DNA from: a virus
Direction: 5' to 3' (one strand)
Virus record (IMG/VR): IMGVR_UViG_3300033142_001588
Location: 21,120-85,119 of that record
DNA length: 64,000 bases
Position numbers and translations under genes: made by a program. The notes under the pieces were generated by a model. It did not search any database. It saw nothing but the letters and a program-made list of their open reading frames with translations, and was not told where the DNA came from. Position 1 is the first letter of the stretch. Every line of letters starts with the position of its first letter. Of the stretch, positions 1-64,000 are shown piece after piece.

Positions 1-3000
1 TTAAGCGCAGTTAGGAGTGGTAGTATTAATATTTTCCGAATAACCTAATAAAATACCGCACTCACTAAAATGTAATTGGCTAACATTTAGACTCAAGCTT
101 TGAATCGCGCCGTCGCCGTCGCAGGTGAATCCAACATTACTTCCAGTAACACTAGCAACATTAATAGTATAATTTTTAGTCGAATTCAGATTATAATACT
201 CACTAGAAACATTACCGCCCGCAGTAAGACTACCATTATTCCTATCTCTAAAATCTATTTTTACATGACAATTCGCAGCATTATCAGTTGTGCCGCCATC
301 CGCAACAGGATCTACAAATGTGTGAATATTAAGACAATCACCAAGTTCTAATGCAGCAAAATGCATGACTACGGTAGCGCCTTCATCTGGATCAACCGCA
401 CTAGTCCCATCGTTCAGCTCGGCTTTTTGTCCGCTTAGAGGAATCCACGCTCCAAGAAGCCCAACCTTATCGTCACTTGTATCTTGATTGTAAGCAAGAC
501 CCATTCCAATTCCAATATCTGATTGTTTTTTCGTCCCATCCAACCAAACCGCAGTAGATCCATTTGGTTGCACGCAAACACCAGAACTGTTCCTGACTTG
601 TATATAAGATTCTAATTCTATTTCACAATTATCTGCGCCGTAACCATAGTCAAGCCCAGCTTTCAGATGTATATTACTAAAACTTTTATCACTGGAGCTT
701 GCGCTAGTTTCAACATTTGTGATTGTATTGTCATCTGTAAGGCCAATTTTAAATCCAGCCCCTAAATGTAATATATCACAACCACTTTCAGGAGAGTTTA
801 ATTCGCCACTTCCAATCATTCCTTGTCTTAAAACAATGCTACTATATTGCCCACTTCCAAGAGCTGTGTTATTTTGCTTGCCTAGACAGGACTCAGTAAC
901 CCCAGCATCAAAGCCTAATGCAATTGTAGCTTCACAATTAGCCGCATCGCCAACCAATAAACCTTTTCCAACAAAAAGCCCGTTTACAGCAGCAGCGTTT
1001 TCTTGAGTGGCAACGCAACTATCACTTTCAAGCAGATCAATGCCAGCACCTATTCTAAGTGTTTCATCATCAGGCATACTGGCAAACATACCATTGGCCA
1101 ACTGTAATTTCCAGGGTTTTTTACTAGCACCCAAAGGAGCTGTACTGTCTTCACAAGTGTCAACTATTGAAGGCTCCATAAAAGCGCCTACATGTACTGC
1201 GCAATCACTTCCAGCATTTTCCGTCCCGACCCAAGTACCCTTCCCAAATTGCAAAGTGCTTTTTAAAAGACTTAGATTACTTCCTGCGTCACCTGTTTCA
1301 TATCCACCGTTATTGTCTGTATATACGCCAGCACCCATTTTAAAGGTGTCATCTCCATCCATCTCGCCAGCCAAACCACTTCCCAGGTCTAATCTAAATG
1401 GTCTTGCGGTCAAAGCCACGGCAGCTCTACTAGTAACACATTCTGCTAATATAGAAGGCTTAAAATAACCACCAATTGCTAAATCGCAACCTATCCCCGA
1501 CTCCGCAGCTGAAACGCCTCCTCCGAACGTTATCTCATTCCTTACTCCGTTTAAGGCTCCTCCTACTGATGTGTCAATCCATTGATCATTATCAACCGAC
1601 TTGGCTATTCCAGCCACAATTCTAGCTTTATTAGCCGCCGCTGTCCCAGCCCCTGATATAGTTTGTACACCTATCCCTTTGCCAAATTCAATTTCGTCTA
1701 CACCTGAACAAGAAGTAATATGTTCACTATACCACGCCCCATAACTTCGCACTCCATTATTAGTTTCTCCTGGTTGAGCTATGCACTCACCAGTTGTTTG
1801 TATACAAAGAGCCCCGCCTCCACCAACATTATATACAGAAACAACGGCACCACAATCGGTTCCATCTGGCTCAACATTTAAACCACTTCCAAATTTTAAA
1901 TTTTGAACAAGAGTAGTTGGAACATTGTCAACAGGAACAACAGTACTATCAGAAGAAAGAGTTATTCCAGCCATAATCTCTATGGCCTCTGGTCTGCCAG
2001 CTTTATCCCTGGCTTTTAAACCTGTTCCAAATTGAAGATTATGAAAAGGTCGTGATCCGTCAGAAGTAAGGCTGTCAGTCCCGCTCCAACAAACATCGCT
2101 ATCAACAGGAACTATTCCACCAACAACATCTAAAAATGCTTCTTTTTGTATTTTTCCGTCTATATCTAAAGGATTAGACCCAGTAACACAGCCAGTGGCA
2201 TAATTACTGTTATTATTATGAACGTCAATCCATAAACCACCCCCAAAATTTATAGCTTCAAATCTATGCAACACTCCAGTTGCAGTCTCAGAAAAACCTG
2301 TTCCAAAAATAAGGTCTGAAGTGCCAGCAGAATATTTACCTTCAATCCTTTGCGCACCAGACTCTGCCGCTCCACCAGAACCAGGAACTATTGTCAAACC
2401 AACGCCAAGTTCTAGATCAGTATAATGACCTGACGATATAATATTTCCCGTATCTGCAACAAGAGGCTCAACACTGTTTAAAACACATAAATCTCTAAAA
2501 ACAGATGATACTCCTGACGAAGAAGCTTTTGATTCAATAATATTATATTCACATGAGAAAGGATTAAATTCTGCGATAACCTTACTTCCAGCCTTCAGTC
2601 CTGATTGACCAACTTTATCATGAACATTAATTGTTGGACTACCAATTGGGGAACCAGTTGTATCATATAAAGTTTCACCAGTATTTAAGTCAACAACTGC
2701 ACTACCGCTACCATTAGGGTTGATATCTTGTGATAATGTAGCAACAACACTTCTATATTGAGGAATTGTCCAAACAGCCCGATCTCTATCCCATCTTAAA
2801 TCAACAGGACCAACAGGCCAAGTCTTTGGGTTTCTTAAATGATTATCAAGAAATTTATTTTCTAAAGACGAGTCGGTAAATGTTCCAGTTTCAGCAGCCG
2901 ATTGAGTATCTGCCGCATTAGGAACTGGAAATCCATCAAGATCATAACCCCATCCTTGCATAAGCAAGGGACCACGCAAAGCCAAAGCTCTATAGTCAGC

Positions 3001-6000
3001 TGCATAATCCATAGACCCAACGTCGCCATCGTTGAGAATTCCCTGCTTTGCTAATCCCATATTTTCGGGAATACCAGTTCCTCGCCCAATAACTTCTATA
3101 TCGTGACCAACAGCACTTGTATTCGATTTATTGGTGGCCACATCACTAAAACTGCCTATTATAGCAGGGTTTTGAAAAGGCTGCAAATAATTTAAATTAA
3201 TTTCTGGATTATACTGATTCAGTTGATCGACTTGTCCAGGGACATCGACTGGAGGATGAGTTCCTTTACCAGTAGACTTTCGACAATCAGATGTATTAAG
3301 AGGGGTTGCATATCTAGGTAAAGTGCTAGTAAGGTCCGACATAGAAACTGGCCTAACTAAGCCGTCCATACTCATAATAGCTTTTTTCTGATAATCTGCA
3401 TCAGCAATATTTATTTCAGAATTAATCTCAATGGGAGACAGGCTATAAACAGGACTTCTATAATAAGCATTATTTCCGCCTGTTACGCCACTCCATGGAA
3501 CTAATTCAGAAACAAAAGCATAATGAGGGCTTGAAGACTGCTCTAGTCGAGATTCTCTAGATTTTAATCTTCGCGAGCGGTCGCCACCACCTTTTCCAAC
3601 GTTAGCTAATTTAGAACGTTGATTCTGTTCTTTTATAAGTTCTCTAATCTGCCTTTGTGCCGTCATTCTGGTTTCTGACACTTGCTTGATTCTATCGGCA
3701 TTTAATTTTGCAAAATTTCCCCATTTAGGAGTCCATGTTCTAAGAGTATACGTAGTTTGTAATCCTTGTGGGCCAACTTGGACATTAATTCCAGTAACAT
3801 TCGGTCCATATGTACCAACCCATCGACCATAATTAACATAATAAGTGACTATTAAAGTCCCGTTTAAATTTACAACACTTGTCAAGACATTGGTAGCATC
3901 TCTACCTTCAACTAAATTAAGTTTGTCGCCGCCAGCGTATGGTCCTCCAATATCAGCCGCCCTCAATTCTGAACCAAGAGGCAATTCAGGATAACCCGCA
4001 ACAGTTACCTGCCCCTGTTCAAAAACTTGATTTACAGATCTACCCTGTTCTGCAAAAGCAGTTCCAGCAGCATTTAAATAACCAAACGTGGCTGGATTAT
4101 GACCGTTATATTCCCAAGGGACAAGACTTTCTTGATTAATAACTCTAACAGTTCCAGCTAGACCAGCACTTATAGTATTACCATCAATTTCGGTGCTAGT
4201 CCATGGGCCATAAGTTAAAATATTTGACTGTATGCCTAAAGCAACCGCATCGGGCATAACGGGTCTGTCTATCCATATTTCCTGTGTAAGAATACCTCCA
4301 ACAAGTTTTTCAACATCTTCTACTGCGGTTTTTATTTGTGCTTCACTTAAAGCTGCTCCCACGGACTTATTTAATATCTGTACGAGCATATTTACAGCAT
4401 TATGATGCTGATCAAATTTATTTTCTCCAGGTATACTATCTCCAGCTCCAGTAAGTTTCTTTTCGTCTAAAGATACTCTTTCTGGAAGTGTTATTACAGC
4501 TCTTGGACTGAACAACAAACTTTTACTAACAAATACATATTCTGGATCTACAGAAACACCTACAAAAGGTATGTCGGATCTTATTTGATTGCCCGTGGAA
4601 AAGTCTGAAATGTCTCTAATAATCAGATCGTCTTGATCTAAAGACTGTGTTTTTACTATGCTATTATTTTCATCATCAACAAAATAAAGCCTAGCAAATG
4701 CTTGATGTCTATTGTCATCTGTTCTAAAAGCAGAATCCGTAAATGAATTGGTTATTCCAAGTACAGTGGGGACGGAAATGTCTGTATAACCTTGCTGTAC
4801 GGGATTTGTATCTAAAATTACTTGGCCAGATTGTACATCCTGTTTACCACAAACAAAAGGCACTCGCACTTGGAATTTTTTACCATAGTATTCATCGGCC
4901 AGTTTCCTAATCCATTCAAAACAAACATTCATTATCTCTGTTTGATTAGTATCCCTGTCTTGAGGAATAGTATTTTTTCCAACTTTTATCCAGTCGCCAG
5001 GAACTCCTGTTGCTCCATCTGCTATCCATTTTGTAATAGCGTCAAGGTCTTGAACTGTAAAAGAAAAAAGCCCTTTTATTTGTACGGCATCAAGTCCAGA
5101 AGTAGCTATGCCAAATAAAGCAGTATCCAAAGCCGAGGCATAACTTACCCATACATCATAACTAGAAAGAGCTGCGATTAATTCATTCTCTTTTATTTCT
5201 ACTTGAAAGCCAGGAACTTCAACATCATAAGGAAATAAAGAGGAAGCAAGATCAAGAGCATTAGCATTAAAGTACCATTCATCATTATCATCTAATGAAG
5301 GAATAATTACATTTTCGTTTAAATCTAATCCAAAATAAGGGGCGATGGTTCTATCTACAACATTACCAGTGCTATTTGTTTGATAAGCCTGATATAAAGA
5401 ATTTTTCTTTCCACCTATAACAAAAGTTTGTGTAGGATTATTTCTTAATTCTCTTCCCTTATTCCAATTTATAACTGTAGTGTTTGACCCTAGTCCAGTA
5501 CCAGGAAAATCTCCAGAAGTTTGTCTTTCATTAACAAAACCTTCAATAGCATTACTAGCTGGAGCAACGTTTCTATCAGTAACTCTAACTTTGATAAATT
5601 TTGTAACACCACTACTGGAATTGAGATCGCCAAAGTTTATAACTGGTACTAATTCAATATAATAATCATACCCAGCGTTCTCACAAACCTCACTGACTAT
5701 ATCCATGACTGAAACAGTCGAACCATTAATTCTCCAATAGTTTAAAAGAGCATCGTCAAAACCGTCTGGTAATTCGGTAATATCAAGAGCGTACTCAGCT
5801 AAATTTTCTGCTTGGCCTATTGAATTAAAAGAACGGTCTCTCCACATAAGCCCCATGGCTTGTGCTTCTACTACACCACCTCCAGGTTCTGGCGCTTTAA
5901 AAACAAGTCTACCATATGGAGAAAATCTTCCTCTTCCTAAATACTCATTTGTTTGATTAATATTAGGCCATTGACCCAATAATGTTTGAATGCCTTGCTT

Positions 6001-6672
6001 TAACTGTAAATATAGAAAACCTTTTTCATTAACATCAGCACCATATCCTTGAGCAGGAGAACCGAAAACACCCTGATCGGCAGATTGATAAGTGGAATCT
6101 GCTGTAGGAACAACAGTTGGTGGAGATAGCTGATGAATACCATATACACCAGGACTAATTTGCTCAACTTCTTTGCAATTATCAGTATTATAAAATGATT
6201 CTAAATAACCGAAAGGATTAATAATATTTGCAAGACTGCCAACGCCTCCAGCATAATCATTTATAATAACTTGGGCATTTTCTAATAAAGTTCTTGGGTC
6301 TACAATTTTTACAGTATAAGTTGGATTACCAGATGTGCTATAACTCTCTTCCCAGTTCTGCACAAGACCAGCAAATTCAAAATCACCAACCCTAAAATAT
6401 ACAGGAGCACCAATAATAGGTCTCAATAAACCATAAAAACCAGGGTCTGCTGCTGTCCACGTTTGTTTTGCTAATGCATTATCATAATAATATTTTGTTC
6501 CTTCGCAATTATCTTCCACTAATTGCACAGTAATTTCAGATTGCTGCTCATTCCAGCCAGCTGAAGCAGAAAAAGACATAATGCTACAGCCTAAAAATAG
6601 CGTTTGTTCAAAACCGCCTACAATACCAGTGCCTCCGCACTGCGCAGAATCATTTTTTACTGGAGCTGCCAT
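1..6672 (-). CDS. Giant tail hub / tail-tip protein with C-terminal fibre repeats (2223 aa)
   Basis: This is the last gene of the leftward virion operon and follows tape measure and distal-tail-like genes, the usual place for the tail hub or host-specificity protein. The first ~1100 residues are mixed alpha/beta and look like a tail-hub or baseplate scaffold; this is a judgement from position and composition. A basic stretch lies near residue 1040. From roughly residue 1400 to the end there are about a dozen repeats of ~60 residues with a core like 'LxFGxGL' followed by a (D/G/N)C(E/D/A)xxIxxG strand and an 'AGI'-like turn, typical of trimeric phage fibre shafts. Cysteines recur at the same position in most repeats, which is unusual. 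The stop codon is the first three bases of the window, so the gene is complete. Start ATG at 6672 has AGGA about ten bases upstream. It probably contacts the host surface. Confidence 0.7.
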   Translation of the reverse strand: MAAPVKNDSAQCGGTGIVGGFEQTLFLGCSIMSFSASAGWNEQQSEITVQLVEDNCEGTKYYYDNALAKQTWTAADPGFYGLLRPIIGAPVYFRVGDFEFAGLVQNWEESYSTSGNPTYTVKIVDPRTLLENAQVIINDYAGGVGSLANIINPFGYLESFYNTDNCKEVEQISPGVYGIHQLSPPTVVPTADSTYQSADQGVFGSPAQGYGADVNEKGFLYLQLKQGIQTLLGQWPNINQTNEYLGRGRFSPYGRLVFKAPEPGGGVVEAQAMGLMWRDRSFNSIGQAENLAEYALDITELPDGFDDALLNYWRINGSTVSVMDIVSEVCENAGYDYYIELVPVINFGDLNSSSGVTKFIKVRVTDRNVAPASNAIEGFVNERQTSGDFPGTGLGSNTTVINWNKGRELRNNPTQTFVIGGKKNSLYQAYQTNSTGNVVDRTIAPYFGLDLNENVIIPSLDDNDEWYFNANALDLASSLFPYDVEVPGFQVEIKENELIAALSSYDVWVSYASALDTALFGIATSGLDAVQIKGLFSFTVQDLDAITKWIADGATGVPGDWIKVGKNTIPQDRDTNQTEIMNVCFEWIRKLADEYYGKKFQVRVPFVCGKQDVQSGQVILDTNPVQQGYTDISVPTVLGITNSFTDSAFRTDDNRHQAFARLYFVDDENNSIVKTQSLDQDDLIIRDISDFSTGNQIRSDIPFVGVSVDPEYVFVSKSLLFSPRAVITLPERVSLDEKKLTGAGDSIPGENKFDQHHNAVNMLVQILNKSVGAALSEAQIKTAVEDVEKLVGGILTQEIWIDRPVMPDAVALGIQSNILTYGPWTSTEIDGNTISAGLAGTVRVINQESLVPWEYNGHNPATFGYLNAAGTAFAEQGRSVNQVFEQGQVTVAGYPELPLGSELRAADIGGPYAGGDKLNLVEGRDATNVLTSVVNLNGTLIVTYYVNYGRWVGTYGPNVTGINVQVGPQGLQTTYTLRTWTPKWGNFAKLNADRIKQVSETRMTAQRQIRELIKEQNQRSKLANVGKGGGDRSRRLKSRESRLEQSSSPHYAFVSELVPWSGVTGGNNAYYRSPVYSLSPIEINSEINIADADYQKKAIMSMDGLVRPVSMSDLTSTLPRYATPLNTSDCRKSTGKGTHPPVDVPGQVDQLNQYNPEINLNYLQPFQNPAIIGSFSDVATNKSNTSAVGHDIEVIGRGTGIPENMGLAKQGILNDGDVGSMDYAADYRALALRGPLLMQGWGYDLDGFPVPNAADTQSAAETGTFTDSSLENKFLDNHLRNPKTWPVGPVDLRWDRDRAVWTIPQYRSVVATLSQDINPNGSGSAVVDLNTGETLYDTTGSPIGSPTINVHDKVGQSGLKAGSKVIAEFNPFSCEYNIIESKASSSGVSSVFRDLCVLNSVEPLVADTGNIISSGHYTDLELGVGLTIVPGSGGAAESGAQRIEGKYSAGTSDLIFGTGFSETATGVLHRFEAINFGGGLWIDVHNNNSNYATGCVTGSNPLDIDGKIQKEAFLDVVGGIVPVDSDVCWSGTDSLTSDGSRPFHNLQFGTGLKARDKAGRPEAIEIMAGITLSSDSTVVPVDNVPTTLVQNLKFGSGLNVEPDGTDCGAVVSVYNVGGGGALCIQTTGECIAQPGETNNGVRSYGAWYSEHITSCSGVDEIEFGKGIGVQTISGAGTAAANKARIVAGIAKSVDNDQWIDTSVGGALNGVRNEITFGGGVSAAESGIGCDLAIGGYFKPSILAECVTSRAAVALTARPFRLDLGSGLAGEMDGDDTFKMGAGVYTDNNGGYETGDAGSNLSLLKSTLQFGKGTWVGTENAGSDCAVHVGAFMEPSIVDTCEDSTAPLGASKKPWKLQLANGMFASMPDDETLRIGAGIDLLESDSCVATQENAAAVNGLFVGKGLLVGDAANCEATIALGFDAGVTESCLGKQNNTALGSGQYSSIVLRQGMIGSGELNSPESGCDILHLGAGFKIGLTDDNTITNVETSASSSDKSFSNIHLKAGLDYGYGADNCEIELESYIQVRNSSGVCVQPNGSTAVWLDGTKKQSDIGIGMGLAYNQDTSDDKVGLLGAWIPLSGQKAELNDGTSAVDPDEGATVVMHFAALELGDCLNIHTFVDPVADGGTTDNAANCHVKIDFRDRNNGSLTAGGNVSSEYYNLNSTKNYTINVASVTGSNVGFTCDGDGAIQSLSLNVSQLHFSECGILLGYSENINTTTPNCA

Positions 6673-6705
6673 TATATTATATAATTCCTATAAAATTTTT
6701 AAAAA

Positions 6706-8298
6706 TTAGCAAATAGTTGTGTCGTAATCTGTGCCACAGTCTTGATAAGTCCAAGACACTGATCTAGAATATCTTCCATTAATCGGATTCCAATTTATTA
6801 TATCATTTGTTTTGAAAACTTGGTCATTTGCAGTAGTCAATGCAGTCTCATAATTACAAATAAATGTTTCCACTTGAGTGCCAGGATTAAATGCTTCTAA
6901 ATCATTATATGTGGAACATGCAGTAGGAGGAGGAACCACTAATTCTACCGTAACATCTCTACTAGGCGCTGTAACGGTATCTATTGCTTGTAAAACTGGA
7001 CCTCTTCCTCTTCCTAAGACTTGCAGGGTTGCAAACACGTCTGTAGGATTATTATCCACAATTGTTACATTTTCACTTAAAACATTGGTAAAAAATGAAC
7101 ATGGGCGATCATTAAACTCATAACTATAACTTATAGTACCTTGAGAAGGCGAATGTGAAACTTGCTTTGACGCAGGAGATGGATTTAAATTATTTGTATA
7201 GTCTTTAAAATAAACAAATTGAGCACGAGGAAAAAGTCTATCTTGAATTTCTGTCCATCCAGATGCCGCATTATCGTATGCTGAAGTAGCGGTATTTGTT
7301 TTCAATCCCGTTGTGGAATAATCATTTACTTGCAAACCCTGAATTGTTCCCTGTATAGAAACATTTACATTGTTTTGATCTATGCCTTGCCTAATATCTA
7401 CAGAAAAATCTTCTGTTATATTTCTTTCAATAGCGGCTAATCCCGTATTAGCACCAATAATATAAAATAATTCAGTAGCGGAAGCAGTTCCGTTGCTTTC
7501 ATTAACATTGCTAGATCTAAAATTATCTAAAACAATAAAATCAGCCGTGTTATTTGATAAATTGAAAAACGGTTGAATGGCATGTCCCCACATTTTACCA
7601 TCGTCTGTATTTGTGGCATCATACCCCAAGTCACTTCCAACACCGACTGTAGTAATAAAATCCCAAGCATTTTCTGCCGCTTCTTTTAATGTTCCAGGTT
7701 CTGCTACACCAGTCCATGATCTACGGCCTTGGCAAGTTACATTATGAACAATTTTACATTCAAAAGGATTGTTTTGATCTTCAGTATATGTTGAACTTCC
7801 ATCTTGTTTGCCAGTAGGGATGTTGGTATTGTCGGCGGTATCCCAAATAAAATACCTTTTTGTCTCATTTAGAAATTCTACATCCCATGTTTCTTCATAG
7901 CTTTCAATTTTTGCAATATCCCCACTTGGATTGTCAGCAGAATCATCATACTCTATTTCAATAGTATACGGGATTGTGTCAATCCAGTTATTATTAGACT
8001 CATTAAAAGTTATATCATTGATCCAAGCACGTTCTTTAAAAATTTCTGTAACACCACAAAGAATAGTTAAATATTTTCCGTCTTGATTTAAGCCAGACCT
8101 TAAGTTTTCCATTAAAGTCCAAAGACTGTCCAAACCATTTGGATCTGCCACTAAAACACCATTCAAGGTCATAGTAAACGGAAAATTAAATGGATTTAAC
8201 TTATTATCAGCTTGAACCGCTCGCCTAGTGATATTAATAATCGGGACTGGATCAAAAGTATAAGCACCATAGGTCATAGTTGTACTTTGAAGAGTCAT
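6706..8298 (-). CDS. Distal tail-like / tail-tip structural protein (530 aa)
   Basis: It lies between the tape measure gene and the giant hub gene, the position held by distal tail (Dit-type) proteins in siphophages. The N-terminus (TYGAYTFDPVPIINITR) suggests a tail-tube-like beta domain: it describes a quantity, then 'FPFTMTLNGVLV' and a 'W..DITFNES' strand pair, as seen in ring-forming distal tail proteins. The middle and C-terminal parts are beta-rich with several cysteines, and the protein ends in Cys. I recognise no catalytic motif. It starts 12 bases after the tape measure stop, so it is co-translated with it. Assignment to the Dit family is inferred from synteny; it might instead be a second baseplate or tip protein. 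Confidence 0.5.
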   Translation of the reverse strand: MTLQSTTMTYGAYTFDPVPIINITRRAVQADNKLNPFNFPFTMTLNGVLVADPNGLDSLWTLMENLRSGLNQDGKYLTILCGVTEIFKERAWINDITFNESNNNWIDTIPYTIEIEYDDSADNPSGDIAKIESYEETWDVEFLNETKRYFIWDTADNTNIPTGKQDGSSTYTEDQNNPFECKIVHNVTCQGRRSWTGVAEPGTLKEAAENAWDFITTVGVGSDLGYDATNTDDGKMWGHAIQPFFNLSNNTADFIVLDNFRSSNVNESNGTASATELFYIIGANTGLAAIERNITEDFSVDIRQGIDQNNVNVSIQGTIQGLQVNDYSTTGLKTNTATSAYDNAASGWTEIQDRLFPRAQFVYFKDYTNNLNPSPASKQVSHSPSQGTISYSYEFNDRPCSFFTNVLSENVTIVDNNPTDVFATLQVLGRGRGPVLQAIDTVTAPSRDVTVELVVPPPTACSTYNDLEAFNPGTQVETFICNYETALTTANDQVFKTNDIINWNPINGRYSRSVSWTYQDCGTDYDTTIC

Positions 8299-8310
8299 AA
8301 TTCTACCTTT

Positions 8311-11300
8311 TTAAACAAACGATGTATTAGTTTCACCAGTTATTGGGTTCACCGACTGATTAATAGCTGTTTGGATTTTTCCAGCAACCATTTCTTTAAT
8401 ACCTTCTTCCATATTTGCTAAAGCCTCAGCTCCATTAATAACCACATTAACTTGTATTGGAGCAGATTCAATTTGAATTCTTTCTGGAATAACTATATTT
8501 TTCAAACTTTCAGCAGCCTGATTAAGGCTAGTAGAAAATTGAGCCAAATTATTTAAACTATTTAAAGCAGATGTTAATTCTTGACTGGACGTACTAAACA
8601 TGTCCAATGATCTAATAGCTTCAACACCAAGTAAAGGCTTGCCCCCATTAACTTCAATATTAGTAACAGAGCCGCCAGATGTTGTGTTGCCTGCTCCTGC
8701 CCCTAGTACCAAACCGCCATTTTGGAATCTTTGTATACCCCCTATTGTGGACGGCTTACGTGCAAAATTTCCATTAATACTTTCTAATAATCCACGATTT
8801 TGTTGTGTGGCGCTTTTATTAACAACAAACTCCCCAGGCTGAACAGCAATTAAAGTGTTGTCTGCTCCCAACATGCCACCAGATCTAAATCTTGGCCTGT
8901 TCAAAATGCCTAATCCTAACCTATCTAATATTTCCTCTGGCCTTGAATTTATAGTGTTTCTTAGAGAGCGACCCAGCCCCTTAGCTTTAAACTTCAGTCG
9001 CTGATCAAAATTAGGACTAAATTGGACGGGGGCAGGACCAGCTTCACGTATCACCTTTAAAAATCCTGGGGCGTCTGCACCCAAACCATCCACCGCTGTA
9101 GCGCCGTCAAAACCAAAGGCTCCCTTTAAAAAGGCGGCAGTTTGACCACGCTGTGAACCAGGAGGAATAATATCCCCAGCCTTCCCTGTTCCTGCAAGAT
9201 CGAGAAAATTCCTTACATCTTTACTTGGGTCTGTCTTGGAAAGAAGAGAAGGCACATCTAGTAATGTTCGGCGATTTCTACTTTCTTTGGCTCTCCTAAC
9301 TCCTATTTCGAATTGTGCGCGTCGTCTATCATCGGCGGATAGTCTTCGTCGTTTATCAATAGCTGGCCCTGGCAGAATAAGAGACTTTTTCCGAGGCCCA
9401 GGCCCGAATCTAAGTTCGTTTTCTCTTTTTTCCGCTTCTCTGTCAAAGAAAGGATCAAAACCTGGGATATTTTTCTTGCCAAATTCTAGTGCGGCTTTTT
9501 CTCTTTCTCGTCGCCGTTCTTGTACTCGCTTTTCTACAGATCTACCAGTGATTTCCTCAATCTGTTTTGATCGGGCTGCTCTTTCTTGTCTTTCTGCTTC
9601 TACTGAATCTAAAAGACGGTCTCGGAAAGATTTTACCTTGTCAGTTGGTTCTTTGTCTGGTCCAAAACGAAAGAGTTTAGACTTGGGATCAATGCCAGAC
9701 CTAATTAAAAAATCTCTTCTAGATTGTTCTCTTTTTTCTTCTTTTAGTCTTTCTGCTTCTGCTGCTTCCGCATCTCTTCGCGTTATTCTTTCAGATTCTC
9801 CTCTGACGCCACCAGCTATACGACCAAAAAAAGATCCGATTTTAGAAAACCTAGCTTTGTTTCTTTGAAAAGCTTGTATATTTTCACTTTCTTTAAAAAG
9901 AGCATCCGTATCAATGTCTTCAGACCCAACAGCCTGTTTTGCTCGGGCTGCTCTTTCTTGTCTTTTTAATTCTAAATTTCTTTGAGCAGTTGCGCGTAAG
10001 AAATCACTTGAACCTGATGTAACTTTTGGTCTAAATCTATCAGTGCCATCAGTTACAAAAATATCCGAACGAACGGCAGCCTGTAACTCTCCCGCTGATG
10101 GTCTTGGTTTAGTTAGATCAACTGGGAGTTTTGCGATTGTCTCTTCCGCCGATGGTCTTGGTTTAGTTAGATCAAAAAACGGTGCTTCCTGACTCTCCTG
10201 TCGCCTTCGTCCTCTCAGCCGTCTCCTTCTATTTAGAATAGCTTGAGCGCTTAAACCACCGCCGTTCCTAAACCCAGGAATTTCTCCACCAAACCTAAAG
10301 TTACCATTATTCAGATTTTCCAAGAAATCCCGATTACCTCTAACAGCCTCACGACGAACAACAAATTCCCCTGGTTGCGCATTGATTAATTTAGAATCTT
10401 TATTACTTCCCTGTATAGCACCTGGAATAAAGCCACCACTTCTAAGAGCAGGAGGAACAGGTCCGACCTCGCCTAAAGGCGACTTTGCGTCTATAATTAC
10501 AACTGGAATAGCCTTGTCTGTCGGAATTTTTACAGTTACGTCTTTAAACTTATCTGCTATAATATCAGGGATCTTTCCAAATGCAGTTTTCTGCTCATTA
10601 AAAACTCTTTCTGAATTTGTTTGCACATTATTGGCAATGTCCTGAAATGCTTGTGCTTGAGCATCTAAGGCAGCTTTCTGATTTCTTAAAGCGTCTCCAA
10701 ACTGATTTGTAAGATCTCGTTCTTGGCCTTTTCCCTCAGCATCTGTAAGGAATTTAGCAAAACCAGCATCTAAACCAATGGCTCGCAGAAAATCTGTATT
10801 ACTTTTTGCAATTGCGTCACCGACTTGTTTAGGAGCATCTCCGCCTTGAATTTCTCCTAATTGTCTTAAAAGACTGCTACCTCCAGCAAATTCTTGAGCT
10901 GAAACTTTTCCTCCTCCAATAATTTTTTGAGCTGATAATACATCTTCAGCAAGTCTTTGCAATTCTTGTGGGTCTGAAGCAGCTATTCTCAACCTAGAAG
11001 AGAAATCCCTCCCAGCTTCTCTTCTTTTTTGGAGTTGAGCTAATTCTTTTTCAATCGCCGCCAACTCTAATGTATTATTAGAAAGATCATCAAGTGCTTG
11101 TTGAAGTTTTATTTGTTCTAAATTGCTTTTCCTAATTTCTTCAGCTAATCTTTTAGATTCTTCAGGAGTAGTTGCGGCTCTTTGTTGTGCTTCAAGATCA
11201 CGAACATTTGCTCTTTCTGCAATAAGCGTACTAGCGATTTGTCTTGGGTCTAAAGTTCCAACACTAGCTACAATACTAGACTCAAATTGTCTCTGAGGAG

Positions 11301-14300
11301 CACGAAAGTCTTCTTGCAACCCTTGGAATCTTCTAACTCTATTAGCTATATTAGCCCCAAACTGATCGGCTTTTCGTTGTGCAGAAATTGATTTTAGTAA
11401 AGCCTTATTAAGATTTGCGTAATTTTTATTTAACTCGTTGGTAATTTTATTAATGGCATCAATATTAGCACGGAATGTTTCGAGGCCTACGGCACTTAAC
11501 TGATTAGTAATCTTATCAATAATTTCAGTAGGATCAGCGCCTTCAAGTAATTCCTGTAAATTTCTCTGCCCCTCTTTTTCGCCTTTGCCCGTCGCTAACT
11601 CACTTATAGCGGTAATAAATGCGTTTTGGGCTTGTTGACCAAGACCCTGAAATTCAGTTTTTTCAAATAATTTTTTTACAACCTGTTCAGCACTTGCGCC
11701 CTCAATACCAGAACCACCAGCTGCTGCTGCAAGAATTTGTGGACCTTTATCAGCCAGGAATTTTGCGTCTTGTATAGTAGATCTTAAATCTTTGATAATT
11801 GCTGCTTCTTGGCCTTGTTGATCCGTACCTATAAATCCACTAATACGGTCCAACTGTTGATTAAGAAGACTCTCGTCTGCAAGCGCTAAATTTTTAGGCA
11901 ATTGAGTACTAATTGTAGCCGCACCACCTTGAGGTCCAGCCTGAATACTTGCTAATGTAGACCTAGCATCTTCACCAGCACTAGCAGCAAGACTAGCGGC
12001 CTCTCCCAAAGCAGCAAGTCTAAAATTCAATAAATTTATTTCCACGCCCGCTTTCCTAGCAGCTTCAGCAGCAGCAATCTCAGCATCTATTAATTTATTC
12101 CTAACATCAATTGTTTTCCGTTGCTCGTTTAATATGGCCAGCCCTTCCGACTTAAGAGCCGCATCTCTTATTGTGGCATTAGTAAAATCGTCGCCAAGTT
12201 CCTGTCTTACTTTTTCAGCGCGAGTAGCGCCAAGCTGTCTTGCTACATTCTCAAGTCCGCCTAAATCTCTAATAAGATCGTCAACATTACGTCTTTCATC
12301 TGGTGTCCCAATAGCTCTATTTAAAAAGTTGAGGCTTTGATTAGCACTTTCTCTAAAACTATCAGAAATATCTTTAGCAAACTGGTCCAAAACCTGAGAC
12401 CTTGCTTCAGCTCTAGCCTCATCAGCACCTAAATTTGGACCTAAAAAATCACGAGTAATCGCTAAGAAAAAGCCTTCTTGATTTCTAATTGCTTTTTCTA
12501 AATTTCTTTCAGTGGTATCTTGACCAACACCAAACGCACCACCTGCGCTAATAAGACTTTCTCCCGTCAAAATTTTATTAAGAAAACCCAAGCCAGTAAA
12601 TGCAGTGCTTATCTTAGTTACATCAGAAGTAAGAGTAGCGAGACTGGTTCCAGTATCAAATTGAGCTTGACTTGCTAAATCAGCAGCTTTAGTAGCTTCA
12701 ATATTTGCTTTGGCTAGGTCTTCTCCAGTTGTTATACCAGTATCGAGCCCTTTTAAAGCATCCGCAACTCCTTGCACAGTTTCTGCAAGCTCAACTCTTG
12801 CTAGATCTGATGTTTTTTGATCGAAGGCGTCTGTTGCACTCGCAAAAGCCCCTGTTAAACCACCTAGAACACCGCCAACAACCGTTCCCACGCCAGGAGC
12901 TATTGCACTTCCAATAGCCGCACCAGTTGTCGCACCACCAAGAGCACCAGAGATACCAGCACCAGTAGCAGCCCGTCCTGCGGTTTCATCCCCAATAGCG
13001 CCCTGAATCAAAGGAGCAGCAAAAGAAGTAGCTATTAATGCGCCTGGACTTCCTAATTTACTTCCTATTGATAATGCTTTTGGTCCAAGTTTAGACGCAG
13101 CGCCAGCGATAGATCTTCCAGCAGTTACTCCAGCACGACCTGCAAGCCCCCTAACACCACGAGTTCTTCCAAAACCAAACTGATTGGGTCTTGGTCGACG
13201 TGCCGCTCTATTGTTTGAACCTCTTATCTGAGCTGTTTCACCAGCTATTTCTGCTTCAATTATATTGCCCGCTTTTTTAGATCCTACCGTCATACCGTCT
13301 ACAATTGAACTACTGAGGTTATCACCTGCTCTGTCTATTGAAGTCGGATCTATTACAACTTCAATGGTTTCGCCAACGTTGGGAGAGGTTAATTGTGAAA
13401 CAGTTGCTCTACCGCCTCCCTGGAATTTTTTAACCATTCCGCCAGAAGCAAATCTCATCAATCCGCCATTTGCCGCTCTTCTAGAAGATCCAGAACCAGA
13501 AGACTTTTTAGTATTATTAAAATTACCGACAACATCCTCAGCAAAAGCTTTACGAATTACAAAACTGCCTTCTGGAATATCTGTTCTAAATGAATCCGAA
13601 TTGCCTCTACCAGGAACCCGACTAACATCAGATAAATCAAAAGAACCTAAAGCACTAGGATCACCAGTCTCATTAAATTTACGCAATGCGTTCTCGCCAG
13701 CTTGACGTGTTGACTTTGGACCAAAAATCAATTCTCCAGGCATGGTTAACGCAGGAACAAGGCCTTCTTCATCAAAGGCAAGATCTACAATTTCACCGCC
13801 GCCTGCCCTAGCAACAAAGTTAGCATTCCTAAGATTACCAGCAACTGCTTTGGATACACCAAAACTCTCTTGAACATCTTTAGAAGAAAGACTTTTTTTA
13901 CCACGTTGGTCTTTTTGCAATGACTGTAAAATAGGTTGAAATTCTTTATCAAGATCATCATCAATCTTGTTCAACTCAGGACGAAGATTGTCTACTGTTT
14001 GATTTCTTACTTTTTTGATTAATGATCTGAGCGAATCTCTAGTGAATGAATTTTTTGCATCTGTTGCTTCATTGGCTAATTTTGAATCAAATTTAGCACC
14101 GAGACCTGGGCCTAAACCTGACGGAAAATCAAAAGTAGTATTAGAAAATTCTTTTTCTGAAAAAGGATTGCCTGCTTTTAAAAGCAATCCTTCAAAAATA
14201 TTACCACTGATCTGGTCAACATTAATTTTCTTTAAAAATCCAGCATCTATATTAGGAGCAGTATTTAGATTAAGTTCTGGTTTAAGTAATTGTGCAGCAC

Positions 14301-16911
14301 CTTCAACAGTGTCTATAACACCAGATAAAATCCTGTCTTCTATTCTTACACTGTCATCTGCATCTAATCCTCTAATTAATAAATTAAAGTCCGTGCCTTG
14401 TTTTAACCTGTTTTCAATTCCTTTTTTCTGTTTGTCATATTGTTGCAAAGCTTGTCTAACTTGCGCATTGCCAACGCTTTTAGCATTTATTGTTTTTGGA
14501 AAAGCCGCTCTTGCAGCGGAAGGTCCAGCAATACCTGCAAATTCAGAACCTTCAACGCGACCAATTGTATTTTCACTGATATCCCCAGGTCTCAAGAAAA
14601 TTGCACCAAAAGTACCCTCATCATCCAATAAAGCATCAGTCTTTTTAATAAAGCCAGCCTGTTTACCAGAGCTTCTAGAAAGTCTTACTGTATCAGAACT
14701 TGCAAATACATTTCCAATACCAGCTCTTTCTCTTCCTTCTTGTCTAATTTTTTGAATGCTTCCTCTATTAAATCGTTGAACATTGCCACCGCCACCAAAA
14801 CGACTTACCTTACCACCGCTGGCAAATCGCTTTCTTCTTCCAGTGCTACCCCCACCTCCAAATCTTTTTCTAGGAGCCGATCCTCCACCACCAAAAGAAG
14901 ATACTCCAACATTGACGCCAACTTGTCCGCCAGTCTGAAATTTAATCGAACCGCCGCTTGCATTTCGACGGCGTGTAGAAGGACGCGATGCAGCTGATGC
15001 TCTAGCAGCCGTTTGGCCAGAACTAAAGCGACTTCCAGCTATTACCTGAGAAAGCCTATTTATTGCTGAAGTATTAGCAGTTGTTGCCGAAATACTAGAC
15101 TGCATTATATTTATAGACGCTCTTAAGGCCGTAGTATTTGAATTTAAATTACCAGAATTTAAACCTAAAGCATTTGTGTTAGCCCTTAAAACAGCTTCTG
15201 TGGATTTACCTAAACCTATAAGAGTTTGCTGCACGGCAGCAGTAGATTTTTCCGTAGCAGTTTGAGCCTGCTGTGCCGCTGTATTTCGAGTAACAGCAGC
15301 AGTATTACTATTTGTAGAAGCAATGTCGGATTGATCAGCACCAAGACTACCAATTCTTGATCCTAAACCAGAAGCGCCTCCCGCACCAGCAACACCAGAA
15401 CGAAAACCTCTTGTAAATTGAACAGCACTTTGAGCAGCTTTGAAAGCGGTAAATGCAGCAAGCAAAGGAAGAACGGGCTTGACTGCGCCAGCCAAATCAA
15501 TAAAAGTATTTGCTACTTGCAAAACTCCTTCGGCTATACTGCGAAAAGTATCAGTTTGACTGATATCACGAACTAATGCCAAAAAAGATTCTTGTGTCTT
15601 TTGAAACTGAACTGCAAGTGATTGCTGGGCAGTTATCGCATCTTTGGCCAAAGAGCCCTGGCCTTCTGTTGCAACCTTCAAAGCCTGTTGGGCAGTTTCA
15701 AATTGCTGAATAAGCGGAATAACTTTACCAATTTGTCTAAAACCACCAAGCTCTTCTACGATTTCTGCAAATCGGAGATCTTGTGGATCAAGAGAACTTA
15801 GGCCGTCGCTTAATCTCTTAATAGCTTCAAAAGGACCAACAAATTTACCGTCTAGAGTTTCAAGCTCAATACCCAACTCTTTCAAAGAATCAATTGTACT
15901 TCTTCTTTGGATACGAGTGAAAATTGTACGTAAACCAGTAGCAATCGTTTCAGCAGATTCACGAGTTGTTGCACGAACAGATGTGAATAAAGCGATAAAC
16001 TGACGAAGAGATTCGGTGGCTTCCTGATCATCTCCAGCAGCAGCAGCAAAAACGCCACCAGTACGTCTAATCGCTGCAATGATATCGCCCGACTCAACAG
16101 CAAACTTACCAGCAACAGCATTGATTGAACTTAGAACGCCCTCAAGTTCAGAAGTCTCAATATTAAACTGACGTAATGCAGCAATAGATCCTTCAGTAGT
16201 TTGGGTGATATTATCAAATGTAGGAGCAAGATCTGTTTTGGCTAATGCTTCTAAAGCCTTTTGAGTTTCAGCAGCCGTGAAACCAGCCTGTGATAATGTA
16301 CGTGCAGCTAAAACCAATGAACTAGAAGAAGCACCGAACGTAGTTGACAATCTTGTTATTTCGTCTGTCAGTCCTTTTAATAAAAACTGAGATGTTCCAG
16401 TGACCTGCTGAACTTTGATTAATTCTCTTTCAAACGCAATAGCTTCTTTAGTGGCGTCACGAACAGCATTAACAAAACCAAAAACGACGCTTGTGGCCAC
16501 TGTAAATCCAGCAAATCGCCTAATAGCTAAACCAGAGACTCTACCAAAATCTTCCATCTCAGAAGCTGCTTCGGCAGCACCTCTAGCAGTAGAGGCAATA
16601 ACGGCATTGGCCTGTGATTGAGACCTTACTGATTTTTGAGTAGAATTCGCAACATTAGAAAATGATTGAGAAAGACCTGAAAGATTATTTCTAGCCGCTG
16701 CGGAGGAAGCCTGAATATTTTTTAATCTTCTCTCCGTCTCTGCAAGTGCTTTGTTAGCTTCTTGTATTCTTTTAGTCACACTAGCATCAAAGTTGATTTT
16801 CACATCACCCTTGACGTTATTTAATTGACTGCGAAGCTTGTCTACTACTGGCTTAACGCCAAACGGACCTTGGATATTTAATCGGGCCGTTAGATTAAAT
16901 GCTGTTGCCAT
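8311..16911 (-). CDS. Tail tape measure protein (2866 aa)
   Basis: Tape measure proteins set tail length and pass DNA into the cell. Residues ~120-500 hold a TP901-type core (for example 'ERELIKVQQVTGTS' and 'LAARTLSQAGFTAAET'). Glycine-rich linkers (~640-720) are followed by a small-residue hydrophobic segment at ~1270-1385 that could cross a membrane. Long helical stretches run from ~1400 to 2150. PGEFVV-type motifs near residues 2174 and 2692, each followed by a conserved 'N..(F/L)LE..N' helix, are a known tape measure signature; weaker versions occur at ~1060 and ~1110. A short direct repeat 'DLTKPRPSA' occurs twice near residue 2250. At ~0.15 nm per residue the tail would be roughly 400 nm long (inference). 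The ribosome site is weak, and a terminator-like inverted repeat lies just upstream. Confidence 0.93.
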   Translation of the reverse strand: MATAFNLTARLNIQGPFGVKPVVDKLRSQLNNVKGDVKINFDASVTKRIQEANKALAETERRLKNIQASSAAARNNLSGLSQSFSNVANSTQKSVRSQSQANAVIASTARGAAEAASEMEDFGRVSGLAIRRFAGFTVATSVVFGFVNAVRDATKEAIAFERELIKVQQVTGTSQFLLKGLTDEITRLSTTFGASSSSLVLAARTLSQAGFTAAETQKALEALAKTDLAPTFDNITQTTEGSIAALRQFNIETSELEGVLSSINAVAGKFAVESGDIIAAIRRTGGVFAAAAGDDQEATESLRQFIALFTSVRATTRESAETIATGLRTIFTRIQRRSTIDSLKELGIELETLDGKFVGPFEAIKRLSDGLSSLDPQDLRFAEIVEELGGFRQIGKVIPLIQQFETAQQALKVATEGQGSLAKDAITAQQSLAVQFQKTQESFLALVRDISQTDTFRSIAEGVLQVANTFIDLAGAVKPVLPLLAAFTAFKAAQSAVQFTRGFRSGVAGAGGASGLGSRIGSLGADQSDIASTNSNTAAVTRNTAAQQAQTATEKSTAAVQQTLIGLGKSTEAVLRANTNALGLNSGNLNSNTTALRASINIMQSSISATTANTSAINRLSQVIAGSRFSSGQTAARASAASRPSTRRRNASGGSIKFQTGGQVGVNVGVSSFGGGGSAPRKRFGGGGSTGRRKRFASGGKVSRFGGGGNVQRFNRGSIQKIRQEGRERAGIGNVFASSDTVRLSRSSGKQAGFIKKTDALLDDEGTFGAIFLRPGDISENTIGRVEGSEFAGIAGPSAARAAFPKTINAKSVGNAQVRQALQQYDKQKKGIENRLKQGTDFNLLIRGLDADDSVRIEDRILSGVIDTVEGAAQLLKPELNLNTAPNIDAGFLKKINVDQISGNIFEGLLLKAGNPFSEKEFSNTTFDFPSGLGPGLGAKFDSKLANEATDAKNSFTRDSLRSLIKKVRNQTVDNLRPELNKIDDDLDKEFQPILQSLQKDQRGKKSLSSKDVQESFGVSKAVAGNLRNANFVARAGGGEIVDLAFDEEGLVPALTMPGELIFGPKSTRQAGENALRKFNETGDPSALGSFDLSDVSRVPGRGNSDSFRTDIPEGSFVIRKAFAEDVVGNFNNTKKSSGSGSSRRAANGGLMRFASGGMVKKFQGGGRATVSQLTSPNVGETIEVVIDPTSIDRAGDNLSSSIVDGMTVGSKKAGNIIEAEIAGETAQIRGSNNRAARRPRPNQFGFGRTRGVRGLAGRAGVTAGRSIAGAASKLGPKALSIGSKLGSPGALIATSFAAPLIQGAIGDETAGRAATGAGISGALGGATTGAAIGSAIAPGVGTVVGGVLGGLTGAFASATDAFDQKTSDLARVELAETVQGVADALKGLDTGITTGEDLAKANIEATKAADLASQAQFDTGTSLATLTSDVTKISTAFTGLGFLNKILTGESLISAGGAFGVGQDTTERNLEKAIRNQEGFFLAITRDFLGPNLGADEARAEARSQVLDQFAKDISDSFRESANQSLNFLNRAIGTPDERRNVDDLIRDLGGLENVARQLGATRAEKVRQELGDDFTNATIRDAALKSEGLAILNEQRKTIDVRNKLIDAEIAAAEAARKAGVEINLLNFRLAALGEAASLAASAGEDARSTLASIQAGPQGGAATISTQLPKNLALADESLLNQQLDRISGFIGTDQQGQEAAIIKDLRSTIQDAKFLADKGPQILAAAAGGSGIEGASAEQVVKKLFEKTEFQGLGQQAQNAFITAISELATGKGEKEGQRNLQELLEGADPTEIIDKITNQLSAVGLETFRANIDAINKITNELNKNYANLNKALLKSISAQRKADQFGANIANRVRRFQGLQEDFRAPQRQFESSIVASVGTLDPRQIASTLIAERANVRDLEAQQRAATTPEESKRLAEEIRKSNLEQIKLQQALDDLSNNTLELAAIEKELAQLQKRREAGRDFSSRLRIAASDPQELQRLAEDVLSAQKIIGGGKVSAQEFAGGSSLLRQLGEIQGGDAPKQVGDAIAKSNTDFLRAIGLDAGFAKFLTDAEGKGQERDLTNQFGDALRNQKAALDAQAQAFQDIANNVQTNSERVFNEQKTAFGKIPDIIADKFKDVTVKIPTDKAIPVVIIDAKSPLGEVGPVPPALRSGGFIPGAIQGSNKDSKLINAQPGEFVVRREAVRGNRDFLENLNNGNFRFGGEIPGFRNGGGLSAQAILNRRRRLRGRRRQESQEAPFFDLTKPRPSAEETIAKLPVDLTKPRPSAGELQAAVRSDIFVTDGTDRFRPKVTSGSSDFLRATAQRNLELKRQERAARAKQAVGSEDIDTDALFKESENIQAFQRNKARFSKIGSFFGRIAGGVRGESERITRRDAEAAEAERLKEEKREQSRRDFLIRSGIDPKSKLFRFGPDKEPTDKVKSFRDRLLDSVEAERQERAARSKQIEEITGRSVEKRVQERRREREKAALEFGKKNIPGFDPFFDREAEKRENELRFGPGPRKKSLILPGPAIDKRRRLSADDRRRAQFEIGVRRAKESRNRRTLLDVPSLLSKTDPSKDVRNFLDLAGTGKAGDIIPPGSQRGQTAAFLKGAFGFDGATAVDGLGADAPGFLKVIREAGPAPVQFSPNFDQRLKFKAKGLGRSLRNTINSRPEEILDRLGLGILNRPRFRSGGMLGADNTLIAVQPGEFVVNKSATQQNRGLLESINGNFARKPSTIGGIQRFQNGGLVLGAGAGNTTSGGSVTNIEVNGGKPLLGVEAIRSLDMFSTSSQELTSALNSLNNLAQFSTSLNQAAESLKNIVIPERIQIESAPIQVNVVINGAEALANMEEGIKEMVAGKIQTAINQSVNPITGETNTSFV

Positions 16912-16924
16912 AATTTTACTTTAT

Positions 16925-17000
16925 TAAAAAAAGTGGTCATATAAGAACAGTGATTAATGAGCAAAACTCACTACGCACTATCCTATATGCCACTTTTCTT
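16925..17000 (-). terminator. Inverted-repeat terminator-like element upstream of tape measure
   Basis: The arms AAAAGTGGTCATATA (16929-16943) and its imperfect complement at 16984-16997 enclose a second small stem AGTGA/TCACT. On the minus strand the structure ends in a T-run, so it could end or attenuate transcription between the 293-aa gene and the tape measure. The AAAAGTGG core also occurs in other intergenic regions of the window, so it may be a regulatory site rather than a plain terminator. Confidence 0.5.
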
Positions 17001-17015
17001 TCCGCTTGGGTTTAA

Positions 17016-17897
17016 CTATTTAGATTCAACAGTTTCTTCGTTTTTTGAATCAGCTTCTTCAGAAGAGCTTTCTTCTTCTTTATCTTCTTCTTCAGAAACA
17101 ATAGGATTATTATCATCGTCTAAAAATGGGCTTCTGTCAAATGAATAATTACCATCATCATCAAGTTTTAAGCCATCTTTATCAACTCTATTACCATCTT
17201 CATCAATATAGTGGCCCTTTTCATTAATCAAACGGCCAGTTTCATCAACGAGTTTCCCTTCTTCGTTAACGAGTCTATTTTCACTATCTGCGAAACCAAA
17301 TTCTCTCAAAAACTTGTTTTCTTCATAAGAATCATCAAAATTTTCAGACAAATTATACAATAAAGAAGCTAATTTTGAAGCTCCTTGAACAGCATAATCT
17401 TCAGCCTGATTGTTTAAATAATCGTCCATATTATTAAAAACAGGTTTCTGATTATCATTATACACCAAACAGGAACTTACCCAATAATTAAACCTAGCAT
17501 TATCGGCTTGACCTTCAGCAGTATGAACATCTAACTCTGTTCTTTGTGCAATCATGTCTCTAAGATCTAATCTCAAACCGCGCAATTTTATAGCAAGCTT
17601 TTTTGCTTCAGATAACTTAATTCCACCTTTTGCAATACTTTTTTCTATAGAGATAATCTCTTCGCTGATTTTCCCTAGCTCCTCTTGCTTCTTATCGTCC
17701 CACATATTTTGATCACGCATAAAGTCATCTAATTTAGCACGAAGTAAAGCGCCTGAAGAAATAGCGTCATTAAAAGCCCTATTATAAATCTTCTGGCCCT
17801 CCCTTTGCTGTACCATATTTGGTTTGCGAACCAAAATTTGCTTCATAGTTCCTTGAACTTCAGCTTCAAAAATAATTTTGTCAACTGTCTTACTCAT
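17016..17897 (-). CDS. Acidic tail-assembly-region protein with DxDG-like repeats (293 aa)
   Basis: I do not recognise a named family. The gene sits directly before the tape measure, where tail assembly chaperones are normally encoded, and overlaps the preceding 125-aa gene by eight bases (ATGAGTAA), so the two are probably co-translated, like a chaperone pair. The first ~200 residues are helical. Residues ~205-275 contain six or seven short repeats of about ten residues with forms such as NEEGKLVDE, DEDGNRVD and DDDGN, which resemble calcium-loop sequences. The last ~25 residues are almost all Glu, Asp and Ser. The acidic tail could be a chaperone feature. Function is inferred from place only. 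Confidence 0.55.
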   Translation of the reverse strand: MSKTVDKIIFEAEVQGTMKQILVRKPNMVQQREGQKIYNRAFNDAISSGALLRAKLDDFMRDQNMWDDKKQEELGKISEEIISIEKSIAKGGIKLSEAKKLAIKLRGLRLDLRDMIAQRTELDVHTAEGQADNARFNYWVSSCLVYNDNQKPVFNNMDDYLNNQAEDYAVQGASKLASLLYNLSENFDDSYEENKFLREFGFADSENRLVNEEGKLVDETGRLINEKGHYIDEDGNRVDKDGLKLDDDGNYSFDRSPFLDDDNNPIVSEEEDKEEESSSEEADSKNEETVESK

Positions 17898-18267
17898 TTT
17901 CGGTTAACTCCTGATTGTCCTGTTTTATTAAAAAATTATATTGGCTTTTATTGTATTTAATGGTATTATTATCTATTTCAGATAAAGCTGCCCTCATCTG
18001 ATTATTACCATTATTTAGTATTTCTGTTCTTGCTAATTGCCACTTTTCTTTGAATTTTCTCTGGGTTTCTGAAAGATCACTGTCTGGCAAACCGTGTCCC
18101 CACAAATCCCCAAATATTTTTTCAAATTTAGACAACGCACCAATCATAGTAGTTCTAAATTTAGTTTCCATGTGTCTTTTTAAGGTATTTTTTGAATGAG
18201 CCTCATACCTTTTTTCATTAGCTTTTTTATGCGCTCCTAAATATTTTTTATCCTCATTATTAGACAT
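17890..18267 (-). CDS. Small tail-assembly-region protein (125 aa)
   Basis: A hydrophilic, lysine-rich and mostly helical protein of unknown family. It is followed without a gap by the 293-aa gene, whose ATG overlaps its stop. The pair lies between tail tube and tape measure genes, the usual place of the two tail chaperone reading frames (lambda G and GT). A U UUU UUA heptamer occurs near its 3' end in the correct phase for slipping, but a minus-one shift would reach a stop after twelve codons and not enter the next gene, so a G/GT-type fusion is not supported. Confidence 0.55.
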   Translation of the reverse strand: MSNNEDKKYLGAHKKANEKRYEAHSKNTLKRHMETKFRTTMIGALSKFEKIFGDLWGHGLPDSDLSETQRKFKEKWQLARTEILNNGNNQMRAALSEIDNNTIKYNKSQYNFLIKQDNQELTENE

Positions 18268-18291
18268 TGTAATTCCTTTTCCTGTTATGTT

Positions 18292-19326
18292 TTAATTTTT
18301 AATTTTTAATTGTTTAGCGGCACTAATTTGCATTTTTCTATCTTCAAAATTTGCGTCAATAGCTTTGCCTTTTGTTTCAAGAACTTTTTCTCTCTGTTTC
18401 TTAATAATTTTTCCTGCTACAGAATTCATATTATCTATTTGCTCGGCCTCTTCTTTAGAATTTGCCATAATATAAATTTCATCTGCCTTAGCAAGCTTTT
18501 TGTTATTTTTTTCAAACTCTTGTTCTTTTTTACGTGATTCATTTTCTCTTCTTATAAAAACCATCCATCCGTCAAATAAATCATCGTCTTGAATAACAGA
18601 ATCATTTGGACAATCAGGATGTTCATAAGCAGAGTCATACATTCTAGAAAATAATATTAAACTTTTTTGTTCCTCAGACAAAACAAAGCTTTTATTTTGA
18701 GGAAAAGGATTACCTTTATTAATGCTCCAATAAGTTTTCCAAGGATCGTTTCTTGCTATATCTCTTATATCTTCAATTGAAATAGAATATTCTATTTTTT
18801 TTGCCATTATTCTTTCCAATAAAGAAAAGTCAACATCGTCTATAGAATCCCAAACCTTTTCTTCATTATGATATAAAGTCTCCATTACAATATATTGCTG
18901 TCTAACCATTTCGGCAAAACCTTCAATCGTCAAGTAATCTAAAGAATGCCTAATATTTATTTGCTCTGTATACTTTTTTTTAACTAAATCCAATGTATTT
19001 CTTGTTTTTTTAAAAGACGCAGGATTCATTAAACTATTAAAAAGATTGCATTTTAAATTTTCAATTTGTTTGCTTATTTCTTCTAAATTTTTATCAATAT
19101 CAAATGAACATAAATCTTGACTAACTAAAATTTTTAGACAATCGGATTGTCTTAAAATATTATCATATCTTAATTTATAAGCTGCTTGTTCATAGATACT
19201 ATAAGATTTTAACCTAATTTCTGGGCTGGGATACAACAAGGAATAAATTTTATCATCTAGTGTTATTTCTGTATTATCAGATATAAGTCTATAGAGAAGC
19301 ATTTCTCTCCTTGTTCTTTTGTCCAT
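18292..19326 (-). CDS. Unknown phage protein in tail region (344 aa)
   Basis: I do not recognise this protein. It is hydrophilic and mainly helical, with a charged coiled-coil-like C-terminal third (residues ~260-344) rich in Lys, Glu and Gln. There is no signal peptide or membrane segment. It belongs to the run of four genes between the tail tube gene and the tape measure, with short gaps on both sides, so a role in tail assembly is likely. Codon use is strongly AT-biased like its neighbours. Confidence 0.5.
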   Translation of the reverse strand: MDKRTRREMLLYRLISDNTEITLDDKIYSLLYPSPEIRLKSYSIYEQAAYKLRYDNILRQSDCLKILVSQDLCSFDIDKNLEEISKQIENLKCNLFNSLMNPASFKKTRNTLDLVKKKYTEQINIRHSLDYLTIEGFAEMVRQQYIVMETLYHNEEKVWDSIDDVDFSLLERIMAKKIEYSISIEDIRDIARNDPWKTYWSINKGNPFPQNKSFVLSEEQKSLILFSRMYDSAYEHPDCPNDSVIQDDDLFDGWMVFIRRENESRKKEQEFEKNNKKLAKADEIYIMANSKEEAEQIDNMNSVAGKIIKKQREKVLETKGKAIDANFEDRKMQISAAKQLKIKN

Positions 19327-19391
19327 TTTTAATTATCGCCCTCGCTCTTTTTAGAAACTAAATCTAACTGATTTCTACGTGCCTTACTGGG

Positions 19392-20279
19392 TCACGTTCC
19401 ACTCATTAGATCCTCAAGAGAGTCATCTAAAAGACTTTTACCAAAGATTACCTCGGAATCATCTTGTTCAGCAGTAGGAGTTATGTCTACATTAGTTCCT
19501 TCTTCCATTATTTCAAGGTGCGTCCCTAGAAATTGTGGAATGTCTTTAGAAGGTTCTTCTTCAATAATATCTTCTTCCATTTCATCGTCAAACGATGGCT
19601 CTTCTCTAGTTTGAATATTATCAAGCGCCCATTGTTTACTAACTACTTTATACTCTACAGAATTCTCTGTTTCTTGTGTATGTATTAAATACCCTTTTTC
19701 TTTGCAGAATTCATTAAGGGTGTTCATAATAAATTCTACATCAGTACTATTTCCTAACTTTTTTGTTAATTCCACCATATCCGAGTGGGGAACTCCATAC
19801 TCATTAAGATCGTGTTCTAAACAAGGCTCACCACATGTTTCGTTTGATACATCACATGTTTCACATTCAGAAGACTCCGAATCATCAGAATCAATTTTTT
19901 CTTCTAAAACAGGCAGAGTGCCGTCAGAGCTTGCGATATCAAAAGTATTATCTAAATCAAAAGAACCTGGAGAAACAAGATTAGTTAAATCTTTTAATTT
20001 TTCTTGAGATTCTTTAAAATCGTTTTGAAGAACCTCGTTTGAAGCTAGTAATTCATCGTATTCTTCTTTTAGATTATCATACTTTAATGAAAGCTTTTCT
20101 TTGCCATCCACTAGCTCTTGAAAATTTAATCTTATTTCATCAATTTGGTCGTTATGATTTTTTACGGTATTGGTAAGATTTTGTTTTACCGTTTGAAGCT
20201 CTATAAAAAGTTCTCCAACTTTTCGATAGATAAAATCAACGCTCTGTTGCGTAGAGATAACAGGGTTATTTCCAGACAT
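19392..20279 (-). CDS. Coiled-coil acidic protein of the tail region (295 aa)
   Basis: Residues ~10-100 form a long heptad-rich coiled coil (LQTVKQNLTNTVKNH onward). A short segment at ~103-120 (SPGSFDLDNTFDIASSDGT) closely resembles part of the 74-aa protein at 24009-24233. A cysteine cluster follows at ~138-155 (CETCDV, CGEPC). The C-terminal third is strongly acidic. It is the first gene after the tail tube terminator and has a ribosome site AAAGGAAA before the ATG. The combination suggests a scaffold or adaptor for tail assembly, but the family is not known to me. Confidence 0.5.
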   Translation of the reverse strand: MSGNNPVISTQQSVDFIYRKVGELFIELQTVKQNLTNTVKNHNDQIDEIRLNFQELVDGKEKLSLKYDNLKEEYDELLASNEVLQNDFKESQEKLKDLTNLVSPGSFDLDNTFDIASSDGTLPVLEEKIDSDDSESSECETCDVSNETCGEPCLEHDLNEYGVPHSDMVELTKKLGNSTDVEFIMNTLNEFCKEKGYLIHTQETENSVEYKVVSKQWALDNIQTREEPSFDDEMEEDIIEEEPSKDIPQFLGTHLEIMEEGTNVDITPTAEQDDSEVIFGKSLLDDSLEDLMSGT

Positions 20280-20410
20280 AAAATTTCCTTTTTCCTTTTT
20301 CCTAAGTGTTTTAATAAAATAAGGGGTTAATAAAGCACTTGCCAGTCAAGGTATTCGTCTATTCAACCTCGAAAAGAGGCGGCTATCGCGACATTATCAA
20401 CCCAATCCTA

Positions 20411-20425
20411 ATATTATATACAAAA
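20411..20425 (-). promoter_or_regulatory. Possible promoter (-10 TATAAT) upstream of the 295-aa gene
   Basis: On the minus strand a TGTATATAATATT box lies just past the tail tube terminator and about 130 bases before the 295-aa start codon. It would restart transcription of the tail assembly genes. No clear -35 box is visible in the AT-rich upstream sequence. The rest of the 20280-20440 gap holds only short hairpins (for example CCTC/GAGG near 20370). Confidence 0.3.
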
Positions 20426-20440
20426 ATATAATATTTATAT

Positions 20441-20479
20441 AAAAAAAACGGAGCCTAGTTTTTCATAGACCCCGTTTTT
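20441..20479 (-). terminator. Intrinsic terminator after the tail tube gene
   Basis: AAAAACGG (20444-20451) pairs with CCGTTTTT (20472-20479), and inner GG/CC pairs extend the stem. On the minus strand the hairpin is followed by eight T residues. It lies 12 bases after the tail tube stop codon. A- and T-tracts on both sides mean it could work in both directions. Confidence 0.8.
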
Positions 20480-20490
20480 AAGTTTTAGTC

Positions 20491-21726
20491 TTACTCAGTA
20501 CCGCCTAAGTATGTATGACGATCAATCCAATCAAAATTAGCAGATGGATCGTTAACATGCATGACAGTAAAATCATTAAACGTAGTAAACGAATAACTAA
20601 CTGTAACATTACCACCACCAGCATCGCCACCACTGTAATTAACAGAGGCCAACTTGTTTTTAAGACCAAGATAAATTCTTGTTCCATCACAAGTAGCAAT
20701 ACGGATAGTTCTATCGGTCAAGTTACCGCTATCACCCTCACAGAACGATGCGCTTTGCGCGACTGGAGTAAGGATACCTTTTTCAGTAGCAGAAACCATG
20801 TCACCAGAAGTCGATGTAACTTCAATTTCACATGTAACTTCTACAGGGAAAGTAACGGTTCGGCTATATGGACCTTTTCTACCAAGCTCATTAATGTCTT
20901 CTCGACCAAGATCAGTAGAAACAGTAATACTAGAAATATGAGCATCAAAATCAACACCGTTACTCTTTTCATTAGTACCACTGTCAGAAATTCCCCAAAC
21001 TTCGGGAGGAAGAACGGTGGAATCCGAGTCGCCGTATGCACCATTGCTATCAACACCAGAAGTCGACGCGGTATTATAAACACCATTGAAAATCATGTTT
21101 TCACGACGATTTACACCGCCCAATGGGGGATCACCAGCAGAACCAGTTAGTGGTGCGTCATTATTAGTCGTGAAAGCGCCGCTAAAAAGAACTTCGCCTG
21201 GAGAACCGATGCCAGTGCCAGCATTGGCTTTAGGATCATTTAACCATAACTTGTTATTACCAACAAGAGTAATATCTTCATTAAAGTTATCATCTAGAGG
21301 GAAATTGTAAGAAAGACTACTTACAAACATACCAGAACATTCAACCTGAGATCTAGGATTATCTTCTGCCGCAGACTGTGCATTATCTTTAAAGATACCT
21401 AGAGCAAAAATTGACTTTTCATTAGATCTTCCTGCTAAGTCAGGAGTATCAGCTGTTCTAGTAGCCAAGTGATACATCAAAGGATACCCATCGAGTACTT
21501 TATTCATAGTAACTTCGATGTCGGGAATTTCTTCGATATTTTCGTAAATAGCCAATTGACCAAGTTCGAAAACCTGTTCAAGGTTAAAATTGGTAGAAAT
21601 ACCAACTGATTGAACACCGTGAATCTCTGTAAAACCAGCTGTTTTAAGGCCACCCGACTGAGGGTCGGCTTTAAGACCAACTTGCTGAACAGCATAATAA
21701 ATTCTTTTATTTTCTTGCTCTGCCAT
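20491..21726 (-). CDS. Major tail (tube) protein (411 aa)
   Basis: The N-terminal half has the layout of phage tail tube proteins: an opening 'IYYAVQQVGLKA', then 'GVQSVGISTNFNLEQVFELGQLAIYENIE' (residues ~34-62) and 'PDIEVTMNKVLDGYPLMYHL', that is, beta strands describing tube stacking. A serine- and glycine-rich middle (~170-245) may be a surface loop or Ig-like insertion, and a second beta domain (~260-411) closes the fold. The gene stands alone between a promoter-like element with a ~90-base leader and a strong terminator, and has a good ribosome site (AAAAGGAGAG). This fits a highly expressed structural protein placed before the tape measure. Confidence 0.8.
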   Translation of the reverse strand: MAEQENKRIYYAVQQVGLKADPQSGGLKTAGFTEIHGVQSVGISTNFNLEQVFELGQLAIYENIEEIPDIEVTMNKVLDGYPLMYHLATRTADTPDLAGRSNEKSIFALGIFKDNAQSAAEDNPRSQVECSGMFVSSLSYNFPLDDNFNEDITLVGNNKLWLNDPKANAGTGIGSPGEVLFSGAFTTNNDAPLTGSAGDPPLGGVNRRENMIFNGVYNTASTSGVDSNGAYGDSDSTVLPPEVWGISDSGTNEKSNGVDFDAHISSITVSTDLGREDINELGRKGPYSRTVTFPVEVTCEIEVTSTSGDMVSATEKGILTPVAQSASFCEGDSGNLTDRTIRIATCDGTRIYLGLKNKLASVNYSGGDAGGGNVTVSYSFTTFNDFTVMHVNDPSANFDWIDRHTYLGGTE

Positions 21727-21760
21727 CAGAAAACTCTCCTTTTAGGAATAGATGACTTCA

Positions 21761-21797
21761 ATTTTTTCGAAAAAATATAATATTTTAATTAAAATAT
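21761..21797. repeat. Two adjacent perfect palindromes in the tail tube leader
   Basis: ATTTTTTCGAAAAAAT (21761-21776) and ATATTTTAATTAAAATAT (21780-21797) are both perfect palindromes and lie in the leader between the promoter-like box and the tail tube start. They could form hairpins in the mRNA or act as a protein binding site. Confidence 0.6.
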
Positions 21798-21815
21798 GGG
21801 CGCTGTTTGTGCATA

Positions 21816-21825
21816 ATTATACACC
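21816..21825 (-). promoter_or_regulatory. GGTGTATAAT promoter-like element upstream of tail tube gene
   Basis: Read on the minus strand, GGTGTATAAT contains a perfect -10 hexamer. It lies ~90 bases before the tail tube start codon, just past the stop of the preceding gene. The same ten bases occur at 47484 and 62073 in intergenic DNA. No -35 consensus is seen, which would suit a phage-modified or phage-encoded sigma factor. Confidence 0.5.
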
Positions 21826-21840
21826 GATTAAGGGAAAAAA

Positions 21841-22809
21841 CTAATCATTTAAAATAATCTCACAAGTCATTCTAACCACACCTTCAAAAAGTCTAGAATT
21901 CAAAGATTCTACTTCAGCCACTTCTGTCCGACTAAATCTAACAGAAGACTGGTTCCAAACATAACCTGTATCTGGATTAACTAAAGCTGGATACGTTTGG
22001 GAACTATCCACAATTTCTCCTCTATAGTCCAGAGGATAAGCATCAGCAGCAGCTATTGCGTCATTGTCAAATAAGTCGATACTTGCGTCAAATTGGCCGC
22101 GAAAAATATCGACAAGTTTATTTCTATCATTTCTATTTTCAGCTAAAACATGAACTAGCACATCTTGCTCCACCCAAGCAGCACCATCTCCTAACTGATA
22201 AGGTCGAGACATAGATCTAGGAACCGCCTCAATAATTACGCAAGGCATTTGAAATCTATGTTGAGAACCAACAGACCAGCTACCATCTTCTAGTTCTGTA
22301 AACTGAACATCGTCTGGTCTAAATGAACGATATTGTAATTCATTCCACCACGGAACATCATCGGCACGATAAACTTGAGCATATCTATAACTATATTGAG
22401 CCTGTACAGTCGAACTAGAGGATATGGGAGTTGCAAAAATAACTCTTCCTAAAGGATAATTAATATGATCTGGTGCAGTTACAACACTGTCCACTTGAAC
22501 TACGGCTGGACTAGTTGGATTATAAGTTACCGTATCCGTACCAACATAATCTACCCCAGTTTCCCATACCCAATCTTTTCTAACCGACTCCCATACTGTT
22601 CCAGCAGTGTAAGATGGATCATCAACTTGTCTCAAAGTGCTAAAATCACCACCGTATGCTCCTGGCAATGGAATACTTACATTTGTCCAGCCACCAGCAC
22701 GTAACAAAGCCCAGTCGAACCATGTTTTTAAATTAACTTCTAGTTTATTCATAAGGTATGTATCACCAATGTGATTAACCTGCTTAAATGAATAATTTGT
22801 TGAAGGCAT
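21841..22809 (-). CDS. Neck / tail-completion-region structural protein (322 aa)
   Basis: This beta-rich protein lies between a gp10-like neck protein and the tail tube gene, the usual place for tail terminator or tail completion proteins. Tryptophans are frequent in the first 130 residues (WFDW, GGW, WESVRKDWVWE), and 'VLVHVLAENRNDRNKLVDIFRGQFD' (~217-241) resembles the strand-helix part of proteins that cap the tail tube. No enzyme motif is visible. It is longer than typical tail terminators (~130-200 aa), so extra domains are present. The role is inferred from synteny. Confidence 0.5.
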   Translation of the reverse strand: MPSTNYSFKQVNHIGDTYLMNKLEVNLKTWFDWALLRAGGWTNVSIPLPGAYGGDFSTLRQVDDPSYTAGTVWESVRKDWVWETGVDYVGTDTVTYNPTSPAVVQVDSVVTAPDHINYPLGRVIFATPISSSSTVQAQYSYRYAQVYRADDVPWWNELQYRSFRPDDVQFTELEDGSWSVGSQHRFQMPCVIIEAVPRSMSRPYQLGDGAAWVEQDVLVHVLAENRNDRNKLVDIFRGQFDASIDLFDNDAIAAADAYPLDYRGEIVDSSQTYPALVNPDTGYVWNQSSVRFSRTEVAEVESLNSRLFEGVVRMTCEIILND

Positions 22810-22819
22810 GACTGTAAAC

Positions 22820-23476
22820 CTACCGTATAGCTGATTTTAATTGATTTTGAATTATTAACGTAACTTCATCTTGAATATCATCCAAAGCCCTAGTAACAAA
22901 ATTATTATTATCAGTTCCAGCAAACTGAGGAGGGACTCTCCAAGTAGACCCTCTTGCACCTTGCATGATAGCAATACCAGTTCTAGAACGCTTTGTTTTA
23001 GAACTATCAAAAGTAATATTATAATCCCTAATTATGGCCCTATCTCCAAATCTAAGAAGCCACTCAAGCCAGTTTAACTGCTGTCCTTTTTCGGTTACTA
23101 AAGCAGCAAAGGGACTGCTTAAAACATCGGAATAGTCGCTTGGAACCATGTTTATAGTAAAACCAGCTTGTATTTTACCATTTTTTAAAATAGCTTTATT
23201 TTTAGAAATTTTTATTCCTTTAGTCCATATCTGAACAATACTTTCAATTCTATTTCTTCCGTCTGGCAAACCAAATTCTCCAGCCAACTGGCCCCCACTT
23301 AAAGAAGAGACTTCAGGTTGATTTAATATTGAAATTTTTACTAAATCTTGAATTGGCTTTAAAGAACGTGTAATAACTTTATCTAAAGCTTTATTTATAT
23401 CTATAGCGAGAGCTTTTACAATCCTTTTTTCTATTTCTTTTTTACTCTCGACTAATTTTAATGACGCTTTAGCCAT
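22820..23476 (-). CDS. HK97 gp10-like neck / head-tail joining protein (218 aa)
   Basis: It starts with a long amphipathic helix (KKEIEKRIVKALAIDINKALDK) and has a central strand region with 'FAALVTEKGQQLNWLEWLLRFG' and a C-terminal 'RALDDIQDEVTLIIQNQ' helix. This order matches head-tail joining proteins of the gp10 type, which link neck and tail. It overlaps the upstream 176-aa gene by eight bases, so the two are likely made together. The family call is by pattern and position and is moderately secure. Confidence 0.5.
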   Translation of the reverse strand: MAKASLKLVESKKEIEKRIVKALAIDINKALDKVITRSLKPIQDLVKISILNQPEVSSLSGGQLAGEFGLPDGRNRIESIVQIWTKGIKISKNKAILKNGKIQAGFTINMVPSDYSDVLSSPFAALVTEKGQQLNWLEWLLRFGDRAIIRDYNITFDSSKTKRSRTGIAIMQGARGSTWRVPPQFAGTDNNNFVTRALDDIQDEVTLIIQNQLKSAIR

Positions 23477-23999
23477 TTTCTATTCTCTTCCACATTGTTA
23501 AACAAAAATCACTAGCCCCCATTCCGCAAGGTTCTGGCTCACTATGTATTTCAAAACGAGGCCTAACTATCTTATCTAGAGAAGTGTCTATAATAATTTC
23601 TTTTGCTCTACGTAAAGTAGAAAATGTACTAAAAGCACTAACGGTTTGAACAAAGCCTTCTGGAGATTGAACATTTGAACTAATGCCTGGAATCCAACTT
23701 TTGTAATCATAAAGAGGACAAAGTTTAATGTCTTCGGTTTGCTCGTCTGCTATTTTTCCAGCACCACCGCACATAGGACATTGACCCATGGCAAATGGGG
23801 CTGGACCTCCTGTTTGATATCTATTTGCGGATTTATTTCCAATTGGATCATAAACGCAATTAGCACAATCACTATATTTTGTAACGCCGAAATACAGCTT
23901 ACAATCAACAGAACAACCTCGAATAACCTCGGTTATCATGTTTACATGCAACTGCTTAAAACTATCGGTAATCATGCCATTAAAAGGATTTGTAGACAT
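23469..23999 (-). CDS. Cysteine-rich neck/connector protein (176 aa)
   Basis: Six cysteines lie in the first 80 residues. C45-A-N-C48 and C74-P-M-C77-G-G-A-G make a zinc-ribbon-like pair, the second of DnaJ type (CxxCxGxG). Between them is a 'GNKSANRYQTGGPAPF' loop. The C-terminal half is beta-rich and ends with two Cys. The place between the gp6-like connector region and a gp10-like protein suggests a head-closure or stopper role. Zinc binding is inferred from the cysteine spacing. Confidence 0.55.
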   Translation of the reverse strand: MSTNPFNGMITDSFKQLHVNMITEVIRGCSVDCKLYFGVTKYSDCANCVYDPIGNKSANRYQTGGPAPFAMGQCPMCGGAGKIADEQTEDIKLCPLYDYKSWIPGISSNVQSPEGFVQTVSAFSTFSTLRRAKEIIIDTSLDKIVRPRFEIHSEPEPCGMGASDFCLTMWKRIENG

Positions 24000-24008
24000 A
24001 TTTTACGC

Positions 24009-24233
24009 CTATGGAGCATCGCCAGTATAGTAACGGGGATCATCAAAACGTTCGTCAAGATTAGTACCATCTTGAGGAGTCGCGTCTAAATCAAAGCTTG
24101 CGATATCAAAAGTATCATCAAAACCAGGAGAATTCAACTGTTGAACAGTTGTTCGACCAGTCTTGATAGTTGTGATACCGTTTTGGACTTGACCAGTATC
24201 ACCACCAGCATTATTTTTAACAGTATTAGCCAT
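24009..24233 (-). CDS. Stand-alone N-terminal module paralogous to the 3021-aa protein (74 aa)
   Basis: The protein starts MANTVKNNAGGDTG and aligns along its whole length with residues 1-75 of the 3021-aa protein just upstream (MANTVKNNQGGDSG; shared IKTGR, NLD.RFD, RY.TGD). It therefore seems to be a free copy of that protein's attachment or capping module. It has its own start and stop and sits in the operon with a ~60-base gap before it. It may occupy the same virion site without the adhesin or chaperone the long form. It is short, but the clear paralogy supports it as a real gene. Confidence 0.75.
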   Translation of the reverse strand: MANTVKNNAGGDTGQVQNGITTIKTGRTTVQQLNSPGFDDTFDIASFDLDATPQDGTNLDERFDDPRYYTGDAP

Positions 24234-24296
24234 GTGTTTAAGCCTTATTAAATAAAGTTAGTTATTATAAGTATCATCAATTGCCAGGATGAACAC

Positions 24297-27200
24297 CTAC
24301 AAGATGCCATTATAAGGATTATTCCCTGGCTCAAATTCAACCAATACGGCCACAGTGTTGTCTGTTCTACCAACAATAATTCTTTGCTCTCCTGAGCCAG
24401 AAACAATACCTAATCCAGCAGGAACGCTTCCTTTTACTTCCCAACCGTCGGGAAGCTGATAGGCGAGATAATCAGTATACGATCTTGTGCCAACTGGATA
24501 AGATCCCATAGCCGTATCCCCTGGACCAATATCTCTAGCAGATTTGGTAGGCAGACTAAGCTTATTAATAATACCAGAATCAACTGCATTATCAAGATAA
24601 GGATTCAAAAACATTTCCGCGCCATCAAAATCAGAATCTTGAACACCAGCACCATACATAGTACCAGTAGGATTGGCTTTAACCAAATCCATGGTTCCTT
24701 TAGCACCGTCGTTAAATTCTGTTTCCCAGTAACTACGAACACCATTCTCAGGAGAATTTCCTAATTGTTCATGCGGGGTTTTCTTTACGTCAACAGGCAT
24801 CTGTGGAGGATTTAAGAAAACTGATGTTACCTGTTTTTCTCCCTTAACAATGGTTTTTCCAGTCAAAGTACAAGTATTTGCGGTAGAACCATCTAATGGA
24901 CCTTCATTGATAAATCGGTCATGAGTATTAAGCTCAATTCTACTAGCGGTCACATTTGCTATTCTGTATTCACCATTATTGTCTTTTGAACCAACACCAG
25001 TAACCGTTAGATATTGACCAGCTTTAAATCCATCGGTAATAAAGCTACCGCTACTACATTCAACATAATCAACACCACCATCACCGAAAAGAGAAACGAA
25101 CTTAAAGGTTCTACTTCCACTAGCAGATGCCGTTGCATTACCAACGGAACTTTCAGCAGTTAGAGAATCTGTACCTTCTAAAGTCAAAGTTGTAGCAGCA
25201 ACGCCTCCAGCAGCTACAGTATAAGTCCCGTCATTACTAGCACTACCAAGAACGGTGACAGTCATGCCAGCCGAATAACCGTCTGTTACAAAGCTTCCAG
25301 TACTTCTTGTTATAGTATCTGGGTTTGCATTATTGAAACTTAAAGTATCATCAGAAGTTGTTTCATCACTTCTTTCAGATCTTATGTTAAGGTCTTCTAC
25401 AGAGTTTTCATCAACTTTTACATCTCTTGCTTGACTCCAAGTATCCCTAATAGCAGCTATTGATGTGCCAGGATAACCTTGACGAGAACCAGGACCACTG
25501 TATTGAACATCGCCCCATAATTCATAATACGAATTTTTGTCCCACCACATTTCTCCCTTCATGACGCCACCAAGAGAAGAACCTCCAGTTTCTTGGAACA
25601 AGTCATCGCCAAATGTATCACTACCTGCTACATGTCTTCTGGCTGCCCAGTAATTACCCGCCCAACACAAACCATTTGATTGACCAGGAACCTGATACAC
25701 CGAGGACGAGCTTCCTTGTCCTCTGTTCCACCACATATGAGAATGAGCTGAACTCAAGCTGTTAGCATCCAACGGCGGTCTAAGTTTCAAAAAGGTGGTA
25801 CTATCAGTCTTAATACTAATGCCAGTTCCCTGTATGTAAGACTGATAATGTCCAAAAGTCCAGGTTCCTCCTTGACCAAGAGACCATACCGAAATACCGT
25901 CAAGAGTACTTCTAACACTAGAAGCACCAGGATGACCAATGGGGTTTCTTTCTTGCTTTCTGTATTTTGAGTGCCTGTGCTCCCTTATATGGTTGCCCCA
26001 ACCACAATAATCGCTTTCAATAATGTCGTCATAATGTTGAACGGTTTTTATGTTCCAAAAATCATTGCCACATGCTTCTCCCTCGTTTGCAGCACCTGTT
26101 CCACCAGCACTCCAAGCATCCATGGTATTAAAGAAAGTGGAATAAATCATAGTTCCCGCAGTCGACCGAACTTCAAAACCTTCTCTTATCATCCATCCAG
26201 TATTAGAAGGTTTGTTATTGAAATTGTTAGTAGTATCAGGCGTATTATCTATACCATTCTGCACAGTAGCCCCAACCGTAAAGTCTGATACATACATATG
26301 CGAAACAATATCATTGTCTGATGCAACAACTTGAGCGGCTATATTATGCCAATATCCGTCTTTTACGTTTTCAATACCTTCACCGTTTAGATCATAAGTT
26401 TGGCACTTGTCCCAACTTAATTCACAGCGAGTCATCATAATTCCATCATGTGACAAGCCGCCTCCTTTAGCATTAATAACGACGGTATTTACAAAAGACG
26501 ATGACGTATCATTAATCCGATTTCTCATTATAGGCTCAAACTTTATATTATCAAACCAAATCCAGTCATTCGCAATAGTCCAGCGAGGAGTTCTAACATC
26601 ACCATTACCTCTAATAATAAGTGGATTACTGGCAGTTCCACCAACTTGAGAAATAGTAATAGATTCACCATAGCTTGGTGAATTATTTTGACCAAATCCA
26701 TTTTCTCCTGGGTTATAACCAGTTGGATCAGTATAATAAGCAGCTCCATTTCCATCTAATGTAGCAGTAGAAGTAACATTTAATTCTTCGGTCATTTGAT
26801 CAGTAAAGCTACCGATCATACCTAGTTTTGTTGTACTTACATTAGCAATAGTATATCTTCCATCATTAGAAGCCGTTCCATTGACTACAAGAGACATACC
26901 CTCAATAAATCCGTCAGCCACAAAATCTCCTGGGGAAGCACCGCTCGCTTCTACTAAACCACCAGTTTCAAGAGTGCAAATTTTAGAATTGGTTTCGTTT
27001 GTAAACGCTGAACCAACAGTTATTCCACTGGCAGTAACAGCAGTAATATCGTACCAACCAATATTATCAATTTTTGCACACATGGAACCATTTCTGTTTT
27101 CACCACCGTTTTCTGGACCTTGATCACTAATATCATCCCCAGCATCTAAGGTAATGATTTGGCAACTACCATTAATAGTAAGTCCATTGCCAACATTATT

Positions 27201-30200
27201 TTCAGTTGTTAAATCATCTCCTGCGATACTTGATTGATATCTATCTACAGTAAGCACACCACTTGAAACATTGCTTAAAACATATCTTCCATCATTACTC
27301 GCACTACCATCAACAATAATTTGCATCCCCTTGATAAACCCGTTGTCAAGGAAGTTAAAATTATCATTTGACGTAATTGTTTCATTCGTTGCAAAAGAAA
27401 ATTCTTGAGAACCAGTAATACCGCTGGCTTGATTTGCCCCTGAGCTTGCTACAGAATCTATCGTTACAACCTTGTCATTACCCATTCCATCAAGAGTTAT
27501 TCCCATTCCAACTTCCCATCCGTCTGCCAGCACGTCTCCAGCAGAAATACGGATTGTATCGTTAGAACCGCCACCTTCAACAAGAGTAATTCTTCTATTA
27601 GGAGTAGCAAAAAATCCGTTTTGACCACAAACACGAAGCTGCATACCAGATGCATACCCGTCATCAATAAACGAGCCGCCGTCACTTCTTGTTACTTCAT
27701 TTGTTCCAGCAGTGAAGGTAAGAGTGTTAGTAGCGCTGGCCTGAACTTTAGTGGCCTGCTTAAAATTCAAAATTCTACTGGCAGAAGCTTGTACTTGTGT
27801 GGCAACTCTATCATCCTCATGCATGATAATAATGTCACCAGAAGCAACGTTCACACTGTCTGCAAGTACAGTATCAAGTTCAGCTCGATTATAAACATTC
27901 CAAACATTCTTGGCACCTAAAACAACACCACTGCCAATTGGCCCTTCATTAACTAAACTATCTCCAGAATCTAAAGTAAGAGTTCCAGCAGTAACAGCAT
28001 TGATAGTATATTGACCATTATTATTTGCAGTACCAAGAACAGTTAATAAATTACCTGAAGCAAAACCGTCTGTAATAAAGCTTCCACTTGGACATGTAAT
28101 AGTATCTGGAGTTTCGCCTAAAGAGTCAGTAAATGTAAATTCTCTTGAAGTGTCAATTCCTTCGGCAATTATAACACCAATACCTTCGCGAGGAAGTGCT
28201 TTTGTCTTTGCGGTCATCTCATAACTAGCAGTTCCAGAGGGAGTAAGCGTACCCTGTATCTGAGCACTAAAACTTGGACCTTCGCTAGTCAAAGTGCCAG
28301 AAGATACCGTCATGGAAGTACCAAATGGTGTCAAAGTTGCAGACGAGCTTAATGGACCTTCATCGGTCATTACAGGCGAACCCGCACAATCAATAACACT
28401 AGAAGTAACACTAGATACTGCGTAAGTTTCGTTGTTATTTGAAGTACCAGTAACAGTTAGCGACATTCCTGGTTTAACGCCATCCGCTACAAAATCACCA
28501 GTACTACCAGTAATAGTATTACCAGCAGCAGTAAATGTAAGCGTTCTTCCAGCAGAAGCAACGATAGCAGTAGGAGTTTCATAAGTAACACTATCTATTT
28601 CATAATTACCGTCATTACTACTAGAGTTACTAACAGTTACAATCATGCCACTAACAAATGGTCTAAATGCTTCTTGATCAATACTTGATAATCTGGATAC
28701 ATTGATAGTGTCAGTGTTATTTTGATCGGCTGGATTTTCAAGGTCTGCCGTACACATAAAGTAATCGGTTACATCATCAACAAACGTAATAGCAACGCCA
28801 TCAGCGGTGGCCTCACCAGAGATAGGACTTGACTGAACAGAAACATCAATTTTTACCTCATATTCTGTATCTGGAGCCAAGTTGCTTATCATTCCATTTA
28901 GTGTATTCCAGTATTTAGTACCGTCTGTGTCGCCTATTCCATAGGTTGGGTGAACCCTATGCATACCCAAGGTTGTTCTCCATTCGCCAGACGGAGGATC
29001 TAATCTACGACGATATTGAAGATTACCTCTTGCAACAAGCTTGCTATCTCCTTCAATACCTTGTTCTATAAACAAAGAGTCTGTAGTGGGATAACAAATC
29101 ATTTCGCTTACAGCCGCAAAAGTACTGCTATGTTTAGGCGAAGGACTATTGGTATTAATCTGATCAGAAATAATACCAAAAATATTTCCACTTGGCGATA
29201 CATATTCAGTTGCAGACGAGTCAACAGCTTTTATATGAGTTTGATGTTTCAAAGATCTCAAGAATGTCATCATCTCATCTTGAGCGTCTATATCATAATT
29301 TCCAGAAGCAGAACCACCGATAATTCTTAAAACACCGTTGTCATCAACTCTAGAAGCTGTCATATTGATAGTATCAGTATTATCATGTATAACAGCACCA
29401 AAGCCATCTCTAAACTCTTTACGAGACATTAGAAGAGTGCCGCTTGGTTCGGTTAGAATTTCATCGTATCTTACCCAGGTATCTTCCCAAGCTGGCATCG
29501 ACAAAGGCGCACCAGAAGCCACATCCGTACTAGCGCCAGCATTCCAATTGGCTGCGCCACTAACACGATCAACAAAGTCAAGAGCAGGCTGAGTGATATA
29601 ATTAATATCTATTCCACTAGCAAGAGTTAGGGTCGTGGCAACATTAATTGCAGGGCTTGTAGACTTATGAGTCAGATCCAAATTAGTTAAAGAAGGATTG
29701 ACGTAAACATCACTAGTTTCGCCTGACTCGTAAATAGCAATATTAAAGATGTCATTGTCACTACCACTGTTGTCGTCAAGGACATTACCTTCACTATTTG
29801 AATTTACAAAAGTTCCTGCCGATAAAATACACCCGCTACCAACTGGACCTTCCGATGTCAAAGTTTCAGCAGCATCTAAAGTAAGAGTCGTTGCTGCTAC
29901 AGCGGTAATTTTATAAGTACCGTTATTACTTGTTGTTCCGTTAACGATAACGTTCATTCCAGACTCAAATCCATCGGTTATAAAGCTACCAGGACTAGCA
30001 CCTCCAGCAGTAATAGTATCTGGGTCTACATCATTAAAGGTAAACTCTCTATTTGCATCACCTTCCACAGAATTTCTAGCCAAGGTTGCTGGGCGAGTTC
30101 CCGAACAAGTAAGAACATTATTCTTGAGGTCAACTTTATCAGTATTTAAAACCTTAATCAAAGAACTTGTGAGATCATTTACCTCGCAGTCCAAAACCGT

Positions 30201-33200
30201 GTTATTATATACTCTAATAGAGTTATCTGCTTCTTCCGCTGGAGTAACGCTTAAAAACATACCAACACTTGAGCCTGTTCCTTGGAGACCGTAAATAAGA
30301 TTGTTAGTAATCTTAATTTCACCATGGTCATCTCTACAATGGAATAAACCACCTAAGCTATTATTATTGGTATAACCGTGTAATAAACAACGATCTACAG
30401 TAAAATCTAAATTCGGACAATATCTGAATGTAAACAAGCCGCGATTCGCACCATTAGAATTCGGAGCATCTATTTCTATTTCTGTCCAAGTTATTTTTCC
30501 AAAAAGATTTGCATTATTACCATGGCCAAAACCATTGTCAGAATAATTATGCTCCAAAATAGTGCCATTACCGCCTGGAGTACCATAAGGCTTGCCAGTA
30601 AACCCTTGGCTAGTAACCGTAAGTTCTGTAGCAATTTCATCCCAGGTTCCCTGGAAGTAATCATGAGTATATCTAGCAGCCGTATGAACTTCACCCTCTA
30701 TGAAAATCGCTGTTAAAGGCAAAGCCCCAGCTTCCGAAGGATCGGAGAATGCGTACTCACCACTGTTTGATTGACAGAAAGCTGTCCAGTTAGCATAATC
30801 GCCAGTGCTACCAATCAGTACTGTTCTTGAAACAAGATTTACAGTAACATCAACTTGTCCTGAATTTGAAACCAGTGAGCCGTTTGTGCAGTCATAGTAA
30901 AATGTATCAGACCCATGGAATCCAGCATTAGCCGTATATTGTAACTCTTCACCAACCTGAGTAACAATTCCGCTAGAAGGCTGCGTAAAAGCATTAATAG
31001 TGAGCGGCAATGAATTAGGATCAGTATCGTTAGCGAGTACGTCGATAAGCACAACGCCACTAGTTATAGTATCATTGTCCACAGACGCTGCATCGTCATT
31101 AGCAATAGGAGTACCAGCAACTTCTATAGTAATATCACATCTTGCCGTATCACTTCCGCCCTGTCCATCACTTGCAGTATAAGTAAAGAAGTCGCCACTG
31201 GTAGCACTTCCATCATGAGTATAATCATATGAACCGTCTGAATTTAAAGTAAACGCTGAGGCGTTACTAGGACTAGCAAGCACAGTAGCTGTTAAAGTTT
31301 GGCCTTCTGGATCAGTATCATTTGCCAATACACCGCTAACAGCTGGTATATTAATAGTGCCGCTATTTGGGCAGGTAATTGGCGAAGTATCATTATTGGC
31401 ATTAGGCCACAAATTAATAGTAATATCACATCTTGCTGTATCAGTTCCTCCAGCCCCATCACTTAAAGTATATGTGAAAGAATCTCCACTGGTCGCAGTG
31501 CCATCATGAGTATAATCATAGGAACCATCAGAGTTTAAGGTAAATGACGAAGCATTACTTGGACTTGAAAGAATAGTCGAAGTCAACGTTCCATTTTCTG
31601 GATCAGTATCGTTTGATAATACACCACTAACAGCACCAATATTGATCGTACCACTCTGTTGGACAAGCTCTGGAGCCGTAATGTTATTAGCATTAGGAGT
31701 AAGATTAATAGTAATACTACAGGTTGCGTTATCACTAGCCCCATTATTATCAGTAGCGGTATAAACAAAAGCATCTCCACTTGTAGCAGTTCCGTCGTGT
31801 GTATAGTTATACGAACCATCCGTATTCAACGTGAAAGATGAAGAATTATCTGGACCACTAACTAAAGAAGCAGTTAAACCGCCGCCTTCTGGATCAGTGT
31901 CATTTGACAAGACGCCACTAACAGCAGGAATATTAATCGTACCACTTTGCTGAACAACCACAGGAGCAGTAATATTATTAGCATCAGGAGTAAGATTAAT
32001 CGTAATACTTACAGTACCAGAAGCAGAGGATACACCGCCATAAATATCAACAGCATTATAAGTAAATGAATCACCGCTGGTAGCAGTTCCGTCGTGAGTA
32101 TAATCATAAGAACCATCAGCATTTAAAGTAAACGCCGATGCGTTGCTAGGACCACTGACCAAAGAAGCGGTCAACGCTTGACCTTCTGGGTCTGTGTCGT
32201 TTGATAAAGCGCCGCTGGCAGCAATAACATTAATAACACCACTCTGCTGACAAACTACTGGAGCGGAGATATCATTAGCGGTTGGTCTTGGATTAATGTA
32301 AAGATTAACACTAGCTGTATTACTAACATTTCCAGCACTATCAGTTACATTATAAGTAAATGTATCCCCACTTGTAACAGTATCATTATGAGTATAATCG
32401 AAACTACCATCTGCGTTTAATATTAACGTACCATTACTAGTAGTAGCAACTACAGCAGCAGTCAAATCTGGGAAAACGTCGCCTTCTGGATCACTATCAT
32501 TAACAAGCACGCCATTAGCAGCGTTAACAAGATAATTGGCTTCTCCCTGTTGAATTACGTAAGTGGGAGGATCATAAGAATTATTATTAGCTGTTGGTTT
32601 TAGATCAATTGTAAAGCTGGCTGTAGCAGTATCAGATAGACCTGATGGGTCGGTTGCTGCATAAGTAAATGAATCAGAATTAACAGCAGAATCATCATGG
32701 AAATACGTGAAAGAACCATCAGAATTAAATATAAATCCTGTGCCAGATGCCGAACCAGCAAGCAACGGGCCTTCATTAGTAAAGGTTTCATCTACAGTAA
32801 TAACACCAGCAGTAACAGTATTAATGGTATAAACACCGTCATTCAAAGTTGTTCCAGCGATAGTTAACGCCTGACCAGAAGCAAAACCATCAACTGTAAG
32901 ATCAACATTAGTGACACTTAAATTAGAAGGAGCAGTAAATACAAACAGTTCACTAGGACTAGCATCACGATAACCCGCTGTAGCATAAGTTGGATAAACG
33001 GTAACGGATGCGGTCAGAGGATCGCCGTTAGGATCGGTATCATTACTGAGAACACCGTCGCCACTAGCAACGACTAAAGAATCGCCCTGATTTAATGTAT
33101 AGAAATTATTACTGGATATTGGGGGTAGATTACCAGAACCATCAGCCGCTAAATCACCAGTCCAATAACGAATTTCATCAAAACGAATATCTAGATTTGG

Positions 33201-33362
33201 ACCTTCACCCAATCCGTTGTTGTCAAAATCCTCTATTGGAAAAGTACTATATCCAATGGAATCTAAAGACTGAGTATTTATTCTACCAGTCTTAATAATA
33301 ATTCTACCATTATTAGAATTACCAGAGTCACCGCCCTGATTATTTTTTACTGTATTAGCCAT
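24297..33362 (-). CDS. Giant modular adhesin-like virion protein with cadherin/VCBS-like and beta-helix domains (3021 aa)
   Basis: Residues 1-75 form a short attachment module also found alone in the 74-aa gene downstream. Residues ~80-840 carry about eight cadherin-like/VCBS-type repeats of ~95 residues with NDTDPEG, LNADGSYDYTHDG and SGDSFTY cores. Residues ~840-1100 and ~2230-2560 look like right-handed beta-helices (NNTV, NNLIYG turns). A fibronectin-III-like strand (LAPDTEYEVKIDV) lies near 1490. About ten copies of a ~55-residue module (SFITDGFASG..L.V.GT..N.G.Y.I..V) are scattered through the chain, one of them inside the first VCBS repeat. There is no signal peptide or lytic motif. 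Such domains bind carbohydrate or cell surfaces. The gene lies among neck genes, so the protein may sit on the capsid or neck; this is inference. Confidence 0.8.
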   Translation of the reverse strand: MANTVKNNQGGDSGNSNNGRIIIKTGRINTQSLDSIGYSTFPIEDFDNNGLGEGPNLDIRFDEIRYWTGDLAADGSGNLPPISSNNFYTLNQGDSLVVASGDGVLSNDTDPNGDPLTASVTVYPTYATAGYRDASPSELFVFTAPSNLSVTNVDLTVDGFASGQALTIAGTTLNDGVYTINTVTAGVITVDETFTNEGPLLAGSASGTGFIFNSDGSFTYFHDDSAVNSDSFTYAATDPSGLSDTATASFTIDLKPTANNNSYDPPTYVIQQGEANYLVNAANGVLVNDSDPEGDVFPDLTAAVVATTSNGTLILNADGSFDYTHNDTVTSGDTFTYNVTDSAGNVSNTASVNLYINPRPTANDISAPVVCQQSGVINVIAASGALSNDTDPEGQALTASLVSGPSNASAFTLNADGSYDYTHDGTATSGDSFTYNAVDIYGGVSSASGTVSITINLTPDANNITAPVVVQQSGTINIPAVSGVLSNDTDPEGGGLTASLVSGPDNSSSFTLNTDGSYNYTHDGTATSGDAFVYTATDNNGASDNATCSITINLTPNANNITAPELVQQSGTINIGAVSGVLSNDTDPENGTLTSTILSSPSNASSFTLNSDGSYDYTHDGTATSGDSFTYTLSDGAGGTDTARCDITINLWPNANNDTSPITCPNSGTINIPAVSGVLANDTDPEGQTLTATVLASPSNASAFTLNSDGSYDYTHDGSATSGDFFTYTASDGQGGSDTARCDITIEVAGTPIANDDAASVDNDTITSGVVLIDVLANDTDPNSLPLTINAFTQPSSGIVTQVGEELQYTANAGFHGSDTFYYDCTNGSLVSNSGQVDVTVNLVSRTVLIGSTGDYANWTAFCQSNSGEYAFSDPSEAGALPLTAIFIEGEVHTAARYTHDYFQGTWDEIATELTVTSQGFTGKPYGTPGGNGTILEHNYSDNGFGHGNNANLFGKITWTEIEIDAPNSNGANRGLFTFRYCPNLDFTVDRCLLHGYTNNNSLGGLFHCRDDHGEIKITNNLIYGLQGTGSSVGMFLSVTPAEEADNSIRVYNNTVLDCEVNDLTSSLIKVLNTDKVDLKNNVLTCSGTRPATLARNSVEGDANREFTFNDVDPDTITAGGASPGSFITDGFESGMNVIVNGTTSNNGTYKITAVAATTLTLDAAETLTSEGPVGSGCILSAGTFVNSNSEGNVLDDNSGSDNDIFNIAIYESGETSDVYVNPSLTNLDLTHKSTSPAINVATTLTLASGIDINYITQPALDFVDRVSGAANWNAGASTDVASGAPLSMPAWEDTWVRYDEILTEPSGTLLMSRKEFRDGFGAVIHDNTDTINMTASRVDDNGVLRIIGGSASGNYDIDAQDEMMTFLRSLKHQTHIKAVDSSATEYVSPSGNIFGIISDQINTNSPSPKHSSTFAAVSEMICYPTTDSLFIEQGIEGDSKLVARGNLQYRRRLDPPSGEWRTTLGMHRVHPTYGIGDTDGTKYWNTLNGMISNLAPDTEYEVKIDVSVQSSPISGEATADGVAITFVDDVTDYFMCTADLENPADQNNTDTINVSRLSSIDQEAFRPFVSGMIVTVSNSSSNDGNYEIDSVTYETPTAIVASAGRTLTFTAAGNTITGSTGDFVADGVKPGMSLTVTGTSNNNETYAVSSVTSSVIDCAGSPVMTDEGPLSSSATLTPFGTSMTVSSGTLTSEGPSFSAQIQGTLTPSGTASYEMTAKTKALPREGIGVIIAEGIDTSREFTFTDSLGETPDTITCPSGSFITDGFASGNLLTVLGTANNNGQYTINAVTAGTLTLDSGDSLVNEGPIGSGVVLGAKNVWNVYNRAELDTVLADSVNVASGDIIIMHEDDRVATQVQASASRILNFKQATKVQASATNTLTFTAGTNEVTRSDGGSFIDDGYASGMQLRVCGQNGFFATPNRRITLVEGGGSNDTIRISAGDVLADGWEVGMGITLDGMGNDKVVTIDSVASSGANQASGITGSQEFSFATNETITSNDNFNFLDNGFIKGMQIIVDGSASNDGRYVLSNVSSGVLTVDRYQSSIAGDDLTTENNVGNGLTINGSCQIITLDAGDDISDQGPENGGENRNGSMCAKIDNIGWYDITAVTASGITVGSAFTNETNSKICTLETGGLVEASGASPGDFVADGFIEGMSLVVNGTASNDGRYTIANVSTTKLGMIGSFTDQMTEELNVTSTATLDGNGAAYYTDPTGYNPGENGFGQNNSPSYGESITISQVGGTASNPLIIRGNGDVRTPRWTIANDWIWFDNIKFEPIMRNRINDTSSSFVNTVVINAKGGGLSHDGIMMTRCELSWDKCQTYDLNGEGIENVKDGYWHNIAAQVVASDNDIVSHMYVSDFTVGATVQNGIDNTPDTTNNFNNKPSNTGWMIREGFEVRSTAGTMIYSTFFNTMDAWSAGGTGAANEGEACGNDFWNIKTVQHYDDIIESDYCGWGNHIREHRHSKYRKQERNPIGHPGASSVRSTLDGISVWSLGQGGTWTFGHYQSYIQGTGISIKTDSTTFLKLRPPLDANSLSSAHSHMWWNRGQGSSSSVYQVPGQSNGLCWAGNYWAARRHVAGSDTFGDDLFQETGGSSLGGVMKGEMWWDKNSYYELWGDVQYSGPGSRQGYPGTSIAAIRDTWSQARDVKVDENSVEDLNIRSERSDETTSDDTLSFNNANPDTITRSTGSFVTDGYSAGMTVTVLGSASNDGTYTVAAGGVAATTLTLEGTDSLTAESSVGNATASASGSRTFKFVSLFGDGGVDYVECSSGSFITDGFKAGQYLTVTGVGSKDNNGEYRIANVTASRIELNTHDRFINEGPLDGSTANTCTLTGKTIVKGEKQVTSVFLNPPQMPVDVKKTPHEQLGNSPENGVRSYWETEFNDGAKGTMDLVKANPTGTMYGAGVQDSDFDGAEMFLNPYLDNAVDSGIINKLSLPTKSARDIGPGDTAMGSYPVGTRSYTDYLAYQLPDGWEVKGSVPAGLGIVSGSGEQRIIVGRTDNTVAVLVEFEPGNNPYNGIL
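30800..33140 (-). repeat. Tandem cadherin/VCBS-like repeat array inside the 3021-aa gene
   Basis: About eight in-frame repeats of ~280 bases encode the NDTDPEG / LNADGSYDYTHDG / SGDSFTYTA pattern. The central four are very similar at the protein level, which points to recent duplication or gene conversion. The first copy is interrupted by an inserted ~55-residue module. Confidence 0.8.
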
Positions 33363-33363
33363 A

Positions 33364-33894
33364 TTATCTTAGAGTCCTAAGAGCATTGGATACATTGAAG
33401 TGGCCTTCTGTACCATAATTACTAGGTACAAAAGTTTCATTAATAAAGGGACTAAGGATACCTTTGCAGAAAGCAGAATTACCAAAGTCATATTGATGTT
33501 TCAATTCTTCGTATGTTCTACAATAACCTTTGTCAATCAGGGTGCCAAAACCTTCCATTCTTCTGACAGTTTTCATAACGGTAGGCCCACATCTTGCCTC
33601 AAGACCAGAAGCAAAAGCGGCACAACGAAGAGAACCTTGATCAATCATGCAGGCAGCTCTTAGTACAACAAAATTAACAAAAATATCATCAACTGGACTA
33701 GATGTAGTTGGATCTGGAGAAATATCAGGAGTAATTACATCAATTGTGTAATCCTGGTCCAGAATTATATCATTGTCAACATACTGTGCTGACACAGCTA
33801 AAATCTGCTTTAATCTGTCGTCCGAGAAATCTACCCCATCGAAGTCTTGAATAAGCACTCGGAGCATAGTGATCATTGTAGTATCCCAGGCCAT
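33364..33894 (-). CDS. gp6-like head-tail connector (176 aa)
   Basis: The N-terminus 'TMITMLRVLIQDFDGVDFSDDRLKQILAVSAQYV' (residues ~6-39) has the layout of gp6/gp15-type connectors that form a ring under the portal: helix, acidic loop, 'D.RL.Q.L..A..YV' helix. Helical segments follow ('FVVLRAACMIDQGSLRCAAFASG'). It starts 12 bases after the 120-aa gene and ends two bases before the 3021-aa ATG, so the reading frames are tightly coupled. The family call rests on this N-terminal pattern and position. Confidence 0.6.
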   Translation of the reverse strand: MAWDTTMITMLRVLIQDFDGVDFSDDRLKQILAVSAQYVDNDIILDQDYTIDVITPDISPDPTTSSPVDDIFVNFVVLRAACMIDQGSLRCAAFASGLEARCGPTVMKTVRRMEGFGTLIDKGYCRTYEELKHQYDFGNSAFCKGILSPFINETFVPSNYGTEGHFNVSNALRTLR

Positions 33895-33905
33895 TTTTTA
33901 ACTCC

Positions 33906-34268
33906 TTAGAGGTTCTCGTGTACTCGGAATTGACCAATATCAGATCGCCAAGATCCAGTAGGAAGCACAATATATGCCTGAATTTTCCAGTTTCCCACTT
34001 CGTCTAAATCACCTAATATCGTTGTATATTGGATCTGACCATCACTACCATCTGTAGTAAAGCCAGCTGTAAAAGTCTTAACAACCCCTTTTGGAGATTT
34101 AAAAATCAGTTCCAAGGTTGTAGCAGAAGAAATATCAATAGCGGTTTGTGTGGCAACCCCATTTGTTTCGGTGCAATCATTGATTGTAGCACGAAATATC
34201 GTACCGATATCACCTAAATGGACTTCTTCTGGACAAGAAGTCGAAGCAGAACAAGAATTAGTTGCCAT
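33906..34268 (-). CDS. BppU-type / Ig-like small structural protein (120 aa)
   Basis: A compact beta-rich protein. The pattern 'LGDIGTIFRATINDC', 'DISSATTLELIFKSPKGVV', 'GQIQYTT', 'GNWKIQAYIVLPTGSW', 'GQFRVHE' is that of the N-terminal domain of phage baseplate/upper-fibre BppU proteins, which attach fibres to the virion. Its place before the gp6-like connector and near adhesin genes suits an adaptor for a fibre. Three Cys lie near the N-terminus. The assignment is by strand pattern and is moderately secure. Confidence 0.55.
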   Translation of the reverse strand: MATNSCSASTSCPEEVHLGDIGTIFRATINDCTETNGVATQTAIDISSATTLELIFKSPKGVVKTFTAGFTTDGSDGQIQYTTILGDLDEVGNWKIQAYIVLPTGSWRSDIGQFRVHENL

Positions 34269-34272
34269 TTGA

Positions 34273-34491
34273 TTAACGCTCCACGTTTGGGAATTCTACT
34301 GTTTGTTCTATTATACGGTTTTCTGACAATAACTGCACAATTTCAAAATCTTGCTCATTTGTTCTATAAACTGTTCTTGGGTCGTCTAGCAGCTGGGAAA
34401 CTGTAAAACTAATACTTACAATATCTGGATCTCCCAGATCTGCACTAGCCCCCTCGTGATATGCCCACAATAACAATGAACCGTCTATCAT
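34273..34491 (-). CDS. Small unknown structural-region protein (72 aa)
   Basis: The family is not known to me. The reading frame is flanked closely by real genes on the same strand (four bases before the 120-aa start), has AGGGAA upstream of its ATG and shares their codon use, so it is probably a gene. The protein is beta-rich and acidic with no membrane segment. Confidence 0.5.
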   Translation of the reverse strand: MIDGSLLLWAYHEGASADLGDPDIVSISFTVSQLLDDPRTVYRTNEQDFEIVQLLSENRIIEQTVEFPNVER

Positions 34492-34511
34492 AATTATTCC
34501 CTAATAATATA

Positions 34512-34533
34512 GGTGTATTCTTTATAATACACC
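34512..34533. repeat. GGTGTATT/AATACACC inverted repeat
   Basis: A perfect 8-bp inverted repeat with a six-base centre lies between the 251-aa and 72-aa genes. Its arms share GGTGTAT with the promoter-like element seen elsewhere, so it may be a variant regulatory site or a weak hairpin. Confidence 0.5.
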
Positions 34534-34535
34534 AA

Positions 34536-35291
34536 TTAAGGTTCCCCGTGATACATAACACCACAAAACATTTTTAATTGACCAGAACCATTAGTAACTC
34601 TAAGAACAATATCTCCAACAGCTGGCGTTACCGTCCCCGCACCTCTTGGACTATTCATAGAAACGCCCGTATTAATACTGCTATCGTTTAAAATCTTGTA
34701 ATCACTAATTATTCTGGTTGTATCGCCACCTGAAACCTCAAACTTTAATTGAGAAGGTGCAAAATTAAAATCTTCTCTAACATCAGTATTAACTGGCAAA
34801 TTGAAATCTACAGCAAATGCCCAACAAATATCGGAGTCAACACCGTCTATCCTGGTAATAACACCAATCTCAAATTCGCCTTCAGGGTTTCCAGAGGCTT
34901 GAGCTAGGTGAACATTTATAGTAGAAATGTCAATTCGCCCACTGGCATCATGAGGGAAATTAACCGTATCATCCAGGTCAATTAAGATCCAATCAGTATT
35001 TCCAGTACCAACTGCATCATCATGAACAACAGCATAAACATTTCGCTCACGTTCGGTACTAGTAGTAGCCAGTTCGCCATCTTCAGTTACTTTAGCGTCA
35101 TATTTTGTGGCACCAGAAAAGAACTCATCACCACGAATCTTCATGGGAACTGGATTAGAGTCGGAAACATCCCCGTCATTAGAGCCATCAGCACCAATAA
35201 CCATTTTAGATCTAGGGTATTTTACGCCTAGTATCTCATCGGCTGCTATATTAACCCCAGCTCCAGGTGTAATCGGTACATTGTCTGCCAT
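34536..35291 (-). CDS. Virion structural protein, unknown family (251 aa)
   Basis: A beta-rich, acidic protein without enzyme motifs. It opens with a short disordered segment 'NVPITPGAGVNIAADEI', then a 'YPRSKMVIGADGSNDGDVSDSNPVPM' stretch of the kind often found at the start of phage decoration or receptor proteins. The C-terminus (residues ~150-251) resembles a jelly-roll (WAFAVDFNLPV, RVTNGSGQLKMFCGVMYHG). It belongs to the neck/adhesin block. The specific role is not known. Confidence 0.55.
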   Translation of the reverse strand: MADNVPITPGAGVNIAADEILGVKYPRSKMVIGADGSNDGDVSDSNPVPMKIRGDEFFSGATKYDAKVTEDGELATTSTERERNVYAVVHDDAVGTGNTDWILIDLDDTVNFPHDASGRIDISTINVHLAQASGNPEGEFEIGVITRIDGVDSDICWAFAVDFNLPVNTDVREDFNFAPSQLKFEVSGGDTTRIISDYKILNDSSINTGVSMNSPRGAGTVTPAVGDIVLRVTNGSGQLKMFCGVMYHGEP

Positions 35292-35296
35292 TTATA

Positions 35297-35485
35297 TTAC
35301 CTCGTTAAATCTATGTCGATGAGTCGTTGAATAACTAATGCGAAAAATACTAAATCAGGATCACCAGGAACTACAACACCCGAATCAAAAAACCAACCGT
35401 AGGTTGAAATAGGAGTAAGCTCCTCGTCTATTGCAGTACCAGTATACCAACCATGGGTAGAGATTAATGTTAAATCAGCCGACAT
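35297..35485 (-). CDS. Small duplicated-motif protein (62 aa)
   Basis: The sequence contains two copies of a short motif, LTLISTHGWYTG and LTPISTYGWFFDSG, followed by a hydrophobic C-terminal part. The ATG shares a base with the TAA of the 983-aa gene (TAATG), so it is translationally coupled. The family is unknown to me. The internal repeat and tight packing support it as a real gene. Confidence 0.5.
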   Translation of the reverse strand: MSADLTLISTHGWYTGTAIDEELTPISTYGWFFDSGVVVPGDPDLVFFALVIQRLIDIDLTR

Positions 35486-38436
35486 TAGGTTCTATTCCTT
35501 TCATTGCCAGCCTTAGTCAAAATATATCTAACAGTAGTATTATCTCTATCATAGAAAGTAAATGTACCAGCTGGGCTTTCAACTATTTTACCAGCCGACA
35601 TAGCCCACAAATCATTCATAACTTGGCCCATGGAATTAGCAGTATCAAACGATGCTGCGGTAGCTTCCCAAACGTCTTCCATAACATATTGAGGACTAAC
35701 AAGCTCATCTCTATCTACTACAGCCGTACCACCAGAATTATCTATAAGCTCACCTACTCCAAACACACGAATGTTTCCGTTTGTCACGGTGGCATCTAGC
35801 TCTACCCTTGCGCCATTTAAAGCAAGAGACATAGGCTCTGCACCTGTTTTATTTTGAATTTTAACTTCACCAATAAGTCCACGGAAAGCTACTGATTGAC
35901 CAGCTCCTGCACAATCTATAATTGGGATATCTGTACCTGGACCTGAAGCAGAAACTGCAACACATTTATTAAACATGGCAATACCAGCACCACCCAAAGT
36001 ATTAGTTCCCTCTCGGATAACACACTGTTCAAAGTGACCAATTAGCCCAGCAACATCTTTCAATGCACATTGAGTAATATATGTATTACCAGTTAATACA
36101 CCAGTAAGAAGCAAATTCTCAAACTCACAATTACTTGTAGTAACAGCTCCCCCTACTGTAAGAGTAGTTGTTCTAGGACTTCTGCCAAAGAAATTAATAT
36201 CATCATGATCTGCTGTTAACGTAACATCGCTTTCAATAGTAACATTTCTAATATTGTTTGCTTGATAAACTGTTTTTGCATCAGCATCATTCTTGCAGGG
36301 AAGACGAACTGTACCATGAGGGAAAAACGTACCAGCGACTGGCTCATTTTCATCAATGTAAACTGATCCATCAATAAACTCAGAAAACTGAATACCTTCT
36401 GGATTAATTAGGCGATTCTCGATAGTAGCACCGCCTGTGAAATCTGGGTTTAACCAATCCGCAGTTCCGTTTAGAATAATAGTGCCAGAAACACAACTGT
36501 TATCTATCGTTATTTTACCAGACAAAAAGTTGATTTCAAAAAGGTCGCCAGAACTAGCCATATTCGTAACGATGAAGTCACCATGAGCATTTTCAAAGTC
36601 AACAGCACAGCTGTCATCAATATACCCACCAAAGTCTACCGTAATATCAGAATTGGCCTGAATAGGAGTCACATTATTGAAAAGAATATTACATCCATTA
36701 GCTACCTCAATAGTTCCACCTAAAGCAATAACGTTTGCTTGTCCATTGGCCCCACTTACGTCAATCATCCCGCAGGTTTCAAGAAATGGAACGCCTCCAT
36801 TTTGCTGTCCTGTTAAAATACATTTTATAAAGTTTGTAGAACCAACACTAAAATTATTCATATCAATATATGGAAGATTTTCACCAGTTATAGTATACCC
36901 ATCAATATTTCTATCTAATGCAACATCACCTAGAATTTCAAGATGCGTTAAATTTCTATCACTAACTGCTTGAACAGCATCTGGGAAATTATTAAATGGA
37001 GCGCCTTGATAACCATTTCCATTAGTTAAAGCAGTTTCATCAAGGAACACACTACGAACAACCTGACCGTGCGTTTCATCAACTCTTGTAAAGATTGTTT
37101 CATCAACAATTGAAGCGCCACCAGTATAAGTAAATTTATTAGCCCATTTGGCAACACCGCGAAGAGTTACATTTCCAGTTGTTACACTATTATCTATAAC
37201 AATTTCTCCAGACGACATATCTAAAAATGCAGTCTCAAGACCATTCTTATTTGATAAAGTTACTTTACCATGATAATTTGTCATGATTAAACCAGTTCCA
37301 CTTCCATCAAAGTCAATTATGGGACCATTAGAATCAGATTCATGACAATCGACAATTTGTAATGTCGGATTAAGTCCACTTAAAGTAAGAGTTCCAAGCA
37401 AACCAGATTTTTTAATAATTCCATCAATAAAATCTAAATCCTGAGCAATAGCATCCGTGATAACAGCACCACCATCTAGAGTTCCAGTGATAGTAGCACT
37501 ACGAAATTCACAATTAGTAACGACGGCAGCTGGATCAATAGTTATTGTCGTTTTAGTCTCAGATTCTCCGACAAACTCAAAATCAGTAAAATCATTTCCG
37601 CCATCAAGAGTAGTATTACCAATTACATAAATTCTTTTAAACCCTCTTTCAACAGCAATAAGCAAGGCATCCGCAAAATTATTAACTGGTTGTCTAGGGG
37701 TTCCAGTTGGATAAGTAGTACCGCTATTACTAGTCGTTAAATCAACACTAACACCGTCATTGAAACTAGCATACTGAATGTCTAATTGTTCCTGAAGCGT
37801 AGCGGACGACGAAGCGGTTCGGACGACTTGCACAAAAGCTGAAGGAAATATAGAGGTAATTCTAGAACCAACATCATCTTGTGCAACTAAGTTACCACCA
37901 GTAGCATTACATTGGGTTATATTAAATACTTGATACTCATCACCGACTTCATATAAATTATCAGTTCCATTGACCAATATTCTAGTACGCAATTCTGTAG
38001 GAGATATTACTTCAACCACGTCAGCAATACTATGATCAGTAAAATTAATTACTAAAGAACCTCTTTGAATTCCAGCAGCAACGAAATCAGCATTGGTATC
38101 AATAAAATTATAGGTTGGCCCTAAAGGACTACCAGCCTGTGCGCCGCTACCAGTAGTAACAGTTCCAGTCTCAGCGGGAGTTCTTCTTGCTTGGAAAGAA
38201 AGCTGTGCATCTTGAAGGTCAGCAGTAATACCAACCAAAACCCCGCCCCCCAAGTCTTCCTTACCAGAAGCATTGAGGAGTTTGGGGTTGGCCATACCTG
38301 GAGTAGAAAAACTATATTCATCTATGCGGACAGTATCTACTAAATCCTGCATAGTGATTTCAGTAGATGGTGCGGCAATTTCGATGATTCTCGGACTTTC
38401 CAAATAATCAACGGTTAAATCATCCCTAGTAACCAT
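35485..38436 (-). CDS. Beta-helix fibre / tailspike-like virion protein (983 aa)
   Basis: Residues 1-230 form an attachment region with a small SH3-like insert (DFVAAGIQRGSLVINFTDH). From ~230 to ~930 there is a repeating pattern of short strands with 'ATITGTLDGGAVITDAIAQD', 'CHESDSNGPIIDFDGSG' and 'GTVRLPCKNDADAK' units, three related blocks of ~220 residues, as in right-handed beta-helix tailspikes. Each block begins with a 'Y.....P....(T/F)A..........F(A/P)DA' segment marking a helix cap. No hydrolase active site can be fixed by eye. The gene lies between capsid and connector genes, an unusual place for a tail fibre, so a head fibre is possible. Confidence 0.65.
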   Translation of the reverse strand: MVTRDDLTVDYLESPRIIEIAAPSTEITMQDLVDTVRIDEYSFSTPGMANPKLLNASGKEDLGGGVLVGITADLQDAQLSFQARRTPAETGTVTTGSGAQAGSPLGPTYNFIDTNADFVAAGIQRGSLVINFTDHSIADVVEVISPTELRTRILVNGTDNLYEVGDEYQVFNITQCNATGGNLVAQDDVGSRITSIFPSAFVQVVRTASSSATLQEQLDIQYASFNDGVSVDLTTSNSGTTYPTGTPRQPVNNFADALLIAVERGFKRIYVIGNTTLDGGNDFTDFEFVGESETKTTITIDPAAVVTNCEFRSATITGTLDGGAVITDAIAQDLDFIDGIIKKSGLLGTLTLSGLNPTLQIVDCHESDSNGPIIDFDGSGTGLIMTNYHGKVTLSNKNGLETAFLDMSSGEIVIDNSVTTGNVTLRGVAKWANKFTYTGGASIVDETIFTRVDETHGQVVRSVFLDETALTNGNGYQGAPFNNFPDAVQAVSDRNLTHLEILGDVALDRNIDGYTITGENLPYIDMNNFSVGSTNFIKCILTGQQNGGVPFLETCGMIDVSGANGQANVIALGGTIEVANGCNILFNNVTPIQANSDITVDFGGYIDDSCAVDFENAHGDFIVTNMASSGDLFEINFLSGKITIDNSCVSGTIILNGTADWLNPDFTGGATIENRLINPEGIQFSEFIDGSVYIDENEPVAGTFFPHGTVRLPCKNDADAKTVYQANNIRNVTIESDVTLTADHDDINFFGRSPRTTTLTVGGAVTTSNCEFENLLLTGVLTGNTYITQCALKDVAGLIGHFEQCVIREGTNTLGGAGIAMFNKCVAVSASGPGTDIPIIDCAGAGQSVAFRGLIGEVKIQNKTGAEPMSLALNGARVELDATVTNGNIRVFGVGELIDNSGGTAVVDRDELVSPQYVMEDVWEATAASFDTANSMGQVMNDLWAMSAGKIVESPAGTFTFYDRDNTTVRYILTKAGNERNRT

Positions 38437-38462
38437 CTATAACACCTCTTATTATATTATTT

Positions 38463-38996
38463 TTATGTATTTCTTAATTCTTTATCTCTTTGTTCCGCAA
38501 GAGCTAGAACTTCTCTAATCTCACTGATGCTATCATAATCCTTTTCTATGGTAGAATCACATCGCTCAATCGCTTCTTCAAATTGCTCAATTTGTTGATT
38601 TAAAGCTTCAATATTATAAGGAGGAGTTTTTCTTCTAATATTTTTAATCTGTTCTTTATGCTCTTCAGGATCTAATTCTTTAATTTGCTGATCAGCCAAA
38701 GTAACTTCTTTAATCAAAAGTCTGTACTCACCAATCTTCTGTTTTAGATCCTGCTTGAAATTTTTAATCTTTTTAATATTTCCTTCGCACTCCTTGATTT
38801 GGCTCTGTAGAAATTTCACGTTATGTTTAGGGAATTTAGCAGCAATATTGCTTCTTTTAGTTTCTCGATCTGATTTCAAGAACTCGGCTAATCCCTCCTT
38901 GGCCTCATTTCCTTGACCAAGGGGGAGATTACCGATTTGCATTCCGTCAACTCTAAGTGAATCTACGCCTGTTTTTCCAATATTATTATCTTTCAT
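38463..38996 (-). CDS. Coiled-coil protein of the capsid-neck block (177 aa)
   Basis: Residues ~55-170 form a long coiled coil interrupted once by a proline region (~121-126, RRKTPPYN), so the chain probably folds back as a helical hairpin. There are no motifs that I recognise. It is placed between two beta-rich virion proteins; it could be a chaperone or trimerization partner for one of them. It has no membrane segment. Confidence 0.5.
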   Translation of the reverse strand: MKDNNIGKTGVDSLRVDGMQIGNLPLGQGNEAKEGLAEFLKSDRETKRSNIAAKFPKHNVKFLQSQIKECEGNIKKIKNFKQDLKQKIGEYRLLIKEVTLADQQIKELDPEEHKEQIKNIRRKTPPYNIEALNQQIEQFEEAIERCDSTIEKDYDSISEIREVLALAEQRDKELRNT

Positions 38997-39027
38997 TTCC
39001 TATTTGTCCTTTCTTTTTTTAAATTAA

Positions 39028-41613
39028 TTATTGAGCAATCGTATCAGGCTGACGCACAACCGTAACCGTCGTGTTACCATCGCCCTGAGTCTGATTTAGC
39101 GTAAAAGGAAGAATAACCTTACCTTGACGCACATTTACTACAACATCAAAGTCTGCACCAGTCTGCTTAGTAAATGTATTATTAATCGAGGTTGTTGTAG
39201 CCTCAGCATCAATAATCAAGTCATAAAGATTATCAGTAGTGGCATAATCTTGAATCAAAACATTGATTTCATAACTATCACCATTTGTGAAAGTACCAGC
39301 ACCAACAGTGTCATGTACTTCAGCAATAACACAACTTCCATTAGAAGCACTAACAATCTCATAGTACTCATCTTTGGCTGGAACTAATACAAGCATACCT
39401 GGATTAACACCAGATGTAGCAAAGTCAACAGCAGAATCATCAAGCAGTGTTGTAGTAGTACTAGCACCAGCTGTTCTTGGCCCATCAATAGGTTGAATTA
39501 AAGTAAATTCTCCAGCACTACCAGTAGTTCTAGACGAATACTCATACTTATGCTCTTGTTCTTTAGTTGTCTCGACAATTCTGACGTAACCAACCTGTGG
39601 AACCTCAACGTCGACAGTACCAGAAGCTTTAACAACTTCAGTCTGCTTGGCGTTATAATTTGAAGCTGAAAGATCGTGCATTCCACCAAACTGATCTTTA
39701 TTAATGATACCAGCAGTACCAGTATCGCGAGCTACAAGGATTCTGTCCGATGCAGCGGTATTCGTAACGGTAAACGAAACAGTATTCGGAGGAGTTCTCA
39801 GAGTACCAAGATCGTCCGTAAGAATATAAGACTGCTCATCACCAGTATTAAAGTTAATATATGAAACTCCGCGAGCACCGAAGATCTGTGAACCCGTAAA
39901 GGTTCCAAATGGACTTGCTTTAGGAGAAGTAAAGTTATTAATACCTAAAGTGCCAGTATTTACTTCAACAGAATCACCAGCACCGCCTTCATCTTCAACT
40001 CTATCACCATCAGAGAGAGAATCAAGAGATGTTTGCTGATCAGTAGTTGAGAAATAGGTTGGCGAATTAGTAGTATTGTCGTGCAGGAGACGAGCTGTCC
40101 AAGTTCCTGCTGTTACTGTAATATCATCACCTTCAGTGAATGAACCACTAGCATTAGTGTATTCGATAACACCGTCCAAACCACGGTAAGATTCACCAGG
40201 AATATTTACACCAGCACCAAAAAGATCGTTTTCATCAGCACCACGGCGTGTGATATACTTGATTCTTTCATAAACCTTGGCGATTGGAACATTACCTTGG
40301 CAATCAAACTGAACAGAATAAGGCTCTGGACCAGTTTCTTCATCATGGTCGACAAGAAATCCACCAAGAGCTAATGTAACAGTACCACCTTCACCAGCGC
40401 CAGCATCTTTGGGACCACCACTAGTATCACCAGGAGCGCCATTAACACTACCGTCACCATCATCATTAGCAGCAGTATCAAAATCATACTCTTGCAAAAC
40501 ATCAGCATTACTAAAGTCGGTCAAGTCACCAACAAGGTAATACTCGATAGTGGGTGTAGTTGTAGAAGGATTAACAACGTTGGTAATAACACCTTTTGAA
40601 GCGGCATCTGCCCATGTACTACCACCACCAGTGGTACTGAAAATACCATTTCCAACTTCCCATACATCCGCAGTAGCACCAGTAACATTTAAGGTTGCAT
40701 AACCTGTAGTGTTATTAATATCTGGAGCAGAAGCCAACGGAAGTGCAGAGAAACCACCAGCAGCAACGTTAAGACGGAAATTATCGTACAAAGATGTATA
40801 TCTTCGCGCGAAGACTTCCACGTCGCCGTCTGCGATTGTTACGCCAGAGTTCTGAACCTGGACAAGAATCGAAATAATACCAAGAGAAACATCAGGATCA
40901 GTAGCCCACCACTGGAAACCACCAGTGCTATCGGGAAGCTTAATACGATCTTGATAAATATAAACTTCTGTTGCACTTGGAACGGCACCAATCGCCTGAA
41001 TTGCAGACCATTGAGTTGTACCAGAAATAGCGGCTACACTAGTGTTAGGTCCAGCACTTCCATTAGTAATACTCAAAGCACCAGTTCCATCAAAAAGATC
41101 TTCGTTTGGAACTTCTGGACGAATCCAAGCAATTAAGCTTCCATCAGGATCTTGATCAAAGTCAAGCAGGGTTCCAGTATCGCCAGTACCACTTTGAGTA
41201 ATTCGCTTACCAATATCGGAAGTAGCGAAATCAGTACCACCGCCGACGACATAACCAACCTTTAAAACACCGTCGCCAGTTCTTGTAGTAGCAGCAGCTG
41301 TCCAGGCTGCGGTAATAGCACCTTCTTTAAGATATTCAGTTGAAGAACGAGGAATAAAATACCAGTTCTCCATCGTGAAAGCGTTCGGCGTCGTAGGAAG
41401 CATAGCATTACGAAAACCCATAGCAATGAAATCGTCCATTGCGTCAGCAACAGCCGAATACAAAGCACGGGTTGTGATAACACTTGGAGTACCGACGAAA
41501 GAAGGATCAATACGAACTTGTCTAAGACCAGCAACAGCTGCTGCGTCATTGGTCTCGTCATCAAGTTCCATAATCCACTCGTCGTTAAGACCAGGAAGTA
41601 CGATTTTAGTCAT
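39028..41613 (-). CDS. Large beta-rich virion protein (861 aa)
   Basis: The first ~110 residues include a conserved-looking attachment region ('LPGLNDEWIMELDDETNDAAAVAGLRQV'). They are followed by several small beta-barrel modules of SH3-like form, for example 'DFATSDIGKRITQSGTGDTGTLLDF' and 'DFATSGVNPGMLVLVPAKDEYYEIV', spaced through the chain. Gly, Thr and Asp are abundant and no catalytic motif is seen. It has the character of a virion appendage or decoration protein. Its position three genes after the capsid gene is consistent with a head-associated protein. The family is not known to me. Confidence 0.6.
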   Translation of the reverse strand: MTKIVLPGLNDEWIMELDDETNDAAAVAGLRQVRIDPSFVGTPSVITTRALYSAVADAMDDFIAMGFRNAMLPTTPNAFTMENWYFIPRSSTEYLKEGAITAAWTAAATTRTGDGVLKVGYVVGGGTDFATSDIGKRITQSGTGDTGTLLDFDQDPDGSLIAWIRPEVPNEDLFDGTGALSITNGSAGPNTSVAAISGTTQWSAIQAIGAVPSATEVYIYQDRIKLPDSTGGFQWWATDPDVSLGIISILVQVQNSGVTIADGDVEVFARRYTSLYDNFRLNVAAGGFSALPLASAPDINNTTGYATLNVTGATADVWEVGNGIFSTTGGGSTWADAASKGVITNVVNPSTTTPTIEYYLVGDLTDFSNADVLQEYDFDTAANDDGDGSVNGAPGDTSGGPKDAGAGEGGTVTLALGGFLVDHDEETGPEPYSVQFDCQGNVPIAKVYERIKYITRRGADENDLFGAGVNIPGESYRGLDGVIEYTNASGSFTEGDDITVTAGTWTARLLHDNTTNSPTYFSTTDQQTSLDSLSDGDRVEDEGGAGDSVEVNTGTLGINNFTSPKASPFGTFTGSQIFGARGVSYINFNTGDEQSYILTDDLGTLRTPPNTVSFTVTNTAASDRILVARDTGTAGIINKDQFGGMHDLSASNYNAKQTEVVKASGTVDVEVPQVGYVRIVETTKEQEHKYEYSSRTTGSAGEFTLIQPIDGPRTAGASTTTTLLDDSAVDFATSGVNPGMLVLVPAKDEYYEIVSASNGSCVIAEVHDTVGAGTFTNGDSYEINVLIQDYATTDNLYDLIIDAEATTTSINNTFTKQTGADFDVVVNVRQGKVILPFTLNQTQGDGNTTVTVVRQPDTIAQ

Positions 41614-41649
41614 TTTTTATTCTCCCCTAGAAAGAATATTAATCATAAA

Positions 41650-43797
41650 TTAAAAATTAGTTGAAAATTCTGATATATTATCCTCAATCCAGTTGGCAAC
41701 GACTGTTAAGCCAGTGGATTCAATTGTTCTGTTTTGTGTGAAAGGCAAATACCTTTGTGTGTCTAATCTACCCCATTTTCCAAGAGGTTCTGTTGTTGTG
41801 CTAGTAAAAGAATTTAATCTAAACTTAATAGGCCAAAGAAGACCAATGCCCGTAATAGGTTCCTGTGTCCATCCAGTCAAATCTGCTAGATCCCATTCTA
41901 CAACACCGTTTTGTGTTAATTCATTTGTTCCATCTGTAACATTTGGAATATCTGCCCAATTTCCATTGTTGAAGAATCCACCTCCTTGGTAATATCTCCA
42001 AACAAGATCCCAAGTACCAACTCCTGGTTGCGACATTTCAATCCAGATTTTACTAAATTGATCACCGTGAGCAAAGTAAAAATCATCAAGTGCCGCAGCA
42101 GTACCACCAAACCAAAATTGAACATCATCTGTAGTAGAACTATTAAATTCCGTAGTATTACTAATTATACCTGATCCAGCTCGTCTACTGGCACAAAAGC
42201 GGGCATTTCCCTGCCCTCTAGCCCTAACTATAACGTCTAAATCCCCTTCATAATTCTGAACAAAGCTGTATGACCCATTGGTTATATCAGCGAAACCTTC
42301 CGCTAATGTATCTCCTTCTGTAACGCTTCCGACTGTAGCATCAGCAATAACCTTTACAGCAGCGCCACTAGTACCAAAACCCTCAACCTCAACAGTAACC
42401 GAATTATTAATAGTTAAAGTACCCGTATACCCAGTGTCATCTACCGAGGGAGTATCTCCATCATTAATGATATTAATAGTAATATCAGCTGTTGAAGTAA
42501 CTGGATTAACATAAATTACTCGGTTAGCAGCAGTTCCAAGATCATCTGCATAATCATTAAATGTCCAATTGTCAAAAGTAAATTCAAATGGTCCAGCTCC
42601 AGTAGGTCTTATATGTATTGCATGTCCAGTTCCATCACTATTAAACACCAAATTCTTCTGAGTTCCCGCACTTCCTGCTGTAGTATCTTGAGCTTCAGTT
42701 ACAAGTATTGCTCCATCCGCATCATTGGACCCATTAAAAGTTATTGTGTCCATTGGAAAACTGTCAGCAAGAATTTTATCGCAGTTAGAAAACGTGCAAT
42801 TATTAAAAAACTTATCTCCGCTTGCGTCATCTGCTTGCAGCGTTATCGTACCAAGATCAGAAAAAGAACAACTGGTAAATTCTAGTATTGTGGTATCAAC
42901 ATTACTCATATCAAACTGAGCGCGAGTACCAACATTAACGATAGAGACATTAGTTAATACAAAACTAGTTGTATCAGTACCATTACCAGTGACCCTAAAC
43001 GGAAAATTATTTGCCCCAATAGCTCTACCACCAGCATTATTACCAAGGAAAAACCATTGTTCATTCTGACCTGAAAAATATGTGTCAGCGGTGGCGGCAG
43101 AATTACCCCATTCACAAGGAGCCCCAAATTGATATTGAGAACCAAGAGGATTCCCTATCATGCCCCAACCATTAGTAACGTCGTCAGCCGCGACATCAGC
43201 CATGGTTTCGGGAGTTCCTACTGTACCACCATTAATAGTTAATGCATAACTACCATTTGCTATATATTGAATACTATCAATAAACACGTTTGGTACGTTA
43301 CCAACAGCTTTAGCTAGGTGAAGAGAACCATAGCCTATTTGAGTGATTGCGGTTTGTGCGAGGTTGGCTTCGCTTCCTGCGTAAGCCGTAAAAGTTCCAG
43401 GCGTAGTTACTACTTCGGATACATCCAGTCTAACCGAAGAAAATCCAGTTTTGAGTACTAGACCAATAGCATCATTACCACCAACAGCATAACCGATTCT
43501 ATCAGTACCATCACCTATAATGATCTCTGTACCACCATTAGCATAAGTATCAATTAAATTATCCTTAATTAATAAATATATAGTGGAATCACTCATATCT
43601 ATATTAAACGTAGTAGCATTTAAATCATTGTTTGTCCACGTTTCTTCACTCGCATTAGAATGCTGGGATTCTACAGAACCAGTACCTTCATAATACTGAC
43701 CAACTGTAGTATTTTGACCACCTTGAGCAGCAGCAGTCCAGTTATCGGTAGCATATCCGTCACAATCTTGTAATTGTGTTCTATTATCTACACTCAT
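41650..43797 (-). CDS. Beta-solenoid virion protein (715 aa)
   Basis: Residues ~1-230 resemble a concanavalin-like jelly roll (strands 'STIYLLIKDNLI', 'GIGLVL' type). Residues ~250-480 show beta-solenoid turns with stacked Asn and Cys ('LEFTSCSFSDLGTITL', 'FFNNCTFSNCDKIL'). The C-terminal part ends with 'WDLADLTGWTQEP...GLLWPIKFRL', a beta-rich cap that I associate with other phage virion proteins, though not with a named function. The gene overlaps the upstream 137-aa gene by four bases (ATGA). It is one of four large beta-rich proteins in this block. Confidence 0.6.
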   Translation of the reverse strand: MSVDNRTQLQDCDGYATDNWTAAAQGGQNTTVGQYYEGTGSVESQHSNASEETWTNNDLNATTFNIDMSDSTIYLLIKDNLIDTYANGGTEIIIGDGTDRIGYAVGGNDAIGLVLKTGFSSVRLDVSEVVTTPGTFTAYAGSEANLAQTAITQIGYGSLHLAKAVGNVPNVFIDSIQYIANGSYALTINGGTVGTPETMADVAADDVTNGWGMIGNPLGSQYQFGAPCEWGNSAATADTYFSGQNEQWFFLGNNAGGRAIGANNFPFRVTGNGTDTTSFVLTNVSIVNVGTRAQFDMSNVDTTILEFTSCSFSDLGTITLQADDASGDKFFNNCTFSNCDKILADSFPMDTITFNGSNDADGAILVTEAQDTTAGSAGTQKNLVFNSDGTGHAIHIRPTGAGPFEFTFDNWTFNDYADDLGTAANRVIYVNPVTSTADITINIINDGDTPSVDDTGYTGTLTINNSVTVEVEGFGTSGAAVKVIADATVGSVTEGDTLAEGFADITNGSYSFVQNYEGDLDVIVRARGQGNARFCASRRAGSGIISNTTEFNSSTTDDVQFWFGGTAAALDDFYFAHGDQFSKIWIEMSQPGVGTWDLVWRYYQGGGFFNNGNWADIPNVTDGTNELTQNGVVEWDLADLTGWTQEPITGIGLLWPIKFRLNSFTSTTTEPLGKWGRLDTQRYLPFTQNRTIESTGLTVVANWIEDNISEFSTNF

Positions 43798-44207
43798 TCT
43801 TCAAAAACCCTGTGATAATGTGAAAGAGCTATAGCAGCAGCATTAATGCCATATAGATCTGTGTTTTTAGGAGTCCTTATACGGTAATCATTATTATCAA
43901 CAAATTTTTGATTTGACTGTGAAGTATTTGAAAGAACAAAACAAATATCTGGCTCTTCGTCAATTTGCGGGACTTCTGACAATGATCTTTTCGCCCAAGG
44001 TTCTAAAAACACTAACCTGCCAACACAAGATGAAAGAGCCTCTTCCATTGTGTCATATTGGGATATAGGACACGATTTCATATTCTCTATAACAGGGGAA
44101 AAAATAAATTTATCTATATTAAAAGCACCTTTAAGCTGTCTCCACATACTCCATTCTAATTCTGGAGCCATTTGTAAGTGTTCCCATTTGGTGCAAATCG
44201 TAATCAT
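43794..44207 (-). CDS. Small neck/capsid-region protein (137 aa)
   Basis: The family is not recognised. I place the start at ATG 44207 (MITICTKWEHLQ), because AGGGA lies at a proper distance before it; an upstream in-frame ATG at 44255 would begin inside the capsid gene terminator and is unlikely. The protein is helical with four Cys. It is the first gene after the capsid terminator, so it may be expressed at lower level by read-through. It is coupled to the 715-aa gene by a four-base overlap. Confidence 0.55.
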   Translation of the reverse strand: MITICTKWEHLQMAPELEWSMWRQLKGAFNIDKFIFSPVIENMKSCPISQYDTMEEALSSCVGRLVFLEPWAKRSLSEVPQIDEEPDICFVLSNTSQSNQKFVDNNDYRIRTPKNTDLYGINAAAIALSHYHRVFEE

Positions 44208-44226
44208 CGTATTCCCTAAAGTTAAT

Positions 44227-44260
44227 AAAAAAGCCTGCGGCAGCGGGGCCGCCACAGGCT
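44227..44260 (-). terminator. Strong intrinsic terminator after the major capsid gene
   Basis: A 13-bp stem (44232-44244 with 44248-44260) and three-base loop is followed by six T on the minus strand. Two positions pair only as G-U in the minus-strand RNA and would be mismatched in plus-strand RNA, which confirms the direction. It should limit transcription past the capsid gene. Confidence 0.9.
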
Positions 44261-44284
44261 CAAATTATTTAAACAACAGGTTTC

Positions 44285-45298
44285 TTACAGCGAACCCAAG
44301 ATAACGCGACGGTTATCAAGTGCTGCAAAACCTTGCTCTGCCCAGCCGTAGAGGCCAGCACGACGTTGACGATGAAGAGTATCGTCTTCGAAGATGCTAA
44401 GTTCTTGGCGAACTGGCATAACAAAGCTGTCGCGACGACGAAGGTCGAGACCAACAACGAGTTCTACGTCGCCAGCTGGCAATGCGCCACCAAGCTCATT
44501 ATCATAGAACAACTGGTACTCTTGGCCTTCACCAAGTTCATCGAGAGTGTGCAAGTTAACACCGAAGATTCGGTTCATTGCATTGTCGCCATCAGCGACG
44601 AAAATCTCACGACGAGTAACTTCGTCAACCTGATCAACGTTCCAGTTACGGATATCTTCCATAGCTTCAGGCGAAACGTAGAGATCGGTCAAAGCGCCAC
44701 GATTGTTGGAAGTCGAGTTACCACCACCATTACGACGCATAACAACCTTCATGAGGCTGACGAGTCGCTTGGTGAACTGACCAGCAGCAGCATCACTGTC
44801 GAGGACAACGATGTTACGATCAGCAGCGGCGGTAATGAGTGTGTGCCACCCATCATCATTCCACTTCTTGGTAAAGGAAGCTTCAAGAACTTCCATTGCA
44901 CGACCAACAACATCCCAGCGGGCGTCACGAGCGTACTTCAAATTCCAGTCGATGCTTGCACCAACATCATAAACGGGAACCATAACATAGTCACCTTCAA
45001 CGTGACGTTGAGGAATGTAACCATGATTAGGAATCGAGTAAGCAACGAATTCCTTCTCGGTTCCAGGTGCCAAGAAATCTAGGGGAAATTCGGGGGTAGC
45101 ATTGGAATCAAGTTGGATGACTTCAAAGATGCCGTCCAGAATATTGCCATTAAGGATGCCCTGACGGAGCGGCAATTCGAGAGCCTTTGCAAGCTCTTGT
45201 GTTGCAGCAAGGGATTCCTCTTTCTTGAACGAACCAGATGCACGAAGCAAGCTGTTCAATCGTTCTGATGGCTGAAATAGCTTTGTTGTATTAGCCAT
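44285..45298 (-). CDS. Major capsid protein (337 aa)
   Basis: The length and pattern suit an HK97-fold capsid protein: N-terminal helical arm (residues ~8-45), then 'EFPLDFLAPGTEKEFVAYSIPNHGYIPQ' E-loop/strand region, a spine helix 'RDARWDVVGRAMEVLEASFTKKWNDDGWHTLI' (~125-156), and a beta-rich P-domain with 'DLYVSPEAMEDIRNW'. Local base composition is richer in GC and codon choice more uniform than in neighbouring genes, as expected for the most abundant virion protein. It has a GGAG ribosome site and a strong terminator behind it, and follows decoration and protease/scaffold genes. I find no cleavage site by eye. Confidence 0.88.
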   Translation of the reverse strand: MANTTKLFQPSERLNSLLRASGSFKKEESLAATQELAKALELPLRQGILNGNILDGIFEVIQLDSNATPEFPLDFLAPGTEKEFVAYSIPNHGYIPQRHVEGDYVMVPVYDVGASIDWNLKYARDARWDVVGRAMEVLEASFTKKWNDDGWHTLITAAADRNIVVLDSDAAAGQFTKRLVSLMKVVMRRNGGGNSTSNNRGALTDLYVSPEAMEDIRNWNVDQVDEVTRREIFVADGDNAMNRIFGVNLHTLDELGEGQEYQLFYDNELGGALPAGDVELVVGLDLRRRDSFVMPVRQELSIFEDDTLHRQRRAGLYGWAEQGFAALDNRRVILGSL

Positions 45299-45340
45299 TG
45301 TTTAAGAAACTCCATATATAAAAAAATTGAAAATTTAAAA

Positions 45341-45793
45341 TTAACCGATGTTGATTTCGATCTCAACATAGCCATCATCATCAGCATTGCTGATAAAACG
45401 ACCAACTTGATCCGAAGTCGTAGTTGTTGTGAATTCGCCATTCGCATCATAGTGAGCGGGATCACCAGCATTTGGTGTGTCGCCACTCTTCAACGAATTA
45501 GTTCTGATAACACCACGAACGAGAAGATCGACTTTATTACCGATCTGTACTTCGTCTACGTGCTGATTCAAGTGTTGACGAGTAAGGTTAAGATTAACAA
45601 CGTCGTTCATGAGAACGCCTGCGGGTGTACCCGAAGGACCAGTGGGAAGTGCGACGACGGAATCAGGATCATCCATACCTTCGCCACTTGTAGCGCCGAA
45701 ATTAACGATGCAACCACGCTCGGAAACAACGTTCATGAAGTACTTGATTCGCGAACCATCAGCAAGTTCGATACGATCTGGTTTAAGAGCCAT
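45341..45793 (-). CDS. Head decoration / stabilisation protein (150 aa)
   Basis: A small beta-rich protein directly before the capsid gene, with an N-terminal segment 'DRIELADGSRIKYFMNVVSERGCIVNF' and a barrel-like middle ('GNKVDLLVRGVIRTN', 'GDPAHYDANGEFT', 'GRFISNADDDGYVEIEINI') that follows the pattern of DUF2190/decoration proteins. Such proteins bind capsid trimers or threefold sites and strengthen the shell. The gene shares the higher GC composition of the capsid gene and has GGGAGAT upstream of the start. Confidence 0.65.
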   Translation of the reverse strand: MALKPDRIELADGSRIKYFMNVVSERGCIVNFGATSGEGMDDPDSVVALPTGPSGTPAGVLMNDVVNLNLTRQHLNQHVDEVQIGNKVDLLVRGVIRTNSLKSGDTPNAGDPAHYDANGEFTTTTTSDQVGRFISNADDDGYVEIEINIG

Positions 45794-45829
45794 TTTGGAA
45801 TATCTCCCATTTATTTTTATTTATAAAAA

Positions 45830-46579
45830 TTATTCGCTTTCTTTAGTTTCTTCAACTTCATAACCAAGACGACTAGCCAAGGCCGAACGAAGTTCTTCAC
45901 GGAGTGACTCTGTGTCACTTGCATCATCGGATGCTTCTGCACTCAAAACAGGTTCTTCTTCTGCTTCAGTAGCGTCTGCTTCTTCGATAACTGCTTCATC
46001 TGCCGATGCTTCGGCGGGATCTTCAGTAATATCTTCAGATGCTTCGGCATCCTTTTTCTCTTCTTCTTCTTTTTTGTCTTCAGCTTCAGCTTCTTCATCT
46101 TCTTTTTTCTTGCCGTCATACATCTTACCAGCTTCAACAGCTGCAATAATATCTTCGGCTACCGAGTTGAACTGCTCATCGTTAAGCGATGCGAAAGTTT
46201 CAACCTTAAGTTCAGCAACTTCCTTCTCGACGCCACCATCAACGAGGTGAGCAACACGATCAGCAATAACTTTAGCTGCTTTAGCTTCATCAACTTCCTG
46301 TTGGAGAGTTGCTTTAGCTTCATTAGCTTCAGTAAGCTGCGAGGAAAGTTCTTCCTTCTCGGAAGTCAAGTTTTCTACAGAAGCGACTGCTTCATCACGA
46401 GCCTTTTCGGCTGCTTCTAGTTTGCTCGACAATTCAGAAACTTGAGTTTCAAGAGTCTTAACACCAGCTTCACTCGATGCTTTAGTCAATTCGTCGACTT
46501 TAGCCTGAAGAGATGCAATAGTAGTCTCGTTTTTCTCGTTCTGTTTTGTGAGTAAATCAACTGACAAATTATCTGCCAT
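45830..46579 (-). CDS. Likely separate scaffold protein from an internal start (249 aa)
   Basis: Codon 299 of the protease-scaffold gene is an ATG (MADNLSVDLL) with GCGGAG nine bases before it, a good ribosome site inside a coding region. The product would contain only the coiled coil, helical region and acidic tail, that is, the scaffold. This is the arrangement known for lambda C/Nu3. It allows more scaffold than protease to be made. The evidence is the ribosome site and domain boundary; no experiment is available. Confidence 0.55.
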   Translation of the reverse strand: MADNLSVDLLTKQNEKNETTIASLQAKVDELTKASSEAGVKTLETQVSELSSKLEAAEKARDEAVASVENLTSEKEELSSQLTEANEAKATLQQEVDEAKAAKVIADRVAHLVDGGVEKEVAELKVETFASLNDEQFNSVAEDIIAAVEAGKMYDGKKKEDEEAEAEDKKEEEEKKDAEASEDITEDPAEASADEAVIEEADATEAEEEPVLSAEASDDASDTESLREELRSALASRLGYEVEETKESE

Positions 46580-47473
46580 GGATTTATTCTCCGCATTATT
46601 TTCAGATAGAGGATTATTACTGCAAAATATTGATACACCACTTTCTTTATTAAAAGGGTTTTTTAACGACGCTTCAGAATAATTAAATGACATATTAGAC
46701 TTAGAATCATTAAAAATTACACTATGAGGATTAGCAGGTTTGTCCACATACCCTTTTCCACAGAATGTGATATTTCTTAACAGACGACCTACAGTACAGC
46801 CGTCAAACTCACCAGTACCACCATAAATTCGAAGATGTTTAGTGAGAAATGCTGTATCTTGGCTACGAGCCACTACATGATACTGCTTTTCTGGAGTAAC
46901 TATTGCATAATCGAAATTACTAAATAGCGCCTCCATAGAAACAAATTTCTTTCCTGCTTCAATCTCTCCAATTAATTCGCTAGTGCGAGAAACCAACTCT
47001 TCATCTTCCCAGTTTTTATAGATAACAGCGCCATTGGCAAGATGAAAAAGATCAGGCAACTCGTCCACAACAGTATTGTCGGGAATATAATTCCCATCAC
47101 CATCAATAGCCCAAGTTTCAGTGATGTGGCCCACCAAACGTGTTTCGTCATGTTCTATATTAGTTGGTTTATGAGATGGAGTATGTCTTGCCAACCAAAC
47201 TGGTTCTGGAGCAAAAACATCATCATTTCTATTCCAATTAGTAGTTACTAAAATAGATTTAGTAAAATATAAATCACTATCAAAAGACGATCCCACAGAA
47301 CGTCCATGCATCTCCGCCGCGACCTGAAAAGCTTTTGAAAGCTGTCTCCTTTGAGATAGCTCAACTTCTGATGGCAGCCAAGGTTGAATTTCGGAACTGT
47401 AAGCAACAGACGTACTTGCTAGAATTTTATCTGCAAGACCATCTATACTCGCTTCATCTTTGTATATTTTCAT
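45830..47473 (-). CDS. Prohead protease fused to scaffold (547 aa)
   Basis: The N-terminal ~240 residues look like a phage prohead protease: 'NIEHDETRLVGHI' with His108 and 'KKFVSMEALF' with Ser179, the usual catalytic His and Ser context. From ~300 onward the chain is a scaffold: a long coiled coil (~305-410), a conserved-looking helical region (~415-460), then a Glu/Asp/Ala-rich tail (~465-530) and a basic/helical end. Fused protease-scaffolds occur in several phages; the protease matures the capsid and removes the scaffold. An internal start at residue 299 may make scaffold alone. It stands next to portal and decoration genes as expected. Confidence 0.85.
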   Translation of the reverse strand: MKIYKDEASIDGLADKILASTSVAYSSEIQPWLPSEVELSQRRQLSKAFQVAAEMHGRSVGSSFDSDLYFTKSILVTTNWNRNDDVFAPEPVWLARHTPSHKPTNIEHDETRLVGHITETWAIDGDGNYIPDNTVVDELPDLFHLANGAVIYKNWEDEELVSRTSELIGEIEAGKKFVSMEALFSNFDYAIVTPEKQYHVVARSQDTAFLTKHLRIYGGTGEFDGCTVGRLLRNITFCGKGYVDKPANPHSVIFNDSKSNMSFNYSEASLKNPFNKESGVSIFCSNNPLSENNAENKSMADNLSVDLLTKQNEKNETTIASLQAKVDELTKASSEAGVKTLETQVSELSSKLEAAEKARDEAVASVENLTSEKEELSSQLTEANEAKATLQQEVDEAKAAKVIADRVAHLVDGGVEKEVAELKVETFASLNDEQFNSVAEDIIAAVEAGKMYDGKKKEDEEAEAEDKKEEEEKKDAEASEDITEDPAEASADEAVIEEADATEAEEEPVLSAEASDDASDTESLREELRSALASRLGYEVEETKESE

Positions 47474-47483
47474 TATTACCTCA

Positions 47484-47493
47484 ATTATACACC
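47484..47493 (-). promoter_or_regulatory. GGTGTATAAT element before the protease/scaffold gene
   Basis: The same ten bases as at 21816 and 62073 occur on the minus strand, here only ten bases from the protease ATG. A normal -10 at this position would give a transcript starting at or after the ATG, so it may instead serve an internal start, or be a chance or processed copy. The 47494-47560 gap also has a small hairpin (AAGCAAG/CTTGCTT) over the portal stop. Confidence 0.35.
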
Positions 47494-47560
47494 TATTTTT
47501 GTATATTTGGATAGTTTAAAAAATTAATCGACTTTGAAGCCAAGCAAGTTCGCAGCTTGC

Positions 47561-49726
47561 TTAAGCTCTGTCTCTTATAGTAGCATAAACATGGGATTGT
47601 ATATTTTTTCGTTCATCAGAAGTAAGCTGTCTATCCAGATCTTCTGTAACTTCTTTTTCCCATTCTTTATAAGTAGATAACGCTATTTCGGGTGTACCAC
47701 TTTGCAAAGCAGAATAAATAGCCTTTTCATCAACTTTTGAAAGGGGTTCTAAGTTACATAAAACACCAAATCTAATAGCTTCTGCTTCTTCTACCTGATC
47801 AGAACTTAAACTGCGCATATTTTTCTTATCAAAAGATTCTAGCAGAATTGGATTTAAGACATCCGCAATTGCCTCTTGAGTGGCCTTAGCCCAGAGAATA
47901 ACTGAAGAAGCTTTAGTCTTAGGCTTGAAATCTTTTTCTTTTCTAGGGCCAGAATCCTTAGAGTTTTTAGGTCTGCCTTGGCCTGGAACGCCCTTTTTAC
48001 CTTCAGGTTGAGGGCCACTTTTACCACCAGGACCAGGAGCTGTTTTCAGTTTTAATGCTGGTTCCTCGCCCTCTTTTCTTTCTTCAAGCTCTACACCCAC
48101 TTCACTAGGCGTAACCAATCCAGTCTGCACAAAGATCTTTTTCAAAGACTCTTCAGTTTGAGGATCGTAGAACGGACCAGCTTTTTCAACTCTTGTATCC
48201 TTTTCTCTCTGTAGTTGTTCTTGATTAGTTCTAATTCTTTCCATTTCAGGATCACTTCCGAAGTACTGTTGCAGTAATTCGTCACTAATAAGATTTCTAT
48301 CAGCAAGCTGAATTAACAAAGATTTCTCAGCAGCTTCGTCACCGAGGTTCATTAAATCAAACTCAACACGAGCTGGGAATCTAAAGCCCATAGCTTCTTG
48401 AACAACCCTAATCTGCTCATTCCAGAAAGAGACAAGGATATCTCTACCATATTCAAGTCTCTGTGTTAATGTTTTTAAACTAACGAAATTATTCGTCGTG
48501 CCGCTTGCGCCAAAAGTTCCTGTTAGAGTGGGAGGAATACCTAGACCAGCATAAATGGCGATTAAAGTAGGTTCGTATTTCTGTTGACCCAAGAACTGAT
48601 GAACGCTAGTCTTGGATTCCATAAGCTCAATATCTGGACCCCAGATCAGGTCTAATGTACCTGCTTCAACATTAGACTCTAGGATAGAGGCAAGTTTATT
48701 CGCTGCTGCCTCTGTGGGGACAATCTTATGCTCTAAATTACCTAGCTTAAAAATACGAATATTCGAGATAGCGCCGTCCAGAGCTGCTCTATCGGCCAGT
48801 TTTAGTTTTTCGTATAAAGATATGTCAAGAGCAATTGAACCAATAATTGGTTGAGCCCACTCCTGCCAATCATCTTTTTTATAGTGATAAACCTTGATTT
48901 TGTCTTCAGGAAGTGGAATAGGCTTACTGTTACTGGCAGCCTGTTTAACTTCTGTCGGTAGATTAGCTACTAATTGCTGTTCTTCAGCATTTCTAGGGTG
49001 AGAAATTATCTTAGTCAAACTCTGAGGAATCTTAACGGCGTATCTTGGATTGCCGCTAAAATTAGCTAAAGGACCGCCTAAAATATCAACAGTGACTGGA
49101 TGTAAAAAGGTATACTTCCATGGGATCTCATTGTTTGAAATTTTGAGATCCATCACTTTCATATCAGGGGTCGCTCTAGCTTTAAATAAGGTCTTGCGAG
49201 TTTTATTATTGATCTTCGCTGTCTGCACTCTAACGCAAACATTACCTAATCTATAAAGGTTATTTAAAAATCGCTCCGAACGCTCGACGCCACGAACTTT
49301 TCTGAACCAGTTCTGAAAGAACTTCTCTATCCTTTTGTTGGGATGAACCAGACGAATACCTTGACTAGCAAAATCACCCATTAGATCAATAACATTTTTC
49401 ACAAGACCTGTACGCCGATAAATCGCATCAGCGTGTAATATTGTGTGCTTAATATTCTTGAACTCGGATTGCTCATCAGGTCTCCATATCTCATAGTCTT
49501 TATGAGTAAGACCATATCTACCAGAAACACCAGTACCACCGATGTCTTGAGGAGAAAAACCCATTCTATGATTAGCATGAACGCGACCAGAGTATTGATC
49601 AACAGCCTTATTTAAACCTTCCATAGCTACAGTGAAATCTTCCTGATTACCAGTAGCATAACTAATATAAGAAGGGGATTTAACTGAAAGATCTTCGCTT
49701 TTGGGATACTTTCTTTCGTTGCTCAC
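47561..49726 (-). CDS. Portal protein (721 aa)
   Basis: The portal ring is the DNA entry channel of the head. The sequence shows portal-like features: an N-terminal crown-side region, 'DAIYRRTGLVKNVIDLMGDFASQGIRLV' (residues ~100-127), strand pairs in a stem domain, 'IGSIALDISLYEKLKLADRAALDGAISNIRIFKLG', and 'GIPPTLTGTFGASGTTNNFVSLKTLTQRLEYGRDILVSFWNEQI', typical clip/stem helices. A Gly/Pro/Lys-rich linker (~565-615) leads to a C-terminal helical domain of ~110 residues. The start is GTG at 49726 with AAAGGCGA before it. It lies between terminase and protease, the canonical order. Confidence 0.85.
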   Translation of the reverse strand: MSNERKYPKSEDLSVKSPSYISYATGNQEDFTVAMEGLNKAVDQYSGRVHANHRMGFSPQDIGGTGVSGRYGLTHKDYEIWRPDEQSEFKNIKHTILHADAIYRRTGLVKNVIDLMGDFASQGIRLVHPNKRIEKFFQNWFRKVRGVERSERFLNNLYRLGNVCVRVQTAKINNKTRKTLFKARATPDMKVMDLKISNNEIPWKYTFLHPVTVDILGGPLANFSGNPRYAVKIPQSLTKIISHPRNAEEQQLVANLPTEVKQAASNSKPIPLPEDKIKVYHYKKDDWQEWAQPIIGSIALDISLYEKLKLADRAALDGAISNIRIFKLGNLEHKIVPTEAAANKLASILESNVEAGTLDLIWGPDIELMESKTSVHQFLGQQKYEPTLIAIYAGLGIPPTLTGTFGASGTTNNFVSLKTLTQRLEYGRDILVSFWNEQIRVVQEAMGFRFPARVEFDLMNLGDEAAEKSLLIQLADRNLISDELLQQYFGSDPEMERIRTNQEQLQREKDTRVEKAGPFYDPQTEESLKKIFVQTGLVTPSEVGVELEERKEGEEPALKLKTAPGPGGKSGPQPEGKKGVPGQGRPKNSKDSGPRKEKDFKPKTKASSVILWAKATQEAIADVLNPILLESFDKKNMRSLSSDQVEEAEAIRFGVLCNLEPLSKVDEKAIYSALQSGTPEIALSTYKEWEKEVTEDLDRQLTSDERKNIQSHVYATIRDRA

Positions 49727-49780
49727 TAAAGTCGCCTTTTTTGTAATCGTATTGCAATAGTATTAATTCCGAGTCTAATA

Positions 49781-51901
49781 CTATTCTACACCGTTTTTAC
49801 GAATAACGTGACCTATTACGCCATTTTTATCGTTATTCATACCTTTTGTAAACCACTCTGGACCCTGATAAAGATCATTAGACTTTTCAGAATCTTTTCT
49901 GGCAGCAAGTTGGTGTGAAAAACCGCCGATTACACTGTACTCCACAGAAGCTGGAGCGCGCTGAATAGATCTAGCTATATAATTAGCCATTACCAAAGAA
50001 GAATAACGGTCTTTTCTCATTCTCTTCTTTTTACCTTCCGTTGTAGTAGTTTCGGGAGTATCCCATCTGTCACGGGCTCCCACACCAGTTCCAGTCCTAG
50101 TCATAACTATAGTGCAAAGCTCATCTTTTAACTCTTCTATCTCCATAACACAATCTTCTAAAGTGTCATACAACTTGTCAACCCCAAGGTTTTCAGCTGT
50201 TGTACGGTCCTGATGAGCGGCCATTTCTAAACTAACGGGATCAAACCTGGGAAATAGCAAGACTTTATCTTCAAAATCTTTACGAGTACCATGGTTGGCC
50301 ATAGAAGTAAAATCAAAATTAGCGAATTGGCACATGTGAATAATATGAAGACCAGACTCAACATCCGTAGGAAGCTCTTTATCTGGATTAAGGATTTTAT
50401 TAGTAGGCCACAAGAAATGTTCCCCATGCTCTAGCTTACTCGGGTCGTGAAAAGCCTCAAGAATAGCCCTACCACCACCTTGAGCATCCAACGCTATATT
50501 TTCGGTAGGAAATACCTTCATTAAATTTCTAATTTTTCTAGCGCAAAAACCATAGTAATCATGATCAGATGCCATGCCAGCCTTTTTCCTACGTTGAAAA
50601 TCGGTGACATTTGTTGACCAAGAATACACAATCCTAGTATGATCCTGCCAGAGTTCCAAGACAACAATAGAGAAATTATCTTGTTCGGCAGCAGGGTCAA
50701 TACCGTATACGTACTGTCTTCCAGGCGTTCCAGCCACCACAGGATCAAACCAAACGCTACCACTAGGAAGAACTACTGGATTACTATCTTTGGTGACGCA
50801 GGACTCGATCAAACTTCTTTTAAAAAACCCGTCAGAATCTGAAGGAAATACCGCTCCATATTCTTTTTGGTAAATAGCTTTATGACTTCCTGCTTTAGCT
50901 GCTGCAACAACTTTATCATCCATAAATCCTTTTGGAATTAACTCGTAAGGAATTCTAATTACAGCATAATCTTTATAATCGAAAGCCTCCTCAACACCGT
51001 CTGGGAAAAATTCTCCTAGAGTTTTAACCTCGCCAGAAGGAAGTTTGATAAGCTTTTTAGGATCTCCCTTCGACCTAATATAGGTCATATACTTCTTCCA
51101 GTAATCCGCATAGGGCATAAAATCATAATCAGCAGTACCAGCAATAATACACTGGTTGCCGCCCTTAGTACGGAAAACCTGTTCCTGATTCTCTGTCCAT
51201 TGGCCCTGAGCCTGTAAAGCCTCTCTTCTTGCGTAACCCTTAACACCGTCCAAAGGCTTTTGTTCAACCGCAGCAAAACCGCGAACAACAGTTTCATAAA
51301 TATCTGGAGGAATAGATGCAAATTCGTCCGCAATAATACATGTAGCACGTAAGCCTCTGATCTTGGAACCGTCGCCTAGCGGAACAAATACAGCAGTTGA
51401 GTCATTAATGACCACAGAACATCTATCGACCGCTTGACGAGGACCACTGGCTTGGGTACAAACAGACCGTAAGATAGGCGCATTTCTCCAAATGGTATCC
51501 ATGTATTCATAAATAACCCTGGACTGACGGAAGGCCGAACCAACGCCCACAACCTTTGTACCTGGGATCAAAGCGCATCTAAGAGTAGCATATAAAGCTA
51601 ATAAGAAAGACTTACCGAAACCACGGCTTGCTATATACATAGGAAAAGGCCTGATCCAAAGTTCTTGTAAGATAGCGGCCTGTTCAGGAAGTACATCAAT
51701 GTCTAACAAAACTTTTGCTGCAAAACCAAGATACTCTGGATTACGCATAATCCTAAGTTCTAATAAACCTGGATTTTCAACATCGTCTCGATCACGACCG
51801 ATTAACTGATTTTCTATTTCTTTTCCATGTAAATTACCAAGCTTAAGCCAAGCATCATCTACAATAGAATTAGGTCTTATTAATTTTTGGGTTTGTGCCA
51901 T
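49781..51901 (-). CDS. terL: Terminase large subunit (706 aa)
   Basis: The DNA packaging motor. The ATPase domain has a Walker A motif ASRGFGKS at residues 91-98 and a Walker B CIIADE at 188-193 with catalytic Glu193. A coupling-like segment and C-motif follow around 245-255. The nuclease domain begins near residue 390-400 with 'YVYGIDPAAEQDNFSIVVLEL', whose Asp is the first metal ligand of the RNase H-like fold; a second Asp is in 'ENIALDAQGGG'. It is long for a TerL because of extra ~60-residue segments before Walker A and at the C-terminus. The start overlaps the end of the ERCC4-like nuclease gene by 22 bases. Confidence 0.95.
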   Translation of the reverse strand: MAQTQKLIRPNSIVDDAWLKLGNLHGKEIENQLIGRDRDDVENPGLLELRIMRNPEYLGFAAKVLLDIDVLPEQAAILQELWIRPFPMYIASRGFGKSFLLALYATLRCALIPGTKVVGVGSAFRQSRVIYEYMDTIWRNAPILRSVCTQASGPRQAVDRCSVVINDSTAVFVPLGDGSKIRGLRATCIIADEFASIPPDIYETVVRGFAAVEQKPLDGVKGYARREALQAQGQWTENQEQVFRTKGGNQCIIAGTADYDFMPYADYWKKYMTYIRSKGDPKKLIKLPSGEVKTLGEFFPDGVEEAFDYKDYAVIRIPYELIPKGFMDDKVVAAAKAGSHKAIYQKEYGAVFPSDSDGFFKRSLIESCVTKDSNPVVLPSGSVWFDPVVAGTPGRQYVYGIDPAAEQDNFSIVVLELWQDHTRIVYSWSTNVTDFQRRKKAGMASDHDYYGFCARKIRNLMKVFPTENIALDAQGGGRAILEAFHDPSKLEHGEHFLWPTNKILNPDKELPTDVESGLHIIHMCQFANFDFTSMANHGTRKDFEDKVLLFPRFDPVSLEMAAHQDRTTAENLGVDKLYDTLEDCVMEIEELKDELCTIVMTRTGTGVGARDRWDTPETTTTEGKKKRMRKDRYSSLVMANYIARSIQRAPASVEYSVIGGFSHQLAARKDSEKSNDLYQGPEWFTKGMNNDKNGVIGHVIRKNGVE

Positions 51902-52506
51902 TCTAGTACATCTTGCATTAAATTAACAGCAACTCGTTGAGCAATTTCTCTGTTGTCAGCATATATTATATTAAAATCATATTTTACTTGCATACGATTT
52001 AAACAACGAAGGATAAAGCTACCATTAAGTTTAATTTTTTGTAATATGCTTGGATGAAGGTTTGACCTACGTCGAAAGACCATACATATATTTTCTGGTT
52101 CTTCGCACTCCTTACACTGAAAGTTTGCTGACATCTCATCGAAAAAAGCGTATCTTTTTTTACCTTTTATGCTACAGTCAACATTCTCACAAGTGTAACA
52201 GCATATATCATGTTTGCCATGTTCGTAATAAGGATATTCTAAAACTTCTTTTATATTAGCTTCTAATATAAGGTATGCATATGGAATTTCTTTAATTCGT
52301 TCCAATTCTTTTTTAAATCTAGCCTGAGTAATATTTCCAGCTAGTTCGGTTACACTTTCTTTTCTTTCAATACATAATATATCTTCATAACCATCTATAG
52401 TATAATCACCAGTGTCCAATTTTATTTTTTCTGTAGCAGAAACGCGAGAACTCTTCAATTCCCAGCTATTTTTTTCTCTGCTGTCTACTAATACTTTAAA
52501 CCCCAT
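51880..52506 (-). CDS. ERCC4/XPF-fold nuclease with zinc-binding-like insertion (208 aa)
   Basis: The ERCC4 nuclease signature is clear: D8-S-R-E11, G33-D-Y35 and I46-E-R-K49, which match the metal-binding GDx(n)ERKx(3)D motif except for the final Asp. Between residues ~96 and 145 there are seven Cys (102, 103, 106, 111, 131, 134, 141) in CxxC-type pairs, an insertion not usual in the family and probably zinc-binding. The C-terminal part is helical. The family cuts branched or flap DNA. Its gene lies directly between HNH and TerL genes and overlaps TerL, so a role in processing DNA before packaging or in resolving branched replication DNA is possible. A strong ribosome site GAGGTGAG precedes the ATG. 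Confidence 0.75.
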   Translation of the reverse strand: MGFKVLVDSREKNSWELKSSRVSATEKIKLDTGDYTIDGYEDILCIERKESVTELAGNITQARFKKELERIKEIPYAYLILEANIKEVLEYPYYEHGKHDICCYTCENVDCSIKGKKRYAFFDEMSANFQCKECEEPENICMVFRRRSNLHPSILQKIKLNGSFILRCLNRMQVKYDFNIIYADNREIAQRVAVNLMQDVLEWHKPKN

Positions 52507-52509
52507 TAC

Positions 52510-52956
52510 TCACCTCTTTCTAGCTCTCCTCTTTGCTTTCGCATATCTTGAGGCGAAGCTGTTGGACTTTTTTCTCTTGTTTTTGCCAACATTTCCTTTC
52601 TTACTCTTATCTCCTTTGGCTCTATCTCGTTTTGCGTACTCTGGGTCTTTTGTTGTTCTGCCGACAATTGATGCGAATAGTCTCTCATGTTGTTCCTCCT
52701 TACCCCATATTGAATCATGATGAGTTTTACAAAGAGTAATACCGTTTGATACTATATAACGTAAATTAGGATGTTCTGACCAAGTTCTAATATGGTGAAC
52801 GTGTAAACGTCGAGTTGCACCGCACTTAGGCCATTGACAACATCTACAATCCCTTTTAAGAACTTCTTTACGAAACTCTGTATATGCTGGATCTTTGTAA
52901 TCCCTATCATTAGTACTGAAACGCCTTATTTGTTGTTTTTTCGGACGATATGTCAT
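52510..52956 (-). CDS. HNH endonuclease (148 aa)
   Basis: The HNH core is visible: V53-H54-H55, N71 and H79-H80 (ITLCKTHH), with structural Cys at 37, 40, 45 and 76 that may bind zinc. The C-terminal 50 residues are very basic (KRKKSN, AKRRARKR) and probably contact DNA. HNH proteins next to terminase assist cos cleavage in HK97-type phages, so this one is likely part of the packaging complex rather than a homing enzyme. Its first 47 bases lie inside the end of the dehydratase gene upstream, an unusually long overlap. Confidence 0.85.
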   Translation of the reverse strand: MTYRPKKQQIRRFSTNDRDYKDPAYTEFRKEVLKRDCRCCQWPKCGATRRLHVHHIRTWSEHPNLRYIVSNGITLCKTHHDSIWGKEEQHERLFASIVGRTTKDPEYAKRDRAKGDKSKKGNVGKNKRKKSNSFASRYAKAKRRARKR

Positions 52957-54037
52957 AGTTTACCATTCTGGAAACAAGTTGTTCAAAACTTACTTCAGGC
53001 TCCCAACCAAGCTTTTCCTTGGCTTTCTTAGGACACCCGCATAAATAATCAACTTCTGCTGGACGCATAAATTCTGGATCTTGAACGACCAAATTTGACC
53101 AATCATGTATTCCAGCAGATGAGAATGCAATATCAAGAAATTCTTTTACACTATATGTTTTACCAGTAGCGATTACATAATCGTCAGGACTTTCTTGTTG
53201 AAGCATTAAGTACATAGCTTTAACATAATCCTCTGCATGTCCCCAATCTCTAAAAGAATCAAAATTACCAAGCCTAAGTTTTGGAAAAGCCTCAATGCAA
53301 TCAGACTTATATAGAAAATTATTATAGTCTTTTGAACAAGAATTATTACAATCTGTTGTAGATAAAATATCTTGATTAAGCCAAGCTATATATCTCCCAA
53401 TCCATTTTGTAATTTTACGAGTTACAAAGTTCTCGCCTCTTCTTTCAGACTCGTGGTTAAACAATATTCCGCAGGATGCATGTAAATCATAAGCTCTCCT
53501 GTATAGTCCTACTGATTCATGGGCGGCAATCTTAGCCACAGCGTAAGGACTTTGCGGAGAAAACGGTGTTTCTTCATTTTGAAATTTATTATTTCCCTCT
53601 CCTGAGCCACTATAGTTTCTACCAAACATTTCACTGGTACTGGCTTGGTAAAATTTAGTGGATGGGTTTATATTTCTAATCGCTTCCAAAATATTAATTA
53701 CTCCAATCGCATCAATATCAAAAGTAGCACAAGGTTGTGAAAATGATGTACCAACATGGCTTTGCGCAGCTAAGTTGTAAAACTCTTCGGGGCGAAATTC
53801 TGTGATTAGACTATTAACACTTGACGGGTCAGTAATATCTCCTTCAACAATCCTGAAATAAGACTCGTCTTTTAAATGTTTAATACGTTCCGTATTATCG
53901 ACGGAAGAACGTCGGCAAACGCCAACTACAAAATATCCTTTATTTAGTAAATACTCACACAAGTAAGACCCGTCTTGCCCTGTTGCTCCAGTAACTACGG
54001 CAACCTTGTTTCTTCTTTTGAACTTAATTGGTATCAT
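52910..54037 (-). CDS. gmd: GDP-mannose 4,6-dehydratase (375 aa)
   Basis: An extended short-chain dehydrogenase with all Gmd landmarks: NAD(P) motif TGATGQDGSYL at 16-26, NLAAQSHV at 88-95, catalytic STSEMFG (133-139) and Y165-AVAK169, and the family signature 'LFNHES.RRGENFVTRKIT' (192-210), with Glu where most members have Pro. It converts GDP-mannose to GDP-4-keto-6-deoxymannose, precursor of fucose, perosamine and rhamnose. It lies in the packaging operon between an acidic protein (four-base overlap) and the HNH gene (47-base overlap). Sugar-modifying partners are encoded on the opposite strand at 57-61 kb. Confidence 0.93.
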   Translation of the reverse strand: MIPIKFKRRNKVAVVTGATGQDGSYLCEYLLNKGYFVVGVCRRSSVDNTERIKHLKDESYFRIVEGDITDPSSVNSLITEFRPEEFYNLAAQSHVGTSFSQPCATFDIDAIGVINILEAIRNINPSTKFYQASTSEMFGRNYSGSGEGNNKFQNEETPFSPQSPYAVAKIAAHESVGLYRRAYDLHASCGILFNHESERRGENFVTRKITKWIGRYIAWLNQDILSTTDCNNSCSKDYNNFLYKSDCIEAFPKLRLGNFDSFRDWGHAEDYVKAMYLMLQQESPDDYVIATGKTYSVKEFLDIAFSSAGIHDWSNLVVQDPEFMRPAEVDYLCGCPKKAKEKLGWEPEVSFEQLVSRMVNYDISSEKTTNKAFQY

Positions 54038-54507
54038 TTATTTTTCCTTTGCGGAATATCTGAAGTACTTGTTCCTTGACCAATATTGCGAATAGGTTTA
54101 TCGTTCCATATCTTGTAAATACCAACTCTTTCATTAGCATCTTCAGCGCTTCTTGCTGGCTTTACAGAACCCCTGCTTTTTCGAACTCCAGGTCCGCCTA
54201 TGCGAATTCCCTGCCTGTCTTTAGCAATCTTAACACTGGAAGCCTCAGTTGCATCGCGATTACTCTTATACTCTACAGCGCCCTCGTCATCACTTTTGGT
54301 TTGCTGTTCCGCTTTTTCAATAAGACTACTTGCAAATTCTTCTTGTCGCTCTTCAACAATTTCTTCAACAGTATCCTCAGAAACAACGGGAAGATCGTCT
54401 TCCACTTGTTCTGGTATGTCAATATCTTCTGATATACATGCTTCCACTTCAATTTCTTCAGTCACATCTTCTTCAGATGTTTCCAAGATTTTATCTTCTT
54501 CACTCAT
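54034..54507 (-). CDS. Acidic/basic two-part unknown protein (157 aa)
   Basis: The first ~75 residues are extremely acidic (EEDVTEEIEVEAC) and the last ~55 are basic and glycine-rich (GGPGVRKSRGSVKPAR). No family is recognised. The charge split suggests a flexible linker or DNA-mimic protein. It lies between the candidate small terminase and gmd, with a four-base overlap to gmd. Expression with the packaging genes is expected. Confidence 0.5.
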   Translation of the reverse strand: MSEEDKILETSEEDVTEEIEVEACISEDIDIPEQVEDDLPVVSEDTVEEIVEERQEEFASSLIEKAEQQTKSDDEGAVEYKSNRDATEASSVKIAKDRQGIRIGGPGVRKSRGSVKPARSAEDANERVGIYKIWNDKPIRNIGQGTSTSDIPQRKNK

Positions 54508-54509
54508 AA

Positions 54510-55319
54510 TTACTCATCCTTTACTGTATCTGGAGTTAAAAACGGTTGGTCAACCTGACCGTCCTCATATTTATGATACTCTGAAAGCCTATTTATTGCA
54601 TTTTCTTTAGCCATTTTAAGTATTTCAATATCTTCACCTACCTTTTGCCTTGTCTCCTCATCCTCTAAAGAACGAAGGAATCCAGCCCAACTCGATTTGC
54701 TATCTTCAATTTTCTTAACACGATCAGCACGAGCTGCTTTAAGGTCTTTCTGTATCTTTTCAATTCTATCTAGAATCTTAGAATGCTCGGTTGTGTAAGA
54801 TCCTTGTGCATTGCGAACCATAGATAATTCTGTTTCTAAATGTGCAATTGTAGTTGCGTCACGAACGTCTTCAGGTAACGAATATTCTTGATCTAAAAGT
54901 CTAGTCAAACGCTCGATTTGCTGTTGGGCATCTTTCCTGTCTCTCATTACCTTATTGCCCATAATCTCTAGGGTAATCCATTGTTTTACCTGCAATTCTT
55001 CGGAATATAAAATATCTTCTCGAAACTGTTTCATCATGCGAATCCAGGTGATTGCAAAATATTCTAATTCAGATTCTGAGAATTGCCTACTAACCTCTTC
55101 CCAATAAGGTTTTTCTTCAAGCTTTGCCCGCAAAAGAGTATCATCATAAATCTCTTCGGACATACCTGTATAAGTTAGGTTTTCGGCATTGGCAAATTTT
55201 TGAACGGTAGCATCAGATCTATTGATTTGAATAGCTATATCATGTATAGATAATCTTTCAATATTAGCCCGAATAAACTCCATTTCTTCGTTGCTTAATT
55301 TTCCTCGCTTAAGAGCCAT
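54510..55319 (-). CDS. Candidate terminase small subunit (269 aa)
   Basis: Residues ~8-48 form a helix-turn-helix ('SIHDIAIQINRSDATVQKFA'), and ~120-235 are long charged coiled-coil helices, the layout of small terminases (DNA-binding head, helical oligomerization core). It is encoded in the packaging operon upstream of HNH and TerL. The HTH resembles that of the 83-aa protein at 56243. It overlaps the sigma-like gene by 11 bases. Another DNA-binding role cannot be ruled out. Confidence 0.45.
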   Translation of the reverse strand: MALKRGKLSNEEMEFIRANIERLSIHDIAIQINRSDATVQKFANAENLTYTGMSEEIYDDTLLRAKLEEKPYWEEVSRQFSESELEYFAITWIRMMKQFREDILYSEELQVKQWITLEIMGNKVMRDRKDAQQQIERLTRLLDQEYSLPEDVRDATTIAHLETELSMVRNAQGSYTTEHSKILDRIEKIQKDLKAARADRVKKIEDSKSSWAGFLRSLEDEETRQKVGEDIEILKMAKENAINRLSEYHKYEDGQVDQPFLTPDTVKDE

Positions 55320-55941
55320 AATCTTCCTCTGGTATTAATTCTTTTATAAAATTAATTAATTTAACACGTTCAGACTTTGGTATTTTTACATCGTTTTTCA
55401 TTTTTACCCAAGATTTTCTTAAACTTACAGGTATTTTTGAATCAATTAAATCAATCATGTTTATAAAGTCTAACTCGTCAGCAACAGTGTCCTGTTTCCT
55501 CATACTGCTTTCATTTTCATCTTTTACATTACCCATTTCAATGGGGCACATAATGTTTTTCTTGGCTGTATTTCTTTTTTGCCAAGATGCATATAAATCA
55601 CAATCAAACTTGTCTTCATATTCTAAACACTGACTAAAAGAATTTTGACAATCAGCATCGTATGCTTTTAATGGACAGTCAAAACAAGGCTTATCGGGTC
55701 TAGCGTATTTATTTCTTTTTATGTTAAATAAACGGTTACTAACATGTGTCCACAAAAAAGTTTCTAATTTTCCTCTAGAAGAATCGTATCTATCAAGACC
55801 TTCTATAGCTAGCATCCTTGCTTCCTGTTTCATGTCATCTAAGCCATGATAACCAAACCTGTATTTATAAGCTAAACCGTTCGCAACCCTGTCTATTGAA
55901 GACAAAACCTCTTCTTCTGTCATACCTTTAGGTATATTCAT
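55309..55941 (-). CDS. Small sigma factor-like protein with cysteine clusters (210 aa)
   Basis: Residues ~22-76 match sigma70 region 2: 'YKYRFGYHGLDDMKQEARMLAIEGLDRYD' then 'LETFLWTHVSNRLFNIKRNKY', which in sigma factors binds RNA polymerase and the -10 box. Cys residues at 86, 89, 98, 105, 114 and 132 follow and may bind metal. A short C-terminal helical part (~158-205) replaces region 4, so -35 recognition is doubtful. It fits phage late sigma factors such as T4 gp55 in size. Reading -10 without -35 would match the GGTGTATAAT elements of this window. It is coupled to the candidate TerS by an 11-base overlap. Confidence 0.7.
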   Translation of the reverse strand: MNIPKGMTEEEVLSSIDRVANGLAYKYRFGYHGLDDMKQEARMLAIEGLDRYDSSRGKLETFLWTHVSNRLFNIKRNKYARPDKPCFDCPLKAYDADCQNSFSQCLEYEDKFDCDLYASWQKRNTAKKNIMCPIEMGNVKDENESSMRKQDTVADELDFINMIDLIDSKIPVSLRKSWVKMKNDVKIPKSERVKLINFIKELIPEEDYGS

Positions 55942-55946
55942 ATGAT

Positions 55947-56105
55947 TTAGTTTTGCTCTGGTTGGTCTTCTTTTTTACTGTTGAGAAATGCCCTTGCTTC
56001 TTCTTCTGAAGGATCGGGAATATTAAGCTCATCTAACACTTCCTCGGACAATTTGGCCGTAGCCTTAGCTTTAATATCCGTTGAGATAAAAGTATCTTTT
56101 TTCAT
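55947..56105 (-). CDS. Small acidic/helical protein, first gene of leftward operon (52 aa)
   Basis: This short frame starts at ATG 56105 with AAAGGGTAATTAA before it and stops at 55947, five bases before the sigma-like gene. It translates as a hydrophilic helical protein (MKKDTFISTD...EEEARAFLNS...). It is the first frame after the divergent promoter region and has the codon use of its neighbours. No family is recognised. Confidence 0.6.
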   Translation of the reverse strand: MKKDTFISTDIKAKATAKLSEEVLDELNIPDPSEEEARAFLNSKKEDQPEQN

Positions 56106-56242
56106 TTAATTACCCTTTCAATATATGCAAAAGTGGTCATTATTATGTATAATGATTATACACTATAAAGTGGACAAATGTTATGCGTATACACCAATTA
56201 TATTTAAAATGTTGTATAAAATTTAAAAATAGGAGAAATTTA
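56106..56242. promoter_or_regulatory. Divergent promoter region between the two arms
   Basis: The gap contains an AAAAGTGGTCAT motif (56129-56140) and a palindrome GTATAATGATTATAC around 56147-56161, which gives a TGTATAAT -10 box on the plus strand and a GTGTATAAT box on the minus strand. Thus the leftward virion operon and the rightward sugar operon may start from one bidirectional element. A TAAAGTGGACAA variant follows at 56166-56177. Confidence 0.6.
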
Positions 56243-56494
56243 ATGAACCAAGTCTGGAAAGAACATGAAAAAGCATTTATTATTGAAAATGCGCAAACAA
56301 TGAAAGATAAAGACATCGCAACAAATTTAACAAAAATTAGCGGTCGCGTAGTTACTATTCAAGCTGTCAGAAAGCAAAGGCAAAAACTTGGAATTACAAA
56401 AGCTCGTGGACGAGGAATATGTGCTGTTGTAAAACCCGAAGAAAATGAAAGTAACTCAGCCGAAATAGCTAAAGCGATAAACAAAGGAAATTAA
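56243..56494 (+). CDS. Small helix-turn-helix protein (83 aa)
   Basis: The start is ATG 56243 with AGGAGAAA before it; an in-frame ATG at 56183 has no ribosome site. Residues ~4-50 form an HTH-like segment 'EHEKAFIIEN...KDKDIATNL..ISGRVVTIQAVRKQRQKL', similar to the N-terminal HTH of the candidate small terminase. The C-terminus is Glu/Asn-rich. As the first rightward gene next to the divergent promoter, it could be a regulator. The precise role is unknown. Confidence 0.6.
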   Translation: MNQVWKEHEKAFIIENAQTMKDKDIATNLTKISGRVVTIQAVRKQRQKLGITKARGRGICAVVKPEENESNSAEIAKAINKGN

Positions 56495-56496
56495 AA

Positions 56497-57546
56497 ATGA
56501 AAATAGGTTTTGGTCTAACTAAAAATTTATCATGGGCTTCTGTATTTAAGTCAAGTATAAAAAATGCTGGGCATGAACCTGTTTATATAACAATGGAAGA
56601 TTTGACAAACAAATCGAAAAACCCAATCTACAATAAAGAAATAGATATGTTTTTTATGACATGTTATTCTAGAGGGTTTTCAACAAAAGGCTTAAATAGG
56701 CAAGAACTGTTAAATCTTTACAACAGTGTGAACAAACACACAGCCCTTAGAATGTTAACACATGATAGCAATGTTCACAATATTCCATTTGTTTATGCTG
56801 ACGCCGCAGTTTTTGATGAATTAAAAGAAGACTCCGACTGTCAGACAATTACTATCAATGGACCAAAAAATTCTGGTATAGAATATGCAGATCTTTTAAA
56901 AGAAGATTCTTCCAGAATGAAATTCATAGAAAACCATTTAAATATAAATCACAAACAATCACATGATAAAGAAATTAATGATGTCTTGTTTGTTATGCAA
57001 AATATTTTTGGATACAAGTCAAATACTGAATCAATAGATGATCAAATATATAAGTGTTACAAAGCAATTAAAGAAATAGAAGAAAAAAGCGATAAAATTA
57101 ATATACACTTATCTTTACATCCTAAAATGACAGACATCCTTTTTGATTTATTTCACTCAAACCAAGTAAAGCCTGGGTTCAATTATGATAAAAAACGATT
57201 ATTTGACTTGATGAAAAAACTAAAAGAATACCTAACACCTACATCTGTAAAAAAAATCTTTTTAAAAGACTATGACTGTTGCGTTGGATGGCACACAAAC
57301 CATTTGTGCAATTCTCTTGTGAGACAACAAAAATATGTGTGTTTAGATAAAGAAAACTTTTGCTATGATTTAGGAGCAAAGAGTATAGACAATATTATTA
57401 ATAACGATGGATTTGAAAATATTATCAACAAAGAAAAAAGAGAAGAATGGTTTAGAAAAATGTCTTGGTGCAATTGGACTTTATCAGAAATAACAGAAGG
57501 AAAAATGTGGAGACCAATAGAAGAATGGCATCAAAACAACCAATAA
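56497..57546 (+). CDS. Unknown protein of sugar cassette, possibly glycosyltransferase-like (349 aa)
   Basis: I do not recognise a firm family. The opening 'MKIGFGLTKNLSWASVFKSSIKNAGHEPVYI' resembles the first strand-helix-strand of a GT-B or nucleotide-binding fold, with a second strand unit at ~40-60. Several Cys occur near the C-terminus. It is followed with a 22-base overlap by the GT2 gene, so it belongs to the sugar operon and could be a second transferase. AAAGGA lies before the ATG. Confidence 0.45.
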   Translation: MKIGFGLTKNLSWASVFKSSIKNAGHEPVYITMEDLTNKSKNPIYNKEIDMFFMTCYSRGFSTKGLNRQELLNLYNSVNKHTALRMLTHDSNVHNIPFVYADAAVFDELKEDSDCQTITINGPKNSGIEYADLLKEDSSRMKFIENHLNINHKQSHDKEINDVLFVMQNIFGYKSNTESIDDQIYKCYKAIKEIEEKSDKINIHLSLHPKMTDILFDLFHSNQVKPGFNYDKKRLFDLMKKLKEYLTPTSVKKIFLKDYDCCVGWHTNHLCNSLVRQQKYVCLDKENFCYDLGAKSIDNIINNDGFENIINKEKREEWFRKMSWCNWTLSEITEGKMWRPIEEWHQNNQ

Positions 57547-58460
57547 CAATAATTACAACAAATTTTTTATGCGCAGATGTATTACTAAAGAACTTAGAAA
57601 TAATTCGTAATACTATAATACCAGATAAATTTGTAATAATTGAAAATTCTCCTAACCCACAATTCGTTAACTGGGGCGAAAACGTGCAAGTTATAAAAGG
57701 AATAAAAAAGGAACAATTAAATGAAACACAAAATTCTGAAGGGGAAAGGGTAAATAAAAATAGCTTCCACCACGGGTGGGCTTTAAACAAAGGAATAGAA
57801 TACATTGATCCTTGTAGTAAATATGTTTTATTTGTAGATTCGGATTTTTTTATATTACAAGATATTGGTAATATTATTAAATATATGGAAAATAATAACC
57901 TGTCTTTCTTCGGAGCCCCTTACCCAAACAAGCACCCAAACTCAAAAAACAAAGGAGAAATGTTTTTTCCAACCGCATTTTGCATGTTTGTAAACCTGGA
58001 AAAAGTAGACGTAAAAACGTTCGATTTTTTACCACCACTAACACAAGAAACATATCAAGAATGGTTAAAATTAAAAACAGATAAAGAATACAGCAAAGAG
58101 CAGAACGAAACGCATTTTCACTCCAAAAAAACCGCATTGCTTGATACTGGCCACAATGTATATCACAAATATGCTAATGATGAAAAACATAAAACAGAAA
58201 TTGCAGAAATAGTTTTAGAAAAAAGTCCAGCTACAGGAATGTTGCCAGTCGCTTATATCCAAAGTCAACAACTAAACAAATTTTATAAAAAAATAATGTA
58301 TAACAATGTTTTTGATTTATATCAATGGCAGAATAAATTATTTGGACTACATGTTCATTTAAAACTACATTTATGTAACGTTCAAAGCAGACAAAAAAAA
58401 CAAAAAATTACATGCGAATCAATAGAAGGACTGTATGAATTCCGAGATACCGTTATTTAA
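57525..58460 (+). CDS. GT2-type glycosyltransferase (311 aa)
   Basis: I start at ATG 57525 (MASKQPITIITTN). The GT-A fold is visible: an N-terminal 'PITIITTNFLCADVLLKNLEIIRNTIIPDKFVIIENS' unit (6-42), a family-typical 'GWALNKGIEYID' helix (84-95), and a DxD-type metal/nucleotide motif D105-S-D107 in 'YVLFVDSDFFIL'. It should transfer a sugar from a nucleotide donor; acceptor and donor cannot be read. It overlaps the upstream gene by 22 and the aminotransferase gene by 26 bases, so this is one operon. The C-terminal ~60 residues are basic. Confidence 0.75.
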   Translation: MASKQPITIITTNFLCADVLLKNLEIIRNTIIPDKFVIIENSPNPQFVNWGENVQVIKGIKKEQLNETQNSEGERVNKNSFHHGWALNKGIEYIDPCSKYVLFVDSDFFILQDIGNIIKYMENNNLSFFGAPYPNKHPNSKNKGEMFFPTAFCMFVNLEKVDVKTFDFLPPLTQETYQEWLKLKTDKEYSKEQNETHFHSKKTALLDTGHNVYHKYANDEKHKTEIAEIVLEKSPATGMLPVAYIQSQQLNKFYKKIMYNNVFDLYQWQNKLFGLHVHLKLHLCNVQSRQKKQKITCESIEGLYEFRDTVI

Positions 58461-59556
58461 AGTATTTATGTCACCTCGTGCAAAACATGAAGTAGGAAAA
58501 ATATTAGACTCAGGATGGATAGCACAAGGTAAAATAACAGACGAATACGAAACCAAATTATCGAAATGGCTTGATCACCCTCGTGTAGCAACAGTTAATT
58601 CTTGCACATCCGCAATTCATTTAGCTTTGTATTATCTCAAACAAAAATACAACTGGAAAAACCCAGAGGTAATAACAACCCCGTTAACATGCGCTGCTAC
58701 AAATATGCCTATTGTCACAAACGGGTACACGTTGAAATGGGCTGATGTAAACAAAGATTATAATATTAGCATACAATCAATAAAAAATGCAATAACCAAT
58801 AACACCAAAGTAATTATACTTGTTCATTGGGGAGGGAATTATATTAATTACGATGAGCTTCGCTCAGAGATTCCTGATGATATTCATATTATTGAAGATT
58901 GCGCTCATGCTTGGGGTGCCGAATGGAAAGGTGAGAAAAACCCGAAAGAAAGCAAAAACCATTGGAAGTGCTATAGCACTCAGGCCATTAAAACTTTAAC
59001 TACTGGTGATGGAGGAGCATTATGTGTTCCTAACGACGAAGACTTTAAAGAAATAAGAAAATTAAGATGGTTTGGATTAGATAGAGATAATGACCAAGAT
59101 TTTCGTAGTGGGCAAGATATACAAACACCAGGATGGAAATTTCAAACCAATGACATCGCTTCCGCTATAGGATTAGAGAATTTAAAATTTTTATCCTATT
59201 TGGTTAAAAAAGCCAGAGAATGCGCAGATTATTACAACAAGAATATATGGAATGATTTTATAATAAAACCCGTTGTAAATAAAGACTCTAATCCATCTTG
59301 GTGGCTATACACGTTATCTGTGAAGCATAGAAACGAATTTATCAACCACCTTAAAAAGCATAACATATCTGCTCATTGGGTGCATACAAGAAATGACCAA
59401 CTAAGCTGTTTTAGTCAATATAAAGAAAAGTTGCCATTAATGGACTCTATAGAGAATAATATGGTATGCATTCCTTGTGGGTGGTGGCTAGACAAACATG
59501 ATATGGAAAAAATAGTAGAGGTTGTTAATGGATACAGTCCAATGGAGACACGCTGA
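58435..59556 (+). CDS. DegT/DnrJ/EryC1-type sugar aminotransferase (373 aa)
   Basis: A PLP enzyme of fold type I. 'NSCTSAIHLALYYL' (55-68) binds the cofactor phosphate, 'HIIEDCAHAWGA' (151-162) holds the PLP-binding Asp155, and 'YSTQAIKTLTTGDGGALCV' (180-198) holds the Schiff-base lysine, Lys186. A 'F(R/S)...GW.....D..AAIGLENL'-like strand-helix follows at ~229-252. Such enzymes aminate 4-keto-6-deoxy sugar nucleotides. Substrates could come from Gmd (perosamine type) or from the RmlB-like enzyme encoded downstream. It has AGAAGGA before the start and overlaps neighbours on both sides. Confidence 0.9.
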   Translation: MNSEIPLFKVFMSPRAKHEVGKILDSGWIAQGKITDEYETKLSKWLDHPRVATVNSCTSAIHLALYYLKQKYNWKNPEVITTPLTCAATNMPIVTNGYTLKWADVNKDYNISIQSIKNAITNNTKVIILVHWGGNYINYDELRSEIPDDIHIIEDCAHAWGAEWKGEKNPKESKNHWKCYSTQAIKTLTTGDGGALCVPNDEDFKEIRKLRWFGLDRDNDQDFRSGQDIQTPGWKFQTNDIASAIGLENLKFLSYLVKKARECADYYNKNIWNDFIIKPVVNKDSNPSWWLYTLSVKHRNEFINHLKKHNISAHWVHTRNDQLSCFSQYKEKLPLMDSIENNMVCIPCGWWLDKHDMEKIVEVVNGYSPMETR

Positions 59557-60073
59557 TCAAAATGATGTAGATAGCATCATAGAGATGAGGCAAGACGATT
59601 CTACTAGAGACCGATTACATGATTGTCGTAAGTTTAACCATGAAAATTGCTTAAAATGGATTTCTGAAATAACAAAAAGCTTAGATACTGAAAGATGGGT
59701 TTTTGAAAAATCTATTGAGCTTTACCATAGCGGTGCCTGTGGTGAATTTATAGGATTAGCAAGAATTGATAAAATTGACCATATTAATCAAACTTGCTGT
59801 GTAGGACTAGACATCCACCCAAAACAAAGAAAAAAGGGTTTTGGCAGATATGTATGGAAAGTAATATTAGAAGAGATGTTCACTAGAAGGAATATGCATC
59901 TGGTGTGGCTTGAGGTTTTAGATACAAACGAGGTAGCTAAATCTCTATATGAAAAACTCGGTTTTGTTTTAGAAGGAAAGTTAAGAGGAAGAATTCTTAG
60001 AAATTCCAAAAGAGTAGATTCATTAATAATGTCAATGACGAGAGAGGAATGGCAGAAATGCGAAAAGCGCTAA
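59528..60073 (+). CDS. GNAT-family N-acetyltransferase, PseH/RimL-like (181 aa)
   Basis: Start chosen at ATG 59528, which has GAGG six bases before it; a TTG two codons earlier is also in frame. The fold follows Acetyltransf_3: 'VQWRHADQNDVDSIIEMRQDD' at the N-terminus, 'CVGLDIHPKQRKKGFGRYVWK' containing the acetyl-CoA loop (Q/R-KKGFG, ~93-100), and 'VLDTNEVAKSLYEKLGFVLEG' as the closing motif. Enzymes of this kind acylate 4-amino sugars, and it overlaps the aminotransferase gene, so the likely substrate is the new amino group. It is followed by the RmlB-like gene with a short overlap. Confidence 0.85.
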   Translation: MDTVQWRHADQNDVDSIIEMRQDDSTRDRLHDCRKFNHENCLKWISEITKSLDTERWVFEKSIELYHSGACGEFIGLARIDKIDHINQTCCVGLDIHPKQRKKGFGRYVWKVILEEMFTRRNMHLVWLEVLDTNEVAKSLYEKLGFVLEGKLRGRILRNSKRVDSLIMSMTREEWQKCEKR

Positions 60074-61050
60074 TTACTGGTGGAGCTGGATTCATTGGGC
60101 ACCATTTAATTGAACATATTTTAAAAAATACGGACTTGGAAATTATTTGTCTTGACAGACTAGATGTCTCTGGAAATTTAAACAGACTTGATGAGGTAAT
60201 TAGTCAGGATAATTTATATAAAAAAAGATTTAAATTTATATACCATGATCTGAGAGCTGAAATCAATAGCCAGTTAGCAAAACAGATTGGAAACCCCGAC
60301 TTGATTTTCCATTTGGCGGCTTCCTCTCATGTTGATCGAAGTATTCAAGACCCAATGGGTTTTGTGATGGACAATGTTGTAGGAACCGTCAACCTTTTAA
60401 ACTACGCAAGGACTATTGACAATCTAGAATATCTGCAAAACTTTTCTACTGACGAAGTATTCGGAGATGCACCAGAAGGAACAGCTTACCAAGAGTGGGA
60501 TCGGCATTGGCCCAAGAATCCATACTCCGCAAGTAAGAGCGGTGCAGAAGCGATGGGAACATCGTTCGCGTGTACTTATGGATTGCCCGTTATTACTACT
60601 AATTGCATGAATGTAATTGGAGAACGGCAACACCCAGAGAAATTTTTGCCAATGTGTATAAAAAGAGTTTTAAATGGACAACGCATCTATATTCACACTT
60701 ACCCAGGTCGCCAGAAAGCTGGAACCCGATTTTATATTCATGCTCGTAATGTAGCTGATGCTTCTCTGTTTCTTACAGAAAACGGTTACAAAGGAGAGAA
60801 ATACAATTTAGTTGGGCAGAAGGAAGTGTCAAATCTAGAGTTGGCGGAATTTGTGGCTAAGGTTCTCGACAAGCCCCTGGACTATGAGATGGTGGATTTC
60901 CATTCTAATCGGCCTGGACATGATCTTAGATATGCTCTTGAGGATACTAAGTTGTGTGCCATGGGATATGAGTATCCTACGGAATTCTGGTATTCACTGG
61001 AAAAGACAATTAAGTGGACGATTGAAAATCAGAGGTGGTTAGTTGAATGA
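60058..61050 (+). CDS. NAD-dependent sugar-nucleotide 4,6-dehydratase, RmlB-like (330 aa)
   Basis: An extended SDR with Rossmann motif GGAGFIG (8-14), 'FHLAASSHVDRSI' (~86-98), the RmlB-type 'STDEVFG' (catalytic T-D-E) and 'NPYSASKSGAEAM' with the YxxxK pair, then 'NCMNVIGERQHPEKFLPMCI' as in dTDP-glucose 4,6-dehydratase. It would make a 4-keto-6-deoxy sugar nucleotide for the aminotransferase. AGAGAGGA lies nine bases before ATG 60058; an ATG at 60049 is almost on top of that site and is less likely. GC content is higher than in the genes just upstream. The nucleotide carrier (dTDP, GDP, CDP) is not certain. Confidence 0.85.
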   Translation: MRKALITGGAGFIGHHLIEHILKNTDLEIICLDRLDVSGNLNRLDEVISQDNLYKKRFKFIYHDLRAEINSQLAKQIGNPDLIFHLAASSHVDRSIQDPMGFVMDNVVGTVNLLNYARTIDNLEYLQNFSTDEVFGDAPEGTAYQEWDRHWPKNPYSASKSGAEAMGTSFACTYGLPVITTNCMNVIGERQHPEKFLPMCIKRVLNGQRIYIHTYPGRQKAGTRFYIHARNVADASLFLTENGYKGEKYNLVGQKEVSNLELAEFVAKVLDKPLDYEMVDFHSNRPGHDLRYALEDTKLCAMGYEYPTEFWYSLEKTIKWTIENQRWLVE

Positions 61051-61244
61051 CATGGAAATGCCCAATATGTGGTTGCAATGCGTACCAGAGATATGGTGGT
61101 GTAACATTGCCCGCATTAAAAATAACAGAAGAAGAAGGAAAAGAAATTAAAAAACAAACCTCATTTAGGTTTGGAACTCACTTTATGTGTAAAGGATGTT
61201 CCGTTTTCTTTTCAAATCCAACCCTATTCAAAGAGAAGGAGTAA
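61047..61244 (+). CDS. Small CxxC zinc-ribbon-like protein (65 aa)
   Basis: The ATG overlaps the TGA of the dehydratase gene (ATGA). Two cysteine pairs, C5-P-I-C8 with C10 and C48-K-G-C51, are spaced as in a zinc ribbon and are separated by a helical, charged linker. Its function is unknown; it may be an accessory of the sugar operon or a regulator. Confidence 0.6.
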   Translation: MTWKCPICGCNAYQRYGGVTLPALKITEEEGKEIKKQTSFRFGTHFMCKGCSVFFSNPTLFKEKE

Positions 61245-61246
61245 GG

Positions 61247-61852
61247 ATGAACGATACCACTAACACAAACAAAGAATTTGAATGTCCCGTAATTGATAAG
61301 CCAGGAAACTGGTGTAAGATAAGTGCCATTATGTTGCTCATGGGGTTCTTGATGACCCCACAAGGGTGTGAGGCAGAAGAATACAAATATAAGGTTGGGG
61401 ATAAGGAGTATACACTCGCGGTAGAACCTTATGACGACGAAAGCAAGGAGTTGGTTCACGAGTATAAACTCCAGACCCTAAATACGTCAATGGGTATGAT
61501 GCATAATGCCGCGAACGTAGAGATCGCCGAAAAAGATATTAAACCCATTATTACCTCAAATCACATTATTATGCGAGAAGGTTACACTAAGGTAACAGAT
61601 CAGCAGTTTCAGTTACTGATGGTACAGGCGATGGGGAGGTTTCCCGATTTGGTCGGAGTTAGGTGGGATGTTGTTAAATCAGGCCTAGCTCGCCGAGACT
61701 GGGCTCGCCCATATTTAAAAGACGGCGAATTTGCCGAGGGAGAATTTCTTCTGCATAACACACTGATTACATACTGGGGAGGTTTACCTGATCCCGCCAC
61801 ATTTTTAACACCACCAAAAGATCTTCAAGAGAAGAAGGAGAGTACAGAGTGA
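61247..61852 (+). CDS. Unknown protein with N-terminal hydrophobic segment (201 aa)
   Basis: I start at ATG 61247 (MNDTTNTNKEF), which has GAAGGAG before it. One hydrophobic segment lies at ~24-38 (ISAIMLLMGFLMTPQ) followed by Gly-Cys, which could be a signal anchor or a poor lipoprotein signal. The remainder is soluble, alpha/beta, with a tryptophan-rich 'RRDWARPYLKDGEFAEGEFLLHNTLITYWGG' near the C-terminus. A role at the host envelope is possible. The family is not recognised. Confidence 0.55.
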   Translation: MNDTTNTNKEFECPVIDKPGNWCKISAIMLLMGFLMTPQGCEAEEYKYKVGDKEYTLAVEPYDDESKELVHEYKLQTLNTSMGMMHNAANVEIAEKDIKPIITSNHIIMREGYTKVTDQQFQLLMVQAMGRFPDLVGVRWDVVKSGLARRDWARPYLKDGEFAEGEFLLHNTLITYWGGLPDPATFLTPPKDLQEKKESTE

Positions 61853-62058
61853 GAGACAAGATTCTAGACGCCCTAGAGGCTATCTACACGGCGAATAAAA
61901 AGGAAGCCGAGGTTGAACTCGAAGTTTATTTAAATAGCACTGTGGGCGTAGGAGAGCACCCTCATGTGGTTACTGAGTGTGATAAGTTGTTACGACGTAT
62001 CGACGATGCAGAAAGTTACATCCTAAAAGTTAAAGCTTTACGGAAATTTTCTGTCTAA
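61849..62058 (+). CDS. Small conserved-type phage protein (69 aa)
   Basis: It starts at GTG 61849, which overlaps the preceding TGA, with AGAAGGAG before it. The protein is helical and carries a 'VGVGEHPHVV' turn between two helices (residues ~32-41). This kind of small helical hairpin protein is familiar from phage genomes but has no known function to me. It is the last gene of the rightward sugar operon before the putative small RNA. Confidence 0.6.
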   Translation: MRDKILDALEAIYTANKKEAEVELEVYLNSTVGVGEHPHVVTECDKLLRRIDDAESYILKVKALRKFSV

Positions 62059-62072
62059 TAGCCATTTATGGC

Positions 62073-62082
62073 GGTGTATAAT
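62073..62082 (+). promoter_or_regulatory. GGTGTATAAT promoter-like element
   Basis: A plus-strand copy of the ten bases found at 21816 and 47484, fourteen bases past a stop codon. It lies ~50 bases before a terminator hairpin. The region where a -35 box would be (TCTAAT) is poor. Confidence 0.55.
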
Positions 62083-62088
62083 ATAGTA

Positions 62089-62169
62089 GTCTGGGTATTC
62101 GTTCCTCAACAAAAGGTACGCATGTAATAAAAGGTTAGTATCATTCACAAAGTGGTATTAGCCTTTTTT
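62089..62169 (+). ncRNA. Candidate small RNA with own promoter and terminator (~80 nt)
   Basis: Between the GGTGTATAAT element and the terminator there is no open reading frame with a ribosome site. A transcript starting ~7 bases after the -10 box and ending in the T-run would be ~80 nt long. No tRNA-like cloverleaf is seen. It may be a regulatory RNA or just the leader of a read-through transcript. Confidence 0.35.
62130..62169 (+). terminator. Intrinsic terminator after the rightward operon
   Basis: A 13-bp stem formed by 62130-62142 and 62154-62166 (several G-U pairs) with an 11-base loop and a T6 tail. It ends the sugar operon and the possible small RNA. G-U pairs fit the plus-strand direction. 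Confidence 0.85.
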
Positions 62170-62232
62170 ATTTGGCTCATCTTAAACTAAGTCAAGGGAA
62201 GTAGACGGCCCGAAGGGGTCGGGAGTTTTTAC

Positions 62233-62427
62233 GTGTGTTTTTCTGATCAACGTACTCGTCAATTAGAGTACACCTATCGCAAATTAGAACGGGGACTTCG
62301 GGTACTTCAACGTGACGGAGTTGCTCCTAGACAACCTGATGATCTTATAGAGATAAGGATTGAACAATTGCGAGAAATTCATAAACAGCTAGGAAGATCA
62401 CCTAGCATTCCACGATGGCCTTTATAG
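62233..62427 (+). CDS. Small helical basic protein (64 aa)
   Basis: The start is GTG 62233 with CGGGAG seven bases before it. A short CCCGA/TCGGG hairpin lies directly upstream and may be a terminator or a leader structure. The protein is an Arg-rich helix (LEYTYRKLERGLRVL, LIEIRIEQLREIHKQL), unknown family. It begins the set of small early-type genes at the right end. Confidence 0.5.
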   Translation: MCFSDQRTRQLEYTYRKLERGLRVLQRDGVAPRQPDDLIEIRIEQLREIHKQLGRSPSIPRWPL

Positions 62428-62436
62428 GAGATGCAT

Positions 62437-62532
62437 ATGATCGCTTCGCGTGAATTACATTCTTTTAGGTTTAACTGGGAAGGAGGTGATCTATCTCACC
62501 CCCAGGTCTTCAAGGCGCTGGGACAAACGTAA
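62437..62532 (+). CDS. Very small ORF with good ribosome site (31 aa)
   Basis: ATG 62437 has GGAG six bases before it and starts nine bases after the preceding stop. The peptide (MIASRELHSFRFNWEGGDLS...) is not recognised. It might be a real small phage protein or a leader peptide; a GC-rich hairpin (62573-62603) follows. Confidence 0.35.
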   Translation: MIASRELHSFRFNWEGGDLSHPQVFKALGQT

Positions 62533-62578
62533 GTAGTTTACCGATATCTTTTGTTTAGCAGGTTAGATAATGTGGCCC

Positions 62579-62749
62579 TCAGTGATTAAGTTCGCGGGGG
62601 CCATATTTATTTCGGCGCGATAAGCGATAGATTTTGTGGATACACCATAGAACACAGTAGATTACCAATCCTATTAAGAACAAGTATATAAGTGTGAAGA
62701 ATGTTTTTAGTAGGATGATATCAATTATGTGAAGTAATGATAGTGACAT
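62579..62749 (-). CDS. Small single-pass membrane protein, antisense (56 aa)
   Basis: On the minus strand ATG 62749 opens a 56-residue frame with a hydrophobic segment at ~9-37 (IDIILLKTFFTLIYLF...), then basic residues (RLSRRNK), the layout of a single-pass membrane protein. A TATAAT -10 box lies on the minus strand at 62791-62796. The ribosome site is weak (AAGAGAAAC). A holin-like or envelope protein is possible, but nothing proves it. Confidence 0.4.
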   Translation of the reverse strand: MSLSLLHIIDIILLKTFFTLIYLFLIGLVIYCVLWCIHKIYRLSRRNKYGPRELNH

Positions 62750-63320
62750 TTAGTTTCTCTTATATCTTTATGTTACAGTGGTTTCTATATATTATAGAGT
62801 ATGTGGCTTCTCAGAGGTTTGGTCTAACTAACACTAGCGGTAGCTAGAGAGTAAGCCATGCGTAAGCATGAATGTTATTATTCTTAGCTCTGCTCAAACT
62901 ATACTCTTGAAACCGACCTTTGTCAACACTTCGAGACAAAAAACCGTAACGATGGTGGCAAAAGTGGCCATTTGTTACGAGGGGGTGGGGGATTTGGAAA
63001 AGTGGTCATTTCGATTCTGGGGTCGTGTTTAATTCTGCACCACCCCAAGTTTTCTGAAACCAGTTCCATACCACTTTTTTATTGAAAAAACCCCCCGAAG
63101 TTGAATTAGCAAGACAAAAAACGTGATTTTTGGTTTTTTTTCTGAAAAACGGGTTTGAAAACACGATCAGACCTGCCCCGAATCGTCGTAAGTGCTTTTA
63201 TATCAAGGACTTACAACTATTTTGGTCATTTTTGAAAAATAATTCGGCAAAGTGACCTAACGTGTCACACCTATCGACGATAATTAAGATATGACAAAAC
63301 AACACAAAAGGAGTTTCAAA
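62750..63320. other. Non-coding control region with inverted repeats and AAAAGTGG motifs
   Basis: About 570 bases with no convincing gene. It holds an outer inverted repeat (62796-62802 with 62901-62907) enclosing two perfect small hairpins (CTAGC/GCTAG at 62834-62847; CATGC-GTAA-GCATG at 62857-62870), G-rich stretches at 62980-62990, AAAAGTGGCCAT at 62960 and AAAAGTGGTCAT at 62998, an inverted copy at 63071-63080, and homopolymer A/T/C tracts. It looks like a regulatory or replication control region; no origin signature can be claimed. Confidence 0.5.
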
Positions 63321-63461
63321 ATGTTACGCGAAGTTAAGACCGTTAAGGATATCGTTATCAATTGGGCGATTATGTTGTTTGTGATTCTTCCCGCCATTAC
63401 CTTTACCTGCATCGGTGGAATTTCTGTATTATATTCGATTATTTTGGCGCTGACCTATTGA
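63321..63461 (+). CDS. Small membrane protein (46 aa)
   Basis: ATG 63321 has a strong AAAGGAG ribosome site. Residues ~12-33 and ~34-46 are hydrophobic (INWAIMLFVILPAITF, IGGISVLYSIILAL) and would form one or two membrane spans. Its stop codon overlaps the -35 box of the next promoter. Small membrane proteins of this kind are common among early phage genes; the family is not recognised. Confidence 0.6.
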   Translation: MLREVKTVKDIVINWAIMLFVILPAITFTCIGGISVLYSIILALTY

Positions 63462-63485
63462 CATACAGAAACCATGTGGTATAAT
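63458..63485 (+). promoter_or_regulatory. Perfect-consensus sigma70 promoter
   Basis: TTGACA (63458-63463), a 16-base spacer and TATAAT (63480-63485) match the host sigma70 consensus exactly. It lies 28 bases before the next ATG and reads rightward, so it is likely an early promoter used by host RNA polymerase. Confidence 0.9.
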
Positions 63486-63512
63486 CAGGTATCACAACAA
63501 CGGAGTAATAAA

Positions 63513-63677
63513 ATGACCATTCTCAAGACCAACAATTCAGGCGTTTCACTTTTCACGCAGGATTACAAAACGTTCTATATTGGTCGGATTCATTCCGCTA
63601 CGTGTTTCTCGGTTATCCACGAGGGGCTAAAGGCTTCTATGGTTAAGCGTTGGGATAAATCCTACAAATTGTTTTAA
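63513..63677 (+). CDS. Small early-type protein (54 aa)
   Basis: Start ATG 63513 with CGGAG before it; an in-frame ATG at 63474 lies inside the promoter and cannot be used from it. The protein (MTILKTNNSGVSLFTQDY...) is a small alpha/beta chain with no known family. It is the first gene under the consensus promoter, so early expression is likely. Confidence 0.6.
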   Translation: MTILKTNNSGVSLFTQDYKTFYIGRIHSATCFSVIHEGLKASMVKRWDKSYKLF

Positions 63678-63705
63678 ACCGTTGGTTAATTGAAAGGATC
63701 TAATT

Positions 63706-63849
63706 GTGTACTTTGTTTATTTAGATACTGGGTATGCGTCCGAGGCGACAACTGAAAAAGAAGCAAGAGAAGAAGCTAAGGCTTACTTCTTGGAGCAGTT
63801 ACAGCGAGATAACCTAGAGTTTGTCCTTGAATTGGAGTTATTAGCATGA
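63706..63849 (+). CDS. Small acidic protein (47 aa)
   Basis: GTG 63706 with AAAGGA before it. The peptide is a helical acidic chain (YFVYLDTGYASEATTEKEAREEAKAYFLEQL...) reminiscent of small nucleotide- or host-protein-binding phage proteins, but no family is recognised. Its TGA overlaps the ATG of the next gene. Confidence 0.55.
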   Translation: MYFVYLDTGYASEATTEKEAREEAKAYFLEQLQRDNLEFVLELELLA

Positions 63850-64000
63850 CTGACTTGGTTTTACTATCTTACAAACAACCCTATGCTGGCAATTCGTTTC
63901 GTTTCGGTTCGCTTTGTAGTATCCGCGACACTGAGAAACATCCGCCTAGCCTATTCTCCCCATATCGCCGACGTGACCTAAATTTCCGTCGCAAGGGTGA
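63846..64000 (+). CDS. Partial ORF running off the window (51+ aa)
   Basis: The ATG at 63846 overlaps the preceding stop (ATGA). The frame is open to the end of the window and encodes a basic, Arg-rich start (MTDLVLLSYKQPYAGNSFRFG...RRRDLNFRRKG). No family can be named from this fragment. Confidence 0.5.
   Translation, partial: MTDLVLLSYKQPYAGNSFRFGSLCSIRDTEKHPPSLFSPYRRRDLNFRRKG

Follow-up and report, generated by a model that had tools for sequence, protein, structure and literature searches.

Organization of the locus

The window, a 64-kb (64,000-nucleotide) stretch of the IMG/VR virus record IMGVR_UViG_3300033142_001588, carries candidate nucleotide-sugar genes on both strands (Table 1). 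On the + strand, the GT2-like, DegT, GNAT and RmlB-like genes form a closed, overlapping unit (57525-61050). On the − strand, Gmd lies in an operon that runs sigma factor, TerS-like protein, Gmd, HNH endonuclease, nuclease and TerL. The earlier note had named all five sugar genes. Their open reading frames, family matches and intact catalytic motifs bear it out, and the key catalytic residues, on whose preservation its proposal hung, are retained in the RmlB-like, Gmd, DegT and GNAT proteins.

Ahead of the GT2-like gene, a 103-aa ORF, which had no match in Pfam, NCBIfam or PHROG, ends 2 bp before U349, an ORF that the earlier note had missed. U349 gave zero matches in Pfam, NCBIfam, PHROGs, PDB, annotated phages and viral contigs, and its predicted structure (pLDDT 35.5) is unusable as a model. 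Judged only from its position and an impression of motifs, it is a possible glycosyltransferase.

Table 1. Features of the two operons (positions in the window)
Feature	Position	Strand	Basis or remark
TerL, large terminase	49781..51901	−	Used to find sister phages
HNH endonuclease, after Gmd	52510..52956	−	Overlaps Gmd 3′ end by 47 nt; homologues in G001 and L180
Gmd, probably of a separate sugar branch	52910..54037	−	Pfam GDP_Man_Dehyd 4e-114; motifs; slot in L180
TerS-like protein, upstream of Gmd	54510..55319	−	Position; L180 homologue in the same place, 32%
Sigma-70 region 2 protein, near late-operon head	55309..55941	−	Pfam 6.7e-6; L180 homologue, 30%
Small ORF (103 aa), operon head	56183..56494	+	HTH DNA-binding likeness, by eye only
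U349, orphan 349-aa ORF, precedes GT2 in the same operon	56497..57546	+	ORF list
GT2-like glycosyltransferase, GT-A fold (predicted)	57525..58460	+	Pfam Glycos_transf_2 8e-5; fold model; relatives
DegT/DnrJ/EryC1 sugar aminotransferase, CalS13-like family	58435..59556	+	Pfam PF01041 1e-65
GNAT N-acyltransferase, PseH-like	59528..60073	+	Start ATG 59528; Acetyltransf_1; TIGR03585
RmlB-like NDP-hexose 4,6-dehydratase	60049..61050	+	TIGR01181; motifs (TDE...YxxxK)

Enzyme classes of the + strand cassette

Enzyme classes, catalytic motifs and synteny can be read from the sequences themselves. The catalytic residues of the RmlB-like protein are intact, with TGGAGFIG at 10, TDE at 134-136 and Y159SASK163. 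The pattern [ST]DE...YxxxK is the signature of dTDP/UDP-Glc dehydratases, whereas Gmd-type enzymes have [ST]SE (PMC8987622, Table 1). Against TIGR01181, the NCBIfam RmlB equivalog, the protein scores 254.3 bits over its full length and misses the cut-off of 365, so we call it RmlB-like and not RmlB. The [ST]DE signature is also common to retaining UDP-GlcNAc and UDP-Glc 4,6-dehydratases, and the enzyme might instead take UDP-glucose or UDP-GlcNAc toward a UDP-4-acylamino-4,6-dideoxy sugar. In NCBIfam the GNAT and DegT proteins match PseH and PseC best, both below cut-off; as the substrates of PseH and PseC are UDP sugars, this would fit such a route. We nevertheless regard it as unlikely, since the best PDB matches of the RmlB-like protein are dTDP-glucose dehydratases, its RPGHD.RYA stretch is kept, and DegT genes of the same family occur with RmlA.

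The GNAT protein matches Acetyltransf_1 (2.8e-12) and has an intact acetyl-CoA loop, QRKKGFG; its score against the PseH model TIGR03585 is 66.7 bits, under the cut-off of 93.1, so it is named PseH-like only. The GT2-like protein falls marginally short of Pfam PF00535 (23.1 bits, cut-off 23.3; 8e-5). Foldseek searches with its AlphaFold model (pTM 0.74, pLDDT 66.6) returned mostly GT-A-type enzymes as top matches, with probability 1.00 and a TM of only ~0.35, and the model suggests a GT-A fold. Its relatives occupy the same position in the Pirellulales contig L086 (31%) and lie beside or near DegT in L121, L125, L128 and L137. It is likely the transferase for the sugar that the DegT, GNAT and RmlB-like enzymes produce.

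The aminotransferase and its family

The DegT protein matches Pfam PF01041 with 222 bits, and K186 (the PLP lysine) and D155 are invariant in an alignment with two phage homologues. The PLP lysine marks DegT aminotransferases, 3-dehydratases having His in its place; we thus rejected a 3-dehydratase (ColD-like) role. Its best PDB relatives, with ~360 residues aligned and E values of 1e-62 to 1e-65, are CalS13 (4zas) and AtmS13 (4zwv, 4xau). Activity on TDP-4-keto-6-deoxyglucose would be expected of a CalS13-like enzyme. The VHW.G, IEDCAHAWGA-like and IP.GWW stretches are common to these enzymes and the phage protein. The former, however, belong to actinomycete secondary metabolism, whereas the phage DegT occupies a separate, long branch.

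In a FastTree phylogeny, which has local support values only and no outgroup DegT types, the phage DegT, CalS13 and AtmS13 belong to a single family, and we place the phage protein in a CalS13-like subfamily. It is sister to the DegT of L086 (support 97), beside planctomycete and huge-phage homologues, and the bacterial Rml-linked DegTs fall in the other half of the tree. Because its branch is long (1.17), drift in substrate is possible. Relatives of this family are encoded in 183 of 251 pattern-matching stretches of viral contigs; single-protein scans of the viral contigs with DegT, U349 and GT2 gave zero matches, and only an alignment query found the relatives.

Synteny and the choice between nucleotide-sugar routes

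The order GT2-DegT-GNAT-RmlB recurs in L086 (31, 44, 34 and 62% identity), and RmlB, DegT and GNAT are consecutive in the viral contig L218 (54, 39 and 30%). Both cassette stretches are Gmd-free, over the 12.5 kb examined in the case of L086. Bacterial DegTs of the family share operons with RmlA and RmlB genes that pass their NCBIfam equivalog cut-offs (L121, L137, L127 and L113), L121 having the order RmlB-D-A-C-GNAT-DegT-GT2. Of 101 non-redundant DegT loci, 10 have an RmlB-type dehydratase and 1 has Gmd within 1 kb, and GNAT is adjacent to DegT in 23.

These data bear on whether Gmd, rather than the RmlB-like enzyme, feeds the aminotransferase, so that the GNAT enzyme would make GDP-N-acetylperosamine and the RmlB-like enzyme would serve elsewhere. 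Every enzyme of the Gmd-PerA-PerB route has a counterpart in the phage genome, and Gmd is intact by motif. Moreover, Gmd lies 1.7 kb from a DegT-GNAT pair in the huge phage LR756511 (L004), although it overlaps a different DegT there, and in L155, where it follows an Fcl-like gene, 80 bp separate it from a DegT of the family. We consider this route improbable all the same. By similarity, the phage DegT falls outside the perosamine-synthetase type (CalS13 1.5e-65 versus 8e-17 for perosamine synthetase 3bn1), and the phage Gmd is unlinked to it, on the other strand and in a slot of its own. A PerA identity for DegT was therefore set aside, as was Gmd as its partner, on synteny and similarity, and the GDP-N-acetylperosamine route that the earlier note had put forward is not sustained. 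Its other route, through the RmlB-like, DegT and GNAT enzymes, gains from the affinity of DegT to CalS13 and AtmS13 and from a cassette that stays syntenic without Gmd.

Gmd and the late operon

Gmd appears to be genuine and, strictly, Gmd-like. Its catalytic residues are intact (T134-S-E136, Y165AVAK169), and it scores far above the Pfam GDP_Man_Dehyd cut-off. Against TIGR01472 it reaches 382.8 bits, under the cut-off of 415, the match coming in two stretches with an insert at ~220-249 between them; this insert probably accounts for the shortfall. The operon slot is conserved in the distant phage L180, whose Gmd is 59% identical, and the 20.7-kb L180 contig has no DegT match. A late slot conserved in a contig without DegT argues that Gmd probably feeds another sugar. 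The contig of the sister phage G001 stops at the HNH gene, beside which Gmd would be expected, and its lack of Gmd was not counted.

The proposal of one cassette split over two operons thus holds in part: the aminodeoxysugar cassette stands, while Gmd as its second half does not, given the gene order in L086 and L218 and the L180 slot. As had been claimed, Gmd does belong to the packaging/late operon, on the strand opposite to the cassette, judged by gene positions and neighbors. It would accordingly be expressed late, and strand and neighbors are also what suggest a timing different from that of the + strand cassette; promoter-like matches were not above chance.

A proposed pathway

The + strand cassette probably encodes a complete pathway of its own for a dTDP-4-acetamido-4,6-dideoxyhexose and its transfer, with Gmd separate. 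The RmlB-like enzyme would make NDP-4-keto-6-deoxyglucose, with host dTDP-glucose as the most likely substrate. Next, the CalS13-like DegT would aminate C4, and the PseH-like GNAT would acylate the amine to give dTDP-4-acetamido-4,6-dideoxyhexose (Qui4NAc-like). The GT2/GT-A enzyme would transfer the sugar to an acceptor, probably a glycan that a second glycosyltransferase cluster helps to build. Gmd, a lineage-conserved late-operon gene, would supply GDP-4-keto-6-deoxymannose for another sugar. Here we infer dTDP as the nucleotide, the C4 stereochemistry and acetyl as the acyl group; the synteny with L086 and L218 and a DegT family found in operons with RmlA and RmlB favor this product over GDP-N-acetylperosamine. 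A vague observation of sugar genes in this way becomes a single testable pathway whose likely product can be named.

Such pathways (RmlA, RmlB, aminotransferase, acetyltransferase) occur in O-antigens as dTDP-Qui4NAc/Fuc4NAc-type routes. The enzyme logic is the same, and in bacteria the family DegT and GNAT stand beside RmlA and RmlB; the phage differs in a RmlB-like enzyme under the equivalog cut-off and in a contig (G000) in which RmlA was not seen. The record covers only part of the genome and may lack partner genes; its right arm looks truncated, as DnaB is preceded by about 33 kb in the sister phage G001 and by far less here. A MobA/GlmU-like NTP transferase is encoded outside the window.

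Possible destinations of the sugar

The second glycosyltransferase cluster lies outside the window and is shared with the sister phage G001 (TerL 74%), which carries a different sugar cassette of Fcl-like, CapD-like and GT genes. A virion protein or the host surface would be a more likely acceptor than DNA. Decoration of phage DNA as a hypermodified base, which we consider very unlikely, would suit the T4 gp1-type dNMP kinase (Pfam DNMK) and the several glycosyltransferases near replication genes, and phage DNA glycosylation is known from work cited in PMC12619734. However, no thymidylate-synthase-family gene (the base hydroxymethylase family) is present in the incomplete G000, the one in G001 is thymidylate synthase by TIGR03284, and a Tet/JBP search, run without a positive control, gave zero matches. 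Absences from G000 weigh little because that contig is incomplete; DNA modification was rejected as the leading reading on a hydroxymethylase-type gene not seen in it.

The glycan may instead be placed on the host envelope rather than the virion, for superinfection exclusion or receptor masking, which is compatible with the dTDP pathway and which we hold to be a real possibility, at somewhat under even chances. This is the usual reading for phage LPS-type genes (PMC9602691, PMC12911398), and sister phages do carry different sugar cassettes. Against it, PF02397 (initiating polyprenyl sugar transferase) and PF01943 (Wzx-type flippase) are absent from G000 and G001, with positive controls, and the phage would thus need its host for export. 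A sugar carried on the virion would bear on phage escape from recognition. More tentatively, and with considerable doubt, the lineage may combine a conserved glycosyltransferase core with exchangeable sugar cassettes, relatives coating virions or hosts with different rare sugars; if true, such cassettes would be a phage counterpart of serotype switching.

Related phage systems

Phage-encoded nucleotide-sugar pathways are well known, and the cassette is a fairly ordinary example. Flavobacterium phage immuto (L005) likewise has a GT2 gene directly followed by a family DegT, in a glycan cluster with several glycosyltransferases, a pilin-glycosylation-type gene and an epimerase; its DegT is 35-37% identical, the cluster is larger, and no RmlB-like gene is close. 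More widely, viral contigs often encode CalS13-like aminotransferases, and these are recurrently paired with GNAT. Synechococcus phage S-SCSM1 encodes Gmd, Fcl, a dTDP-glucose 4,6-dehydratase and glycosyltransferases (PMC9602691). It shares a phage-borne Gmd, the same RmlB-like subfamily (54% identity) and several glycosyltransferases with our phage; the accessible text does not mention a DegT-GNAT pair, whereas the RmlB-like gene here lies within an aminosugar operon. This RmlB-like subfamily is common in phages and, often annotated merely as nucleotide-sugar epimerase, can occur in aminosugar operons.

Gene content and catalytic integrity

ORF calls and family searches recovered every gene named in the earlier note, with the coordinates and families it had claimed. 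From the orphan 349-aa ORF onward, adjacent genes of the densely packed plus-strand operon overlap by ∼20–30 nt. Gmd belongs to the packaging operon: sigma-like and TerS-like genes plus a 157-aa ORF precede it, and the genes for an HNH nuclease and the large terminase follow, with 47 nt shared between the 3′ end of Gmd and the HNH gene. The orphan has no relatives in Pfam, NCBIfam, PHROGs, PDB, annotated phages, or viral contigs; by eye, its C-terminal portion recalls GT-B proteins.

Sugar genes and neighbors in the window (positions 21120-85119 of the 85,119-bp IMG/VR virus record)
Gene	Coordinates	Strand	Operon
103-aa ORF	56183-56494	+	cassette
Orphan 349-aa ORF	56497-57546	+	cassette
GT2	57525-58460	+	cassette
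DegT	58435-59556	+	cassette
GNAT	59528-60073 (ATG start at 59528)	+	cassette
RmlB-like	60049-61050	+	cassette
Gmd	52910-54037	-	packaging

Loss of key catalytic residues, which the earlier note had said would count against its proposal, was not seen. TDE (residue 134) and YSASK (159) are present in the RmlB-like enzyme, TSE (134) and YAVAK (165) in Gmd, and DegT retains PLP lysine K186 and aspartate D155 in alignment with homologues. Among tabulated 4,6-dehydratase signatures (PMC8987622), the RmlB-like motifs are of the dTDP/UDP-Glc type and those of Gmd of the GDP-Man type. Judged by motif, the enzymes appear complete. An insert in Gmd (approximately residues 220–249) is missing from six other Gmds compared and mostly missing from the closest, that of distant phage L180 (59% identical).

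The probable dehydratase supplying DegT

Five lines of evidence favor the RmlB-like enzyme, rather than Gmd, as the probable dehydratase for DegT. A Pirellulales contig (L086) has the window's order, GT2-DegT-GNAT-RmlB, among ordinary chromosomal genes, which by eye include a MraZ-like ORF and ORFs for membrane proteins, and has no Gmd within the 12.5 kb examined. RmlB, DegT, and GNAT follow one another uninterrupted in a viral contig (L218). In the PDB, DegT is closest to CalS13 and AtmS13 (E 1e-62 to 1e-65) and far less similar to perosamine synthetase (8e-17); the CalS13 substrate is TDP-4-keto-6-deoxyglucose. In the tree, DegT groups with L086 (97) and huge phage LR756511 (94) inside a family also containing CalS13. 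DegTs of this family stand beside RmlA and RmlB scoring over curated cut-offs in two Rickettsiaceae contigs, an alphaproteobacterium, and a Bacillota contig, and bacterial contig L121 reads RmlB-RmlD-RmlA-RmlC-GNAT-DegT-GT2. When DegT loci are clustered at 80% identity, 10 of the 101 clusters have an RmlB-type enzyme ≤1 kb from DegT and one has Gmd that close, and GNAT adjoins DegT in 23; these counts are supportive only. Thus, of the two routes offered earlier, the dTDP route (RmlB-like, DegT, GNAT) is the better, and the L086/L218 synteny and CalS13 similarity speak against GDP-N-acetylperosamine.

The proposal that Gmd makes this one pathway split between two operons is probably wrong, given the L086 cassette order without Gmd and the conserved Gmd slot in L180. 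There, the order sigma, TerS-like, Gmd, HNH, nuclease, TerL matches this phage (terminase 49% identical), an RmlB-like gene (58%) lies immediately upstream, and no DegT match occurs across the 20.7-kb contig. RmlB-like, Gmd, and Fcl-like genes overlap in L245, and an Fcl-like gene (by eye) accompanies Gmd in L014 and L155. This slot without DegT, together with the Fcl-like company, makes Gmd look like a stable, separate gene serving another GDP-deoxysugar. No reductase partner was seen in this incomplete contig, whose PF01370 (Pfam) genes are Gmd and RmlB-like alone.

Target of the sugar

Neither an initiating polyprenyl transferase nor a flippase was found in this phage or its sister G001, although positive controls worked, and this incomplete genome yielded no thymidylate-synthase-family gene. 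A virion or host-surface glycan is a more likely target than DNA; between virion and host surface, the data favor neither. Comparable phage sets are interpreted as host-surface modification in PMC9602691 and PMC12911398, and mycobacteriophages are known to glycosylate their virions (work cited in PMC12619734). The cassette is a further case of an already known type.

A second glycosyltransferase cluster

Before the window, record positions 10836-18772 (L002:10836-12000 and L003:1-7772) hold GT4-type and GT-B-type glycosyltransferases and a MobA/GlmU-like nucleotidyltransferase. The cluster is collinear in G001 (26–59% identical; terminase 74%). G001 has no DegT match; its right arm carries a GT-like gene, an Fcl-like reductase whose score against GDP-fucose synthase (243 bits) falls short of the cut-off (500), and more GT-like genes (by eye), and a CapD-like SDR lies elsewhere. 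The closest viral RmlB-like gene (62%, L179) sits within a homologue of the cluster. Together with G001's own sugar genes, this placement suggests that the RmlB-like enzyme and the glycosyltransferase core may well act together, sugar cassettes being swapped. The RmlB-like subfamily is abundant among viral contigs, with 569 stretches or more (search loci L179-L258), and a DegT of the cassette's family lies near its genes in just 3 of 80 loci.

Also in the right arm of G001 (L171:6182-7291 and 7272-11824), a radical-SAM-like gene (by eye) adjoins the sugar/GT genes. A long G001 protein (L169:9771-13031), with repeats resembling LamG/concanavalin-type modules (by eye), comes right after the structural genes. 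In this phage, DNA polymerase III alpha forms two ORFs (L002:4708-6624, 8084-9787), a PHP/NTPase part and a finger part, separated by a 279-aa exonuclease-like ORF; the G001 polymerase is split likewise.
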